From Chaetoceros tenuissimus (lineage: Eukaryota; Bacillariophyta; Thalassiosirophyceae; Chaetocerotales; Chaetocerotaceae), in the NCBI GenBank assembly GCA_021927905.1, contig BLLK01000061.1:235810-299809 (forward strand): DNA of 64,000 nt, given 5' to 3'. The notes under the pieces were generated by a model, which had not been told where the DNA came from, did not search any database, and saw nothing but the letters and a program-made list of their open reading frames with translations. Position 1 is the stretch's first letter; the number at the start of each line of letters is the position of its first letter. A program made the position numbers and the translations under genes. This document shows positions 1 through 64,000 of this stretch, one piece after another.

Positions 1-3000
1 AGGTTGCCTTTTTCATATTCTTTCTCTAGAAATGATAAGATTTCGAGCACATTTTTTGGGGCATCTTTATGACCACATTTTGCATATGCGTTGAGTACAG
101 TACCGTAAGTTATTATAGTTGGAGTGAGGTATGTATCCCCTGTAGCACTTCTCTTTTCCATTAGTTGCAGAATTTCTCGAGCTTTATTGCCAGCATCCTC
201 GCTCTTTGTATGAGCCCAGCAATTCATCACAGCCGCAAAGGTTAGCTTATCGGGTCGAATATTTTCATCAGTCTCGCCTAGCTCGCTCATTAAAAGAAGT
301 ACATCTTCTGCTTTTTTCGCAGCATCTTTGCGTTTAGAGCTCGAAATGCACTTTATCTTTAGATAAAAGTTTAGTGAGAACATTGGCCCAACTAAATGGA
401 AGAATAAGATAATGCGGTTGAGAGTTCACTTACCAAACTGTTATAAGTGTATCTGTTAGCTTTCAAACCTTCTGCCTTCATCTGACTTATAAGGTCTTCG
501 GCCAATTTAGTGTTGTCATTTTTGGAATAGGAGATAGTATTAATGATTGAAGTGTAAGTGATAGCATCTGGCAAGGGTAGTGTCAAGGAACTGGGACACT
601 GTTTTGAAAAATTCTTCATTCTCGTAAGGACCTCCATGGCGCGGGTATTCTTTTCCTTTAGAGAAGCACACTTTGAGAGAGCATCTATATAACAGTTGTA
701 ACATGCTGTATTTGGTATAATTTCACTTTTTCCATCTAGAAATCTTTCTTCTAAAGAGTCCAACAGCTTTTCCATTTCTTTAAGAAAGTTTTCGCCATGT
801 CTTGTTTGCTTTGCGAGTGCACCAAGAATATGAACGTATGCGTTGACACTAAGATTTACGTGTTCATCTTCTTCCCATTCCTTAAGCATCCTCAAGGCCT
901 CCTTGACATACACTCCTTCTTTTGCATTGCTTAACGCAGATAGATATGTGTTGTATGTTATATCATCAGGGGCTACGTGAATATCTCCCTTTTTATAAGA
1001 ATGAAGCATCTCCTCAAAGAGAAGCTTAAGCTCTTCGATTTCACCAGAAGAGGCGAATATTTTCAACATGATGTTGTATGCAATAGTCGTGGGTTGTACT
1101 GAAGAATCGCTGTCTTCGCCCATCTGCTTCATTCGTCTAAATATTTGTTGTGCAACGCGTATACATTCTTCGTCAAATTGACTCTGTTTAGAAAGAGCGT
1201 CCAGCGTGGTACAAAAAGAAATTGAATCGGGTTTCAACGTTTCCATTCCATTAGAATATAATTCTAGAGATCTTTCAAGCAGTTCAACTGCTTGGAGTCC
1301 GGCATTCCTTTTCTCCGACCTTGCCATTGCTGAAATGACAGAAGAATATGAGATGGTATCAGGATAAATATTTGTATCATTCAAAGATTCTGAGATATTC
1401 TCCATCTGTTGCAAAATATTCAATGCATTCTCTGCTGCATTTGGTTCTTTTGATTTAGCCCATGCATCAATCACTGTGTTGAAAGAAATCAAGTTTGGTT
1501 TGACATCTCTTTCTGAATTTTCTGATAGAGTAATCATCCTATTAAGTATCGCTTCTGACCTGTGAGGTTTACCAGCATTGGCCCATGCCTTAATCACATT
1601 AGAATAAGTAATTGTATCAGGTTGTGCATCTTCACGCTTTGTTGTTTGATATCTTTCTTCTACACGTGTCAAAAGAGTATCAGCTTCTAGTGCACGTTCG
1701 TATTGCTCTTGAGAATTGTTGCTCTTAAAGTCAATTTTGGACGAAATCGCATTTATTGCAATGTTGTAGCTATGTGATAGTTTAGATTTGAATGAGAAAT
1801 ACAATTTTTGCATAGCAACAAACATTTTGGATGTCCTATAGAACTTACGATATCACATCTGCATAGGCAGCCGTAGGTCTCAAGGAGCTTTCGGTAGTAT
1901 CAAACGTTTTGGGATCCAAATCAACATCTTCAGTCTGCTCCATTCTGTCTAAATAGCAGCGTATCCTATCACTAGTTGAAAGTTTACTGCCTGAATTCTG
2001 AATATATAAAACTCGGAGAACATGATTGTAAGAAAGGGTATTTGGCCGTAAGTTCTCATCTTTTGTTTCAAAATAGGCATTCTCCATTTGGCTCAATTTT
2101 TCCTCCATCGCTGACACTACTTTGTACGGTGACCGTATATTTGACATTTTCCCATTTGTCTCAATACTACCTCCAAAATATTCATCAAGCAATTTCAATT
2201 TTGGATTCGATGTAGATGCATTATCTAGTAACACTGCCCATTTCATCCAAGTATAGATAATAGCATTCTCACTTTCTGTAGTTGGACGTAGTAAATGCTC
2301 ATTATCAATTTTCAAACCTTCCATGACGTCAATAATCCGGAAAGCATCACATAGCGCAGGTGCCCAAGTTTCAACATTGATATTTAGTGTTCCACTTGCG
2401 GATGAATATTGCATGATATCATGACCGCTAGAGTCAAGTTCCAATTTGTGCAAAGAAGGATTTGTACAAGGTAAAAGATAAGAATCAATCATATAGGCAA
2501 ATATAAGGCTAGCATCTTTGCCAAGTACTCTATTTGCAAAGTCATATTTTCCTTCTGAACATTTGTCAATTTGCATAATCCAATTCAAAACACGTTCAGC
2601 TTGTTTCGGACCATAATCTCCATAGTTCTTTTCATCATTTGTATTTTCCAAATCATGTGGACATCGTAAACCCTTCACATGAGAACTGTAGATTGCACAA
2701 AAGGGATGAAAGTACATAGGCCATTTTGTACTCCAAAAATGCAGCACAACTCTTGCATCATTCACAAGAGATTCTAGATTCTTTTCAAGTTGCTCTTTTA
2801 ATTCTTTACTGCCCATATCGAGAGCTAAGAGATTCTTCGTAACTTGTTCCATAGAATCAAGTTGAGTAATTGCCATTTTCTTTTGTGCAGGATTAAGACC
2901 TTGTGCTTTGATCAAAGATGACTTGCTATTGAATCCTTGTCCAACATTAAACACTTTTCTACTTTCATTGTTTCTCCGTGACTTTTCTTTCTTCATCTCC

Positions 3001-3206
3001 TTCAAAGTCGAAAAATATGAGAAAGATTTTTTTGCTCGATTTGTTATTGGAATTTTATATTTCAAGAAATGGGTACCGCACTGACTAGAAGAATCTCGAC
3101 GAGTGACATTGTTCAAAACTGATGCATTAGATCCACATTTCCAATCTCTTCTTTGTACACATTTTGAAAGATTTTTTCGAAGCCCATTACAGGAATGGCG
3201 AGGCAT
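1..3206 (-). CDS. Pentatricopeptide repeat (PPR) protein, 3' end outside window
   Basis: Three exons, complement(<1..356, 434..1769, 1849..3206), separated by GT-AG introns of 77 bp (357-433) and 79 bp (1770-1848). Splicing restores continuous PPR motifs: across the first junction the frame reads DVISYNIAINAIS, across the second YTYNSLIKCISSSK. At least twelve 35-residue PPR-like units are visible, each opening with a Tyr/Phe-rich helix such as ITYSNVIKAWA, ISFNTVIDAWAK or IITYGTVLNAYAK. PPR proteins bind organellar RNA and act in its processing, editing or translation. The start at 3206 (MPRHSCNGLRKN) is preferred because the following 40 residues are basic and poor in acids, like a mitochondrial presequence. 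An in-frame ATG at 3281 is the alternative. The frame is still open at base 1, so the C-terminus lies outside. No DYW or SMR domain is seen in the part present. The RNA target is unknown. Confidence 0.88.
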
Positions 3207-3644
3207 TATGCTGTCTTGTTTATAATCTACTCTAATCTGTAATCTGCAGGTAGACACCCCTTTCCCCACAGTAAACAGCAAACCTTGAAACGTGTAGTAT
3301 TCACTTTTTCAGTATTAAAGGAAGAAGAATTCAACAGTGAGTTTTTGCAATGATTAATACTTTTGACTCTCATTTTTCTTTTCGATGAAAAGATGGAGAG
3401 TTGATTGTTGATTGGTTGACAGTACAGCAGCAAGATAGCAACCCAAAGCAGCTAGGGCTGCTAGCTAAAGAAATATTACGGCTAGCTATTTAAGAGAAGT
3501 TGGCTATCTTCTTCATCTGGAGCAACAGAAGAAGAAACAAACTAACAACGAAGAAAAAACATCACCGAGCACCGAGTTTCCGTGAAAAGTAATTGAAAGT
3601 GTGCTGCCAGAAGTTTAAAGTAAGATATAATATGAGCAATAGCA
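3207..3644. promoter_or_regulatory. Divergent intergenic region between PPR gene and Pol eta gene
   Basis: These 438 bp separate two divergently transcribed genes and must hold both promoters and 5' UTRs. It is AT-rich. No clear TATA box or other element could be assigned. The repeated GCTAGC/GCTAGGG-type words near 3450-3490 are noted without a function. Confidence 0.4.
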
Positions 3645-5999
3645 ATGATATCAGATAGTAAGAGCCACAATCGCACAATAGTCCACTTAGATCTTGACGC
3701 ATTCTACTGCGCTTGCGAAAGAGAATTGAATCCATCTTTAAACGGCAAAGCACTTGCTGTCAGTCAATACAATCCATATGGAAATCTACATGAAACGCAT
3801 TCGAGTCAAACTGACATCCGGCTAGTGGCTGCAGGAGGTAAAAAGAAGCTAAATGCTGATTGTAATGGTTCGATGATTGCTGTGTCTTACGAGGCGAGAA
3901 GGCATGGCGTGAAACGTAATGATCGAGGTGTAGATGCCATATCCAAGTGTCCAGATTTAAACATTGTTCAGGTTCCTGTCAAACGTGGAAAGGCAGATTT
4001 GACAATGTATAGAAATGCGAGTCATAGAATCATGAATCAACTTATTTATGCTATATTGAATGAATTTCAAATACCTAATGTGGAAATACAAAGATGTGAT
4101 GTGCTCGTAGAAAAGGCTTCGATTGATGAAATCTATATTGACCTAACTTTCCCAGTAGACAAAATGACAGAAATAATATTATCACTACAGAAAGATATGA
4201 ATTCAAACTCTGTGGAAAAGAAAGATTTCGTTGGCGATTATAGGTGGAAGCTATGGCAGCATTTGGTAGAACTAGGGACGGATTTGGGGTCCACGACAGT
4301 TGGGGGGATAGAAGTACTTTCAGAAGCAGCTCGTAAAGCAAATCAATTATCCAAAAATGAAGTTAGAAAGGGGTCTAAGTTTCAGGTGCTTGAAACTACT
4401 CTTGACGAAGGAAGTCTATCTTGGTGGCAAAGGGATATTAAGACATGGACTCCAATAGAAATTCATCTTGCTTGTGGTTCAGCATTGGTGGCCAAAGCAA
4501 GAGAATCAGTGCGTTTGAAATTCATGCATGATGGATTCGATGTTTTTACATTATCAGCAGGGATTTCTTCAAATAAGACTCTTGCAAAACTAGCATCAGG
4601 TCTCAAGAAACCAAATAGACAAACTATTATCAACCCAAGTGATGAAAAGGCTTTGCAATCATTATTTCATCCGATGCCAGTTTCTCGTTTACGGGGACTT
4701 GGAGGCAAATTTGGAATAGAAGTTAAACAAAGATTAAATATAGAAACAGTAGGTGATTTGGCAAAAGTTCCATTGACAAGAATAAGGTCAGAGTATCCAC
4801 CATCAGTTGATGACGATAAAGATATTTCAGAATATTTATACACAATAGGGAGAGGGATTTGTATGGAGGAAGTATCTGAAAGGACTGCCGAAAAATCAAT
4901 GTCGTCTGGCAAAACGTTCCGCAATGCTCTCGCACTAAAAGCTAACGACGAAGAAACAATCAAAAAGTGGATGTCCGAATTAGTTGGGGGATTACTAGAA
5001 AGGTTAGATGTTGATTTAGAAGAGAACAATCGAATGCCGAGTGTTTTAGCACTTTCATTGAAAGTAGATGATAAAAGCACCATGACAAAGTCAATGAAGG
5101 CTCCAACCGAATTGATGCATATACACTTTCTTTCACATACTATGAAACTCTTGAAACAGTATTCACTGAACAAAGAAAGTAAAATATATGGAATGACTGT
5201 CACAGCGTCAAATTTTCATGAAGTAGCAACTGGAAATGCTTCCATCACTGGATTCTTTCAGAAAGTGGCACCAGGAACAAAAGTGAAGTCAACCCCAACT
5301 AGGATGAAAGCAAGAGTTGCTTCACCAAAAGCTAAGCGAATCAAGACATTTCAAAATATTTTGGACGCATTTGAGGAACAAGGTGCAACAAGAAGCCCTA
5401 CCAAGAGTAAGACTAGTCCTATGCGCTGCAGCACTGTGAAGAAAAGTGAGGGGGGTAAAGAATCACATTCATCCTTAGCCGCAGCATTTGCAAAGTCCAA
5501 GAAATCACAATTAGATACCGAAGAAGATGTAAAACAAGATATAATTGTATCACCAGATGGCCAGAAGCCAACCAAGTCCGAAAAAAGTCATGACCTAGAT
5601 GCTGAAGACGAAGTGAAGGAAAAGGAAAGTACCTTTATCAACTCGGATGGTTTGGATACATCAGTCCTTTCGCAACTTCCTTTGGCCATTCAATCTGAAA
5701 TTAGGGTTTCTAAGATGAAAAATATCAAAGTTAAAAAGACCGACGAAAAATCTCCATTGCAAAATTGGTTGTCCAAAAGTACAAAAGCTTCGACAGCAAA
5801 AAAGAAAGCAAAGGCAGCCTACAAGCCGCGCAAACTACAACAACAAAAGATTTCAATCAAGAGCCAAAAAGCAGTGGAAACAAAGAAATTTCTTCCTAAC
5901 TCTGAAGAGATAGATTTATCTGTAGTAGCAGAGTTACCTTTTCATATTCAAGCAATGATTCGGAAAGAAATGAAAATGACGGCTAGGAAGAAGAGATGA
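3645..5999 (+). CDS. POLH: DNA polymerase eta (Y-family translesion polymerase)
   Basis: Single-exon ORF of 784 aa. It inserts nucleotides opposite damaged template bases (the family member best known for cyclobutane pyrimidine dimers) at stalled nuclear forks. Visible signatures: the first catalytic segment HLDLDAFYCACE (Asp near 16 and 18), VSYEARRHGV, the second catalytic segment SIDEIYIDL (Asp161-Glu162), and the eta-type GISSNKTLAKLASGLKKPNRQT followed by a helix-hairpin-helix-like LRGLGGKFG. This block resembles Pol eta more than kappa, iota or Rev1. The tail is Lys/Ser-rich, with a PIP-box-like SITGFFQK near residue 530 and two ubiquitin-binding-motif (UBM) matches: TSVLSQLPLAIQSEI near 670-690 and LSVVAELPFHIQAMI near 755-775. 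Tandem UBMs instead of a UBZ finger recall plant Pol eta. Start: first in-frame ATG. An out-of-frame ATG lies just upstream at 3632. Confidence 0.93.
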   Translation: MISDSKSHNRTIVHLDLDAFYCACERELNPSLNGKALAVSQYNPYGNLHETHSSQTDIRLVAAGGKKKLNADCNGSMIAVSYEARRHGVKRNDRGVDAISKCPDLNIVQVPVKRGKADLTMYRNASHRIMNQLIYAILNEFQIPNVEIQRCDVLVEKASIDEIYIDLTFPVDKMTEIILSLQKDMNSNSVEKKDFVGDYRWKLWQHLVELGTDLGSTTVGGIEVLSEAARKANQLSKNEVRKGSKFQVLETTLDEGSLSWWQRDIKTWTPIEIHLACGSALVAKARESVRLKFMHDGFDVFTLSAGISSNKTLAKLASGLKKPNRQTIINPSDEKALQSLFHPMPVSRLRGLGGKFGIEVKQRLNIETVGDLAKVPLTRIRSEYPPSVDDDKDISEYLYTIGRGICMEEVSERTAEKSMSSGKTFRNALALKANDEETIKKWMSELVGGLLERLDVDLEENNRMPSVLALSLKVDDKSTMTKSMKAPTELMHIHFLSHTMKLLKQYSLNKESKIYGMTVTASNFHEVATGNASITGFFQKVAPGTKVKSTPTRMKARVASPKAKRIKTFQNILDAFEEQGATRSPTKSKTSPMRCSTVKKSEGGKESHSSLAAAFAKSKKSQLDTEEDVKQDIIVSPDGQKPTKSEKSHDLDAEDEVKEKESTFINSDGLDTSVLSQLPLAIQSEIRVSKMKNIKVKKTDEKSPLQNWLSKSTKASTAKKKAKAAYKPRKLQQQKISIKSQKAVETKKFLPNSEEIDLSVVAELPFHIQAMIRKEMKMTARKKR

Positions 6000-6218
6000 T
6001 GTTGGGAGTGTCAAAAGGCTATTTTAACAATTTACTAAAATAGCCAATCAGCGAAAACTTTCCCTCTCTTTTGGTTTTCACACTTTTTACTTTTTCTTTT
6101 TTACATCACCTCTACTCTAGTAAGGTATCTAGTTGTGAAGTGCACCTTTAATTGCGACCACTATACTTCGTCGAATACAATTGAACAATATATATATATA
6201 TATATATATATCAGTAAT
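6000..6218. repeat. Short intergenic region with (TA)n microsatellite
   Basis: Intergenic stretch between Pol eta and CenH3. A (TA)n tract of about 22 bp at 6189-6210 ends 8 bp before the CenH3 start codon, so it lies in the promoter or 5' leader and could be length-polymorphic. Confidence 0.6.
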
Positions 6219-6692
6219 ATGGCACGTTTAAAGGCAACAGCTCGGAGGAAGGCGCCAGATGCAAAAGCTCCGCCAAGAAAACGTCGGAGGAGGCCAGGTG
6301 AGTGATTTCGACTATTTCGTAACTTTTCTATTTCACGATGAACCTCTATTATTACAAATTACTTTTACCAATATACGTACTCTCACCTATATATAACTTA
6401 AATTTTAGGTGAAGCAGCGCTGAAGGAGATAAGAAAATATCAAGCAAGTTCTGATTTGCTGTTACGAAGATTACCTTTTGCACGGCTGGTTCGAGAAATA
6501 CAAATGAGTCTAACGAGACAACCATACAGATGGCAAGGTAGTGCAATTTTGGCTTTACAAGAAGCTGCAGAAGCTCATTTAGTCGGATTATTCGAAGATT
6601 GTAATCTTTGTGCAATCCATGCTAAAAGGGTCACCATTATGCCAAAAGATATGCAACTTGCTCGACGTATTCGTGGATTACAAAGAGAGTAG
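6219..6692 (+). CDS. CENH3: Centromeric histone H3 variant (CenH3/CENP-A)
   Basis: Two exons, 6219..6297 and 6409..6692, with a 111-bp GTGAGT...TTTTAG intron; the product is 120 aa. It replaces H3 in centromeric nucleosomes and seeds the kinetochore. The histone fold is clear: [27 protein letters not shown], then [19 protein letters not shown] and [20 protein letters not shown]. CenH3 hallmarks are visible. The N-tail is only about 30 residues, very Arg/Lys-rich and unlike the canonical ARTKQTARKS tail. Loop 1 ([15 protein letters not shown]) is one residue longer than in canonical H3, with Trp in place of the usual Phe, as in CENP-A. The C-terminus ends in RIRGLQRE rather than RIRGERA. A divergent non-centromeric H3 variant is the alternative but is less likely. 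Confidence 0.88.
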
Positions 6693-6855
6693 CATAGGTA
6701 ATAGCTAAGTGGAAGCGGGCAAATGATGAAAACATAACATTAGAACGAGTATTGCAGTATTGGGATAACGCAATAATTTGTATAATAGAATTGATTTATA
6801 ATCTTAAAAAATCTAAAAACTTTAACCTACAAGTTCATAAAGGTTCAAACTCCTC

Positions 6856-8186
6856 TCAATATCCTAGCTTTGGATTAACTGGATTAAGAAGGTTTTGGCC
6901 GCATATGAATCGCGGCAAGTTTTCATAGACGAAAAACTCTGTTGCCTCGTGCATGAAAGTCGAAGTCTGGTCCATATTATGAGGCGATATCAAGACATTT
7001 TCAAGATCCCACAATTCATTCGACTCTGGTAATGGCTCTTCACAAAATACATCCATAGCTGCTCCTTTTAGCTTTCCATTTTTCAATGCCGCGATTAAAG
7101 CATCTTCGTCAATGACAGGTCCTCGTCCGAGAGAGATGAATACGGCATTCTCCTTCACTGCATCAAACGCGTCTGCATTAATCATTCCTCTAGTTTCAAC
7201 AGTTGACGGAGCTGAAGAAACAATATAATCAGATTCGCTCATGAGTTTGTTGAGACTCTTTTTGTCCGTACCGTATACTGCACTACAATAAGGATCATTT
7301 GCAGAGAGTTTTGGATTACGACGAAGAGCGACAATCTTCATTCCATAAACATGAGCTAACTTTGCACATGCTCTTCCAATGTCTCCATATCCAACAATAC
7401 CTAATGTTTTCCCACGCAATTCTTCAACGTCATACTTTTCCCAATTCTTTGATTTCTGCTGTTTCATCAATCTAAAAATTGTTTGAAATGAGTGAACGAT
7501 AGGAAAATATCAATTTCATACAACACTACACTTTACACTTACCTTGGTAAATCTTTTGCAAAATAGGAACATGCCATCATGGTATATTCTGCCAGAGAAG
7601 AGCTGAATTGCCCCTTTGCATTTGTCATAAATACTGGTAACTCGGACAGTGCATCAGATACAACGAAATCAATACCAGCTGATCGTACATGTACCCATTC
7701 AATACTAGGATATCTTGCCAAAAGCAAAGGAAGTTGCTTTCTTGCTTTTGGACATGACGGAGAAACAAACACTACATTAGGTTCATTCACTCCAACGTCT
7801 TCAAAATCGACAAGTTTTGTACCAGTCTTTAGAATTTGAGCTCCATAAGGAAGACTTTCAAATAGTGCTGAATTGGCCTCGTCGTCTGGATCAGAAAGGT
7901 TCAATATCTTTGCTTCTCTCTGAATGCTGTCTGGTGAAATGTTGATAATATAGTCATATTTTCCCTTGGTTGCATATTCCTCTCTATTCCAAAATTTGTA
8001 TTTTTTCATGGATGGATCAGCATTCTCTGATGGAATGACTACAGGCCCACTGAGGATAGACGAGGTGCAATATGATCTTTTCCCAGATGCTGCAGATGGA
8101 ATATCCAAAATCTTTTGAATTCTAGAGCTCTTTTTCGACTCATGAAGAATCTGACGTGAGAAGGCCGATACCCGTGACATAAACAT
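6856..8186 (-). CDS. D-isomer-specific 2-hydroxyacid dehydrogenase family protein
   Basis: Two exons, complement(6856..7471, 7543..8186), with a 71-bp intron (7472-7542); the product is 419 aa. The family uses NAD(P)H to interconvert 2-keto and D-2-hydroxy acids (glyoxylate, hydroxypyruvate, pyruvate and similar). The C-terminal part holds the Rossmann fingerprint GIVGYGDIGRACAKLA, the ISLGRGPVIDEDALIAAL segment with its conserved Arg, DVFCEEPLPE with the catalytic-pair Glu, and SPHNMDQT with the catalytic His. The N-terminal catalytic subdomain includes WVHVRSAGIDFV and MTNAKGQFSSSLAEYTMMA. About 60 N-terminal residues beginning MFMSRVSAFSRQIL are basic and Ser-rich, suggesting organelle import, probably mitochondrial. 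The substrate cannot be named from sequence. Confidence 0.9.
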
Positions 8187-10542
8187 CGCAACACTGGAAA
8201 CTTATGCTGAATAATCTATAGTATCTGTTTTAGAGTTTAATTATATCAACTGTATGCTTAAAGCACTACGAGTATTATAATTGGAAGCAAGATTTTTATG
8301 CTGAGAAACGTCAAGAAGAGAATTTTCACAAAAGATGAATGAGGATAGGTTGATGACGTCGACAGACACACACTTCAAGATGCCATGATGAGGTCTGTCC
8401 GTCAACCCAGAACACTTGATCTTCACTACTTTTGCATCAAGTCAACGCTGCCGAAATTCTCGTCCAGCGTTGCACAAAATCTTCCGGGTTCTTGAAATTG
8501 GTGTGATTTGTATTCTTCCAACCAGTTGCCGCAATGCAGCAGGTTATAAGTTCAAGTCAAGCAGTGATAAGTGGAATTTTGCCTTCTTGGCAGCACCCCA
8601 CCCCCCAGCCCTTTCCGGGGTACGACGAAGGGGTATATTTTGAGCATTCACCCAAACCCCTCCTCCCCTCTTTCAAGAGGATCCCTCCCTGGGAAAGTCT
8701 CTTTCCATCCAATTTCTTTCTTCTTCCGGGTTTCTCCTCCTGTTCCTCCATGATTCTGTTGGGATTCAGTATTTATATACTTGGACCATTGGTATTCATA
8801 TTTTTTGATAGGATGGCGTGTGGTGGTTGAAGAGTCGTTTCATGTGGGATGTGGAAGAAAAGATGGAATAAAGCTCAGTTGCAATTTGATGAAAGACCAA
8901 CAAGTTGTAGACAAGCAAGGATACTACTCTTGACAAATCTGCTTCACACTTTTCTTGGTGTCGCGATTATTGTCATATACTTGCTTTCTTTTGATCGGAA
9001 AAATATATACAGATTTTGGAGAACATTTTGGGTTTGAAGTGTATCTTTTACCAGCATAGGACAAATCAAGTAGTTGACGGGTAGCTTAATTGGGCAGGTT
9101 GTTGGTTGTGATACTTACAGGCTGGTGGACAAATAATATTTGGTAATTTCGTGCTTGTGGAAGGGATGAATATTGAATTCTCTTGTAGATGAGACATGGA
9201 GGATATGTTATACAAGAAACAACATTGAGTACTTAGCTGCTGCTGTAGTGTTAGGACGAGGGTTGACAAAGATGATGATGAAAAAGCGGAATGAGAAATA
9301 ATAATGGCAGCATCGTAGCTATTTAATCATCAGAGGAGAATCCCAAAAATCGTATCTGAAATGAAGCTCTGCATTACAATCAATTGACACACCACCAAGT
9401 TGTTCCTTGGTATTACTGAAATAGGCATTCTAGCATTTAAATAAATGGAAGCAGAAGGAATAATTCTAGATGAATAAATATACTATAGGCTTGAGATAAG
9501 TTCTGTGTTTCAAAATTGCTACTTTACAATAAATCTCGCCTACTTTACAATACGTGTATCTCATGGTTTCTTTCTAAAATTACTATGGAATCAGTATAGT
9601 GAGCACTATCTACTGAAAAATCCAGATACTTGTGATTCAACATGAGATCAGAGGCTTGTATAAAATTCTTTTTAATTACCTACTTTATTGCCCAAGTATC
9701 AGCAAGTTTCTTTCACATCTTTGAAAAGAAAACGAATTTCCTCTCGCTTTCCTCTCCTTTCTTTCTCTCCTTTTTCGTCCTTCCTTCCTTCCTTCCTTTT
9801 CTCAAAAGTAAAAAATTCTCCACCAGCACCAAAAATTTGCCCTTCCTCCTCTTTCTGGGGAAAACTTTCTCCTTGGCCCTACCTCCTTGGAAAGGAGTCT
9901 CTTTTATTCAAGGGTGAGAATTCAGGCGGAGGAATGGTAGCAATCATTCCTGGAGTGCATATGTACAAAGAAAAGAAGACTCTCTTCTACACCAGAGAGA
10001 TAATATTTGATGTCGAAAATGATGACATCTGCATCTACGAGAAGAAGAGCAAGACTCATGGGAGGTGATTATCGTACTACCTGGAGTGGAAGTGGCTGAT
10101 TCCTGCATCCCAAATACCTGGATATGACAGCCAGAGGGTATAATATTGAGTACCAACACCCACCCTTCCCTCTCCTTTCTCCCTTGGAGCTACAAAACAG
10201 GAGAGCTCCTTCTGATTGCTAGCAATTATTAGGTCTTAGGATTAGGATGGGTCAAAATTATTAAAATTCTTGCTAGTTAAATTAGTTTCAATACATAGCT
10301 AGGAGAAGAAGTTTCTATCTAGCTAGAGTCATATTTTGCATATTTTGAATTCGTTGGCAAATGACTGGCTACGAAGTGCTCACGTAGTAGTTTCATCTCA
10401 AGCCTCAACAAACAACACTGAAACAACAGAACAACAAAAAGAATTTCACAACTCTCATCTTTCTTTGATCTACACTTGCTACTTGACTTGGGTGCTGAAG
10501 TCAGTTTATTTTCTCATTGAATAAAAGAGACGTTCAGTAAAG
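8187..10542. other. Gene-poor intergenic region with polypyrimidine tracts
   Basis: No gene could be supported in 2.36 kb. ORFs here are short, lack recognisable motifs and do not join through splice sites. The + strand is strongly pyrimidine-rich at about 8590-8760 and 9725-9925, the latter including a (TTCC)n run near 9782-9800. Two similar phrases of about 15 bp (CCTGGAGTG context) occur near 9950 and 10080. It probably contains the promoter of the dehydrogenase (left) and of the nucleotidyltransferase (right); a non-coding RNA cannot be excluded. Confidence 0.5.
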
Positions 10543-13170
10543 ATGTCAAGGAAGAAGGGAAATAGTAAAGGTAAAAGCAATGCCCACAAACCACATAAAC
10601 CTGCAGCAGCATCACACAGAATTGGAGGGAAACGGAGAAATCGTTCAGGGTTCAAGGATACCTCCTACTTTGATTCACCATTCAATGTAATGCCTACTGG
10701 TCCGAAAGATCAGTCGAGAAGGGATAAGCTCGCCTACCTAAAGTCAAAAGGAATCACTGGGAAATCTGCAAACAAAATGGCAAAAAGCAGCAAGAAGTTG
10801 AAGCAACAACTACGATCAGCTAATCATCGAACGAACAATGCAATTAGTAATCAACAAAGACAAAACATAAAAATTATCAAATTTCCAACGCATATACCAG
10901 CTGATGTTCCATGGAAAACTTCTTCTAAAGAATCAAGAAATGGAACAGCAAAGCCTACAGGAAAATCAGAGCAGATATTACCACCTGAATTCTATTCACT
11001 GTCTCAATCTGCAATGGATGCTTTCGAGAAGGAATTAGATTCATTTACGCAATATGTAAGACTTAGTCAAGATGAAATCAATGCTAGAATTAGTGTCGTG
11101 GATCATATCAAGAAATTATGCTGTAAATTATGGCATGATGATGCACATGTTGAACAATTTGGAAGTTTTGCCACGTTGGACGTGTGCACCTTTCAAAGTG
11201 ATGTAAGTGCCGATTGCATGCATTAACCTACTATTCATTCTGAAGAATAAGCTCACACACATTTTATACCAGATTGATCTAGCTCTTTGGAATGTTGTAA
11301 AAGATAAAGAGATATCTGTGAAACCCGAGCAAGAGTACATATTTGGCGAAAAGAGTGGTGTTGTTATGAGTCAAAGCTCAATGTTGAAAACAATGTCTGC
11401 ATTGAATGATCAACAGAATAAATCAAAACAGGAGCAACAGAAAATATCGAGAAAAGAAGAATGGAAAAGGGTGTTGGAGGAAGTGGATTTTGCGAATGGG
11501 ATTGCACCTGGGAATGATGAGAAAGATAGCAGTACAAAAGACTGCAACGAGGATAATAGCGAAGAGAAAAAAGATGATGATAACGATGGACTTTTTGTCA
11601 TTGATCGAACTCCTGTTCAATCAAATGATATCATAGATCTCACAAGTGATAATGAAACATCTGATCAAGCAGAGCAAGCATCAATTGCAAAATCGAAAGT
11701 AGAAGATGATATCAACTTTACAATAGACAATGAAGGAATAAAACAACGGAATGAAGATGAGAGTGCTCCTGTAAAATCAGATGCACCAATTGTATTGGAT
11801 GATAGTAGCGACGATGACGATGATGTGGACAAAATGAATGCATTTCTGCAAAGGCAACATGCAGCAGAGGTCGGTTTCTTACCTGAAATGACAAAGCCAA
11901 GGAGCAAAGTTAGTGCATGGTCTTCTGACTCTTCATCGGCTGTCGAAAGTGAGCACTTTTATCTCAAACATGGAATTAATGATGGTTTTGGATCGGATAA
12001 TTCTAGTTGTGAAGAAAACTTCAAAAATTGTAGTGACGATGAAACAGATTTCAAATTGAATATATCGAATCAAACAGATTTTGGATCAAGTGCAGCTAAT
12101 AGATCACAATCATTTGGGCCAACCGGCGAGGTTAGGACGAAAGTTGTCAGTGCATTGTCAAAGCTTAGTAAGCATCTATGGAAGAGCTCTTTTGCACAAA
12201 ACCTTCATGTCAGAAAAAATGCCAAAGTTCCAATTATTTGTATGACAACAAGGTATGGATTTGATAGTGATGTTGCTATTGGCGGGCACAACGGAATGGA
12301 TACATCACAATATGTGAAGGGTTTAGTGCAAAAGTTTGACAATTTTGCAACGGTAGTACTTTTCCTAAAGATATTACTACAGCAAATGGACCTTGACAAG
12401 CCTTTCACTGGTGGGCTTGGGAGTTTCAGATTATATGTCCTAGTTGCAAATCATGTAAGTTGATTTATTGGTTGAATTTTCAGTGTATATGAAGTTTTCG
12501 CATTATTCATTTCTTTGTTTTTCAGTTCACCATACATCAATCTCTTGGTGGTCAAGATACAGCAGCTGAAATGCTATTGGGATTTTTGTATCGCTATGGA
12601 CAGAATGGCAAAGGTACAACCAAGTTGAAAGGATCAATAACATGCGAAGGAGGTACAGCAGATTTCAAGATGGTAAATGTTGGGTCATGCAAAAACCTAT
12701 TCCGACAGTGCTATGAGCGATTAATGTCTGAACTTGGTAACAAACGTAGCCAAAAGGAGTCATTCATTGGGACTGTTATTGATATTGTCAAAGTAAAGAG
12801 AGAAAGATCCTTTGCACTAAATCAGGCAAAATCTTGTAAACCTTCAAAACCAATTCCACAATCTAAAGCTGCAAGGAATGACAACTCCAAGTCTACTAAA
12901 TCAACTGCAAAAAATGCAGCTCATAGCAAAAAGAAACCACAGACATCTAGTAAGAAGCTTGCAAAGAAAAAGAAAGAATCTTCAAAAGATTCCAAAGAGC
13001 CGAGGCGTTCTCCTAGGGGTGCTTTGATTCCAAAGCGAAGATTTGAGCTCGAAGCTAGGTTGGATGGAATGGATGCTATAATGCAGAGGGGTTTGAAAAA
13101 ACGTAAAAACAAGAAGAAGCAAAAGAGAGATGAAGCAATCACTGAATTTGTCTACAATTCTCTCAACTAG
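10543..13170 (+). CDS. TRF4/PAPD5-like non-canonical poly(A) polymerase / terminal nucleotidyltransferase
   Basis: Three exons, 10543..11202, 11273..12454 and 12526..13170, with 70- and 71-bp GT-AG introns; the product is 828 aa. The first intron splits the catalytic motif: joining gives EQFGSFATLDVCTFQSDIDLALWNV, i.e. GS plus the DxD metal site of Pol-beta-type nucleotidyltransferases. The third carboxylate is probably the Asp in YGFDSDVAIG after VPIICM. The PAP-associated domain follows: FTGGLGSFRLYVLVANH and AAEMLLGFLYRYG. Relatives (TRF4/5, PAPD5/7) add short A-tails to nuclear RNAs for exosome decay or to mRNAs. Unusual is an insertion of roughly 330 residues, acidic and Ser/Asp-rich, between the DxD motif and the third carboxylate. 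The N-terminal 100 residues and the C-terminal 90 are Lys-rich and probably disordered, with nuclear-localisation-like runs. Confidence 0.85.
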
Positions 13171-13478
13171 GGATTTGATTCTAATCCTGTAGAAATATTG
13201 TCACTACTTACCTGATACTTGTAACATTAATTTGAAACTGTAGGTACCTCATTATTTCTTTTTGCGTAAAGTATAGAATATTGAAAAATGATAGTCTGGT
13301 GAGACGTTAGCAACCGTTATTGATTTACACAGATCGTACATCGTCATTCCAACTTTTTCATAATTTCCTTTTCTGTTTCAATTTAACAACAGTTGTAATT
13401 CTTTTACACTAGTCATTGACTAGTGCAGTTGGTACAAACAGAACCATACCTTTTGCATTTCGACTTGTCTTTCTAGCG
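13171..13478. other. Intergenic region between nucleotidyltransferase and J-domain genes
   Basis: About 310 bp, AT-rich. It holds the 3' UTR of the upstream gene and the promoter of the next. No defined site was recognised. Confidence 0.4.
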
Positions 13479-14347
13479 ATGGCTGTGGTTGATTTCTACA
13501 AAGTTCTGAGGATACAACGGTGAGTTGTATTCTTTCCTCATTAATGCTTATTTTCCCTCTTCACTGACCTCTTTCTTGTGTGTAAATGATTCTAGAACTG
13601 CTACACAAAAAGAAATTAAAGATGCATATCGAAAAATGGCAATGAAACTACATCCTGACAAGCACGATGGTTGTGAAGTGAAAAGTGGTGAATTCAAACA
13701 AGTTACAGAGGCATATCAAATTCTGAGTGGTGAGTTTCCTGTGTCGGACAAGCAAGCTATGATTATCAAACATATTCCTAATGAAACAAATATTTCCAGA
13801 TAAAACAAAGAGAAATGCACATGACAAAGTATTGAATGGTTATTCTAGGACTAGCAGTAATAGTTTCAGTGGACCAATGCCAAATTATCGAAAAGTCTAT
13901 GCTCCCCAGCCCCCACCTGGCTTCAAAACTTTCGATGCTAAAAAGCACTATGATATGCATTATGGTGATGGTATGATGAAAGAAGAGATAGAAAGAGCAC
14001 GAAAACGTGCTGAACGAGCTGGTGGAAGGGGCACTGGATATGACTATCAAAGTCCTTTGGGTGAAGGTTTTGATTACACAGCAGGATCTAGTAACCCATT
14101 TAGATCTAGTAGAAGAGACAACAAGAAGAGGTATCGAGCTCCAAATGGTGGCGGCAGCAGTGAAGATATTGAATACGAGGAAGGATATATGGATGTAGGA
14201 AGTGGTGAATATTCAAATGCTAAAAGCCAGTTTCGCGGCAGAGAAATAGTTTCAGAAAGAATGAAACAAAGGAGAAAAATGAGGAGGAGAAATAGAGGCG
14301 ATCCCATGAATGGTAATGTTCGTGATGAATCATGTACTATAATGTGA
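13479..14347 (+). CDS. J-domain (DnaJ-like) protein with C-terminal CaaX box
   Basis: Three exons, 13479..13519, 13596..13729 and 13800..14347, with GT-AG introns of 76 and 70 bp; the product is 240 aa. The J domain occupies residues 1-70: [37 protein letters not shown] contains the diagnostic HPD that stimulates Hsp70 ATPase. No Gly/Phe region, zinc-finger domain or standard client-binding domain follows, so this is a class C J-protein. The rest is basic and Gly/Arg/Tyr-rich. The last four residues are CTIM, a CaaX box with Met at the end, which predicts farnesylation and membrane association, as described for the unrelated class A co-chaperone Ydj1. The first exon is only 41 bp and was found by motif continuity across both introns. 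Confidence 0.87.
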
Positions 14348-14465
14348 TGTAAGATAGATTCTTAGAATTATCGTTAGTTTTGAGGAACTAGAAGCAATGC
14401 TAGCAAAGAACTAGAAAAAAACTTTTGATAATTTCTATTTACTTATGAAATTATGGATTGATTTT

Positions 14466-16034
14466 CTATTGTCTAGCGTTCTTTGCGGCTCCTTGCTTTC
14501 TCAAAACATCTTCATGCATTTGTCGGCAAAGTTCTTCACCTTGATCTAGCCACCTCGCTCTATTTTCACTTAAGTTGTGGAGGAATAAGCTCCCCATTTC
14601 CCCAAATACTCCACACTGTTGTAGCCTCTTCGCTAGAGGACATATGTAATAATCAAAGAAACTAATTTGGCCCTTGTACCAATTAGCAGAAACATCAGGT
14701 CCTCTACTGTCGAGATTTGCAGCCCATAATTCATCGTAGAGTTTGATATTCCACTTCATAAATATAGGCCAAGATTGCATAGTGTGAGCTACATCAGCGG
14801 CTTGAATCATTTGTTCAAGTACAGAGGAAGCGCGAAGGTAATCTAGTTGTAAGAAAGATTCCTCGTTACAGGCTCGGCACTTCACAGGTATTTGACTGTT
14901 TCCTATGGAAAGTCTTCGCTGGCGTATCCTTGGTTCTTGTTCAAAGTCATGACCACAGGGTGGCACACTTGAACGACGAAGTAAACTTTGTCGCCTCACG
15001 GGTAACTTATTGAGTTCCGCACAGTTACAGACAGGGCTTGAGTTTGCGTCTTCAAAAGCTTGAACCCACTTTTCCTTGTTACGATCGAGTCGTTCTTTGG
15101 ACGATATATCAGTTGCTTGGATAGTTCCTGGCAGTATATCATGGAATAGTTTTTCATTATCTCGGACGAATTTCCCCGCAATATGGGGTGTGGACTCTTC
15201 TTCTCCAAACATACTTTTTCTCAGATTTGTATAGCATTCTTGATTGAGTAATTCTCTTGCAATATCTAAACTATTGTTTTCAGCGATACTTCTACCCTCG
15301 TATTTGATTGCAAGAGGGCCTTTTTCGGCAATAAGTTGATTATTTCCAACTCCTTGGTGTTCAACGTCGTGAACCAAGGCACTGAAAACAAGAGCTAGAT
15401 GGGTCATCGGACATGATGATATTCCAAATGTAGAAATACTTTTTCTATCTAGATCATCCACATCAAAGTTACTCGACCTAGCACTTGTCGATGAAACTGT
15501 TGACATGCTGCTTCTTTTCTCCACTTTCACCCTTTTCCTGCTTGTGCTACGCTTTATTATGGAGATAAGGGCATCGGCACTTCCCATTACATGAGATGCA
15601 TGTTCAAAGTTATGATACAGAACGTTATTATACATACTCGCAATTGTCGTAACATAGTGTTCCAACTCTTGTCTAGCTTTTGGTGATAATGCAATATCTG
15701 CAATGTCTCTATGGTTTTCGAGAAGGGCTTCTTCTTGCCTATAGTCTTCTAGTAGTTTTCGAATTTCCTCTTCCCTTTCAATCATCACATTTAAAATATG
15801 TTTCTGCAAAATATCAATGTTTCGCTTGATCAACTCATTGATAGATGGAGAGGTGTATGCATTCTTTATATCTTCATGATTTAAATCAGTCCAGTTAGCG
15901 GTGACCGAGAAAGTTTCGTGTTCTTGATCTGCAATGGTGCTGCAGCCACTCGTAGAAGAAGTGTCCGAGACTGTTTCTATCTTCACCATATCATCCTCCA
16001 TCATAGTAACCATTTTCTTAGTCTCAAGGCACAA
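14466..16034 (-). CDS. 3',5'-cyclic nucleotide phosphodiesterase (PDEase_I family)
   Basis: Single-exon ORF of 522 aa, convergent with the J-domain gene (118 bp apart). It hydrolyses cAMP and/or cGMP, ending cyclic-nucleotide signals. The class I catalytic metal site is visible: YHNFEHASHV (His141, His145), VHDVEHQGVGN (His222-Asp223, His226) and AADVAHT (Asp414). The nucleotide-base-clamping Gln is in KGQISFFDYYICPL (Gln456). No GAF, transmembrane or cyclase domain is attached. The N-terminal 130 residues include a Glu/Lys/Leu-rich helix. An insertion at about 330-392 contains five Cys (CNC, Cys360 and a CRAC pair) that is not typical of the family and might bind metal. Substrate specificity cannot be read from the sequence. 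Confidence 0.9.
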   Translation of the reverse strand: MCLETKKMVTMMEDDMVKIETVSDTSSTSGCSTIADQEHETFSVTANWTDLNHEDIKNAYTSPSINELIKRNIDILQKHILNVMIEREEEIRKLLEDYRQEEALLENHRDIADIALSPKARQELEHYVTTIASMYNNVLYHNFEHASHVMGSADALISIIKRSTSRKRVKVEKRSSMSTVSSTSARSSNFDVDDLDRKSISTFGISSCPMTHLALVFSALVHDVEHQGVGNNQLIAEKGPLAIKYEGRSIAENNSLDIARELLNQECYTNLRKSMFGEEESTPHIAGKFVRDNEKLFHDILPGTIQATDISSKERLDRNKEKWVQAFEDANSSPVCNCAELNKLPVRRQSLLRRSSVPPCGHDFEQEPRIRQRRLSIGNSQIPVKCRACNEESFLQLDYLRASSVLEQMIQAADVAHTMQSWPIFMKWNIKLYDELWAANLDSRGPDVSANWYKGQISFFDYYICPLAKRLQQCGVFGEMGSLFLHNLSENRARWLDQGEELCRQMHEDVLRKQGAAKNARQ

Positions 16035-17217
16035 TGGAGAGGTGTTCAGTCTAATTACACTTAACTATTGTAGAGGAAGTATTGCTATGAATGATCAGAA
16101 GAAGCTGAGAGGTGGTGAGTGGTGAAGAAGTGTTTCCTGAAAAGGAAGCTAATAAAAAAGCCCGAGAACATGAGTATGACTCTTGACAATGTCTCGTTAC
16201 AAAATGTCGCAGTAGGCTTCCGCACTACTGGGGAAATGTCTCTACTATAAGTAATACAAAGATTATTCCCGAGTTGAATGGATTGTCATATTAAATTTAT
16301 GCTATATCTGCTTCCTGAACTGTTTTTGAGAAAAATACCACGTCATCATCATGGCCACATCACCAGTACTTTCGCTGTGGGACAAAGCTTGAAAATAAAG
16401 AACTTCTTGAAAATGCAATGAACACAAACTGCTTGTTGACATTCGGAAAAAGAGGAAAGAGTAAGAATCAAATGTCATAAAATAGTTCTTTCCACATGTT
16501 CGCATGTACAACCACATAAAAGCAATCCAGGGAAATAAGTTTGATGGCCTCTTTCTTATGTACCTCTTGTAATAATTGTTGAATTCATTCATCTTTCAGT
16601 TTTCCCGTAATTTGAATGAGTCATAGGATAAATATGGAAGTTTTTCACAACAACGAGTATGAACGATGATACGATAGGAAATGACTTTTTATCATTATCA
16701 TGATAATGAATTGTCAATGCATTCCCATTGTCGAGTTTGTAAGACCTTTTCCTTTGAGGTTCCCTATGCAAATGCACAAGTTCTATCATAACCATTTCTT
16801 TAAACAAACACTACTACAAATTGAAATTAGACGGTCATTCATTTTTCGCAGTATTTCTGCTTTTAAGATTTTTCATGTTCAGTGTGTGCATGCTTCAGCT
16901 TCTCGCATTCCCGATTTCTCAATAAACGAACCCTAGTCACCATTGTTATGTAGCTAGTTTGTATTTTATCATAAGCTATTTTAATCAAAAGATAAATTTG
17001 AATTCTTTGAAACATGTCTTGTGTAGCAACTTCCCGCTCTCTCTCTCCAATTCTTTGAAACATGTCTTGTGTAGCAACTTCCCGCTCTCTCTCTCCAAGT
17101 GGGCTGCAAGCTGCAAACTGCTTACCTTCACATCAAAATCTGCCATCTTAAGACTGCTCATTGCATAGATTTTATTGAACTCGTTCAAATTCAATTTGAA
17201 CTAGTTATTTATTTCCC
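16035..17217. other. Intergenic region between PDE and HA-domain genes
   Basis: Divergent promoter region of 1.18 kb without a supportable gene. It contains an 18-bp perfect palindrome at 16692-16709 (TCATTATCATGATAATGA) and a perfect 48-bp tandem duplication at 17001-17096, described separately. Confidence 0.5.
17001..17096. repeat. Perfect 48-bp tandem duplication
   Basis: Bases 17001-17048 and 17049-17096 are identical, each starting AATTCTTTGAAACATG and ending in a CTCTCTCTCC tract. It lies 122-217 bp upstream of the HA-domain gene start, so it duplicates promoter or 5' UTR sequence. Confidence 0.9.
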
Positions 17218-19266
17218 ATGTCAGTCAATAATCATAAACCGACCGCACCACATGATGCGGAGGATACACATGCTGGAAATATAATTACGCATTCTCCGGT
17301 ACAGGTCGACGTAGATCAAGCTATGGAGGGTACAGAGCCATCAGTTACTTCTGAATATTTGCGAAAGGAAAGCAAAGAGACTTCACATAACATGAACAGT
17401 CACCAGCAGACCATGAGCTCAGTGGACGATGTACAGATTGAATCTGTTACAGAAATCAAAACGGAGACTGATCGAGCACAAGATGAAAGTCGAGCCGGTG
17501 GTTATACTGCACATAACTCTAGTTCCGAAGCAAGAGAAGATGCTACTGATGAAGAAAGACATGTTCATGCACAAGAGGGTTTATTGGAACTCGCACCTAG
17601 ACCAAGTCCACATGTGGCTGAAGATAGATCACAGTTTCATTCTCCTCCTGTAGCGTATCCTTATCATCGTGTTCACAGTGGACATCCTGCCGCCTACAGT
17701 GCATCTCCAAGTCGTCACTACAGTCAGCAAGATCATCAACAGTGGCAATATTACAACCCTAGAGATACTCCATATCAACCATATTCGCAGCATTCGCCTC
17801 CTACTGCTTCCAGTGGAGAATATCCCGGTTATGGGTATCCTTATCCTGGCTACTATAGTCATGCGCACTATTACCCTGGCTACTATGATCATTATCATCG
17901 CAGTCCTGTACAACGCAGTCCAGTGAATTTAACTGGATACCCTACTCACCACGATGATGCCATTTATGCTTCTCCATATCGAAGTCCTCAGAAACAGGCT
18001 GAACATGCTCATGTTGAAGAGAAGATTGACAATGTAAATGAACATGGAAAGAGGCCACTGGAGCAGGAGGATAGAAAGAATGATTGTCAGGATAGCCCTG
18101 GCCACAACAGTGTAGAAAAGAATGTACTTGAAGCTGCAAGTGCATTGATTGCAAGTGCAACTCCAGATGGAAGATCGAAAAAGTTGAGATTTACAGAACC
18201 ACCGGTTTCGGGTACAAAGGAAAATACTGATACCGATGAAACTTTGGATGCATATCAAGAAGCGACTTCAGATGAATTACCTGGATCGAATGCAGATGCT
18301 TCTCCTGGTGAAAATGGAAATGGAACTTCCTTGACTCCATTGAAGCCACTAGGAGCCATTTATAATAACAGTGGAACAGATGATGCTGATGTGCAGTCCA
18401 TGTATGCTTTACCTTCTCCTGAAAAAGTCTTGGCTCCTCCATCTCACGAACAAGATTCAGCGGCAAAGTACAACTATCATCATCATGGATGGTATGGTCC
18501 TCCCCCTCCAACATCGCATCATCCGTACCATGGATATAACTACAGTATGCCTACTCCTCCTCCACATCAGCATTATACCATGCCACCGCCATCAGTAACT
18601 CATGGATTTCATTCTGCTACCAAGCCTCATACTTCACACCATCCTGCTTCTTCACAACCTCCTCCTTCTTCTCGTAAAACTCAAACCACACCTCATGAAC
18701 AACAAAATGGCAATAGCAAGTTTGTGACACCTTCTGAAGTACCAAAATCAAATGGAGCCTACTCCAAAATAGTACAATCTGAAGGCAAGTTAACAGAACG
18801 AAAGATTCAGCAAAACAAAGCTTGGTTTCAGAAGCTTGAGCAACTAAAAGAATTCAAGGCCAAGCATGGTCATTGTAATGTTCCGCAGAAATATGAGCCC
18901 AATCAACCTCTCGGAACATGGGTTAATAAGCAACGCATGGAACATAAACTCTTGCTGGATGGGCACAAATCTAGCATGACAAAAGAACGTATGGAGAAGC
19001 TTGAAGCTGTAGGATTCAAATGGGCGAAAAGAAAGGGTTCACATACTTGGCATGAAAAGTATCAGAAATTACTGAAGTACAAAGAGAAACACGGTGACTG
19101 TCTTATCCCAACCAAATATAGCAAGGATATGGCTTTAGGACGGTGGGTTAGTACGCAAAGGGAACAGTATCGACTTTATATGACAAATGATCCTAGAACA
19201 AAGATAACTCGAGAAAAAATCGCCATGTTGACTGCTGCTGGATTCGTTTGGAGACTTCAATTTTAA
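17218..19266 (+). CDS. Protein with two helicase-associated (HA) domains
   Basis: Single-exon ORF of 682 aa. The C-terminal 150 residues hold two HA repeats: WFQKLEQLKEFKAKHGHCNVP with LGTWVNKQR, and WHEKYQKLLKYKEKHGDCLIP with LGRWVSTQR, each closed by a LEAVGFKW or LTAAGFVW segment. HA domains are widespread in diatoms and in some actinobacterial helicases, and probably bind nucleic acid. No helicase domain is present here. The first 520 residues are low complexity: acidic and Ser/Thr-rich to about 130, then His/Tyr/Pro/Ser-rich with YPGYGYPYPGYYSH-like runs and PPP stretches, which suggests a disordered, condensate-prone region. A regulatory DNA- or RNA-binding role is an inference. Confidence 0.8.
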   Translation: MSVNNHKPTAPHDAEDTHAGNIITHSPVQVDVDQAMEGTEPSVTSEYLRKESKETSHNMNSHQQTMSSVDDVQIESVTEIKTETDRAQDESRAGGYTAHNSSSEAREDATDEERHVHAQEGLLELAPRPSPHVAEDRSQFHSPPVAYPYHRVHSGHPAAYSASPSRHYSQQDHQQWQYYNPRDTPYQPYSQHSPPTASSGEYPGYGYPYPGYYSHAHYYPGYYDHYHRSPVQRSPVNLTGYPTHHDDAIYASPYRSPQKQAEHAHVEEKIDNVNEHGKRPLEQEDRKNDCQDSPGHNSVEKNVLEAASALIASATPDGRSKKLRFTEPPVSGTKENTDTDETLDAYQEATSDELPGSNADASPGENGNGTSLTPLKPLGAIYNNSGTDDADVQSMYALPSPEKVLAPPSHEQDSAAKYNYHHHGWYGPPPPTSHHPYHGYNYSMPTPPPHQHYTMPPPSVTHGFHSATKPHTSHHPASSQPPPSSRKTQTTPHEQQNGNSKFVTPSEVPKSNGAYSKIVQSEGKLTERKIQQNKAWFQKLEQLKEFKAKHGHCNVPQKYEPNQPLGTWVNKQRMEHKLLLDGHKSSMTKERMEKLEAVGFKWAKRKGSHTWHEKYQKLLKYKEKHGDCLIPTKYSKDMALGRWVSTQREQYRLYMTNDPRTKITREKIAMLTAAGFVWRLQF

Positions 19267-19360
19267 GAAAAATACCTTTATAAAGTAAATAGGAGACTGA
19301 TCAAGAAACAGAAATAAGTATTTTATTTTACATTTCACCTTACAAAAACACATGAAATAT

Positions 19361-22300
19361 TTATCCAGCATTGGAACTTGATTCGGAATAATTACTAGCA
19401 TCTTCGCTATACACCGAAGAGTCCTCGTTGTGTTTACAAATAGACATGAAAATTTTGATATCTTGACGTAGGTTTTTCATATCGTCTTCGATATTGTTTA
19501 CGACAAACTTTTCTGCTTTCACAGCATTGTGGATTGACTTGATCTCATTCTTCATTGAGTCCATGTGTCGACCAAGCAATAAATCTTCCTCGAAAGACTT
19601 CAATTCCACCTTTCCACTGAATAAAATTGTTTTCATCCACTTTGGCCATAAATAACCAAACGATACCAGTCCGAGAATGAAGCACATGACATTCATGACC
19701 ACAATTATTGGGAAAATGAGGTAAAGAATGGCTCTTGAAATATGGTTTTGTTCATCCTTCTTGCCTCCAGATATGACTCTCTCGAAACTAGGACCTGGAA
19801 CTAGAATTTCCTCCCAACTTGCCCAAGAAAGAAAGTACTTTAGTCTTGTAGAAAAGTTCGGTGCAGTAGAGTCTTTCAACCACCACTTTCGGAAATGATA
19901 ATAGTCTGCAGGAAATACCTCAAAATTAGGCGAAGAAAATGCAAACCTTTTCACGGGAATTTTTCTCTCCTCTTCTTCATCTTCGTACTCATGAGCAGTT
20001 GACGAAGTGAGAGGTTTTTCCTTCTTTCTAAACATTACAAATTTGTAAATGCTCCCCATCATTAAAATGTAGTGATATCTTTTTTGCCAAAATGCGCTTC
20101 TTCCGGCCGCTTCGGACTCTGAGTAGGAACATACAATCTGTGCGATAAGCATGTTAAATAGAATGATTTGAGTGACGACTGCAAAAAAGAATGCCAATAC
20201 CATGAGTGAAGTGTTGTTGCGGAGGTAATCTTCATCTGCAAAAAGGTTTGCAGGATTCAAGAACTCCGAAAACGTGGTGTAATATGAATCGCGTAGAGAA
20301 GGTCCCAGGCACTGTGATTCTTCACCCCCATTATCGACACAATTTCTCTCTTCCCAACTTGTCGATGCATATAACATATGAACAAAACCTAGAAGAACCA
20401 CTGTGGAAGTAACCATGAAAGAAAAAATTTTCTTGACAACAAACTGCAATTGTCCTGCAAAGATCGCAACGTTGTAGAAAAGATCACCAAGTACAAAGAC
20501 ACTTCTGAACCAAGTTATTCCGAGCGTTGCAATAGTTATTCCAGCCTCATGATCTCGACCTATCCCGTCATTAGAAAGTATCCATAGCGACCAGATCACA
20601 AGTACTACTTGTGTCATGTTCAGCCAGTTCGAGAACTTTGAAATCCAAGATTGTATAGATGTTGTAAACATTTCCATGATACAGCGTAGACCTAACCAAG
20701 TAATGCACACTTTCATTACTAATAGCTCTGCAAATGGTGCATCTTTCAACCCTTGCCAATGGTCCACATTGATTCCAAAAGATATTATCGCAACAAGCAC
20801 TATTTGAGTAAACAAATCCAATAGGGCAATGGATAGGAACTGATTTTCTATGAATGAATGATTCAGAATCATTTGTATGAAAGGCCTTTTGAATCCAATT
20901 TCTTGTGCACTTGGTGGCTGTCGTCGAATCCAGTTAAGAGTCCTTTCAACTGTCACCTCTGGTAACCATGACACCATATTACTATCTGTACCAAGATGGT
21001 CTTGTACTAAGCGAATGCTATCAGTGTCGACCCAATTCTTTTCGTAGAGAATATCTAACGGTGTATCCCCTTTCTTATTTTGTTTCATTAAAGAAAGTCC
21101 TCCGCAGTCGACTAGCAACTTGATGACTTTGTATTTGCTTGAAAAGAATGTTGCTGCATGAAGAGTATTCCAACCAATTTTATTCACTGCAGTGACTGTC
21201 TCTCGTCCACCGATATCAATCAACAGTTTCACTACCTCAAATTTTGCATTTTTGGATAAAGCCCAATGAAGAGGTAAGTTACCAATTGCATCTTTCATAT
21301 TCAGTGATTGTGGTCCCCCAATGTAGACTAATAATTTGATGACGTCTATATTTGCATTAAAATGGCAAGCATGATGCAAAGGCAGACTGCCACCGTATGT
21401 GTCAACAACCATTACTGATTGTACTCCTGCTATATCTATAATTTGTTTCACTACATCAAACGGAGCCTTCTTTCTGCATGCAATGTGAAGTGATGTTCTG
21501 ATGCAAAGTAAATGGTAGTGAGATATGAATATGTTCATTTTGATAAGTATCATACAATCAGCACTTACTCTCCGTCTTCGTTTTTGTTGTTCACTGATTC
21601 AATGAGGCGCTTGTTCTTGCCATCCGCGGATGAGAGCCAATTTCTTACGGATTTCCAATCTCGATCTGTAATCCATTTGTGAAGAATCAGAGCTGTCGAT
21701 CCGCTTCTATGTGGGGTCTTTGTGGACTGTGAATGCGAATGACTATCCTTTCCTAAACCAAGGTCAATGTCTCTTGAGCTGGATGCTCCTGAGCTATTCA
21801 AGAATGCACCGAGGTCATACTTCTTTTTAGATGAAGAAGATTTTACAGGTGCACTGAGATCATATGCACTACTGCTGCTGCCGCCACCTAGATCATATGT
21901 TTTGGTTTCACTGCCGCCACCGCCTAGATCATATGTTTTGGCTCCTAAATCATATTTCTTGTCTGATTCAGAGTCATCTTCTCCATCGTATGCGCCAAGA
22001 TCATAGACTCCTCCAAGATCATATTTGTCATCCCTTTCTCCAAGATCACTATTATCTCCATCATCGTCGTCATCCAACACTACCAATTGTTCTTCTATCA
22101 TTTCATTCTCTTCAGATTCTGTAGAAATCGCACTATCTGATTTCATAGATTTTGGCAAAGGTTTGTCTTTTTTAGGTGTTGTTGCCACTTGCTCTTCTAT
22201 CATTTCATTCTCTTCAGATTCCGTAGAAACATCGCTCTTTGATTTCACAGATTTTTGAGGTTCGCTTTCTACAGGTGCTATTATTTCCGGTGTGATCTCT

Positions 22301-22542
22301 TCTTCAGACTCGTCATTATTATAACTTTCTTCATCGTCTCCTTCTTCAAGGTCGTCATCGTCATCTTCCGTCTCTTTCTCACTGAAAGCACTTGAATCAT
22401 CGATTCCATCGAGGGGTATGAAGACACTTGAACTAGCTTCGCTGATCAAATCATCAACATTGTAGTCAGTGTTACTAGCTGGGGTAGCTGTTGAGCTACC
22501 ATGACTGCTTTCCTCTGCTAAACCTTCGGGTATAGTCTCCAT
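19361..22542 (-). CDS. Ankyrin-repeat TRP-like ion channel with N-terminal YDLG repeats
   Basis: Two exons, complement(19361..21497, 21569..22542), with a 71-bp intron (21498-21568); the product is 1036 aa. The splice restores an ankyrin start, NEDGETSLHIACRKK. Order: acidic Ser/Glu/Asp-rich N-terminus with two copies of STESEENEMIEEQ (about 106-118 and 140-152); a YDLG-repeat segment (174-264); about five ankyrin-like repeats (317-480) with LPLHHAC, LPLHWAL and NTLHAAT; then six hydrophobic segments (about 546-566, 583-600, 616-632, 643-664, 680-701, 755-783) with a pore-loop-like stretch near 725-740, and a further hydrophobic segment after the channel (IFPIIVVMNVMCFILGLVSF). The S6-like helix FNMLIAQIVCSYSE resembles TRPV/TRPA relatives. 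The C-terminus is a possible coiled coil. Cation selectivity and gating stimulus are unknown. Confidence 0.82.
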
Positions 22543-22988
22543 CGTTTGCTAGTATTACATGTAAATCAGGTGAGGGGTTCTGAGAAATAGATTTTTGAAT
22601 TTTTGAAGTATGTAAGTAGATTCAAAGTGTGCGCTGTGCCCAATTCAGTAAGTAGAAGTTGAGCTTCCATTAGTTGTAAACACAGCAACGTTGCAGTACT
22701 CAGCAACGTTGCAGTACTAGCTAGTCAGTCTACATTTCGTATTGCCGTAAAAACAAGGGAAGGAAACATCAAAAAATTGCGCGCTAACACATGTTTAGAT
22801 TTTGATACTACAATTTTAGCTGGAAAGTTCGTTTTTCAGACAATGACGTTAGGCCGTTGAACGAAAACATTTCCAAAAATGAATGACCATAAAAATATGA
22901 AGATTACATTACAGAAACTATATTGCAAATAAATGTTTTGATGCAATTAAAAAAACTTTCCCTCGTGGAAGGTACCCGTAAATCTGTT
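22543..22988. promoter_or_regulatory. Upstream region of the TRP-like gene with tandem palindromic repeats
   Basis: Between two genes transcribed leftward. Two identical 18-bp units stand head to tail at 22683-22700 and 22701-22718 (CAGCAACGTTGCAGTACT). Each contains the palindrome GCAACGTTGC. The position about 140-175 bp upstream of the channel start codon fits a transcription-factor site, but no factor is known. Confidence 0.45.
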
Positions 22989-24032
22989 TTACAATCTATC
23001 AATCGCCTCGGCAGTTGGTGGGCTGGGAGCTTTTGCATACACTTGTACATCGTTGATATTATTTACCTGAAATTCAAAACGATCCTCTGCACTCCAACAG
23101 CATGTGCATGTATAGCAGCAAGTCTGGCAACACTTGTCGCTGTCGTTTGTTGCATTTTGAAGGAGATTTGCATAATGAATATCATTCAGCTCGTGTACTC
23201 CAGTTGACTCGTTCAAAGTCGCTACTACCTTTGGAAAGTAATAGTAGGAAAGTTTGCTGTTATCGCACTCATATGGATCTGTTCCAACCCACGATAGACG
23301 CGCAATATCGCCAGGTTTGATATTATCAATAATCTTCCCGTCTGGCGTAGTAAACTCATCTCCTTCTTGAACAATGTACATGAACAGATAATTTCCTACT
23401 TTTTCTGGTGAAGACAGTGTATACAATGCAAGCCATTTTCCATCAGGCGATGCCTGTACAGTTGCAAAACGAGTTTGTTGAAAGAATCCAAAAGCAGCCC
23501 CCCAGCAAGAGTTGTCCACAGTCCAATCATACTTGAGAGATCCAAGCCCGATGACACGACCTCCTTCAACTTGAGAACGCCAAGCCCATCTATTGAATGA
23601 AACTAAAGTTTCAGGTGCAACATTATCCTCAGTCCAGATGAGTTTGTTGCGAAAAGGTTCAGGAATGAATTGTGAATTAGGACTTGGTCCAAGCATATCT
23701 TTGACCAGCTTGCTACTATCGTCACTGATGCGCGATCTAGTCTTTTTTGCTCCCGGCACACAACGATGGAGAGGCTTACAGAACAATGATCTATTCCACC
23801 ACCACAGTGGAATGTTTAAGTTACTATCGAAGAAAGATTTTCGTTGAGGAGGATCGTATACTCTTGGAGGAGCTGGATTCTTTGCAAGGAACTTGTCCCA
23901 ATCAATAATTTCGAACAATTCATGCTGTGGGTTCCAGTAATCAGGATCCATATACTCCTTTGGATACCTTGCACTACTTGAAGATGGAGCAGGCGGCAGA
24001 CTGCTTTGATAATCTGTATTTGAAGTTGCCAT
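22989..24032 (-). CDS. Uncharacterised protein with a C-terminal Cys cluster
   Basis: Single-exon ORF of 347 aa that I could not assign to a family. The N-terminus is Ser/Pro-rich, followed by aromatic-rich stretches (YMDPDYWNPQHELFEIIDWDKFL and NIPLWWWNRSLF regions). The middle, around 180-270, looks like a compact beta domain (RFATVQASPDGKWLALYTL, GDIARLSWVGTD). Near 300-313 is a dense run, CCQTCCYTCTCCW, with eight Cys in thirteen residues, reminiscent of metal-binding or palmitoylated clusters. No signal peptide or transmembrane helix is visible. It reads in the same direction as the TRP-like channel. The function is unknown. Confidence 0.7.
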   Translation of the reverse strand: MATSNTDYQSSLPPAPSSSSARYPKEYMDPDYWNPQHELFEIIDWDKFLAKNPAPPRVYDPPQRKSFFDSNLNIPLWWWNRSLFCKPLHRCVPGAKKTRSRISDDSSKLVKDMLGPSPNSQFIPEPFRNKLIWTEDNVAPETLVSFNRWAWRSQVEGGRVIGLGSLKYDWTVDNSCWGAAFGFFQQTRFATVQASPDGKWLALYTLSSPEKVGNYLFMYIVQEGDEFTTPDGKIIDNIKPGDIARLSWVGTDPYECDNSKLSYYYFPKVVATLNESTGVHELNDIHYANLLQNATNDSDKCCQTCCYTCTCCWSAEDRFEFQVNNINDVQVYAKAPSPPTAEAIDRL

Positions 24033-24159
24033 CTTGATAGTTTTTTGAAAGATGTCCGATGAGGTATCTTTCCTAGAGTAGGTTTATGCGAACAATACGA
24101 GTAGAAGGTAAAAGAGTGTAAGGTAGACGACGTGGAAAAGTGGGTCAACCCTGACCCAC

Positions 24160-25057
24160 TTTTGGCAAAAGTGGGTCAACCCTGACCCACTTCCATTCTA
24201 CGACGTTTTCTACGTGAGAAACATACCACAGCCACTTCATATGTAACAACTTACTTTTTCACATGCTTCTAGGAATTACATACACATGAACATGTTTTCT
24301 TATATTATATAGTTCAGTACTGTAATGTCTGATTCTACTGAACTTCACTTTATTTATGAGATAAGTACGTATTTTACCCGCCAAAATCGGTCAAAAAGCC
24401 GAAAATAGCCACTTTTAGGGTCTCAAATAAATTCTAAAAAAAATCGCCAGTATAAGATGACAACCGTTTTCATCTTTTAATATCAAAAAGAAGCTTACCA
24501 CATGCAATATCAATCGATTCTAATAGTATATGTATGTTTAATTTCAATTGAGATTTGAGGATATATACAGATTTCTCATCATAGGTTATTGATCTTAGCC
24601 AATCAGATTGCTCTATTTGGTCAAAGATACGACTCAATTAGGTAAAATGTTGTCTTTGTGCACCTCCGTTTCTTCGTTTTAGTCATGTAGAGAGGTATTA
24701 TTAGTGTAATCTGTAATCTATGTCTTGTATACACTTATTCTCAATATAATATGGCTTGAATGAAGTCTCCATAGGATTTTTAGATGAGAAATAGGGGCCG
24801 CAAAGTCTCATATTTCCTCGTTTTTGAAGGTTTTAGTACCTTCAAAAAGTACTCTAAACTGTCGAACAGAGAAATTAGCGTGTGCAGACATTTTCTATAT
24901 ACACATCAGATTCATGCTATAATACCGCTTTATTGATGAAGGTAAATAAAAAATGTTTTATATGAGTACATTGTTTAATTCACCTCTGTGGTATGTTTCG
25001 CACGTAGAAAACGTCGTAGAATGGAAGTGGGTCAGGGTTGACCCACTTTTGCCAAAA
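24160..25057. mobile_element. Non-autonomous terminal-inverted-repeat (MITE-like) element
   Basis: About 898 bp bounded by near-perfect inverted repeats of 72 bp: 24160-24231 and the reverse complement at 24986-25057, differing at one internal base. Each TIR holds a small perfect hairpin, GTGGGTCA-ACCC-TGACCCAC. The left end carries an extra copy of this hairpin just outside (24137-24159). The interior has no supportable ORF and is AT-rich. No certain target-site duplication could be seen, so the exact ends are uncertain. The element sits between the Cys-cluster gene and the hydrolase gene. Confidence 0.75.
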
Positions 25058-25662
25058 AACCCGCGAAATCCGTACGAGGGATATAAATAAAATGTGAGCT
25101 AATTGGTCGTGTTTACGAGTAGAAAAAAGTATCTTTACCGACGCGCAATTTCATAACCTATTCTTATTCTATTCTGTAAATAGTATGGATGTAATGAATA
25201 GATGAAGAAGATGAATCGATGAAGATATGATATGAAATGATGAGATCTCATTGAATCAAAACGAATCATCCACATTAATCGACTTAAGTCCAATTAATTG
25301 TGTATCAGGGTGAAGAACTCTATCTAGCAGTTTGTGCGATAGAAGAGGAAGAATCATTAGACTATAAACTTTGCTTCATAAACACAATCCAACAAAGGCA
25401 TCTGAATGGCAGAAGAGGAGGCAGGCATCATTAGACTATCAAACTTTGCTTCAAACTTTCCAGACGAAATCAAAGAAAAGCAAGAGTGGTGTTGTAGTGG
25501 ACTTGGATAAACATTTTGAAAAACAGCGCAAGAGAAAAGAATGTGAGAAAATGAAGAAAAAGGAAGCTGAAAATAATCTTCAAAAGGTTTCAACCAGTAC
25601 CAGAATCTAATCTGATTGACTCTTCCAAAGGCAAAAAAGAAATTGGTGCAAGATATAGAGTG
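25058..25662. other. Intergenic region upstream of hydrolase, with imperfect direct repeat
   Basis: A segment near 25353-25378 (ATCATTAGACTATAAACTTT and on) recurs with one inserted base at 25427-25453, each preceded by AGAAGAGGA. A Lys-rich 79-codon ORF (25371-25610) and an open stretch in the hydrolase frame from 25555 could be parts of an upstream exon or a decayed 5' end. Neither is convincing. Confidence 0.4.
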
Positions 25663-27081
25663 ATGGGACATGGTCAACGAGACATCAGGGGTTCGAATGA
25701 TGAAAGTGCAGCGCCATCATATTCATTTGGACAAAAACCCAAGCCATTAGTTTTGGCATTCATTTTATATATCGTTGCGCAGGAACAAAGGAAAAGGAAA
25801 CAATTGACTTCATTGCCACAAGTTTATCACCAAGATACTGCAGAGAATCAAAGAATAGTATCACTCATGTCTGCGGTGCTTCAACGCAAGTATAAACCAA
25901 GTTTATTCATAGGAACAAGATCCTTTCTGAATTCATCATTTGCCTATTGTAGACTAGCACATACCAACTACGAAAGAAAAAGAGAGATATTGAGAATGCC
26001 CAGAGATGGAGCACAGATAGCTTTAGACTATGAGTCTCCTACAGGGATGAATCCAAACTTTGGTAATATTACTGATCAAACCATTGTCTTGATTCTTCAT
26101 GGTGTAAACACAGATACTTCATTTGGATACATGAAAGCTATCATGAAACATTGTACAAACCAAGGCTATGTGGCAATTGGTATGAATGCACGGTCATATG
26201 GAAACATTCCAATGAAGACATGTCGATTTATGAACTCAGCCTATACAAACGACCTAAGGTCCACAGTGGAGATCCTATCAAATCGATATACAAAGTCAAA
26301 ACTATTTCTGGTAGGTTTCTCAATGGGTGCCAATACTCTGGTGAAGTTTTTGGGAGAGTCCTCTGATAACTTGCCTTCTAATCTTGTTGGAGCTGTTTCT
26401 CTTGCAAATCCGTTCATTATCCAGCACTCGAAACTTAAGTTTCCCATGTCAAATTTAATGACAGCTGGAACAAGAAAACATATGAAATCACATGCTGAAA
26501 CAATAAGGCAAATGAGTGATGATAGTGTCGAAGATGCGTTCAAGAAAGCTACATCATTTCGACAATCAAGTAGTCTTTCTGATATTTCGAAATACACGTC
26601 ACCATTTATGATTCGCAATTCGGTAGAATATCCATATCAAAACTCTATCGGCTACTCAAGCAATGAAGAATATTGGAGAGAAGCGTCAAGTCGAAACTAC
26701 GTAGCAAATGTATCAATCCCTCTTTTGATTGTATTCGCTGATGACGATGTACTCACAGCTGACTCAACAATAAGGTCACTTGGTGCATGTCTTTCAAATC
26801 CAAACATTATAATTGCACGGACGCCTTGTGGCGGTCATATGGGCTGGCATACTTCAAATTGGAATAATCCATTTGGGTCATACTGTTTCACTTCTGCAAA
26901 TGATTCAAACATGAATTGGTCTGAAAGAACAGTTACAAAGTTCATCTCTGCTGTTTTATGGAAAGGAAATAATGAGTTACATGAATCTGATGGTTCTTGG
27001 CAAAAAATTGTGAGAGATAGCAAAAAGAATGGAACGGAAATGGCAAAAACGATTTCGCAAAACATGAAATCGAAATTGTAA
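25663..27081 (+). CDS. Alpha/beta hydrolase of the ABHD1/3 (YheT) type
   Basis: ORF of 472 aa from the first in-frame ATG. The fold and catalytic triad are visible: IVLILHGVNTDT (strand beta3 and oxyanion region), LVGFSMGANTLVKFLGE with the GxSxG nucleophile (Ser220), a candidate acid in LLIVFADDDVLTAD, and the candidate His in CGGHMGWH. The NARSYG segment after the HG loop is typical of the ABHD1/2/3 and YheT group, which hydrolyse acyl esters or phospholipids. A short hydrophobic stretch near 28-40 (PLVLAFILYIVA) may anchor it in a membrane, as in ABHD3. The frame is open for about 36 codons upstream of the ATG, so an upstream exon is possible. Confidence 0.83.
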   Translation: MGHGQRDIRGSNDESAAPSYSFGQKPKPLVLAFILYIVAQEQRKRKQLTSLPQVYHQDTAENQRIVSLMSAVLQRKYKPSLFIGTRSFLNSSFAYCRLAHTNYERKREILRMPRDGAQIALDYESPTGMNPNFGNITDQTIVLILHGVNTDTSFGYMKAIMKHCTNQGYVAIGMNARSYGNIPMKTCRFMNSAYTNDLRSTVEILSNRYTKSKLFLVGFSMGANTLVKFLGESSDNLPSNLVGAVSLANPFIIQHSKLKFPMSNLMTAGTRKHMKSHAETIRQMSDDSVEDAFKKATSFRQSSSLSDISKYTSPFMIRNSVEYPYQNSIGYSSNEEYWREASSRNYVANVSIPLLIVFADDDVLTADSTIRSLGACLSNPNIIIARTPCGGHMGWHTSNWNNPFGSYCFTSANDSNMNWSERTVTKFISAVLWKGNNELHESDGSWQKIVRDSKKNGTEMAKTISQNMKSKL

Positions 27082-27289
27082 TTAGCTAAATTAGGTGTAA
27101 TCTATACGTGTCAAAATGTCAAAAAGGGTTCCACCTTCAGAGAAAGATGAGGGTGTGAGAGAGTGATTAGAGAGAAGCTGAGAACCAAAATGAAAGGAGA
27201 ATATGGAAGTAGAAAGTAGAGCTGTGGCAAACTCTACTTCGATCTGCACACACAACCAAGTGTTAATAAAGTCATAGAGAGATTTAATT

Positions 27290-28236
27290 ATGGGGAAAGC
27301 GGATCTTGATCCATTGACTAGGTATGGGCAGACTTTCGTAGAGGAAACTCCAGCCCTGGTGAAAGCAAAGCTATCTGAGCTAAATGATGCTTTGGCGAAG
27401 GAAACTGGAAAGGATGTAAAGTTCTACAATGATGCGAGAGACAAATGTCCTGACGAAGTCAATGACACCTTTAAATTGAAATTTTTACGATGCGAAGTCT
27501 TTCGAGTAAATGTAAGTATGTCTAGCTAGCAGGCTTCTAGTATTATTGTAGGATTGAATATTTACAACTGATTTCTTCATTATTTGGCGCACTTAAGGAT
27601 GCTGTAAAGAGAATTATCAAATACTGGAAGAATAGAGTGGAAATTTTTGAGGAGAAAGCATTCATGCCATTAACTCTTGATAAAGCATTGAAAGGCGACG
27701 AGAAATCTCTTGAAATTTCAGTGCTTAGAGACACACATTGCAAAGATGATGGAGGCCGTGCAATCTTGTTCTTTGACCCTGGACGTCTGCCAAAGAATCG
27801 TGACGAATATGATAAAAAGTCAATGGTACGTTCATTCTGGTATACATTGCATTCAGTATTGGAAGATGGGGAAGTACAAAGAAAGGGGTGTGTTATTATA
27901 GGGCATCCAAAGCATGCTCCATCCAAGCCTGATTTTGAACTGGAAAAAATGCAAGTCGGAGCCCTGCGTGGTTCTATACCGATCCGTATTGGCGCAATTC
28001 ATATCTGCCACCCACCGTGGTTTTTCGAACTAGTATGGCCAGTATTTAAATTGATGATTGGTTCTGTTTTAAGGAAAAGGGTAAACATTCACTCTGGGAA
28101 AGACGAAAAAATCCTAGGTAATCTCGAAAGTAAGTTTGGTATCCCAAAAGAAAAGATACCAACGGATATGAGTGGAGGTTTACTGCAACTTGACCATATG
28201 GCTTGGTTAGAAGAAAGGAGAAAAGCTGGACTGTGA
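27290..28236 (+). CDS. CRAL-TRIO (Sec14-like) lipid-binding domain protein
   Basis: Two exons, 27290..27511 and 27598..28236, with an 86-bp GTAAGT...TTAAG intron; the product is 286 aa. The N-terminal part (LKFLRCEVFRVNDAVKRIIKYW) resembles the CRAL-TRIO-N helix bundle (FLRxxxxxV..A). The lipid-binding lobe follows: GGRAILFFDPGRLP, GCVIIGHPKHAP, the gate-region-like GSIPIRIGAIHICHPPWFFELVWPVFKLMIG and LRKRVNIHSG. Proteins of this family carry phosphoinositides, phosphatidylcholine, tocopherol or retinoids between membranes. A membrane-targeting (GOLD or PH) domain is absent. The ligand is unknown. Confidence 0.82.
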
Positions 28237-28768
28237 ATATGTGGATAGATTAGAGAGGAGGGGGATATGCTCGAATGACATTGAGAGAAATGGACAGCAG
28301 ATCGTAGAAATAATTCTAAAAATTAAATTAGTCGACTTCATTTTCATTCTAGCGAAAGTTGATTCGACACTCAACATACCTATCAATTTTTCATGGATCT
28401 CGTTTTGATAAAGCATTTGATTTTCATTGTATAAAGTACTTCTTCGCTACTCCCTGTGAAAAGTTCTAATCGAAACTGTAAATCGTATGTTATGATAGTA
28501 TGTAGTAATATAATATTACTATGGATGCGAGATGAATTCAAATTATTTGCTTAGAGAAAAATTGGCGCACCATGTGCAATAAAGAGAGAGAAGATAGAAC
28601 TTTCTTTTGTGCAACAAAGAGAGAGAAGTAGAACTTTCTTTGACCTTTTTTCAAAACAAATAAGGTATGAAAATTTGGAAAGAGAAATGATTCCGCCATT
28701 TTGAAAAACACGCTCTTTCGTTGCAATCGACCTCTTAGTTCATAATTTCGCAAAAGATAAATAAAACC
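28237..28768. promoter_or_regulatory. Upstream region of silaffin-like gene with 34-bp tandem repeat
   Basis: Contains a tandem, slightly diverged duplication: 28574-28608 and 28609-28641, each GTGCAA(T/C)AAAGAGAGAGAAG followed by AGAACTTTCTTT. It ends 127 bp upstream of the silaffin-like start codon and is a plausible but untested promoter element. Confidence 0.5.
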
Positions 28769-30247
28769 ATGAAGACGGCTTTCCTTTTAAACGTTGTACT
28801 TTTGCTTGCAGTAGTTTCTGCCTCTCTTGTATCCAACACAAAGGTAAGTAATTCGAACGAAATCCAAACATCATCCTTTCAATATGATCCTCATGAAAAG
28901 CCATATTCAAAATAGAATATTTCAATGATGAGAGGATCAAGAAAGCTGGTGAAATCAGATAAGCAGATTGACGGTAGTTCAAAATCTCCCAAAAGCAGCA
29001 AGGAACCAAAGTCTCGTATCCTCAAGACTACTAAGGCTGATAGCTCAAAATCTCCAAAGAGCAGTGATGAGGTAAGAAGTAGCAAGGAACCAAAGTCTCG
29101 CATCCTCAAGACTACTAAGGCTGATAGCTCAAAGTCTCCCAAGAGCAGCAAGGAACCAAAGTCTCGTATCCTCAAGAGTAGCTCAAAATCTCCAAAGAGC
29201 AGTGATGAAGGAAGAAGTAGCAAGGAACCAAAGTCTCGCATCCTCAAGACTACTAAGGCTGATAGCTCAAAATCTCCAAAGAGCAGCAAGGAACCAAAGT
29301 CTCGTATCCTCAAGAGTAGCTCAAAATCTCCAAAGAGCAGTGATGAAGGAAGAAGTAGCAAGGAACCAAAGTCTCGTATCCTCAAGAGTAGCTCAAAATC
29401 TCCAAAGAGCAGTGATGAAGGAAGAAGTAGCAAGGAACCAAAGTCTCGTATCCTCAAGAGTAGCTCAAAATCTCCAAAGAGCAGTGATGAGGTAAGAAGT
29501 AGCAAGGAACCAAAGTCTCGTATCCTCAAGAGTAGCTCAAAATCTCCAAAGAGCAGTGATGAGGTAAGAAGTAGCAAGGAACCAAAGTCTCGCATCCTCA
29601 AGACTACTAAGGCTGATAGCTCAAAATCTCCCAAGAGCAGCAAGGAACCAAAGTCTCGTATCCTCAAGACTACTAAGGCTGATAGCTCAAAATCTCCAAA
29701 GAGCAGTGATAAAGCAAAGAGCAGCAACGAACCAAAGTCTCGCATCCTCAAGACTACTAAGGCTGATAGCTCAAAATCTCCAAAGAGCAGCAAGGAACCA
29801 AAGTCTCGTATCCTCAAGAGTAGCTCAAAATCTCCAAAGAGCAGCGATGAAGCAAAGAGCAGCAAGGAACCAAAGTCTCGTATCCTCAAGAGTAGCTCAA
29901 AATCTCCAAAGAGCAGTGATGAAGGAAGAAGTAGCAAGGAACCAAAGTCTCGCATCCTCAAGACTACTAAGGCTGATAGCTCAAAATCTCCAAAGAGCAG
30001 CAAGGAACCAAAGTCTCGTATCCTCAAGACTACTAAGGCTGATAGCTCAAAATCTCCAAAGAGCAGTGATGAAGGAAGAAGTAGCAAGGAACCAAAGTCT
30101 CGCATCCTCAAGACTACTAAGGCTGATAGCTCAAAATCTCCAAAGAGCAGCAAGGAACCAAAGTCTCGTATCCTCAAGAGTAGCTCAAAATCTCCAAAGA
30201 GCAGCGATGAAGCAAAGAGCAGCAAGGAACCAAAGGCGAAGTTTTGA
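28769..30247 (+). CDS. Silaffin-like secreted Ser/Lys-rich repeat precursor
   Basis: Two exons, 28769..28843 and 28916..30247, joined in frame over a 72-bp GTAAGT...AATAG intron; the product is 468 aa. Exon 1 encodes a classic signal peptide, MKTAFLLNVVLLLAVVSA, then SLVSNTK. Exon 2 encodes a basic leader and 17 units of 22, 24 or 28 residues, each ending in SRIL, plus a final unit ending KAKF. A unit core reads SSKSPKSSKEPKSRIL, placing Lys every third residue (KxxKxxKxxK). Diatom silaffins are secreted silica-forming proteins rich in Ser and Lys. In Cylindrotheca Sil1p each repeat ends in RRIL, which is removed on processing, and RXL sites are cut in other diatom silica proteins. Here RIL fits RXL, predicting cleavage into 17 or more short peptides carrying modified Lys and phospho-Ser. 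Similarity may reflect common descent or convergence. Confidence 0.85.
28979..30231 (+). repeat. Coding tandem repeat array (66/72/84-bp units) of the silaffin-like gene
   Basis: Three unit types alternate: KTTKAD-type short (22 aa), KTTKAD-type long (28 aa, with an extra DE(V/G)RSS or DKAKSS block) and KSSS-type (24 aa). Units are nearly identical at the DNA level, differing mainly at AAGG/AAGC and GTAAGA/GGAAGA positions. This indicates recent expansion or gene conversion. Confidence 0.95.
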
Positions 30248-30353
30248 ATATAGAGGGTTGTGAAATTATCTGACCTTCTAACGCTTAAATATGTAATTTT
30301 GAGTTAACAAATGCAGTGATAACATCTACCTTTACTGTTGTGCATCAAGGTAC

Positions 30354-30533
30354 TTACTTTTGAATCAATTGTTTCAAGTCTTTTTGTAGTCTCTTTTCAA
30401 AGTTTGGAAATGACGTGTTGCCACCGCTTAGTACGATATTGTTATAGAGACGTCTTCTTGTATCGACTGGACATGATTGGATCGTATTATCCACCATCTC
30501 TGCCAATGACTCTGTAAAGGATTCGTCAAGAAG
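30354..30533 (-). pseudogene. Isolated Arp3-like actin-related protein exon
   Basis: On the minus strand a 58-residue frame reads LLDESFTESLAEMVDNTIQ, then CPVDTRRRLYNNIVLSGGNT and FEKRLQKDLKQLIQK. It matches the C-terminal part of actin-related proteins, especially Arp3 ([20 protein letters not shown] pattern). It is preceded by TTATCGTAG and followed by AAAGTAAGTA, so it keeps splice-like borders. No other actin-fold exon is visible on either side: the silaffin-like gene ends at 30247, and the next gene begins near 30.7 kb on the other strand. Read as a relic or displaced exon. A very long-intron gene is less likely. Confidence 0.7.
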
Positions 30534-30782
30534 CTACGATAAACAATGACATGATTGTGTTAGACCAGATCGATTAATAGATGTATTACGATCATTCATA
30601 AGGGTCCTAATTTCTAGCCTTGAGAATATGTCCACTGCAGATATCAAACAGTCAATTACAGTGTTACCATTATTGACTGTATGATAATGAAATTTGATTT
30701 TTCAAATTTTTTACAGTCAGAGGTCGATTTGTCACTGGATCATCTCATAAATCGAAAAGAAGCAAACTCAAAGCAAAAGAGA

Positions 30783-33414
30783 ATGTCTACTCATAATGAT
30801 CACATTCAAATCCTACACACTATCCGTGGCCGAAACGTAGAGATCCCCAATGGCCTTGATCTTGGATTCCTTGATGATGTACTTTCAACAGAACTTTTTC
30901 TTTCGATTCCGCGTCATTTGCAACAGAATGCGCTTTGCGGTAAGAAAATTGTATTATCCTTAGTTATTATTCTATTCTGATTGTCTACTGACCATACTTT
31001 TACTAACATCTCCATAGCATTGTGTGTTGTGACAAGTGGAAACAGATTCCAAAGTAACGAGGAGTTTTGGGAGTGTGCACGTGATGTCTTCCTTGGATTC
31101 GATCGTGAAAATCAATTCAACTTTGCGGAGTGTTCTGGACCCTTTGGTCTAGACACAATGTTCTTACATGATCGTAGAGCACGAATTTCTTTTCGTGAGA
31201 TTTATTCTCGAAAAAAGATAGATGCCTTGCAAGGTAAGTTTCATTTTGAAGAAGTAAGAAATAGAATTGTTTGGTTGGTTTCTAACTATTCCGTTTTTAG
31301 AACTTCATCGCAGGAGTAATTTTGAACGTAATCCAATACAAAGGAAAGTTTTTGCAAAGAGTATTTTTAATTCATATCCAACGAAGATTGATATGATTGT
31401 AGGGACAACAATATACCTTCCTCGTTCGATTAGGCAGGATGACCTTCTGAGTGCCGATGTTTCAAAGGCTCTCTACGCCATTCGCAAATCCGAACGTGCT
31501 AAGGCAGTGTGTGGTAAGTAAAGAAGTGTTCATCAGAACTAATGATGATAACATAGTACTAACATGAATTTCTACAAAGCGTTTAATGATAGATTGAGGG
31601 GAAGGAATTTCAACATGCGTGAACTACAATCACTTGCAGTATCTACGTTTCAAGAGTATTCATCTACTTCAACAGATTGCAGCCATCAACAAATCAACTT
31701 TGATGTAGAAGATGATTATCCGTCCACTCTTTCTCCAAATCAGTCATCATCTTCCAACGATTTGCAACAAGTCAACTTTGATGAAGTTACTGCTCCATCT
31801 ACTCTTTCTCCAAACCAGTCATTGACATCAAGTACAAAAGATACTCAAGACATGGTAGTGGAAGATAACCAAACTAAAGCAGCAGAGGTAGCAGTATCGG
31901 AGGTTAAAATTGTAAGTAATGCGGAATATTCAATTTGTTGCCCATTCTTTTCCAACATCTAACATATTTGATTCATGTAGAGCATGTCGGCGGAGCTGTC
32001 AGATTTGACGAGTACTAGAATTCCTAGAAAACCCTCTAAAAAGGAGGAGGAAAAGGCCGATGAGAGAGAGGGAAAGGCCAACCGTCTTTATCAACTAACT
32101 ATGGATACACCTCAGTTTGTGCATTACAATATGACGGAGGCTGAGCGTCTTGAGGCAGCAAAGACATCCACCGTGTGCCCTGAATTGTCTAAAAAGTTCT
32201 GCAACAAGTATGGCAAAGCGGGGGAAGATGACCTAAAGTATTGGAAGGACATGAAGGTTCCAGGAGCAGAGGACCTGAATCTTCCAGGAGCAGTGATCAA
32301 TGTTATCTTGTCTCAATTCCTCTCTTCGACTTTCAAGGCTGATGAATATCCGAACAGCGGTACTCGTATTGAGTTTCTACATCCAAAAGTCATACAAATT
32401 GTAGTTGACAGGTACCTAGAGTTTGGAGCTATTGTAGGTCCATTAACTTATCATGGCAATTGGAGACCTGGTGACCTTGTTCATGTGTATGATATGGCCT
32501 TCTCTCCATTGGATGGAGGAATTTCTTCCATTTCTCATATGCGTAGCCTTTATGATGGCAAGAAAGGGGTCTACCGCCAAGCCTGTAAGAATCATCTAGG
32601 GATGCAAGATGCTCCGAGTGTCAGAATGCAAATTTTCGATGAACTCCAGTTTCTTTTGCCTCATACGTTCAACGATTCATGGAAAGATTTTGGGAAGAGT
32701 CTTCGACCGGATCATCCTCTGTCTGTGCTTGTGAAGAAACTTGTTCATATTTCTCCGTTGATTAGGAAGGACCTTGTGCAAGCCATTCTTTCAGTTATGG
32801 ACGAACATTGTGCAAAGCCAGTTCTCATTGTAAATCGTGTTTCCGAGGAAACAAAGAAGAAATTCACCAACTACGTTAGTTTTCTCAAGATACTACGCCC
32901 TGAATTGCCATATGTGGAATTATATCACCCAACCTGGTTTGCGAAAAACAAGATACCGTGGCTAGTTCAATGGATCAAAGTGACTGACGCTACAGTTGAA
33001 ATTATATTTCATTTCTGTGGAGAGAAGTACTTCATTGGAGAGAAGGAGGCAACAAAGGAAGAAGTGAGGGAGATGCTTGGAGACAAAGGCATGGAATACA
33101 TTTTCAAGAATGGGTACAATGGCCTTCGCATTGAACCTTATACTGAAGATGAAAGGGAGGAAATCAAGAATAGAAAGGCTGGTACTGCGTTTGTGAACGG
33201 GAGTACTTTCGGTGTTCCTAAGGGAACGAAGTTGACTGATGAAGAGAAAGCCTCTAGGGGGTTTCAGAAGGGGTCTATTCCATGGAATAAGGGACTGAAG
33301 ATGACTGTTGAACAGAAGGCCGCAAGAAAGCGAACAGCTGGGAAGAATGGGAATACCATTGGGTTTCAGAAAGGAAATTATTTTGGTCGGTCAAATAAAA
33401 AGAGTAAGAAGTAA
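30783..33414 (+). CDS. Unassigned five-exon gene with NUMOD3-like C-terminal tail
   Basis: Exons 30783..30939, 31018..31233, 31301..31513, 31580..31911 and 31981..33414 join in frame over four GT-AG introns (66-78 bp) to give 783 aa. I do not recognise the main domain. Exons 1-3 share a theme (LDLGFLDDVLSTELFLSIP, FGLDTMFLHDRRARISFRE, IVGTTIYLPRSIRQDDLLSA). Exon 4 is Ser/Thr/Asp/Gln-rich with two copies of PSTLSPNQS. Exon 5 begins with charged residues, then a compact region with DEYPNSGTRIEFLHPKVIQ and GDLVHVYDMAFSPLDGG. The last 70 residues repeat a basic NUMOD3-like pattern: FGVPKGTKLTDEEKASRGF, FQKGSIPWNKGLKMT and FQKGNYFG, as found beside homing-endonuclease domains and thought to bind DNA. 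No HNH or GIY-YIG catalytic core is evident. The frame is open upstream to 30681, so the start is uncertain. Confidence 0.72.
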
Positions 33415-33953
33415 GAAGATATAATCTAGAGTCTACTTTGTTAGAGAATTTACTTTAGATTAGAACACCATCACAAATGTAACAGTCAAATATCAAACTG
33501 AGCCAAAGGGGGAGGAGAAAAAAGTAAGGTACGCTATGTGTCTTTTCTTGACGCGTCCTTTTTCTTCCTTTATCAATGTAGATGTAAACTTAAAGAGAAT
33601 GGAAAACTGATTCTCCCTAGCTTTCTTTTTTGCTTTTCTTTTTGCTCTTCTACACCTAAGTCATAAATTGATTTTCCCTCCTTTTTGCATCTGATTTCAC
33701 TGATCAGATTTCAAAGACATTCTTTCATTTTGTTCAGGTAAGTTGCTAAACCACTGTAGACAAATCTGAGGAAGTGCAGTAGGATCATAAATGTCCACAT
33801 CGTTCCTCCTCGATGAGATTTATATGTCTAACCATCATCTAGATTCGGAATGTGATTCACCAATTCTATTCAACATAGACACTAGAATCTAAAAGTTTGA
33901 GGTATAATAGTAGAAGAAGATTAGATTTGTTAAAAGTTTGAAACGTCCCCTCT
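33415..33953. other. Intergenic region, convergent 3' ends
   Basis: About 540 bp between convergent genes; it holds 3' UTRs and pyrimidine-rich runs near 33600-33690. No gene or RNA was recognised. Confidence 0.4.
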
Positions 33954-35067
33954 TCATTTCGCCTTTATAGCTTCGACGATGAACATTGGATCACGATATT
34001 CATTTGGACCCTCAGCTGCAGTAATGTCAAATGCTTTCACATCTTTGAATCCACCAGCATATTTCAGATATCCATTAATCAACTCCAAATGCTGTCTATC
34101 ATTCATCTGCAACCACATTGCAATCGCCTTGGAGGGGAAACAACGATTACTCTGCGAAATTATGACTTTTCCACCAGGTTTCAAAACACGATTTACTTCC
34201 TTCAATACCTCAATGGGTTCAATCAAGTAATCAATAGATACAACACATGTCACCACATCGAAACTTGCATCATCATAAGGTAATTTCGCTTCAATGTTTA
34301 GGTTTTTAGGTGTAAAGTCGGTCAATTGATCATTCGCTTTCAATTCTAATGCATTCATACCCGTTGCAGAAATGCGCTTCATGATCTTTGGAAATTCAAG
34401 TGGATAATGACTGTTGAAGAATATGCAGGTGAAATCATGAAGAATATGATTTGAAAAGTATGAGCAATAAAGTAATTATCATGTATATGCATGATGGAAC
34501 GCGTACATACCTTACCCACGAAGAACAAATGTCTAAAATACTACTTCCCTTTGGAATATTTTTTCTATAGTATTGAGTCAATGATGCAACCGCAGCCTCA
34601 TCGATATGATACACAAATCTTGGGATTGCATAAAAACTCCCATCATCCTGTTGATCTGCTCTTAAAAAGTCTTCTGGCTTAAAAGGTGGTTCCTCTGGCC
34701 ATTCTTTCACCAGAGATACTGGACGTATAGGGAATTGCCAAGGAGTACTATCTCCTGTGAAACGACGTACTAATAATCCTCTTGTTCGTGGATTGCCATC
34801 TGGTCCATCTCCATATTTCATTTGTATTTCAGAATCAATGAATCTTGGGTTGCTATTTTGTGTTGCTGCACATGCTGGTTCTGCAGCTTTGACGAAAGGA
34901 GAAAAGGTGGCTGTGAATGTAGCCGCTCGTAGAAATTGCGCTCGAGAAGAAGACATGGAAAGAGTCGTAGAAGTGAGAATACGAGGCGAGTGAGATAAGG
35001 ATGGTCCCCAAGCAGAGACGAGAGATAGTTGCTGAATGAAAAGAAGTGATTGAATCAGAGATCTCAT
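33954..35067 (-). CDS. Plastid-targeted SAM-dependent methyltransferase (type 11)
   Basis: Two exons, complement(33954..34410, 34511..35067), with a 100-bp GTATGT...ACAG intron; the product is 337 aa. The class I methyltransferase core is split by the intron: IPKGSSILDICSSWVSHYPLEFP is the SAM-binding motif I region, followed by LPYDDASFDVVTCVVSIDYLIEP and VLKEVNRVLKPGGKVIISQSNRCFP. The N-terminus is MRSLIQSLLFIQQLSLVSA, then WGPSLSHSPR: a signal peptide whose predicted cleavage site is followed by Trp-Gly-Pro, matching the diatom ASAFAP rule (an aromatic residue at +1), then a Ser/Arg-rich transit peptide. A second hydrophobic/Ala stretch (FVKAAEPACAA) could be a thylakoid-type signal. Start chosen at 35067 for this presequence; the frame is open further upstream. 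The substrate is unknown. Confidence 0.85.
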
Positions 35068-35307
35068 TATTTGGACTAGCTTCTTTCTGTTTTGATTTGT
35101 GAGCCTATGAATTGAAATATTGATGTAGATCGGCTTGAAATGAAAGCAGACAGACAAGCTTTTCAATATTAAAGTAATAGTAATGGTGTAGGGATTGTGT
35201 GAGTCAGTTAGACAATCAACTGAAGATCTTTTTTCGTGAAACAAGAAACAAGATATCATTAGTATTATGATTGTATGTTTTCGTATCCATTTCTTCCCAC
35301 TCCTTTC

Positions 35308-35425
35308 AGGAACGACCATACAATCATGAGAACACCGATACCCGTCTGCTCATCGAAGTTAAGCATGATCTGGTCGAGGTAGTACTACGGTGGGGGACCA
35401 CGTTGGAATTCTCGATGTTGTTCTT
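35308..35425 (+). rRNA. 5S ribosomal RNA
   Basis: A 118-nt sequence with the eukaryotic 5S layout. The 5' end AGGAACGACCATAC pairs over 9 bp with the 3' end GTTGTTCTT (helix I). The internal promoter is clear: a box A-like GAAGTTAAGCATGATCTGG and a box C-like GGTAGTACTACGGTGGG and GACC. Helix and loop words GAACACCGATACCCGTCTG and TCATCGAAGTTAAGCA match known 5S consensus positions. It stands alone in this window, outside any rDNA repeat. Confidence 0.9.
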
Positions 35426-35450
35426 GAAATCTTCTTTTGATTTTTTTTAC
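35426..35450 (+). terminator. Pol III terminator for 5S rRNA
   Basis: Run of eight T (about 35441-35448) within 25 bp of the 5S 3' end, the usual RNA polymerase III stop. Confidence 0.75.
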
Positions 35451-35941
35451 GTACTTGAGTCAAGACCCTCTTTTTCTTGCATTCATAATCAAGATATATT
35501 GTTCTTTACGCTAAAGAATGAATTGAGTCCAAAACAATGCAAAATATAGGAATTTGTCAGATGAAATTTTTATCATTTTTAACAGTACATATAGATTCAT
35601 TTCATCCCCTTTTCGCATCGTAGCTTTTCAATCATTACGTATGAGGTGCCCACTAGTGCATCAAGTTTTCATGAATTTCTCATAGCGATTAAATACAAAA
35701 CAGTTTAAATAAGAAACTTTATCGTGCTCTTATATGAATGCTTACACTCACTGAATCATGTGCGTGCATTGAAAATCGAGGATCTAAAAAATAAAAAATA
35801 CAGTGAGGGGGGTTTTTATTAAGATCACCTTTTTGGTCTGTCATACAGCCGTTTCAAAGAAGAAAGAAAACCACAACTTTTCCACTTTTCCACTTTTCCT
35901 CATCCCACCATGTTATGTATTGAAAACATATTAAACAAAGC
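35451..35941. other. Intergenic region between 5S rRNA and helicase gene
   Basis: About 490 bp, AT-rich, with the promoter of the DHX57-like gene. No further RNA or ORF was recognised. Confidence 0.4.
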
Positions 35942-38799
35942 ATGGGAAAGAAAAACAAAGCCTCCTCTTCGTCCAACAAGAAGGCTCCCAAGTGCACGTG
36001 TGACCATCCTTACCAATGCTCTTGTGGAAACCGTCCCGAACGTCCCTCCAGAGGTCATAAATGGGTGAGTTGCAGTTACATGATGGTAGAAGCAAGCGGT
36101 GGTAGATTGTCAATTCAGCATCAATACTTGCATGTATGATTTATTCACTCATCCCTAATGATTATTATGTTCCATTCTTCAGGATCCAGAGACTCAGCAG
36201 TGGGGAGGCAAAGGGCACAAGCAAAAGGGGGCATCAGGTACAGCAGCAGCCGTTGGAACAGCTGCAAAAGTAACAACCAAGGGATCAACATCCATTGAAC
36301 AATGGCAAAAGCTGCCTTCGACCCTTCTACAAGATGTTGTCAAAAAAGAAAAGCGTCCTCCTCCTAAATATAAATCTCTCAAAAATCATGGAGGTCAATT
36401 TTTATACAGAGTCATTATTCAAGATGCAAAAGCGAGTAAACGAGGTGGTGAACATGACATTATTCTTGTCCCCGCTCATTCTGCCAAGAATGAAGAACAG
36501 GCAAAAGAAGAAGCAGCTCTTCTAGGTCTCTTGCATTTGACACCATCCATCCCTCATGAAAGGAAGCTTCCAGAGCCTTATAAAACTACCTGGTTGAATG
36601 CATTGGAGGCTAAAAAGAATCAAAAGAAGGATAGTAAGAAAGCAGTAGAACAAGATTCATCGACCAAGACTCCTAGTGCTACTGGCGATGCCGCCAAAGC
36701 CAACTCTTCGAACTTGGTATCAGCAAAAAACTTTAGTTCTTTTCATGAAAAACGAAAACAAATAGAAGAAAAGCGTAAAGCTCGCAATGCTAAAATTAGA
36801 AGACATGAAGCTATACGGATGGCAAATCGCGATGTTCAGGTGTTTATGTCGGCACAAATACGAAAGCAGATTGAGACTTTGTTACGGGGTGATGCTGACT
36901 TAGATTTACTCAAGCTTTTAACAGAGGAAAAAGGTATGGATGAAGAAGACATCGACGACGAGGAAGAAGAAGATGTTACTTTTGTGTATGTGTTGAAAAG
37001 GTTGGTACATGAAGGATTTACTAAAAGTCAGGCTAAAGCTGGATTTACTGCTGTGAAGAAGGATCCATCTGCTGCATTGAAAAACATGAGCGATTTGGAA
37101 GATCAATACATGGATAAATTTTATGAAGAGAGTCTGCAGTGGTTATGTGTTCATTTGGATGAAGATCAGTTGCCAGAAGGTTTTGATCCTAGAGGAAGGA
37201 CACTGGATGTGGTTAAACCAAAATCATTCAAAACAAACCAATTGAGTACAAGTCCAAAGGAACAAGATAGTGAACAGAATAGTGAAACTTTGAAAGAAGT
37301 GCAATCTATTGTTCAAAAGTTTGGAGTTTCGTTGGAAGAAGCATCGTGTTTGAATAGCTCTGGAAAAGATACACAGCAAGAATTCTGGAACGCATTATGT
37401 CAATTGAATACCATAGATTCATCAGAATTTTGTTTTGGGAAAGACCTGGGAAGTGGCGATTTTGAACAAAATAGAAGTATCGTAGAGGAGGAGGTCGAGC
37501 TTCTACAAGCAATGTTTCCGGAAGAAGAAGATTTGCAAATATCAAACAATGTGGATTCGGAACAAAGATCCATTGTGGATATGAAAATTCCTTTTCAAGC
37601 GATGGATGAACAGAAGTATACCATTTCAATTCAATATTATGATGGGCATTATCCAGCAAAACATCCAATGGTATTTATTCATGGTAAATGGGATAATTTT
37701 CCTCCAGGTAAAGGTACATTTGTGCACTCTGAAATTATTAAGCAAATGAAGGAAATTCCTGTACACGAACCAATGGTGTTTGAGATATTCAATTTTATTC
37801 AGGAAATATTGCAAAATGATGTGGAAACAAGTATCAAGAATGGACCAGAGTCTTTGTTATTGCCATTTGTCAAAGGCGGAGACAAATTTCAAACAAAAGC
37901 AAAGCCAAAAGTGGACAAAGCGACTGTGCAATCAAAAAGACCGAAAAGGATTTCACCTCGTTCATCGTTTAAACCACGAAAGAGAGTCAAGAGTTTCTTT
38001 TGGAGCAAGAAGCCACATGAGACTCCTGTGGCTACAGCTTTCCCTAAGTTACGAAGTGATATCAAGGTAGCAAGAGAGCGACTGCCAGCAGCAAAGGCAC
38101 GTTCCCAATTCCTGCAAATCATGCATGATGCAGAGCAGAAAGATAGAGTTGTTTTAATTACAGGAGAAACAGGTTGTGGGAAAACCACTCAAATACCTCA
38201 ATTCATTCTAGAAGAATCTCCGAAAGATGCAAAGATTATTGTTGCTCAACCAAGACGTTTGGCCGCAACAGGCGTAGCTGATCGAGTTGCACAAGAGCGA
38301 GGTGAAGCTCGACCTGGAGAAGGTAGTGTGGGCTATGTAGTGAGAGGAGACTCTAAAGTGTCCAATGATTGTCGACTGATGTTTTGTACAACCGGAGTTC
38401 TTCTTAGACAGCTACAGACTGAAGGAGCTTTAGATTGTATTTCCCATATTGTGATTGATGAAGTCCACGAACGACATCTAGATACTGATATCCTTCTTGC
38501 TATTCTGAAGGAAACGAGACCCGCGCACTTGAATGTAGTTCTAATGTCTGCAACAATGGATGCCGATCGATTTGCTGCATACTGGGGATCTTCCACACCG
38601 CGTATGCACATCCCTGGCTTCACCCATCCAGTCAAAGATTTATTTCTTGACGATGTGTTGAGTCTTACTGGCTACATTCCTCCAAAGAAAGGCAAGAAGA
38701 AGAAATTTGGTAATTGGAGCAATCCTTCCACAAGGAAGAAAACAGCATGGAATGACTCCGAACTATCCGATGATGATAATGATTATGACGAAATGGATC
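35942..38799 (+). CDS. DHX57-like DEAH-box RNA helicase, 5' part (copy A, cut by assembly gap)
   Basis: Exons 35942..36064 and 36183..38799, with a 118-bp GTGAGT...TTCAG intron, encode 913 residues before the gap. Order: a Cys-rich start (CTCDHPYQCSCG), a Lys/Glu coiled region, a UBA-like helical segment ending LQWLCVHLDEDQLPEGFDPRG, an RWD domain from about residue 470 (VEEEVELLQAMFPEEED), then the helicase core with motif I GETGCGKTTQ (about 701), motif Ia AQPRRLAA, motif II DEVH (about 798) and motif III SAT. This UBA-RWD-DEAH layout is that of DHX57/DHX29-type helicases, which act in translation or RNA remodelling. Joined to 52936-53298 and 53366-54807, the frame stays open for 1514 codons, showing what an intact gene would contain. 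Confidence 0.87.
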
Positions 38800-38899
38800 N
38801 NNNNNNNNNNNNNNNNNNNNNNNNNNNNNNNNNNNNNNNNNNNNNNNNNNNNNNNNNNNNNNNNNNNNNNNNNNNNNNNNNNNNNNNNNNNNNNNNNNN
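38800..38899. other. Assembly gap of 100 N
   Basis: Exactly 100 N, the conventional size for a scaffold gap of unknown length. On its right the sequence resumes inside the helicase 3' region (equivalent to 54361 onwards). Comparison with the copy at 52.6-54.8 kb implies that at least about 1.4 kb of helicase sequence is missing here. Confidence 0.95.
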
Positions 38900-39347
38900 C
38901 TACACGAGATCAAGTGGTGACAAAGATAGCTCTGTAGACTCATCGAATTTGACCAAACATTATCATGGAACATCAGAGGCAAGATGCTTTGTGCACCCAA
39001 GCTCTTTTACGTTTTCAGTTGGATCCTATACATGTCCTTGGATAGTATACTACCAACTAGTGCGAACAAGTAAGCCTTTCATGCGAGATGTTACTGAATG
39101 TTCGAATTATGACCTTTTGCTTTTTGGAGGAAACATTGAGGTATCTGCTTCTGATGGAGTGATTGTAGTCGATGACTACGTAAGGATGTCAGCAAATGCT
39201 AGAATTGCGGCACTAATTTCTGGTTTAAGGAAGAGGGTTGATAATCTTCTTACAAAAAAGATTGCTGAGCCTTCATTTGACGTTGCAAAGAGTGTAGAAA
39301 TGAAACTCATTGTGAAACTGTTGAGAACGGATGGAATGGGTCAGTGA
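38900..39347 (+). CDS. DHX57-like helicase, C-terminal fragment (after gap)
   Basis: The last 148 codons of the helicase, including the OB-fold-like region (FVHPSSFTFSVGSYTCPWIVYYQLVRTSKPFMRDV region) and the end LLRTDGMGQ. Identical in sequence to the ends of the other copies at 43457, 47557 and 54807. Whether it belongs to copy A cannot be decided because of the gap. Confidence 0.8.
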
Positions 39348-39682
39348 TTCTGTGTCATAGAGGAAGCTTGTACTTTTCAATAATAAGCTCGAATTTCATC
39401 ATTACTCCCATTTTCTTTTCTTTTTTAAGTTTGAGAATGGGAAATCAAAGACCGACGAAGAAACGTCCAAAACAAATTCAGTGACTATTCTGCTGAAGTT
39501 TAGCTCATTGACAGGAGTCAATAAGGTGAAATAGAAGAAACTTCAAGACCAAATTGAAGTTCCAAGAACTTCCCATCATTATGCGTTTTGCGACAAACAT
39601 TGGTGCTGGTGCTGCTCACTGCTCACTGCTCAAGTACTACACATGTTCACGTCATAAAATCAAAAAGAACATCAAACTAACA

Positions 39683-40255
39683 ATGGGTGACGAAGAAAAT
39701 AACGTAGCTGTAGTCAATGCTGAGTGTGATCCTTTTGCTGACGGATGGCATGGGGATGGATGCTGTGCTTATTACTGCTTCAAGGCTTACAAAAGGTGAG
39801 AAAATTAATTACTGATGTCAAAGAGATCGAAGATCCAAACTGTAACATTGCTACGTCCATATTTTTCATACATACCACTGGATGATTATGAAGGGAGTAA
39901 AACTGCACCATTTTTCCTTTATATGTTTGTCCAGTTTCATATAGCTAATGCATCTTTTTGCCGATAGCTACAATGCATTCTTTTCAGCTTATGGTGCAAA
40001 CCTCATGTTCGCAGTACTTTCTGTGAATGCCGTTTTTGCTTTACTGTCTTGTAACTCCATTTTCAGTATCCTATCCGTGGTAAGTCATACATTTGGTCCA
40101 TGCTTAATGATTTTGACTTCATATTATGGCAACAGACACGTTCCTAATCAAGCATTTTGCATTGCATTTAACAGAATTCTGGTATGTCGATCATGAGTGT
40201 GAACTCATTTATGGCCGTTGGATGTACTTCATCTGCATTTAAAATCTGTTTCTAG
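39683..40255 (+). CDS. Small nonapeptide-repeat protein, copy 1
   Basis: Exons 39683..39795, 39968..40079 and 40175..40255 with GT-AG introns give 101 aa. The N-terminal 38 residues are acidic with a Cys group (DGCCAYYCFKAYK). The rest is a nonapeptide repeat: MFAVLSVNA, VFALLSCNS, IFSILSVNS, GMSIMSVNS, then FMAVGC. The consensus is [F/M][A/S][hydrophobic][L/M]-Ser-[V/C]-Asn-[S/A] plus one residue. This regular Ser-x-Asn ladder suggests a short beta-solenoid or amyloid-like stack. I do not recognise a named family, and the function is unknown. The second intron falls between Val and Asn of a unit. An in-frame ATG at 39557 would add 42 residues; the downstream start is preferred because it opens the acidic conserved part. 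Confidence 0.72.
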
Positions 40256-41453
40256 AGCAATTGATTCAATTTGATTCCTTGTTGCAGAAAAAGATTTTGA
40301 GAGTTTATGTGTTCCAAACGTAGTTTCATTGCGTTTGTGGTTTTGAAAACTGTATAGGGTCCATGAGCCATCATTGGTGTACTATTCAATACTTTCTCAG
40401 ATAGAGTATTTATTAACTAGAATCCATATTTTTAGATGGGGAAGAATTAGTTTTATTCTTAGTAAAATAAGTACATCAATTTGATACTTGTTCTCTTATG
40501 TAAATAAAGAATTGCAAACAAGAATCAAATCAGAAATGTGAAATATTGATGTCCCATAAGAATTTTTCGACTTCGACGAACATTCCTATCAGTATTCTCG
40601 CCTTCCTTTCAAATTAAGGTACAATACTGTCTGAAATGCGACTCTGTGAATCATCTTAACCCTTTTCTGCCTAGTTGGGACTCGAAAAATCAAAGCGTCG
40701 TGTATCGCAATGTGCATAGGTAAATCACAATGTGCAAGCAAAGTGCACTAAATGGCCTATTTCCTACATCATCATGACGTTGCTTCCAAACTCCATAATA
40801 TAGTTCCGTCACCCTAGAGGAAAAAATCTAAACTCACTCTTATGATTAACGAATTATTTATAATTGATTTAATTGAATCTTGGAAGTTTATCGCCATACT
40901 TGCCCTACGTATTTTTTTCTTCTCTGCAATTATACTTCCGCATGGTGTTTCGACTTCAAACAGTGGTTTGTCATCTTTTTTGAGTGCTAACATGTCGAAA
41001 AATCATCTCTGAAAATACATATCGATTTCTACGCACCAAATTAGATTTGATCTGATGATAGTCCGAATTGAAATGAAAGTACTCGAATACGTATAATTTC
41101 AACTGAGTAATAAAATGATGCTATGTTTAAAATCTAAAAAAATACTTTTTGCACTATATTGTCACTTTGTTCTGCCTTTGACAATATTCACGCTATGGTA
41201 ATATTACCTTGCCTTTCATTCTATTCTCATGAATAATTGCATGGTGTGAGAACTGATGAGTTGCTGTTGAAGCACTGTTATTTCCAATATGGCTGCCTGA
41301 TTCAATTTTTCACAATTGGACACGGGAGCTATGTCATGAGAGCAAATGTTCATGAGCTGGCGAAAAAACGCTGAATTTCTTTCATGTAACTTCAGATTCC
41401 ATCGATTTCACGCGTATAAATTCATTTCCATTACGTGAAGGAAGGGAGAAATC
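40256..41453. other. Spacer of the repeat unit
   Basis: About 1.2 kb, AT-rich, with no supportable gene. The same spacer recurs at 44366-45553, and its first 400 bp also at 62408-62800, where it stops. Confidence 0.55.
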
Positions 41454-41693
41454 ATGTCAGAGCGAGAGGAGGGAGTACAACACAAGCCGACCGAATTAGC
41501 ATTTACGCCTGCTTTACATCTGGCTCTGCCTAACCTGACAAAGCGACTGTGCAATCAAAAAGACCGAAAAGGATTTCACCTCGTTCATCGTTTAAACCAC
41601 GAAAGAGAGTCAAGAGTTTCTTTTGGAGCAAGAAGCCACATGAGACTCCTGTGGCTACAGCTTTCCCTAAGTTACGAAGTGATATCAAGGTAG
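41454..41693 (+). pseudogene. Chimeric ORF at helicase-fragment junction, copy 1
   Basis: A plausible gene start (MSEREEGVQHKPTELAFTPA) with upstream leader runs for 28 codons, then at about 41537 meets helicase sequence in the wrong frame and stops after 79 codons. The first 28 codons are not helicase and look like the truncated beginning of another gene. An identical copy lies at 45554-45793. Confidence 0.6.
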
Positions 41694-43457
41694 CAAGAGA
41701 GCGACTGCCAGCAGCAAAGGCACGTTCCCAATTCCTGCAAATCATGCATGATGCAGAGCAGAAAGATAGAGTTGTTTTAATTACAGGAGAAACAGGTTGT
41801 GGGAAAACCACTCAAATACCTCAATTCATTCTAGAAGAATCTCCGAAAGATGCAAAGATTATTGTTGCTCAACCAAGACGTTTGGCCGCAACAGGCGTAG
41901 CTGATCGAGTTGCACAAGAGCGAGGTGAAGCTCGACCTGGAGAAGGTAGTGTGGGCTATGTAGTGAGAGGAGACTCTAAAGTGTCCAATGATTGTCGACT
42001 GATGTTTTGTACAACCGGAGTTCTTCTTAGACAGCTACAGACTGAAGGAGCTTTAGATTGTATTTCCCATATTGTGATTGATGAAGTCCACGAACGACAT
42101 CTAGATACTGATATCCTTCTTGCAAGACAGTCTAAAACAACGAAGAGGAAGAGCTGGAAGAGTCAGGCCCGGTACTTGTTACAAATTGATCTCTAGAGAA
42201 ACTTTCGAAAGTTTGCCTGAACATGGAGAGCCAGAAATAAAGAGGTGTGCATTGGATCAGACTTTACTTTCTTTAATTTTCTTGGGCTTAGAGCGGGGTT
42301 CCGGAACATTCTTGTCAAAGCTCATAGATCCTCCATCTTTTACATCTATAGAATCTGCAATATTTAGTCTTGAGAAACTTGGTGCTCTCTTCAAATCAAA
42401 GATGGAAGAAGAAATTCGGGTATCACTAACACCACTAGGTGTTCATTTGGCTGGAATTCCAGCTCCTCCAAGTATTGGTAAGCTTCTTGTCTATGGCTCG
42501 CTTCTAGGGTGTAGATCAGCTGCACTTGCTATTGCTGCTGGACTATCTGGAGGTAAGAGTCCGTTCTTAAGAATAGACCGTCGATCTATCGACACAGACA
42601 CAAAGGAAGGGTATAAGAATCAGATGGTTCTAGACGAGCGAGACAAACTTTTTGACTCGGTTGGAAATTCGGATCATGCCATACTATCCGCGATATACAA
42701 TGGATGGGATAGTCTTTCTGGTGGAGGAGGCGTCAAGAGAAAATATCTTGAATCACTGGGACTATCTGTGAATGCCATGAGAGATATGAAACAACTTGTA
42801 AGTCAATTAGATGGTGCTCTAGCTAGTGGAGGCTTTTACTCTACATCTGAATCCGATTGTAATGGAAAATCTTGGAGAATCATAAGAAGTTGTGTAGTAG
42901 CATCATTTGCACCTGCCCAAATTGCAAGAGTCCAACGATCTTCGACAAAGTATGCAGAGACTGTTGAAGGAGCGGTGGAAAAGGAGGGTGAAGCAAAGGA
43001 GTTGAAATTCTACACGAGATCAAGTGGTGACAAAGATAGCTCTGTAGACTCATCGAATTTGACCAAACATTATCATGGAACATCAGAGGCAAGATGCTTT
43101 GTGCACCCAAGCTCTTTTACGTTTTCAGTTGGATCCTATACATGTCCTTGGATAGTATACTACCAACTAGTGCGAACAAGTAAGCCTTTCATGCGAGATG
43201 TTACTGAATGTTCGAATTATGACCTTTTGCTTTTTGGAGGAAACATTGAGGTATCTGCTTCTGATGGAGTGATTGTAGTCGATGACTACGTAAGGATGTC
43301 AGCAAATGCTAGAATTGCGGCACTAATTTCTGGTTTAAGGAAGAGGGTTGATAATCTTCTTACAAAAAAGATTGCTGAGCCTTCATTTGACGTTGCAAAG
43401 AGTGTAGAAATGAAACTCATTGTGAAACTGTTGAGAACGGATGGAATGGGTCAGTGA
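41538..43457 (+). pseudogene. DHX57-like helicase pseudogene, copy B (internal deletion, frameshift)
   Basis: Matches copy A from 37915 to 38500, then jumps at 42123/42124 to sequence equivalent to 53474. About 837 bp of the gene (770 coding) is missing, taking motifs III to V and one intron. Both sides share GC at the join (TTGC or TCGC before AAGACAG). The lost coding length is not a multiple of three, so translation ends at 42196 in the wrong frame. The remainder is open from about 42120 to 43457 and still holds motif VI (QRRGRAGRVRPGTCY). The N-terminal half of the gene, including the UBA-like and RWD regions, is absent. Not expected to make a working helicase. Confidence 0.9.
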
Positions 43458-43792
43458 TTCTGTGTCATAGAGGAAGCTTGTACTTTTCAATAATAAGCTC
43501 GAATTTCATCATTACTCCCATTTTCTTTTCTTTTTTAAGTTTGAGAATGGGAAATCAAAGACCGACGAAGAAACGTCCAAAACAAATTCAGTGACTATTC
43601 TGCTGAAGTTTAGCTCATTGACAGGAGTCAATAAGGTGAAATAGAAGAAACTTCAAGACCAAATTGAAGTTCCAAGAACTTCCCATCATTATGCGTTTTG
43701 CGACAAACATTGGTGCTGGTGCTGCTCACTGCTCACTGCTCAAGTACTACACATGTTCACGTCATAAAATCAAAAAGAACATCAAACTAACA

Positions 43793-44365
43793 ATGGGTGA
43801 CGAAGAAAATAACGTAGCTGTAGTCAATGCTGAGTGTGATCCTTTTGCTGACGGATGGCATGGGGATGGATGCTGTGCTTATTACTGCTTCAAGGCTTAC
43901 AAAAGGTGAGAAAATTAATTACTGATGTCAAAGAGATCGAAGATCCAAACTGTAACATTGCTACGTCCATATTTTTCATACATACCACTGGATGATTATG
44001 AAGGGAGTAAAACTGCACCATTTTTCCTTTATATGTTTGTCCAGTTTCATATAGCTAATGCATCTTTTTGCCGATAGCTACAATGCATTCTTTTCAGCTT
44101 ATGGTGCAAACCTCATGTTCGCAGTACTTTCTGTGAATGCCGTTTTTGCTTTACTGTCTTGTAACTCCATTTTCAGTATCCTATCCGTGGTAAGTCATAC
44201 ATTTGGTCCATGCTTAATGATTTTGACTTCATATTATGGCAACAGACACGTTCCTAATCAAGCATTTTGCATTGCATTTAACAGAATTCTGGTATGTCGA
44301 TCATGAGTGTGAACTCATTTATGGCCGTTGGATGTACTTCATCTGCATTTAAAATCTGTTTCTAG
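43793..44365 (+). CDS. Small nonapeptide-repeat protein, copy 2
   Basis: Exons 43793..43905, 44078..44189 and 44285..44365; the predicted 101 residues are identical to copy 1, as are the introns. Retained reading frame and splice sites in both copies suggest either very recent duplication or selection. Confidence 0.72.
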
Positions 44366-45553
44366 AGCAATTGATTCAATTTGATTCCTTGTTGCAGAAA
44401 AAGATTTTGAGAGTTTATGTGTTCCAAACGTAGTTTCATTGCGTTTGTGGTTTTGAAAACTGTATAGGGCCCATGAGCCATCATTGGTGTACTATTCAAT
44501 ACTTTCTCAGATAGAGTATTTTTTAGTAGAATCCATATTTTTAGATGGGGAAGAATTAGTTTTATTCTTAGTAAAATAAGTGATACTTGTTCTCTTATGT
44601 AAATAAAGAATTGCAAACAAGAATCAAATCAGAAATGTGAAATATTGATGTCCCATAAGAATTTTTCGACTTCGACGAACATTCCTATCAGTATTCTCGC
44701 CTTCCTTTCAAATTAAGGTACAATACTGTCTGAAATGCGACTCTGTGAATCATCTTAACCCTTTTCTGCCTAGTTGGGACTCGAAAAATCAAAGCGTCGT
44801 GTATCGCAATGTGCATAGGTAAATCACAATGTGCAAGCAAAGTGCACTAAATGGCCTATTTCCTACATCATCATGACGTTGCTTCCAAACTCCATAATAT
44901 AGTTCCGTCACCCTAGTAGCTAGAGGAAAAAATCTAAACTCACTCTTATGATTAACGAATTATATAATTGATTTAATTGAATCTTGGAAGTTTATCGCCA
45001 TACTTGCCCTACGTATTTTTTTCTTCTCTGCAATTATACTTCCGCATGGTGTTTCGACTTCAAACAGTGGTTTGTCATCTTTTTTGAGTGCTAACATGTC
45101 GAAAAATCATCTCTGAAAATACATATTTCTACGCACCAAATTAGATTTGATCTGATGATAGTCCGAATTGAAATGAAAGTACTCGAATACGTATAATTTC
45201 AACTGAGTAATAAAATGATGCTATGTTTAAAATCTAAAAAAATACTTTTTGCACTATATTGTCACTTTGTTCTGCCTTTGACAATATTCACGCTATGGTA
45301 ATATTACCTTGCCTTTCATTCTATTCTCATGAATAATTGCATGGTGTGAGAACTGATGAGTTGCTGTTGAAGCACTGTTATTTCCAATATGGCTGCCTGA
45401 TTCAATTTTTCACAATTGGACACGGGAGCTATGTCATGAGAGCAAATGTTCATGAGCTGGCGAAAAAACGCTGAATTTCTTTCATGTAACTTCAGATTCC
45501 ATCGATTTCACGCGTATAAATTCATTTCCATTACGTGAAGGAAGGGAGAAATC
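44366..45553. other. Spacer of repeat unit, second copy
   Basis: Near-identical to 40256-41453, with small indels. No gene is seen. Confidence 0.5.
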
Positions 45554-45793
45554 ATGTCAGAGCGAGAGGAGGGAGTACAACACAAGCCGACCGAATTAGC
45601 ATTTACGCCTGCTTTACATCTGGCTCTGCCTAACCTGACAAAGCGACTGTGCAATCAAAAAGACCGAAAAGGATTTCACCTCGTTCATCGTTTAAACCAC
45701 GAAAGAGAGTCAAGAGTTTCTTTTGGAGCAAGAAGCCACATGAGACTCCTGTGGCTACAGCTTTCCCTAAGTTACGAAGTGATATCAAGGTAG
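45554..45793 (+). pseudogene. Chimeric ORF at helicase-fragment junction, copy 2
   Basis: Identical to the ORF at 41454-41693: a 28-codon foreign gene start fused out of frame to helicase sequence. Confidence 0.6.
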
Positions 45794-47557
45794 CAAGAGA
45801 GCGACTGCCAGCAGCAAAGGCACGTTCCCAATTCCTGCAAATCATGCATGATGCAGAGCAGAAAGATAGAGTTGTTTTAATTACAGGAGAAACAGGTTGT
45901 GGGAAAACCACTCAAATACCTCAATTCATTCTAGAAGAATCTCCGAAAGATGCAAAGATTATTGTTGCTCAACCAAGACGTTTGGCCGCAACAGGCGTAG
46001 CTGATCGAGTTGCACAAGAGCGAGGTGAAGCTCGACCTGGAGAAGGTAGTGTGGGCTATGTAGTGAGAGGAGACTCTAAAGTGTCCAATGATTGTCGACT
46101 GATGTTTTGTACAACCGGAGTTCTTCTTAGACAGCTACAGACTGAAGGAGCTTTAGATTGTATTTCCCATATTGTGATTGATGAAGTCCACGAACGACAT
46201 CTAGATACTGATATCCTTCTTGCAAGACAGTCTAAAACAACGAAGAGGAAGAGCTGGAAGAGTCAGGCCCGGTACTTGTTACAAATTGATCTCTAGAGAA
46301 ACTTTCGAAAGTTTGCCTGAACATGGAGAGCCAGAAATAAAGAGGTGTGCATTGGATCAGACTTTACTTTCTTTAATTTTCTTGGGCTTAGAGCGGGGTT
46401 CCGGAACATTCTTGTCAAAGCTCATAGATCCTCCATCTTTTACATCTATAGAATCTGCAATATTTAGTCTTGAGAAACTTGGTGCTCTCTTCAAATCAAA
46501 GATGGAAGAAGAAATTCGGGTATCACTAACACCACTAGGTGTTCATTTGGCTGGAATTCCAGCTCCTCCAAGTATTGGTAAGCTTCTTGTCTATGGCTCG
46601 CTTCTAGGGTGTAGATCAGCTGCACTTGCTATTGCTGCTGGACTATCTGGAGGTAAGAGTCCGTTCTTAAGAATAGACCGTCGATCTATCGACACAGACA
46701 CAAAGGAAGGGTATAAGAATCAGATGGTTCTAGACGAGCGAGACAAACTTTTTGACTCGGTTGGAAATTCGGATCATGCCATACTATCCGCGATATACAA
46801 TGGATGGGATAGTCTTTCTGGTGGAGGAGGCGTCAAGAGAAAATATCTTGAATCACTGGGACTATCTGTGAATGCCATGAGAGATATGAAACAACTTGTA
46901 AGTCAATTAGATGGTGCTCTAGCTAGTGGAGGCTTTTACTCTACATCTGAATCCGATTGTAATGGAAAATCTTGGAGAATCATAAGAAGTTGTGTAGTAG
47001 CATCATTTGCACCTGCCCAAATTGCAAGAGTCCAACGATCTTCGACAAAGTATGCAGAGACTGTTGAAGGAGCGGTGGAAAAGGAGGGTGAAGCAAAGGA
47101 GTTGAAATTCTACACGAGATCAAGTGGTGACAAAGATAGCTCTGTAGACTCATCGAATTTGACCAAACATTATCATGGAACATCAGAGGCAAGATGCTTT
47201 GTGCACCCAAGCTCTTTTACGTTTTCAGTTGGATCCTATACATGTCCTTGGATAGTATACTACCAACTAGTGCGAACAAGTAAGCCTTTCATGCGAGATG
47301 TTACTGAATGTTCGAATTATGACCTTTTGCTTTTTGGAGGAAACATTGAGGTATCTGCTTCTGATGGAGTGATTGTAGTCGATGACTACGTAAGGATGTC
47401 AGCAAATGCTAGAATTGCGGCACTAATTTCTGGTTTAAGGAAGAGGGTTGATAATCTTCTTACAAAAAAGATTGCTGAGCCTTCATTTGACGTTGCAAAG
47501 AGTGTAGAAATGAAACTCATTGTGAAACTGTTGAGAACGGATGGAATGGGTCAGTGA
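45638..47557 (+). pseudogene. DHX57-like helicase pseudogene, copy C
   Basis: Same boundaries, same GC-flanked 837-bp deletion (join at 46223/46224) and same frameshift as copy B, so B and C arose by duplication after the deletion. Downstream only about 150 bp of shared 3' flank remains before the gypsy-like sequence starts at about 47711. Confidence 0.9.
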
Positions 47558-47710
47558 TTCTGTGTCATAGAGGAAGCTTGTACTTTTCAATAATAAGCTC
47601 GAATTTCATCATTACTCCCATTTTCTTTTCTTTTTTAAGTTTGAGAATGGGAAATCAAAGACCGACGAAGAAACGTCCAAAACAAATTCAGTGACTATTC
47701 TGCTGAAGTT
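45638..47710. repeat. Large repeat unit, copy 3 (cut by gypsy-like sequence)
   Basis: Identical to 41538-43610 and then breaks at CTGCTGAAGTT; the nonapeptide-repeat gene expected next is absent. Confidence 0.88.
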
Positions 47711-47712
47711 GA

Positions 47713-48894
47713 GTCAAGCCGAAAGGCGAGGAAAAGGAACCAGAAACCGACTCGATTAGCGTTGCTATCGACGAGAACCATCGAGCAGATGGAGCAAACG
47801 AACTCAAGGTTACAATCACTTTGTTGAATAACCTCCATGGACAAGGAGTCCAATTCTTAGACAACTTGATCACCTTAAGACAAGGGATCTTCGAACCCAA
47901 GGGTTGGGTCGATTACAAGTCGATGCGTCAAAGATTTGAACACATCGCCAAGACCCTGAAAGGGCTTGCAAGTCAAGCTTTAGTCAAAGCTATGAGGGAC
48001 GCGAGAATTGAATTTCTCGAGCATTGTGGAGTGGACGCAAGCCTCCCAAATGTATATGTCACAAAGACAAACGAAACAGCCTTTGAGAATTGGCTTAAAC
48101 TTTCCAATACTCTCATTGATGGGAGATGGCTACCAAACGGTCAGGGACTGAACAATGATGCCAAGGAAAAGGCAAGAATTCTAGCATTTCTCGAGTATGA
48201 GAGAGCTATCATGTGGAATCTTGGAAAGATTCTATGGAAAGATCATGGCGAAGCCTATGAGAATCACTTTTACTACTTTATGTTTCAGATCGTGAAACCA
48301 TACAGCATGACTGTCGAGGAGTACGAGTACACCATGAAGACATACGCAAACAAGCTGAAGATTATGCAGCCGCCAAGTATGAAGAAGTGTGAGTCCTATG
48401 CAGGTGCAAACTGGACTATCCAAGAGAAACAACTTGACGAACCAAGTATCCGTAGAGCGATCTTCAACGGACTACCAAAACCCTACAAAAAGCATTTGCG
48501 TAGTGGATATGAACAAGACTGGCGTCAGATGGACGATGCAACTTTTGTCAGTGCAATGGCAGACTTTGAAGCTGAGGATAGAACATCCCAGGAAGAAAAG
48601 AAAGCAGAGGCTGAGAGAAACAAACAAAATCAAAAGAAAAGAAGTAACTCCAACCAAGGTCAGGGTGGAAGCAAGCGTGGAAGACGTAACGACAACAATG
48701 ATAAAAAGTTTTGCAAGTACTGCAAGAAAGCGAAGAGCAAGTTCTTCGACAATCATAACAGCGAAGATTGTACCATGAAAGAAAAATGGGAAAAACAAGG
48801 CAAGTTGGGGAACCAGAAGGAACTCCACACTATTGAGTCCTTAGCATCAATCTCCTGCCCTTCTTGCGAAGCTTATCAAGAAGTTGGACAGTGA
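47713..48894 (+). pseudogene. gag: Gypsy gag, 5'-truncated
   Basis: Open frame of about 393 codons with no start codon because the element is cut at its left end. It encodes a capsid-like helical protein. Near the C-terminus are a basic stretch and one zinc knuckle of unusual spacing, CKYCKKAKSKFFDNHNSEDC (C-x2-C-x10-H-x4-C, compared with the usual C-x2-C-x4-H-x4-C). The frame ends at a TGA at 48892. The neighbouring frame continues with an acidic LDSDDDEEADH tail to a TGA at 48917, which suggests a one-base indel or a frameshift site near 48855. Confidence 0.75.
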
Positions 48895-49045
48895 CGATGA
48901 CGAGGAGGCTGATCATTGATTACACCAAGTCGAATCGACATCAATTCCGGACCATGTCCGTCCAGCCAGAAAGGTCGGTAAAATTAGAAAAATAAAAGTA
49001 AAGAAAAGTTTAAAGAAATTTTCCTTTTCTAATAAGTTTGATAGA

Positions 49046-52000
49046 ATGATTTCTAGACGAATTAACAAAAACAAACTAACAAAATACAATCCCTTGGAAG
49101 GTCCAAGCGATGCTACAGCAGTCTCGTTAGCGACTGTCTATAATCCAAGAGATAAACACGAAGAGTTGAAATCAAATATGTTGATTCTATTTGATGAAGG
49201 CGCTTCTGGATCGATGATCAAAGAAGAGATTGTACAAGATTTCCTGGAAGATTTCGGGATCGAACAAAATGTTGAATACATGACTGGAGCAGGATCTCTA
49301 GCATGTAATAAAAGAATATCACTTCAAGTAACCTTCGATGAATTCGGTGGTGCAACAAGAATTCATCATGAATTTGATGTCGATCCTAACCCAGAAGGGA
49401 TAGGATACGATATGATCATTGGCAGAGACCTGCTAAATAAACTCAAAATCGACTTAAGACATAGCGATAAAACAATCAAATGGAACGATGTATTAGTTCC
49501 TATGAAAAGCTTCAGTGACATCTGGGAAGCCAAACATCCAACCAGACAAGAAATGCGAGCTACATTTCTCAGATCAGTAGAGCCGAAGGCTACACAAGAA
49601 GAAACAGAACGTGTTACGAAGATTTTGGACGCAAATTATGAAAAAGCAAACCTAGAAGAAGTTGTAGCGAGTGCTACATCTTTAAACAGAGAACAGAAGC
49701 GGAAGCTTCTCAAAACTTTAAAGAAATTTGAGTCATTGTTCGATGGAACACTTGGACGTTGGAAAACGGATCCAGTAAAAATACAATTAAAAGAAGGAGC
49801 AAAAGCGGTTAATTCCAGATGGTACCCAGTTCCAAAAATCAATAAAGAAACCTTTAAGAAAGAGCTAGAACGGCTCGTAAAAATAGGGGTACTAGAAGTA
49901 GTACATGAATCAGAATGGGGGACTCCCGTATTTATTATTCCAAAGAAGGAAGGAACTGTTAGATTTGTAACAGATTTCCGAAAGGTTAATGGACTCGTAG
50001 TTCGAAAGCCTTTTCCAATCCCAAGAATTGCGGATACTTTACAACAATTAGAGGGATTCACTTTTGCGACAGCATTGGATCTCAATATGGGATACTATAC
50101 AATCCCACTTGCAGAATGTAGTAAAGATGTTACTACCATTGTTACTGAATTTGGTAAATTCAGATATACTTGTCTACCTATGGGAATGGTTGTCTCAGGT
50201 GACGTATTTCAGTCAAAGATTTATGACTTAATTGGCGACATTGAAGGTGTACGCACTTACATTGATGACATTCTTTGCATCGGAACAGGCACTTTCGATG
50301 AACACTTATCACAACTGGAAGAGATCTTTCAGCGATTTGAAAATGCAGGACTGAAAGTCAATGCTTCAAAATGCAGCTTTGGATTACAGGAGATTCCTTA
50401 TCTAGGTTACATCATTTCAAAAGAGGGACTGAGACCAGATCCAAAGAAAGTACAGGGGATCGTCGATCTTCATAAACCTCAAACAGCGAAAGAGATGAAA
50501 TCTCTTATCGGTATGATACAATTTTACAGAGATATGTGGAGACGACGCTCTCATATCCTATCACCACTCATCGATGCTGCAGCTGGTAAGAAAGGTAAAA
50601 TGAAAATTACTTGGACAGAAGACATGGATGATGCATTCATCCAACTTAAACAAATGGTAACTGAAGAAGTCTTCTTAACCTACCCCGACTGGAGTAAACC
50701 ATTCGATATACATACAGACGCATCTGATAAACAGCTCGGTGCTGTAATAAGCCAAAATGGAAAGCCTATTGCATTCTTTAGTCGACGACTATCGAAATCG
50801 CAAAGAAATTATACCACAACTGAGAAAGAACTTCTCTCTATTGTTGAATGTTTGAAACAATTTCGAAATATTCTGTTTGGATATGAGATCAATGTCTACT
50901 CAGATCACAAGAATTTAGTTTATGAAGCAACCTTGAGTGAATCTCAACGAGTTATGTGCTGGAGACTCCTACTCGAAGAGTTTGGACCTAATATTATACA
51001 TATTGCCGGTGTTGACAACATCGTAGCTGATACACTTAGTCGCTTGAGAAGCAACAATGTTGAGGAGGACGAGATTGAGTCCACCGACACTAAAATACAA
51101 GAATTATTTGCAAACAGACGAGTACGAAGTATTCAAGCTGACTTCCCATTGGAGAAGAAGTTACTCCGTGAAGAACAACAAAAGGAATTGAAGAAAAGAA
51201 ATTCCAAAATAAAGAAACTTTTAGATGAAAAGGATTCTGAATACAAATTCAAAGAACTCGATGGATTCGAGCTCATAATGTACAAGGACAAAGTATATGT
51301 TCCAGAAACCTTAAGAGAGAGCACTCTCCATTGGTATCATCATTACTTAAATCACCCTGGAGGAGATCGTCTAGGTAATACGATAAAAGAAACATGCTAT
51401 TGGAAAGGACTTTCCAATCAAGCTAAAGATTTCGTAAAGACTTGTGAAGTCTGTCAACAATATAAAAAGAAGCGCAGATATGGAATTATACCTGCGAAAA
51501 CAATAAAGGAATTAGTACCATGGAGGACGGTACATGTCGACCTGATCGGTCCATATTCAGTAACAGCTAAGCAGATACAGCCTGGCGGTGAAATCAAAGA
51601 AGTAGAGCTGAAGCTCACGTGTATGACGATGTTAGATCCCGCAACCGGATGGTTCGAGATCGCACAAGTACCATATTATAGTATTGACGAAGTCAAAGAA
51701 GATAAAGATGATTTTATTGACAAAACATCAGCTAGAATTAGCTTGATATTCGAACAAACATGGCTGAGTAGATATCCTCGACCAGAAGAAGTCGTTTGTG
51801 ACAACGGCTCTGAATTTAAATTACATTTCATGACTTTGCTCAAAGATTTTGACATAAAGCCAAGACCTACCAAAGCGGAGAACCCGCAAGGTAACTCACC
51901 TGTTGAAAGAGTTCATCAAGTAGTACAAAATATGATAAAGACAAAACAGCTAGATAGCTATGAATTTGATTACATAGATCCTTGGGGACCTATCTTAAGT

Positions 52001-52366
52001 TCAGTTGGTTGGGCAGTACGAGCTTCGTACCACTCAACATTGCAAGCGACGCCTGCACAACTTGTATTCGGAAGGGATATGATGTTTAATTTATCCAAGG
52101 CAATCGACTGGAAAGCGATTACCGAAAGAAAACGCAAGCAGATTGCTCGCGATAATGAAAGAGAGAATGCTGCACGCATCTCCCATCAATATAAAGTCGG
52201 AGACAGAGTCCTTAAAACGACTAATCGTATCCTTAGAAAGTTTTCTAAGAAGAAGAGTGATCCATACCAGATCATCGCAATTCATACCAACGGTACAGTG
52301 ACAATCCAGAAAGGTGTTACTCAAGACAGATTATCAATCAGACGTATTGAACCATTTAATGAATAG
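49046..52366 (+). CDS. pol: Gypsy pol polyprotein (protease, RT, RNase H, integrase)
   Basis: ORF of 1106 aa, apparently intact; open without ATG from 48920. Domains in order: aspartic protease with ILFDEGASGSMI (Asp-Glu-Gly instead of the usual DTG/DSG); reverse transcriptase with FVTDFRKVN, ATALDLNMGYYTIPL, LPMGMVVSGDVFQ and the catalytic YIDDIL; RNase H with FDIHTDASDKQLGAV and YSDHKNLV; integrase with the zinc HHCC region (HHYLNHPGGDRL, CEVCQQYK) and DDE core residues in VHVDLIGP, VVCDNGSEF and SPVERVH. No chromodomain is seen at the C-terminus. It copies element RNA into DNA and inserts it. Confidence 0.92.
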   Translation: MISRRINKNKLTKYNPLEGPSDATAVSLATVYNPRDKHEELKSNMLILFDEGASGSMIKEEIVQDFLEDFGIEQNVEYMTGAGSLACNKRISLQVTFDEFGGATRIHHEFDVDPNPEGIGYDMIIGRDLLNKLKIDLRHSDKTIKWNDVLVPMKSFSDIWEAKHPTRQEMRATFLRSVEPKATQEETERVTKILDANYEKANLEEVVASATSLNREQKRKLLKTLKKFESLFDGTLGRWKTDPVKIQLKEGAKAVNSRWYPVPKINKETFKKELERLVKIGVLEVVHESEWGTPVFIIPKKEGTVRFVTDFRKVNGLVVRKPFPIPRIADTLQQLEGFTFATALDLNMGYYTIPLAECSKDVTTIVTEFGKFRYTCLPMGMVVSGDVFQSKIYDLIGDIEGVRTYIDDILCIGTGTFDEHLSQLEEIFQRFENAGLKVNASKCSFGLQEIPYLGYIISKEGLRPDPKKVQGIVDLHKPQTAKEMKSLIGMIQFYRDMWRRRSHILSPLIDAAAGKKGKMKITWTEDMDDAFIQLKQMVTEEVFLTYPDWSKPFDIHTDASDKQLGAVISQNGKPIAFFSRRLSKSQRNYTTTEKELLSIVECLKQFRNILFGYEINVYSDHKNLVYEATLSESQRVMCWRLLLEEFGPNIIHIAGVDNIVADTLSRLRSNNVEEDEIESTDTKIQELFANRRVRSIQADFPLEKKLLREEQQKELKKRNSKIKKLLDEKDSEYKFKELDGFELIMYKDKVYVPETLRESTLHWYHHYLNHPGGDRLGNTIKETCYWKGLSNQAKDFVKTCEVCQQYKKKRRYGIIPAKTIKELVPWRTVHVDLIGPYSVTAKQIQPGGEIKEVELKLTCMTMLDPATGWFEIAQVPYYSIDEVKEDKDDFIDKTSARISLIFEQTWLSRYPRPEEVVCDNGSEFKLHFMTLLKDFDIKPRPTKAENPQGNSPVERVHQVVQNMIKTKQLDSYEFDYIDPWGPILSSVGWAVRASYHSTLQATPAQLVFGRDMMFNLSKAIDWKAITERKRKQIARDNERENAARISHQYKVGDRVLKTTNRILRKFSKKKSDPYQIIAIHTNGTVTIQKGVTQDRLSIRRIEPFNE

Positions 52367-52637
52367 ACAATTCATTTTTATTTTATTCTAGGTCACTGCA
52401 CAGATTGTGGAGGACCCTGCCGTAGATACTCTGATATGGATATTTATAATCGGCTAAATGACCTGATCGTGTCACGATCTAGGCTATATTCTTATGATAC
52501 AATAGCCCCTTCGGCGATAGAGTCTTGTTGAAGCAAAAGATACGGAGAAGCGTTGTGCTCTCTGTCGAGAAGCCAACGACCTCTTTTTAAGTAACTAATC
52601 TAATCACAATTAACTTACCCACTTAGATATCTTAGGC
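52367..52637 (+). repeat. 3' non-coding end of the gypsy-like element (putative LTR)
   Basis: About 270 bp between the pol stop and resumed helicase sequence; probably holds the polypurine tract and the 3' LTR. LTR ends could not be fixed because there is no second copy in the window. Confidence 0.5.
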
Positions 52638-54807
52638 ATTCTGAAGGAAACGAGACCCGCGCACTTGAATGTAGTTCTAATGTCTGCAACAATGGATGCC
52701 GATCGATTTGCTGCATACTGGGGATCTTCCACACCGCGTATGCACATCCCTGGCTTCACCCATCCAGTCAAAGATTTATTTCTTGACGATGTGTTGAGTC
52801 TTACTGGCTACATTCCTCCAAAGAAAGGCAAGAAGAAGAAATTTGGTAATTGGAGCAATCCTTCCACAAGGAAGAAAACAGCATGGAATGACTCCGAACT
52901 ATCCGATGATGATAATGATTATGACGAAATGGATCCTGCTTCTGATGCTGATACAGCGTCTATGAAAGTTTCTACATCTAAAACAACTACAATTCCAATA
53001 GAAGAACTTGTGAAGAGAGTTAATAGTAATGAGGTCGACTATGACATGGTTGCTCAACTCGTTAAGCACCTGGTGTTTCAAAAGGAGAAGGGTGATGATG
53101 GGTCTATCCTAGTGTTTCTTCCAGGAGCTCCAGAAATTAATAGAGCAAAGGAAACGATATTGAAGGTTACAAAAGGAGACTCCATGTTGATTTTACCACT
53201 GCATGGAGGATTACAACCTCAAGATCAAAAGAAAGTATTTGATTCTCCAGGCTATGGTATCACCAAAGTTATTCTATCCACAAATGTTGCGGAAACCTGT
53301 AAGTATGCTTCCGATATTGTGAATAGTTCCATATATTTCAATTTCTCTAATTCTACTTCCCTTAGCGATTACAATTCCAGATGTGACCCTGGTTATTGAT
53401 TGTTGTAGAGAGAAACAATCCGCTTATGATCCATCGAACCGAATGCCTCTTCTCATAGAAAAATTGGCATCGCAAGACAGTCTAAAACAACGAAGAGGAA
53501 GAGCTGGAAGAGTCAGGCCCGGTACTTGTTACAAATTGATCTCTAGAGAAACTTTCGAAAGTTTGCCTGAACATGGAGAGCCAGAAATAAAGAGGTGTGC
53601 ATTGGATCAGACTTTACTTTCTTTAATTTTCTTGGGCTTAGAGCGGGGTTCCGGAACATTCTTGTCAAAGCTCATAGATCCTCCATCTTTTACATCTATA
53701 GAATCTGCAATATTTAGTCTTGAGAAACTTGGTGCTCTCTTCAAATCAAAGATGGAAGAAGAAATTCGGGTATCACTAACACCACTAGGTGTTCATTTGG
53801 CTGGAATTCCAGCTCCTCCAAGTATTGGTAAGCTTCTTGTCTATGGCTCGCTTCTAGGGTGTAGATCAGCTGCACTTGCTATTGCTGCTGGACTATCTGG
53901 AGGTAAGAGTCCGTTCTTAAGAATAGACCGTCGATCTATCGACACAGACACAAAGGAAGGGTATAAGAATCAGATGGTTCTAGACGAGCGAGACAAACTT
54001 TTTGACTCGGTTGGAAATTCGGATCATGCCATACTATCCGCGATATACAATGGATGGGATAGTCTTTCTGGTGGAGGAGGCGTCAAGAGAAAATATCTTG
54101 AATCACTGGGACTATCTGTGAATGCCATGAGAGATATGAAACAACTTGTAAGTCAATTAGATGGTGCTCTAGCTAGTGGAGGCTTTTACTCTACATCTGA
54201 ATCCGATTGTAATGGAAAATCTTGGAGAATCATAAGAAGTTGTGTAGTAGCATCATTTGCACCTGCCCAAATTGCAAGAGTCCAACGATCTTCGACAAAG
54301 TATGCAGAGACTGTTGAAGGAGCGGTGGAAAAGGAGGGTGAAGCAAAGGAGTTGAAATTCTACACGAGATCAAGTGGTGACAAAGATAGCTCTGTAGACT
54401 CATCGAATTTGACCAAACATTATCATGGAACATCAGAGGCAAGATGCTTTGTGCACCCAAGCTCTTTTACGTTTTCAGTTGGATCCTATACATGTCCTTG
54501 GATAGTATACTACCAACTAGTGCGAACAAGTAAGCCTTTCATGCGAGATGTTACTGAATGTTCGAATTATGACCTTTTGCTTTTTGGAGGAAACATTGAG
54601 GTATCTGCTTCTGATGGAGTGATTGTAGTCGATGACTACGTAAGGATGTCAGCAAATGCTAGAATTGCGGCACTAATTTCTGGTTTAAGGAAGAGGGTTG
54701 ATAATCTTCTTACAAAAAAGATTGCTGAGCCTTCATTTGACGTTGCAAAGAGTGTAGAAATGAAACTCATTGTGAAACTGTTGAGAACGGATGGAATGGG
54801 TCAGTGA
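52638..54807 (+). pseudogene. DHX57-like helicase, 3' half (copy D), 5' end replaced by gypsy element
   Basis: Exons 52638..53298 and 53366..54807 with a 67-bp GTAAGT...CTTAG intron. Starts at the codon for Ile in ILKETRP, exactly one base past the break seen in copies B and C. It holds motif III (LMSATMDADRF), the acidic Ser/Asp linker, motif V (NVAETSITIPDV), motif VI (QRRGRAGRVRPGTCYKL) and the complete C-terminal helicase-associated and OB regions. Motifs I and II are absent, so alone it cannot hydrolyse ATP. This is the only copy that shows the central region hidden by the gap in copy A. Confidence 0.88.
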
Positions 54808-55464
54808 TTCTGTGTCATAGAGGAAGCTTGTACTTTTCAATAATAAGCTCGAATTTCATCATTACTCCCATTTTCTTTTCTTTTTTAAGTTTGAGAATGG
54901 GAAATCAAAGACCGACGAAGAAACGTCCAAAACAAATTCAGTGACTATTCTGCTGAAGTTTAGCTCATTGACAGGAGTCAATAAGGTGAAATAGAAGAAA
55001 CTTCAAGACCAAATTGAAGTTCCAAGAACTTCCCATCATTATGCGTTTTGCGACAAACATTGGTGCTGGTGCTGCTCACTGCTCACTGCTCAAGTACTAC
55101 ACATGTTCACGTCATAAAATCAAAAAGAACATCAAACTAACAATGGGTGACGAAGAAAATAACGTAGCTGTAGTCAATGCTGAGTGTGATCCTTTTGCTG
55201 ACGGATGGCATGGGGATGGATGCTGTGCTTATTACTGCTTCAAGGCTTACAAAAGGTGAGAAAATTAATTACTGATGTCAAAGAGATCGAAGATCCAAAC
55301 TGTAACATTGCTACGTCCATATTTTTCATACATACCACTGGATGATTATGAAGGGAGTAAAACTGCACCATTTTTCCTTTATATGTTTGTCCAGTTTCAT
55401 ATAGCTAATGCATCTTTTTGCCGATAGCTACAATGGGCTGTTTTCAGCTTATGGTGCAAACCTC

Positions 55465-55860
55465 TGTGAAGTTATGAGGGGTGAGACGACCGAGTTATTG
55501 ACCCCTTCAGAAGCAACACGTCGCCAAAACTAAATTCTCATTGAAGGAACTAAATTCTGTGACCACGTCACATGACGAGGCTAAAATCTCTCATGCGGGA
55601 CACGATCGTTTTAAAAGAAATACAAGAAACATTTCCATTCAAAATAAAAGAGTGAAGTGATCGATATCCAATACATCAATAGAAACATGCACCAACAGAT
55701 CAAACACATATAATATACGAGTCGACGTAAGCAGTGCCACGTCAGCTCGAAAGGAAGGATTTCAAAAAGGGTTGAATTCCGAAGTTCATAATTTACTTAT
55801 AAAATAGAAAATTGCAAAATTGCACGCGAGCCCAACTGACTTCTAGCCAGTTATTTCACA
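55465..55860 (+). repeat. Copia 5' LTR
   Basis: 396 bp, begins TGTGAAGTTATGAGG and ends GCCAGTTATTTCACA, with short inverted ends TGTGAA/TTCACA. Identical to the 3' LTR. It should carry the promoter. Confidence 0.96.
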
Positions 55861-55874
55861 CGCTTCCTCTGCGC
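55859..55874 (+). other. Copia primer-binding site, complementary to the internal part of initiator tRNA-Met
   Basis: Immediately after the LTR, CACGCTTCCTCTGCGC matches the reverse complement of the D-arm region of eukaryotic initiator tRNA-Met (GCGCAGNGGAAGCGNG, from memory) at all but one variable position. No TGG complementary to a tRNA 3' CCA is present. This suggests priming by a tRNA fragment, as Drosophila copia uses a half initiator tRNA. Confidence 0.6.
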
Positions 55875-55926
55875 AATCACAATATAATATAACTAGTATA
55901 CATTCCAAGCCCCAACTCATGTCATC

Positions 55927-57366
55927 ATGGTCGAAAACAACCCCGAACGCAATGAAGAAGGAGCTCCAGACCAGAATCAAAACCAGCCGGGAGATGATGC
56001 ACCTAATGTCCCTCCACAAGATGGTAATGCAAATCCTGGAGGAGGGGTACAAGATCAAGGTGGACTCGGAGGAGCTGGCAATGGAGATGATGATCCAGGA
56101 GAAGGAGCTGCTGGAGATAGGGGAGGAATGGATGCTGGACATCGAACTTTTGCTAGAACACCTGGTCAAAGTGCGCCTAACAAAATTATCCACTTCGACA
56201 CCAGATACGGGCAAACTCTGTACAGAGAACTCTCAAGCGGTTTTCTGGATGAGGACTCTAAGTTCGGAGGCAACCCAGGAGAAATAAACCTATTCTGTTC
56301 AGCGTACCGTATCAGAGCAGCAAGTGCCGGATGGGATTCTGGTATCGACCAAATTCCCGAGGATATTACTGAGCATGGTCTCCTTGCAGGTCCTTTCAAG
56401 AACATGACAGACTCTCATGGCGAGCTCAGTCTTGAGCATATCGCCCAGTTTGAGGGTACTTACATCGATAAGGAATGTCGTTCTTCCCAAGATACTTACA
56501 TGAAGTTCAATGCCATATTGAATTCACTCACGAAGGAATGCAAAGAAAAGGTAATGGTATGGCAGGACCAGATGAAGGCAAATGGCATCTACTCCGGAAA
56601 TCTAATCTTCAAGATCTTGATGAGGGAATCCTCGGTTGATTCAACCTCAACCACTCAACTTCTCCAGAAAAGAATCCAAGACTTGTACCTCTACATGGCG
56701 ACAGTCAGCAACGACGTTGTAAAGTTCAATATCTACGTCAAGAAGCAGACTGAGGCACTCAATGCAAGGGGTCATCTCCCTCAGAATCTTACTCTCAACC
56801 TCTTCAAGGCTTACCTCACATGCCCTGACACGAAGTTCAATGCTTACATTCAGCGTAAGGAAGATGCCTTCAACGAAGGTGAAGACATCAGTGACAACAA
56901 GTTGATGACCCTTGCAGCTGATAAGTACCGTGGACTGAAGGAAAAGGATGAATGGGAAGCTCCATCTCCGGAGGAGGAGAAGATTCAAGCTCTAGAGGCT
57001 GCTCTTGCCAAGCTCAAGAAGCATGGTAAAGGCAAGGGAAAAGCCAAAGGAAAAGGGAAAGTCAAGGGACAGGAGAAGGACTCCAAGAAGGAACATGGTA
57101 AGCGAGGACGCGATGACAAGTGGAGATTTGAAAACAAATCCGGCAAGAAGACAATCACTAAGGATGGAAAGAAGTGGTACTGGTGTAGCAAAGAGAATGG
57201 AGGCAAGTGTCAAGGGGCATGGCGCCGCCACTCTCCTAGTGACTGTAAGGGAACAGCAGCCAAAGTTGCGAAGAAGGAGGAATCGACTGACTCCAAGAGA
57301 GCACTTAAGGCTCAAGCTGCACTAGCATCCACCCAATTTGAATCTGACAGTGATAGCAGCGAATGA
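55927..57366 (+). CDS. gag: Copia gag
   Basis: 479 aa. Gly/Asp/Asn-rich N-terminus, helical capsid region in the middle (for example TYIDKECRSSQDTYMKFNAIL), Lys/Gly-rich basic tail and a zinc-knuckle-like WYWCSKENGGKCQGAWRRHS followed by PSDC (C-x7-C-x6-H-x4-C), a form I associate with diatom copia elements. It packages element RNA. The frame ends in a single TGA, and pol continues in the same frame. Confidence 0.88.
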   Translation: MVENNPERNEEGAPDQNQNQPGDDAPNVPPQDGNANPGGGVQDQGGLGGAGNGDDDPGEGAAGDRGGMDAGHRTFARTPGQSAPNKIIHFDTRYGQTLYRELSSGFLDEDSKFGGNPGEINLFCSAYRIRAASAGWDSGIDQIPEDITEHGLLAGPFKNMTDSHGELSLEHIAQFEGTYIDKECRSSQDTYMKFNAILNSLTKECKEKVMVWQDQMKANGIYSGNLIFKILMRESSVDSTSTTQLLQKRIQDLYLYMATVSNDVVKFNIYVKKQTEALNARGHLPQNLTLNLFKAYLTCPDTKFNAYIQRKEDAFNEGEDISDNKLMTLAADKYRGLKEKDEWEAPSPEEEKIQALEAALAKLKKHGKGKGKAKGKGKVKGQEKDSKKEHGKRGRDDKWRFENKSGKKTITKDGKKWYWCSKENGGKCQGAWRRHSPSDCKGTAAKVAKKEESTDSKRALKAQAALASTQFESDSDSSE

Positions 57367-57384
57367 AAGTCGTGCAGGAAGAAA

Positions 57385-60300
57385 GTGAGCAGCAAGGGGC
57401 TGCGATTTATGTGTGAAACTACATATGATAAAGTAATCAAAATGGTTACATATTTTCTTCCTGCTGTATTCGTACTATTCTTTTCCCAAGTTTTGTCTAA
57501 CACACTTAATGTGAATGACTCTTTCAAACATATCAACTCCAAGGAGGAGAGAAAGATGAACAACATAAGCGAAATCAGGGCAAAATTTGGAGCTGAAACT
57601 TTGAAATCAGTAAAAATATACAATGACAAAGTAGCCGTCGACATCGACAAAGCTAGCCACTTAGAGCAAACTTGTCAAAAGACAAAATTCTTCTTCGCGA
57701 AAATAAAGAGGACCATTGGATATATCATTGGATTTGAATGGATGAAATCACCACCAGGTGAGTCCAGAAAGTATGCAAGGAACCGGAGGAGAAAAGATAT
57801 GCACTGGCAATTCTCCTACAAAAGACGAAAGGGCAAGAGAAGGATCAAGATAGGAACGTACCTAGCAAGAATCCGTGAGCAGATCCCTGAAGCGGACTTT
57901 GACACTCGTGAGCAAAAGCTCTTTAAAGCATACAAGAACTTACTTCCAAACACTTCAAAATATGATAGGCGAGGGAAGATAGCCGTAAGTCTCCTAGCAA
58001 TGCAAGCAGTAGCGTTCAGCACAAGTTTTAAAGGTACACGATCTACCAAGTTTGACACAGATAGTGGAGATGTAGGCATAGACAATCGGTGTTCAGCATG
58101 CATCTCTCACAAAGTGGATGACTTCGTAGGTGATCTGAGAGAGACCAATAGGGTCATAAAAGGCTACGGTGGTACTAAGACAGCGAACCTCATGGTTGGT
58201 ACCATCAAATGGAACATTCTAGATGACGAAGGAATGCCGCATGAATTCTTGATACCAAATTCGTACTATTCACCTCAAGGTGGGGTCCGACTGTTGAGTC
58301 CTCAACATTGGGCTAAAGTACAAAAGGGGAATAAGAAGCATCTAAAGCCATTCTCGAGGACAACAGCCACGGATGTAACTCTTGTCTGGAACAACCAAGC
58401 GTCAAAGTTGACGGTGCCATTATCAAAAGAATCAAATGTAGCTACACTTAGACTCTCGCCAGGATATGAGAAGTTCCATGCATTCTGTGCAGAATGTGAA
58501 AGCAATTCCAACAAGGAAGATTATAATCCACTACTAGTCAATGCCGTAGGAGTAGTATCAGATAATGAATCTGATGATGAAATAGAAGAATCCGAGCTGC
58601 AGGACAAGGTTCAAAATGAGTGGCCAAAGAACCCGACTAAGATGACTTGGAAATTGAAGGAGGCGCCAGCTGTAGTTGAGATAGAAGAGGATCGACTTCC
58701 CGATACCGATACATCACAGCTGCTGCGTTACCACCAACAGTTTGGTCATATATCGTTTGCCAAATTGCAAGCGATGGCCAAGGTGGGTATTATACCAAGC
58801 AAATTAGCGAAGTGTAACATACCAGTGTGCGTTGCATGCATGTATGCAAAGGCTCACAAGAAACCATGGCGCTCCAAGTTACCAAAGGAAAAGCCCAAAC
58901 CAGCTCCTACCAAGCCTGGAGAATTAGTATCAGTTGATCAACTGACTTCTCCCACACCAGGACTCATAGCACAGATGACAGGTATACTCACTACGAAGAG
59001 ATACAAGTATGCGACCGTATTTGTGGACCAAGCGTCAAGGCTAGGCTATGTCTATCTCCAAAAGACAGCCAACGTGGAGGAGACTCTTGAAGCGAAGCTT
59101 GCTTTTGAACTCTACTCGGAGCATCGAGGGGTGAAAATACAGGCTTATCATGCTGATAATGGAGTTTTCCGAGCAAACAAATGGATTGAAGCATGTCATA
59201 AGAAATCACAGAAGCTGACCTTCGCAGGAGTGAACGCACATCACTCAAACGGACTAGCTGAAAAGCGAATCCGAGATCTACAAGATCATGCGAGAACGAT
59301 GCTCATCCATGCAAACAACAGATGGAAGAAATGCATTACAGCCAATCTATGGCCATATGCTGTCCGCGAAGCAAACAATGCTATCAACCATACACCAAAT
59401 ATGAAAGACAATGACAAGCGAAGTCCTTATCAAATATTTACAGACACAAAAGTGAATGTGAATCCCAAGCATTTCAAACCTTTCGGATGCCCGGTGTACA
59501 TCCTTGAAAATGAATTGCAACAAAATAAACCCTATCATAAATGGAAGCAACGATCGAAGGTGGGAATATATTTGGGAAAGTCTGAGCAACATGGACGAAA
59601 TGTCTCACTTGTCCTCAATAGAACAACAGGTTTAGTAAGCCCAGCCTTCCACGTAAAGCACGATAGTAGCTTCCACTCAGTAAAACAAGACCATTTTGAT
59701 TCATTATGGCAAATTAAAGCAGGGTTGGTAAAAGCTACACCAACTCCTCCTCCTACAATCGAAACGCAAAAGCGAAAAGAAGTAACATTCAACCTCAACA
59801 GTGAACAGAGTCATGACACGTCCCGAAAACGAAAAGCGACGGAAGAGCTGCAGCATAATTCCAAAGACAAGGACAGTACAAAAGAAGTACGTAAAGAGCC
59901 TGAAGGAGAACCCACAAAGGTACCTTCAAAACCTAAAACTGTTCAACCTCACATTGAAGCAATGTTGACGGAAATATCTGAAGTCACAAAAGATGACATT
60001 GAAGGCGAGATATTTTGTTTGAGTGCTCTGTTTCCAGACAGAGAGGATACTGAGGAGAATCCATTACTAGCATTTAAAGCTAATGCTGATCCGGATACAC
60101 TGTACCATCATGAAGCAATGAAACAGCCGGACCGAAAGGAATTCATCAAAAGTATGCAAAAGGAAGTCGATGACCAAATGAAGAACAATAACTTCACAGT
60201 TATCAAAAGGGAACTAGTCCCTGAAGGAGAGAAAATCTTTCCAGCCGTATGGCAGATGCGAAGAAAGAGAGAGATTTTGACCGGAGCGATAAAGAAGCAC

Positions 60301-61701
60301 AAGGCAAGACTTAACTTTGATGGATCTAAGTCAAAGAAAGGTATACACTATGACCAGACGTATGCGCCAGTAGCCTCATGGACTTCAGTAAGGCTATTAT
60401 TGACACTAGTGTGTGTACACGGATGGAAGACCCAACAGCTTGACTTTGTATCGGCCTTCACACAAGCGCCAATTGACAAGGAACTGTATATGGAGATCCC
60501 AAGAGGAATTCAAGTGGAAGGTGCAGACAATCCGAAGGATTACTGCTTAAAAATCCATAAGAATATCTATGGACAGAAGTCCGCAGGACGCACATGGAAC
60601 CAATACTTGGTCAAGAAGCTGACTCAAGAACTAGGTTTCACTCAATCTAAAATAGATGAGTGTGTATTCTACAGAGGTAGAACGATGTATGTGCTATATA
60701 CGGATGACTCGATTCTTGCAGGTCCATCTCAGAAGGAGATTGATCAGATCATAGAAGACATACGTAAGGCAAAGCTCGAGATAACAATTGAGGGTACACT
60801 GGAGGACTTCCTCGGTGTAAACATTGACCGAAGAGAAGATGGTACTATACATCTATCTCAACCACAGTTAATAAGCCAAATCCTCAAAGACCTAAAAATG
60901 GATGAAGATCGAACCAACGAAAAGGACACTCCAGCCAGCTCATCCAAGTTACTATCCCGACATTCCGATTCTGAAGATTTTGACAAATCATTCCACTATC
61001 GATCCATCATTGGTAAACTCAACTATTTAGAGAAGGGTTCAAGGAGCGACATCGCTTATATAACTCACCAATGCGCGAGATTCACTACAGCTCCAAAAGA
61101 AGAGCATGGCAAAGCCATAAGATGGCTAGCTAGATATCTAAAAGGATCTAGAGATAAGGGTACGATATTGAAACCAAACAAGTCAAGAGATTTGGAGCTC
61201 TACGTCGATGCAGACTTTGCAGGTAACTGGGACTCGAAAGAGACGCAAGATAGAGATACAGCGAGATCACGACATGGTTATTTTATATTTTACAAAGGCT
61301 GTCCTATATTATGGAAGTCGCAACTTCAAACTGAAATCAGTTTGAGTAGTACGGAATCTGAGTACACTGGACTATCCTATGCACTCCGAGATGTAATTCC
61401 AATCATGAATCTTCTGAAGGAGATGAAGGAGCAAGGATTCCCCATTGAATCTACAACTCCACAGGTAAAATGTAAAGTATTTGAGGATAATTCCGGTGCA
61501 TTGGAAATGGCAAAGGTACACAAGTACAGACCAAGGACCAAACACTTGAATAATCGACTACATCACTTTCGCGATTACGTCTCACGTGGAGAGATCGAAA
61601 TTCTACCAATTGATACAAAAGAACAACTTGCGGATTACTTGACAAAAGCTTTGAACTTTGCAACTCTTAGCTATCTCAGAAAGAAGGTCATGGGATGGTA
61701 A
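57385..61701 (+). CDS. pol: Copia pol polyprotein (protease, integrase, RT, RNase H)
   Basis: 1438 codons, in the same frame as gag and open right from the gag TGA at 57364; the first ATG is at 57409. Domains: a protease-like region with FDTDSGDVGIDNRCSACIS (DSG-type Asp); integrase zinc region HQQFGHISFAKLQ and CVACMYAKAHKKPWR, DDE residues in VSVDQLTS, AYHADNGVF and SNGLAEKRI; reverse transcriptase with ARLNFDGSKS, QTYAPVASWTSVR, QLDFVSAFTQAPID and catalytic YTDDSILAGP; RNase H with ELYVDADFAGNWD, SSTESEYTGLS and HLNNRLHHFRD, ending before LADYLTKAL. All catalytic segments are present. No ATG lies directly after the TGA, so expression as a gag-pol readthrough product is likely. Confidence 0.93.
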   Translation: MSSKGLRFMCETTYDKVIKMVTYFLPAVFVLFFSQVLSNTLNVNDSFKHINSKEERKMNNISEIRAKFGAETLKSVKIYNDKVAVDIDKASHLEQTCQKTKFFFAKIKRTIGYIIGFEWMKSPPGESRKYARNRRRKDMHWQFSYKRRKGKRRIKIGTYLARIREQIPEADFDTREQKLFKAYKNLLPNTSKYDRRGKIAVSLLAMQAVAFSTSFKGTRSTKFDTDSGDVGIDNRCSACISHKVDDFVGDLRETNRVIKGYGGTKTANLMVGTIKWNILDDEGMPHEFLIPNSYYSPQGGVRLLSPQHWAKVQKGNKKHLKPFSRTTATDVTLVWNNQASKLTVPLSKESNVATLRLSPGYEKFHAFCAECESNSNKEDYNPLLVNAVGVVSDNESDDEIEESELQDKVQNEWPKNPTKMTWKLKEAPAVVEIEEDRLPDTDTSQLLRYHQQFGHISFAKLQAMAKVGIIPSKLAKCNIPVCVACMYAKAHKKPWRSKLPKEKPKPAPTKPGELVSVDQLTSPTPGLIAQMTGILTTKRYKYATVFVDQASRLGYVYLQKTANVEETLEAKLAFELYSEHRGVKIQAYHADNGVFRANKWIEACHKKSQKLTFAGVNAHHSNGLAEKRIRDLQDHARTMLIHANNRWKKCITANLWPYAVREANNAINHTPNMKDNDKRSPYQIFTDTKVNVNPKHFKPFGCPVYILENELQQNKPYHKWKQRSKVGIYLGKSEQHGRNVSLVLNRTTGLVSPAFHVKHDSSFHSVKQDHFDSLWQIKAGLVKATPTPPPTIETQKRKEVTFNLNSEQSHDTSRKRKATEELQHNSKDKDSTKEVRKEPEGEPTKVPSKPKTVQPHIEAMLTEISEVTKDDIEGEIFCLSALFPDREDTEENPLLAFKANADPDTLYHHEAMKQPDRKEFIKSMQKEVDDQMKNNNFTVIKRELVPEGEKIFPAVWQMRRKREILTGAIKKHKARLNFDGSKSKKGIHYDQTYAPVASWTSVRLLLTLVCVHGWKTQQLDFVSAFTQAPIDKELYMEIPRGIQVEGADNPKDYCLKIHKNIYGQKSAGRTWNQYLVKKLTQELGFTQSKIDECVFYRGRTMYVLYTDDSILAGPSQKEIDQIIEDIRKAKLEITIEGTLEDFLGVNIDRREDGTIHLSQPQLISQILKDLKMDEDRTNEKDTPASSSKLLSRHSDSEDFDKSFHYRSIIGKLNYLEKGSRSDIAYITHQCARFTTAPKEEHGKAIRWLARYLKGSRDKGTILKPNKSRDLELYVDADFAGNWDSKETQDRDTARSRHGYFIFYKGCPILWKSQLQTEISLSSTESEYTGLSYALRDVIPIMNLLKEMKEQGFPIESTTPQVKCKVFEDNSGALEMAKVHKYRPRTKHLNNRLHHFRDYVSRGEIEILPIDTKEQLADYLTKALNFATLSYLRKKVMGW

Positions 61702-61741
61702 TTACATTATCCCCTTTGGACAACCAAGTGCTCTGAAGCGA

Positions 61742-61754
61742 CAATAAGAAGGAG
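61742..61754 (+). other. Copia polypurine tract
   Basis: Purine-rich CAATAAGAAGGAG directly before the 3' LTR; the expected primer site for plus-strand DNA. Confidence 0.7.
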
Positions 61755-62150
61755 TGTGAAGTTATGAGGGGTGAGACGACCGAGTTATTGACCCCTTCAG
61801 AAGCAACACGTCGCCAAAACTAAATTCTCATTGAAGGAACTAAATTCTGTGACCACGTCACATGACGAGGCTAAAATCTCTCATGCGGGACACGATCGTT
61901 TTAAAAGAAATACAAGAAACATTTCCATTCAAAATAAAAGAGTGAAGTGATCGATATCCAATACATCAATAGAAACATGCACCAACAGATCAAACACATA
62001 TAATATACGAGTCGACGTAAGCAGTGCCACGTCAGCTCGAAAGGAAGGATTTCAAAAAGGGTTGAATTCCGAAGTTCATAATTTACTTATAAAATAGAAA
62101 ATTGCAAAATTGCACGCGAGCCCAACTGACTTCTAGCCAGTTATTTCACA
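61755..62150 (+). repeat. Copia 3' LTR
   Basis: 396 bp, identical by eye to the 5' LTR at 55465-55860. Confidence 0.96.
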
Positions 62151-62407
62151 AACCTCATGTTCGCAGTACTTTCTGTGAATGCCTTTTTTGCTTTACTGTC
62201 TTGTAACTCCATTTTCAGTATCCTATCCGTGGTAAGTCATGCATTTGATCCATGCTTAATGATTTTGACTTCATATTATGGCAACAGACACGTTCCTAAT
62301 CAAGCATTTTGCATTGCATTTAACAGAATTCTGGTATGTCGATCATGAGTGTGAACTCATTTATGGCCGTTGGATGTACTTCATCTGCATTTAAAATCTG
62401 TTTCTAG

Positions 62408-63145
62408 AGCAATTGATTCAATTTGATTCCTTGTTGCAGAAAAAGATTTTGAGAGTTTATGTGTTCCAAACGTAGTTTCATTGCGTTTGTGGTTTTGAAA
62501 ACTGTAGAGGGCCCATTGAGCCATCATTGGTGTACTATTCAATACTTTCTCAGATAGAGTATTTTTTAGTAGAATCCATATTTTTAGATGGGGAAGAATT
62601 AGTTTTATTCTTAGTAAAATAAGTACATCAATTCGATACTTGTACTCTTATGTAAATAAAGAATTGTAAACAACAATCAGAAATGTGAAATACGAGTATT
62701 GATGTACCATAAGAATTTTTCGAATTCGACGAACATTCCTATTCTCGCCTTCCTTTCAAATTACAATACTGTCTGAAATGCGACTCTCTGAATCATCTTA
62801 AACGAAGAAGAATCTGTTCAATGTCATAGGAAGATCGTGTGCGATGTGATGCGATGTTTTGCAGAATTTGGATTCAAAGCAAAGAAAGAAATCTTAGAAA
62901 GCCAAAAATGATTGAAACCCAGAAAGACGCGAAAAGAATTATCAAATCAGCATTTGTATCAATTTACATAGTGGCAATAGTAGTACTAACAAAGTATGGT
63001 ACGATAAATATAAAAATGTTAATAGAAATCATGATCTTCTTTTTTTAGATTTATTGCAAGTCTTCATAGTAAAAGACAATGTACTAGTACTTCCCAAGGT
63101 CTTCAGAACTTCAACCGTCGACATTTGTCCTAAAACTCAACCAAC
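62408..63145. other. Intergenic region, end of the repeat array
   Basis: To about 62800 this is the spacer of the repeat unit with more substitutions than the other copies. Beyond that it is single-copy in this window. No gene is supported; a 69-codon ORF at 62839-63048 has no recognisable features. Confidence 0.45.
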
Positions 63146-64000
63146 CTAATCCAAAATGACTACATCCTGTGGAGTCTTGCGTGGCGATCTTCTTGATGGA
63201 GACTTTCTTGGAGTACTTTTGAGTCCCTTCCAAGTTCCAGCAGCCTTTTCTCTAAACATTTTGTTCAGTTCACTCACATCTAATGCCTGCTCTCCAAAAG
63301 CGTAAGACACATTCATCGCAGGTGGACACTTTGGCTTTTTCCCTTCTGGTTTGAATCCAAATTCTCTAATTGCAACCATTTCACATTGTTTGCTGCAATG
63401 GATGTAATGATACTGCGCATTTCCTACAAAACCAAGTTCCTCAAATCTTGGAATATTAATGCCTAGGAAGCGAACTTCGCTTGCGTTTGGCAAACAATCT
63501 GGACAGTAACTTGCAACACAACTTTGGCAACGGTATATAAGTCCACCACTTCCTACGGCAGTCTTATCACATGTGATACAGCGATGGTGCGAGCAAGACT
63601 GAAAATGAGCAGGATGTAGGCCACAGCATGCAGAATGGATTGAAATTGGACATCTAGGACATTCAATGATTTCTCCACCATCGCCACAAGCTTGACAAAA
63701 GTCTTGGTTTGTAAAAGAAATCTTTGCTTTCTTCTTTTCTACAGTCTTGATTTTCTTGGTCTCTCTCCAGACAGATGGCTCACCATTTTCCAAATCATAG
63801 TCGTTCATTGCCAGTACAGGAACAGCTTTACTTCCATATCCTGATCCAATTCCATCCAACTGTTTGATGCGACTCTTTCTGTTTCTCTTTCCTTTTCCAA
63901 GCTCTTCCTCTTGTTCACCAGTTTGCACCTCCTTCCATTCTTGCTTGAGTTTGTCAAGAAACTTGTTCTTTGACTTCTTTCCATTCAGCTTCGCCTCTTT
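63146..64000 (-). CDS. PHD-finger protein, C-terminal part (5' end outside window)
   Basis: The frame is open from 64000 to the stop at 63146 (284 codons), so the protein starts outside the window. The first part is Lys/Glu-rich (NKFLDKLKQEWKEVQTGEQ). A Cys/His cluster follows: FCQACGDGGEIIECPRCP and HSACCGLHPAH, then CSHHRCITC and a second half CQSCVASYCPDCLP, an extended PHD pair of the kind that reads histone H3 tails. The tail is basic with SPSRRSPRKTPQ. In stramenopiles such a module can sit at the C-terminus of SNF2/ISWI-type chromatin remodellers, but no ATPase is visible here, so that link is a guess. Confidence 0.8.
   Translation of the reverse strand, partial: KEAKLNGKKSKNKFLDKLKQEWKEVQTGEQEEELGKGKRNRKSRIKQLDGIGSGYGSKAVPVLAMNDYDLENGEPSVWRETKKIKTVEKKKAKISFTNQDFCQACGDGGEIIECPRCPISIHSACCGLHPAHFQSCSHHRCITCDKTAVGSGGLIYRCQSCVASYCPDCLPNASEVRFLGINIPRFEELGFVGNAQYHYIHCSKQCEMVAIREFGFKPEGKKPKCPPAMNVSYAFGEQALDVSELNKMFREKAAGTWKGLKSTPRKSPSRRSPRKTPQDVVILD

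Follow-up and report, generated by a model that had tools for sequence, protein, structure and literature searches.

In Cylindrotheca, the silaffin precursor Sil1p is built from repeat units ending in RRIL or RRNL; according to the pertinent sections of PMC4557024, these units are cut out as peptides that, once mature, no longer carry those residues. The same sections report that the RXL tripeptide closing a unit, found also in frustulins, cingulins and silacidins, has been proposed as a general recognition site, and they describe cingulins as proteins in which Lys-rich parts alternate with Trp/Tyr-rich parts. An RXL-ending stretch behind the signal peptide is presented in part of PMC5525289 as a feature common to many silica-associated proteins, among them Sin1 with its RXL domain; there, removal of the RXL domain is said to have been observed in silaffins, and the protease that cuts silica-protein precursors at RXL is called yet unknown. 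A passage of PMC5647440 adds that RXL-based precursor processing has yet to be proven. The silaffin-like screen outlined in portions of PMC5501833 looks for KXXK motifs in which X is S or G and the repeats lie 1-6 residues apart; the same portions give a rule for pentalysine clusters, five non-consecutive Lys within 12-14 residues.

Within the window, by which we mean the entire 64,000-nucleotide stretch of Chaetoceros tenuissimus DNA that was analyzed (G+C = 39.3%), we read from the sequence a two-exon gene on the + strand at 28769-30247 with a product of 468 aa. Its features are as follows.

28769..28843, + strand: exon 1, 75 nt, 25 codons, encoding MKTAFLLNVVLLLAVVSASLVSNTK
Within exon 1, 28769..28843, + strand: predicted signal peptide MKTAFLLNVVLLLAVVSA, followed by SLVSNTK; cut predicted between VSA and SLV by the -3/-1 rule
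28844..28915, + strand: predicted intron, 72 nt, GT-AG (GTAAGT...AATAG), phase 0
28916..30247, + strand: exon 2, 443 codons, comprising the end of the pro-peptide, the repeat array, the C-terminal piece and the stop TGA
28940..28948, + strand: RKL, aa 34-36, the RXL site that ends the short pro-peptide
28949..29023, + strand: first unit VKSDKQIDGSSKSPKSSKEPKSRIL, ending SRIL
29024..30175, + strand: 16 SRIL-ending units (22 aa x6, 24 aa x7, 28 aa x3), the last RIL at 30167-30175
30176..30244, + strand: C-terminal unit KSSSKSPKSSDEAKSSKEPKAKF, 23 aa, ending KEPKAKF, with no RIL and no hydrophobic tail

The preliminary description had placed a signal peptide on a short exon of its own, and this arrangement held up in the sequence: splicing of the predicted 72-nt GT-AG intron would join exon 1 to an in-frame exon 2. 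The predicted cleavage site is based on the residues that signal peptides carry at positions -3 and -1 of their cut sites. The two strands of the window together contain 33 open ATG..GTAAGT stretches 45-150 nt long, and exon 1 is the most hydrophobic of them; it is also able to splice in frame into the 443-codon frame of exon 2. Taken together, these two properties indicate that the signal exon is no chance pick. Its hydrophobic N-terminus supplies the predicted ER signal peptide expected of a silaffin. Candidate introns of comparable size were seen nearby: one neighboring gene may have a GTAAGT intron measuring either 86 or 98 nt, similar to the 72 nt here, and a second neighboring gene has candidate introns of 78 nt and of 67 or 80 nt. 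A 35-bp tandem pair (TGTGCAACAAAGAGAGAGAAG...) at 28573-28641, some 130 bases ahead of the start codon, is perhaps part of a promoter.

The 468-aa product contains 143 Ser (31%) and 107 Lys (23%), has no Trp, Tyr, Cys or His, and has a pI of about 10.5 when the signal peptide is left out; it is of low complexity and likely disordered. Residues 19-36 form a short, basic stretch of 18 residues that ends in RKL, an eighteenth RXL shortly after the signal peptide that had at first been overlooked. In 2000 composition shuffles the RXL count averaged 1.15 and never exceeded 5, compared with 18 here. The 17 units ending in SRIL that were originally claimed are all present on recounting (the first unit and 16 more). 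These units are near-identical and homogenized, and the RIL residues are invariant in all 16 aligned RIL-ending units, with the Arg codon alternating synonymously between CGT and CGC (10 to 6).

Unit architecture proved more varied than the two lengths and two charge classes first proposed. Three lengths occur (22, 24 and 28 aa). Two cassettes vary: one, after the first Lys of the unit, reads either TTKAD (T) or S, and the other is a D-[EK]-x-x-S-S block that is present or absent. Three of the four possible combinations are seen (T without block, 6; S with block, 7; T with block, 3; S without block, 0). Net charge is nearly equal among the units (+4 or +5 across the 16, and +3 or +4 once RIL is removed), so the two charge classes do not hold. 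The claim of a Lys at every third residue survives in part, since KxxKxxKxxK occurs seven times, in the six 22-aa units and in the N-terminal piece; the D-[EK]-x-x-S-S block interrupts it in the others. Three DEVR units also contain the word AGGTAAG (29070, 29490 and 29562), identical to that at the exon-1 donor (28842), and these may be cryptic 5' splice sites.

Several other features lie in the same window. On the - strand, at 30354-30533, an actin-related fragment closest to Arp3 runs for 59 codons and ends at 30354; the TAG ahead of it could be a splice acceptor. An Rfam search over 24000-36000 returned 5S rRNA only, and the 5S rRNA gene, at 35308-35426 on the + strand, overlaps the start of an antisense ORF at 34435-35319. 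The stretch at 41051-43600, which we take to be helicase-like, is repeated 4100 bases downstream (region 41051-47700), with 41549-43457 being 100% identical to 45649-47557, and the ORFs at 36531-39347 and 52665-54807 carry the same protein text around an N gap (38800-38899) and a reverse-transcriptase-like ORF (49046-52366). The repeated stretches around 41051-47700 are possibly an assembly artefact or a recent duplication. The long ORF at 57385-61701 presumably encodes a copia-type retroelement polyprotein.

The window forms the end of contig C47. Relatives were sought with Ser/Lys/Pro tract queries across the same 41,027,912-base assembly, and the best 30 places of one listing were read. At least ten proteins, the window gene included, repeat Ser/Lys/Pro (KxxK) units bounded by RXL; the other nine each have a signal-like start and are listed here.

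L054, C17: five RRL; SDSEDSRRL followed by SSKASKSP
L059 and L083, C33:168070-170392, opposite strands: near-identical Ser/Lys/Gly proteins, head to head ~0.7 kb apart; RHL, then RQL twice
L084, C33: RQL, then RRL three times, each as ERRRL or DERRRL after SSD; SSDDEERRRL followed by EESSSKGSSS
L049, C54: RRL, RRL, RKL
L053, C32: RNL, then RIL followed by KHTKTTKAPK
L063, C32: RNL twice
L065, C32: RQL twice
L048, C13: RHL, RAL

All nine resemble the window gene in combining repeated RXL-bounded KxxK units with a signal-like N-terminus. The first RXL behind the signal peptide falls at residue 24-36 in eight of them and at residue 52 in L049, and the word SSKSPKSSK is common to the window protein, L059, L083 and L084. 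They differ from it in having 2-5 RXL each rather than 18, in the sequences of their units, and in being read, start included, in one open frame. The pair on C33 (L059/L083) is a candidate for silaffin/cingulin-like proteins. Five of the ten (the window gene, L054, L059, L083 and L084) exceed all 500 shuffles in RXL count, and the counts of the remaining five equal the shuffle maximum. When an RXL-KxxK polyprotein set is defined by a signal peptide, an RXL in residues 20-65 and at least two RXL-bounded KxxK units, the window gene has all of these properties, the set having been defined with this gene inside it. To judge by sequence, then, the gene belongs to a wider RXL-KxxK protein set of its own genome, one that is not described among the literature matches listed.

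To place these proteins against controls, a table of 24 was assembled from picks among loci L013-L082 plus five further stretches, rather than from all places found. It leaves out duplicates, loci lacking a usable signal-like in-frame Met (L016, L017, L019, L027, L028, L032 and others), L085, where no KxxK-rich frame was found, and L051, which is without RXL. An RXL within residues 20-65 is present in 18 of the 24 (18 of 25 with L051 counted in), compared with none of seven control ORFs with a hydrophobic start, a contrast that leans towards the silaffin-like reading because set members were accepted at a hydrophobicity of 1.9 or by eye, versus 2.3 for the controls, and because several queries contained RXL. 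The other six proteins of the table have no RXL in that interval. A query without RXL yielded 20 matches at 16 distinct places, 11 of them with a signal-like start, and 7 of these 11 carry an RXL in residues 20-65.

Public data extend the set. A profile built from six of the same-genome proteins retrieved 14 related proteins (P0001 to P0014), of which six (P0003-P0006, P0013 and P0014) carry at least two RXL in their KxxK part. P0001 is a Chaetoceros tenuissimus protein, and the ORF of L043 on C58 is identical to a record named 'predicted protein [Chaetoceros tenuissimus]'. P0002, P0007 and P0010 show a signal-like start, RRL and a KxxK tract. The architecture diverges behind this shared N-terminus in P0002 and P0010, where a Cys-containing region of globular appearance comes after the tract. 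Within the genome itself, KxxK/Ser tracts form tails or linkers of larger proteins at L013, L015 and L024, which have a signal-like start, and at L027 and L032, where none was seen in frame. Given these larger proteins, and the globular-looking regions behind the tracts of P0002 and P0010, a KxxK/Ser tract alone is no sign of silica.

The preliminary description knew of no account of this exact repeat family, which agrees with the searches made. In a protein database, none of 7999 candidates scored for sharing most words with the whole product reached an E value of 0.001 or below, and none of 84 candidates for residues 1-72 reached an E value of 1 or below. Among viral contigs, a protein search produced five pattern matches, none of which was confirmed, and a DNA-word search found nothing; a phage search recovered no relative of the repeat, and Pfam assigned no family to the 468-aa protein. 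The same genome holds no second copy of the exact repeat, only weak matches to Ser/Lys tracts. In the open literature on silaffin, RXL and Chaetoceros, neither the window gene nor a Chaetoceros RXL polyprotein family appears in any title or abstract start among the matches listed, and the words silaffin and silicon are absent from the Chaetoceros tenuissimus genome paper (PMC8613185).

Matches to the silicon transporter family PF03842 (Silic_transp) were also sought. There were 11 in the same genome, all above the cut-off, compared with a single match, below the cut-off, among 14 control genomes. By these matches the genome encodes silicon transporters, which fits a diatom. Three of the matches are adjacent at C17:442278-446357 (L011 and L012), each listed with a 1459-codon open frame; the third contains an internal TGA and TAG.

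The reading that we favor, and hold to be reasonably probable on the sequence evidence, is that the gene encodes a secreted, silaffin-like pre-pro-polyprotein; cleavage at RXL along the secretory path would turn it into about 17 cationic Ser/Lys peptides destined for the silica wall. We infer secretion and cutting from the architecture of the protein. By analogy with Cylindrotheca Sil1p, the product would enter the ER, where its signal peptide would be removed. An RXL endoprotease in the ER/Golgi or the silica deposition vesicle would then take off the RKL-ending pro-peptide and cut behind each of the 17 RIL sites, and the RIL would be trimmed off, as RRIL is from the Cylindrotheca silaffins. 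The resulting peptides, mostly of 19, 21 or 25 residues and with a net charge of +3 to +4 before modification, are predicted to include KTTKADSSKSPKSSKEPKS (19 residues), KSSSKSPKSSDEGRSSKEPKS (21 residues) and a 25-residue form. Each would offer 8-10 Ser/Thr as targets of phosphorylation and its KxxK lysines as targets of methyl/polyamine modification; the zwitterionic peptides so formed could gather at silica and assist its precipitation or patterning in the wall.

One competing explanation, which we regard as rather unlikely, retains secretion and dispenses with the cutting. The protein would stay at full length and act, in a cingulin-like role, as a scaffold of Ser/Lys repeats within the wall matrix, with only the pro-peptide RKL being used and the RILs being a structural part of a homogenized repeat. 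The near-identity of the units fits such a scaffold, as do the relatives L014, L025 and L043, in which a single RXL stands behind the signal peptide and ahead of an uncut KxxK tract. However, in ten proteins, the window gene included, RXL sits at unit boundaries with differing X and differing flanks (RIL, RRL, RQL, RNL, RHL), a pattern that makes little sense unless the tripeptide has an importance of its own, and the window protein has no Trp/Tyr-rich regions of the cingulin kind. Cutting could also occur in a cationic polyprotein secreted for another role, such as a surface coat, an adhesive or the release of antimicrobial-type peptides, in which case RXL would be a general secretory processing signal of the lineage rather than a mark of silica. 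Oomycete RXLR proteins share the RXL word. KxxK/Ser tracts and RXL occur on assorted proteins of this genome, L013 and L014 having hydrophobic C-terminal tails and L020 having tract and tail without RXL, and the globular-looking regions of P0002 and P0010 point the same way. We nonetheless consider a role outside silica unlikely: the relatives L083 and L084 resemble silaffin/cingulin-type KSSK/KGSSSSK sequence, with 32 and 36 pentalysine windows, respectively, and a passage of PMC5647440 (2017) places RXL cleavage sites in biosilica-associated proteins only.

The two remaining alternatives concern the gene model. In-frame Met codons at positions 4 and 5 of exon 2 (ORF 28925-30247) would permit a start at MMRGSRKL, leaving exon 1 unused and yielding an intracellular or nuclear Lys/Ser-rich protein. 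We find this highly improbable, since the ATG..GTAAGT exon that ranks first of 33 in hydrophobicity across the window would splice in frame onto precisely this ORF, the position of RKL suits a secreted pro-protein, and the other nine repeated-unit proteins carry a signal-like start within the same open frame. Nor is it easy to dismiss coding capacity altogether and see in the array a minisatellite that codes for nothing, with several frames staying open because its period is a multiple of three. Such frames do exist (an antisense ORF of 444 codons at 28891-30225 and one of 185 codons in a different + frame), and synonymous changes hardly separate the + frame, with 7 of 12, from the antisense ORF, with 6 of 12. 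Yet 8 of the 11 variable positions in the aligned units are third codon positions of the + frame, RIL is invariant, the signal exon joins in frame, and the order signal peptide-RXL-KxxK is common to similar proteins at other loci; a minisatellite without a gene is therefore scarcely credible.

Returning to the RXL-cut, silaffin-like polyprotein, we tentatively extend it to the genome as a whole, as a real possibility that falls short of a probable one: Chaetoceros may build its silica wall or setae from RXL-cut polyproteins encoded by a multigene set, whose members would jointly yield dozens of distinct short Ser/Lys peptides. Among them, the window gene would be the extreme member, a combinatorial precursor of 17 peptides in which two cassettes set the peptide mix, and the donor-like word AG/GTAAG in three DEVR units means that splicing could vary that mix. 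The 17 identical sites, together with at least nine same-genome relatives in which X varies, provide a substrate series with which to search for the RXL protease. The series could also help to ask whether silica patterning in Chaetoceros depends on peptide cocktails, the setae of this diatom offering a morphological test case. The expected peptides are predictable and directly searchable by mass spectrometry.

Compared with known silica proteins, the window protein is silaffin-like in plan, yet it failed two strict silaffin-like sequence tests. The K[SG][SG]K screen found nine KSSK separated by gaps of 20-114 residues in the window protein (55 KXXK occur if X is left free), and no five Lys fall within 12-14 residues, the shortest span being 15 (24 windows); membership in the silaffin pentalysine-cluster class is thus rejected. 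The silaffin-like polyprotein proposed at the outset accordingly stands in its plan, with the RKL of the pro-peptide, the silicon transporters of the genome and the at least ten repeated RXL-KxxK proteins in its favor, and fails in its strict lysine spacing. With zero Trp or Tyr in 468 residues, the protein is not a cingulin. Silacidins, reportedly described by Wenzl et al. as highly acidic phosphopeptides, are likewise rejected, the window protein being basic. A search of the same genome with a Sil1p sequence, run without a positive control, gave no match.

Likenesses extend across several families. Cingulins, as treated in parts of PMC4557024 and PMC9650480, are also repetitive, KXXK-bearing and secreted to the wall, and the silaffin-like proteins of Thalassiosira pseudonana share with the window protein a signal peptide, many KXXK and RXL (18 sites here), according to portions of PMC5501833. 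Relative to Sil1p, the window protein has unit ends of SRIL in place of RRIL/RRNL and 17 internal sites in place of 7 units; its lysines occur as KxxK with Pro/Glu/Thr, it has no Tyr, and the acidic 88-residue N-terminal domain of Sil1p (residues 20-107) is replaced by 18 basic residues (19-36) ending in RKL. In its position this RKL resembles the RXL domains that sections of PMC5525289 and PMC5647440 portray in Sin1 and other silica proteins. Sil1p of Cylindrotheca fusiformis, as far as it is laid out in the relevant part of PMC4557024, shares the overall plan: a signal peptide, an RXL behind an N-terminal part (RKL at 34-36 in the window protein), and basic Ser/Lys units ending in R-I-L (17 SRIL here).
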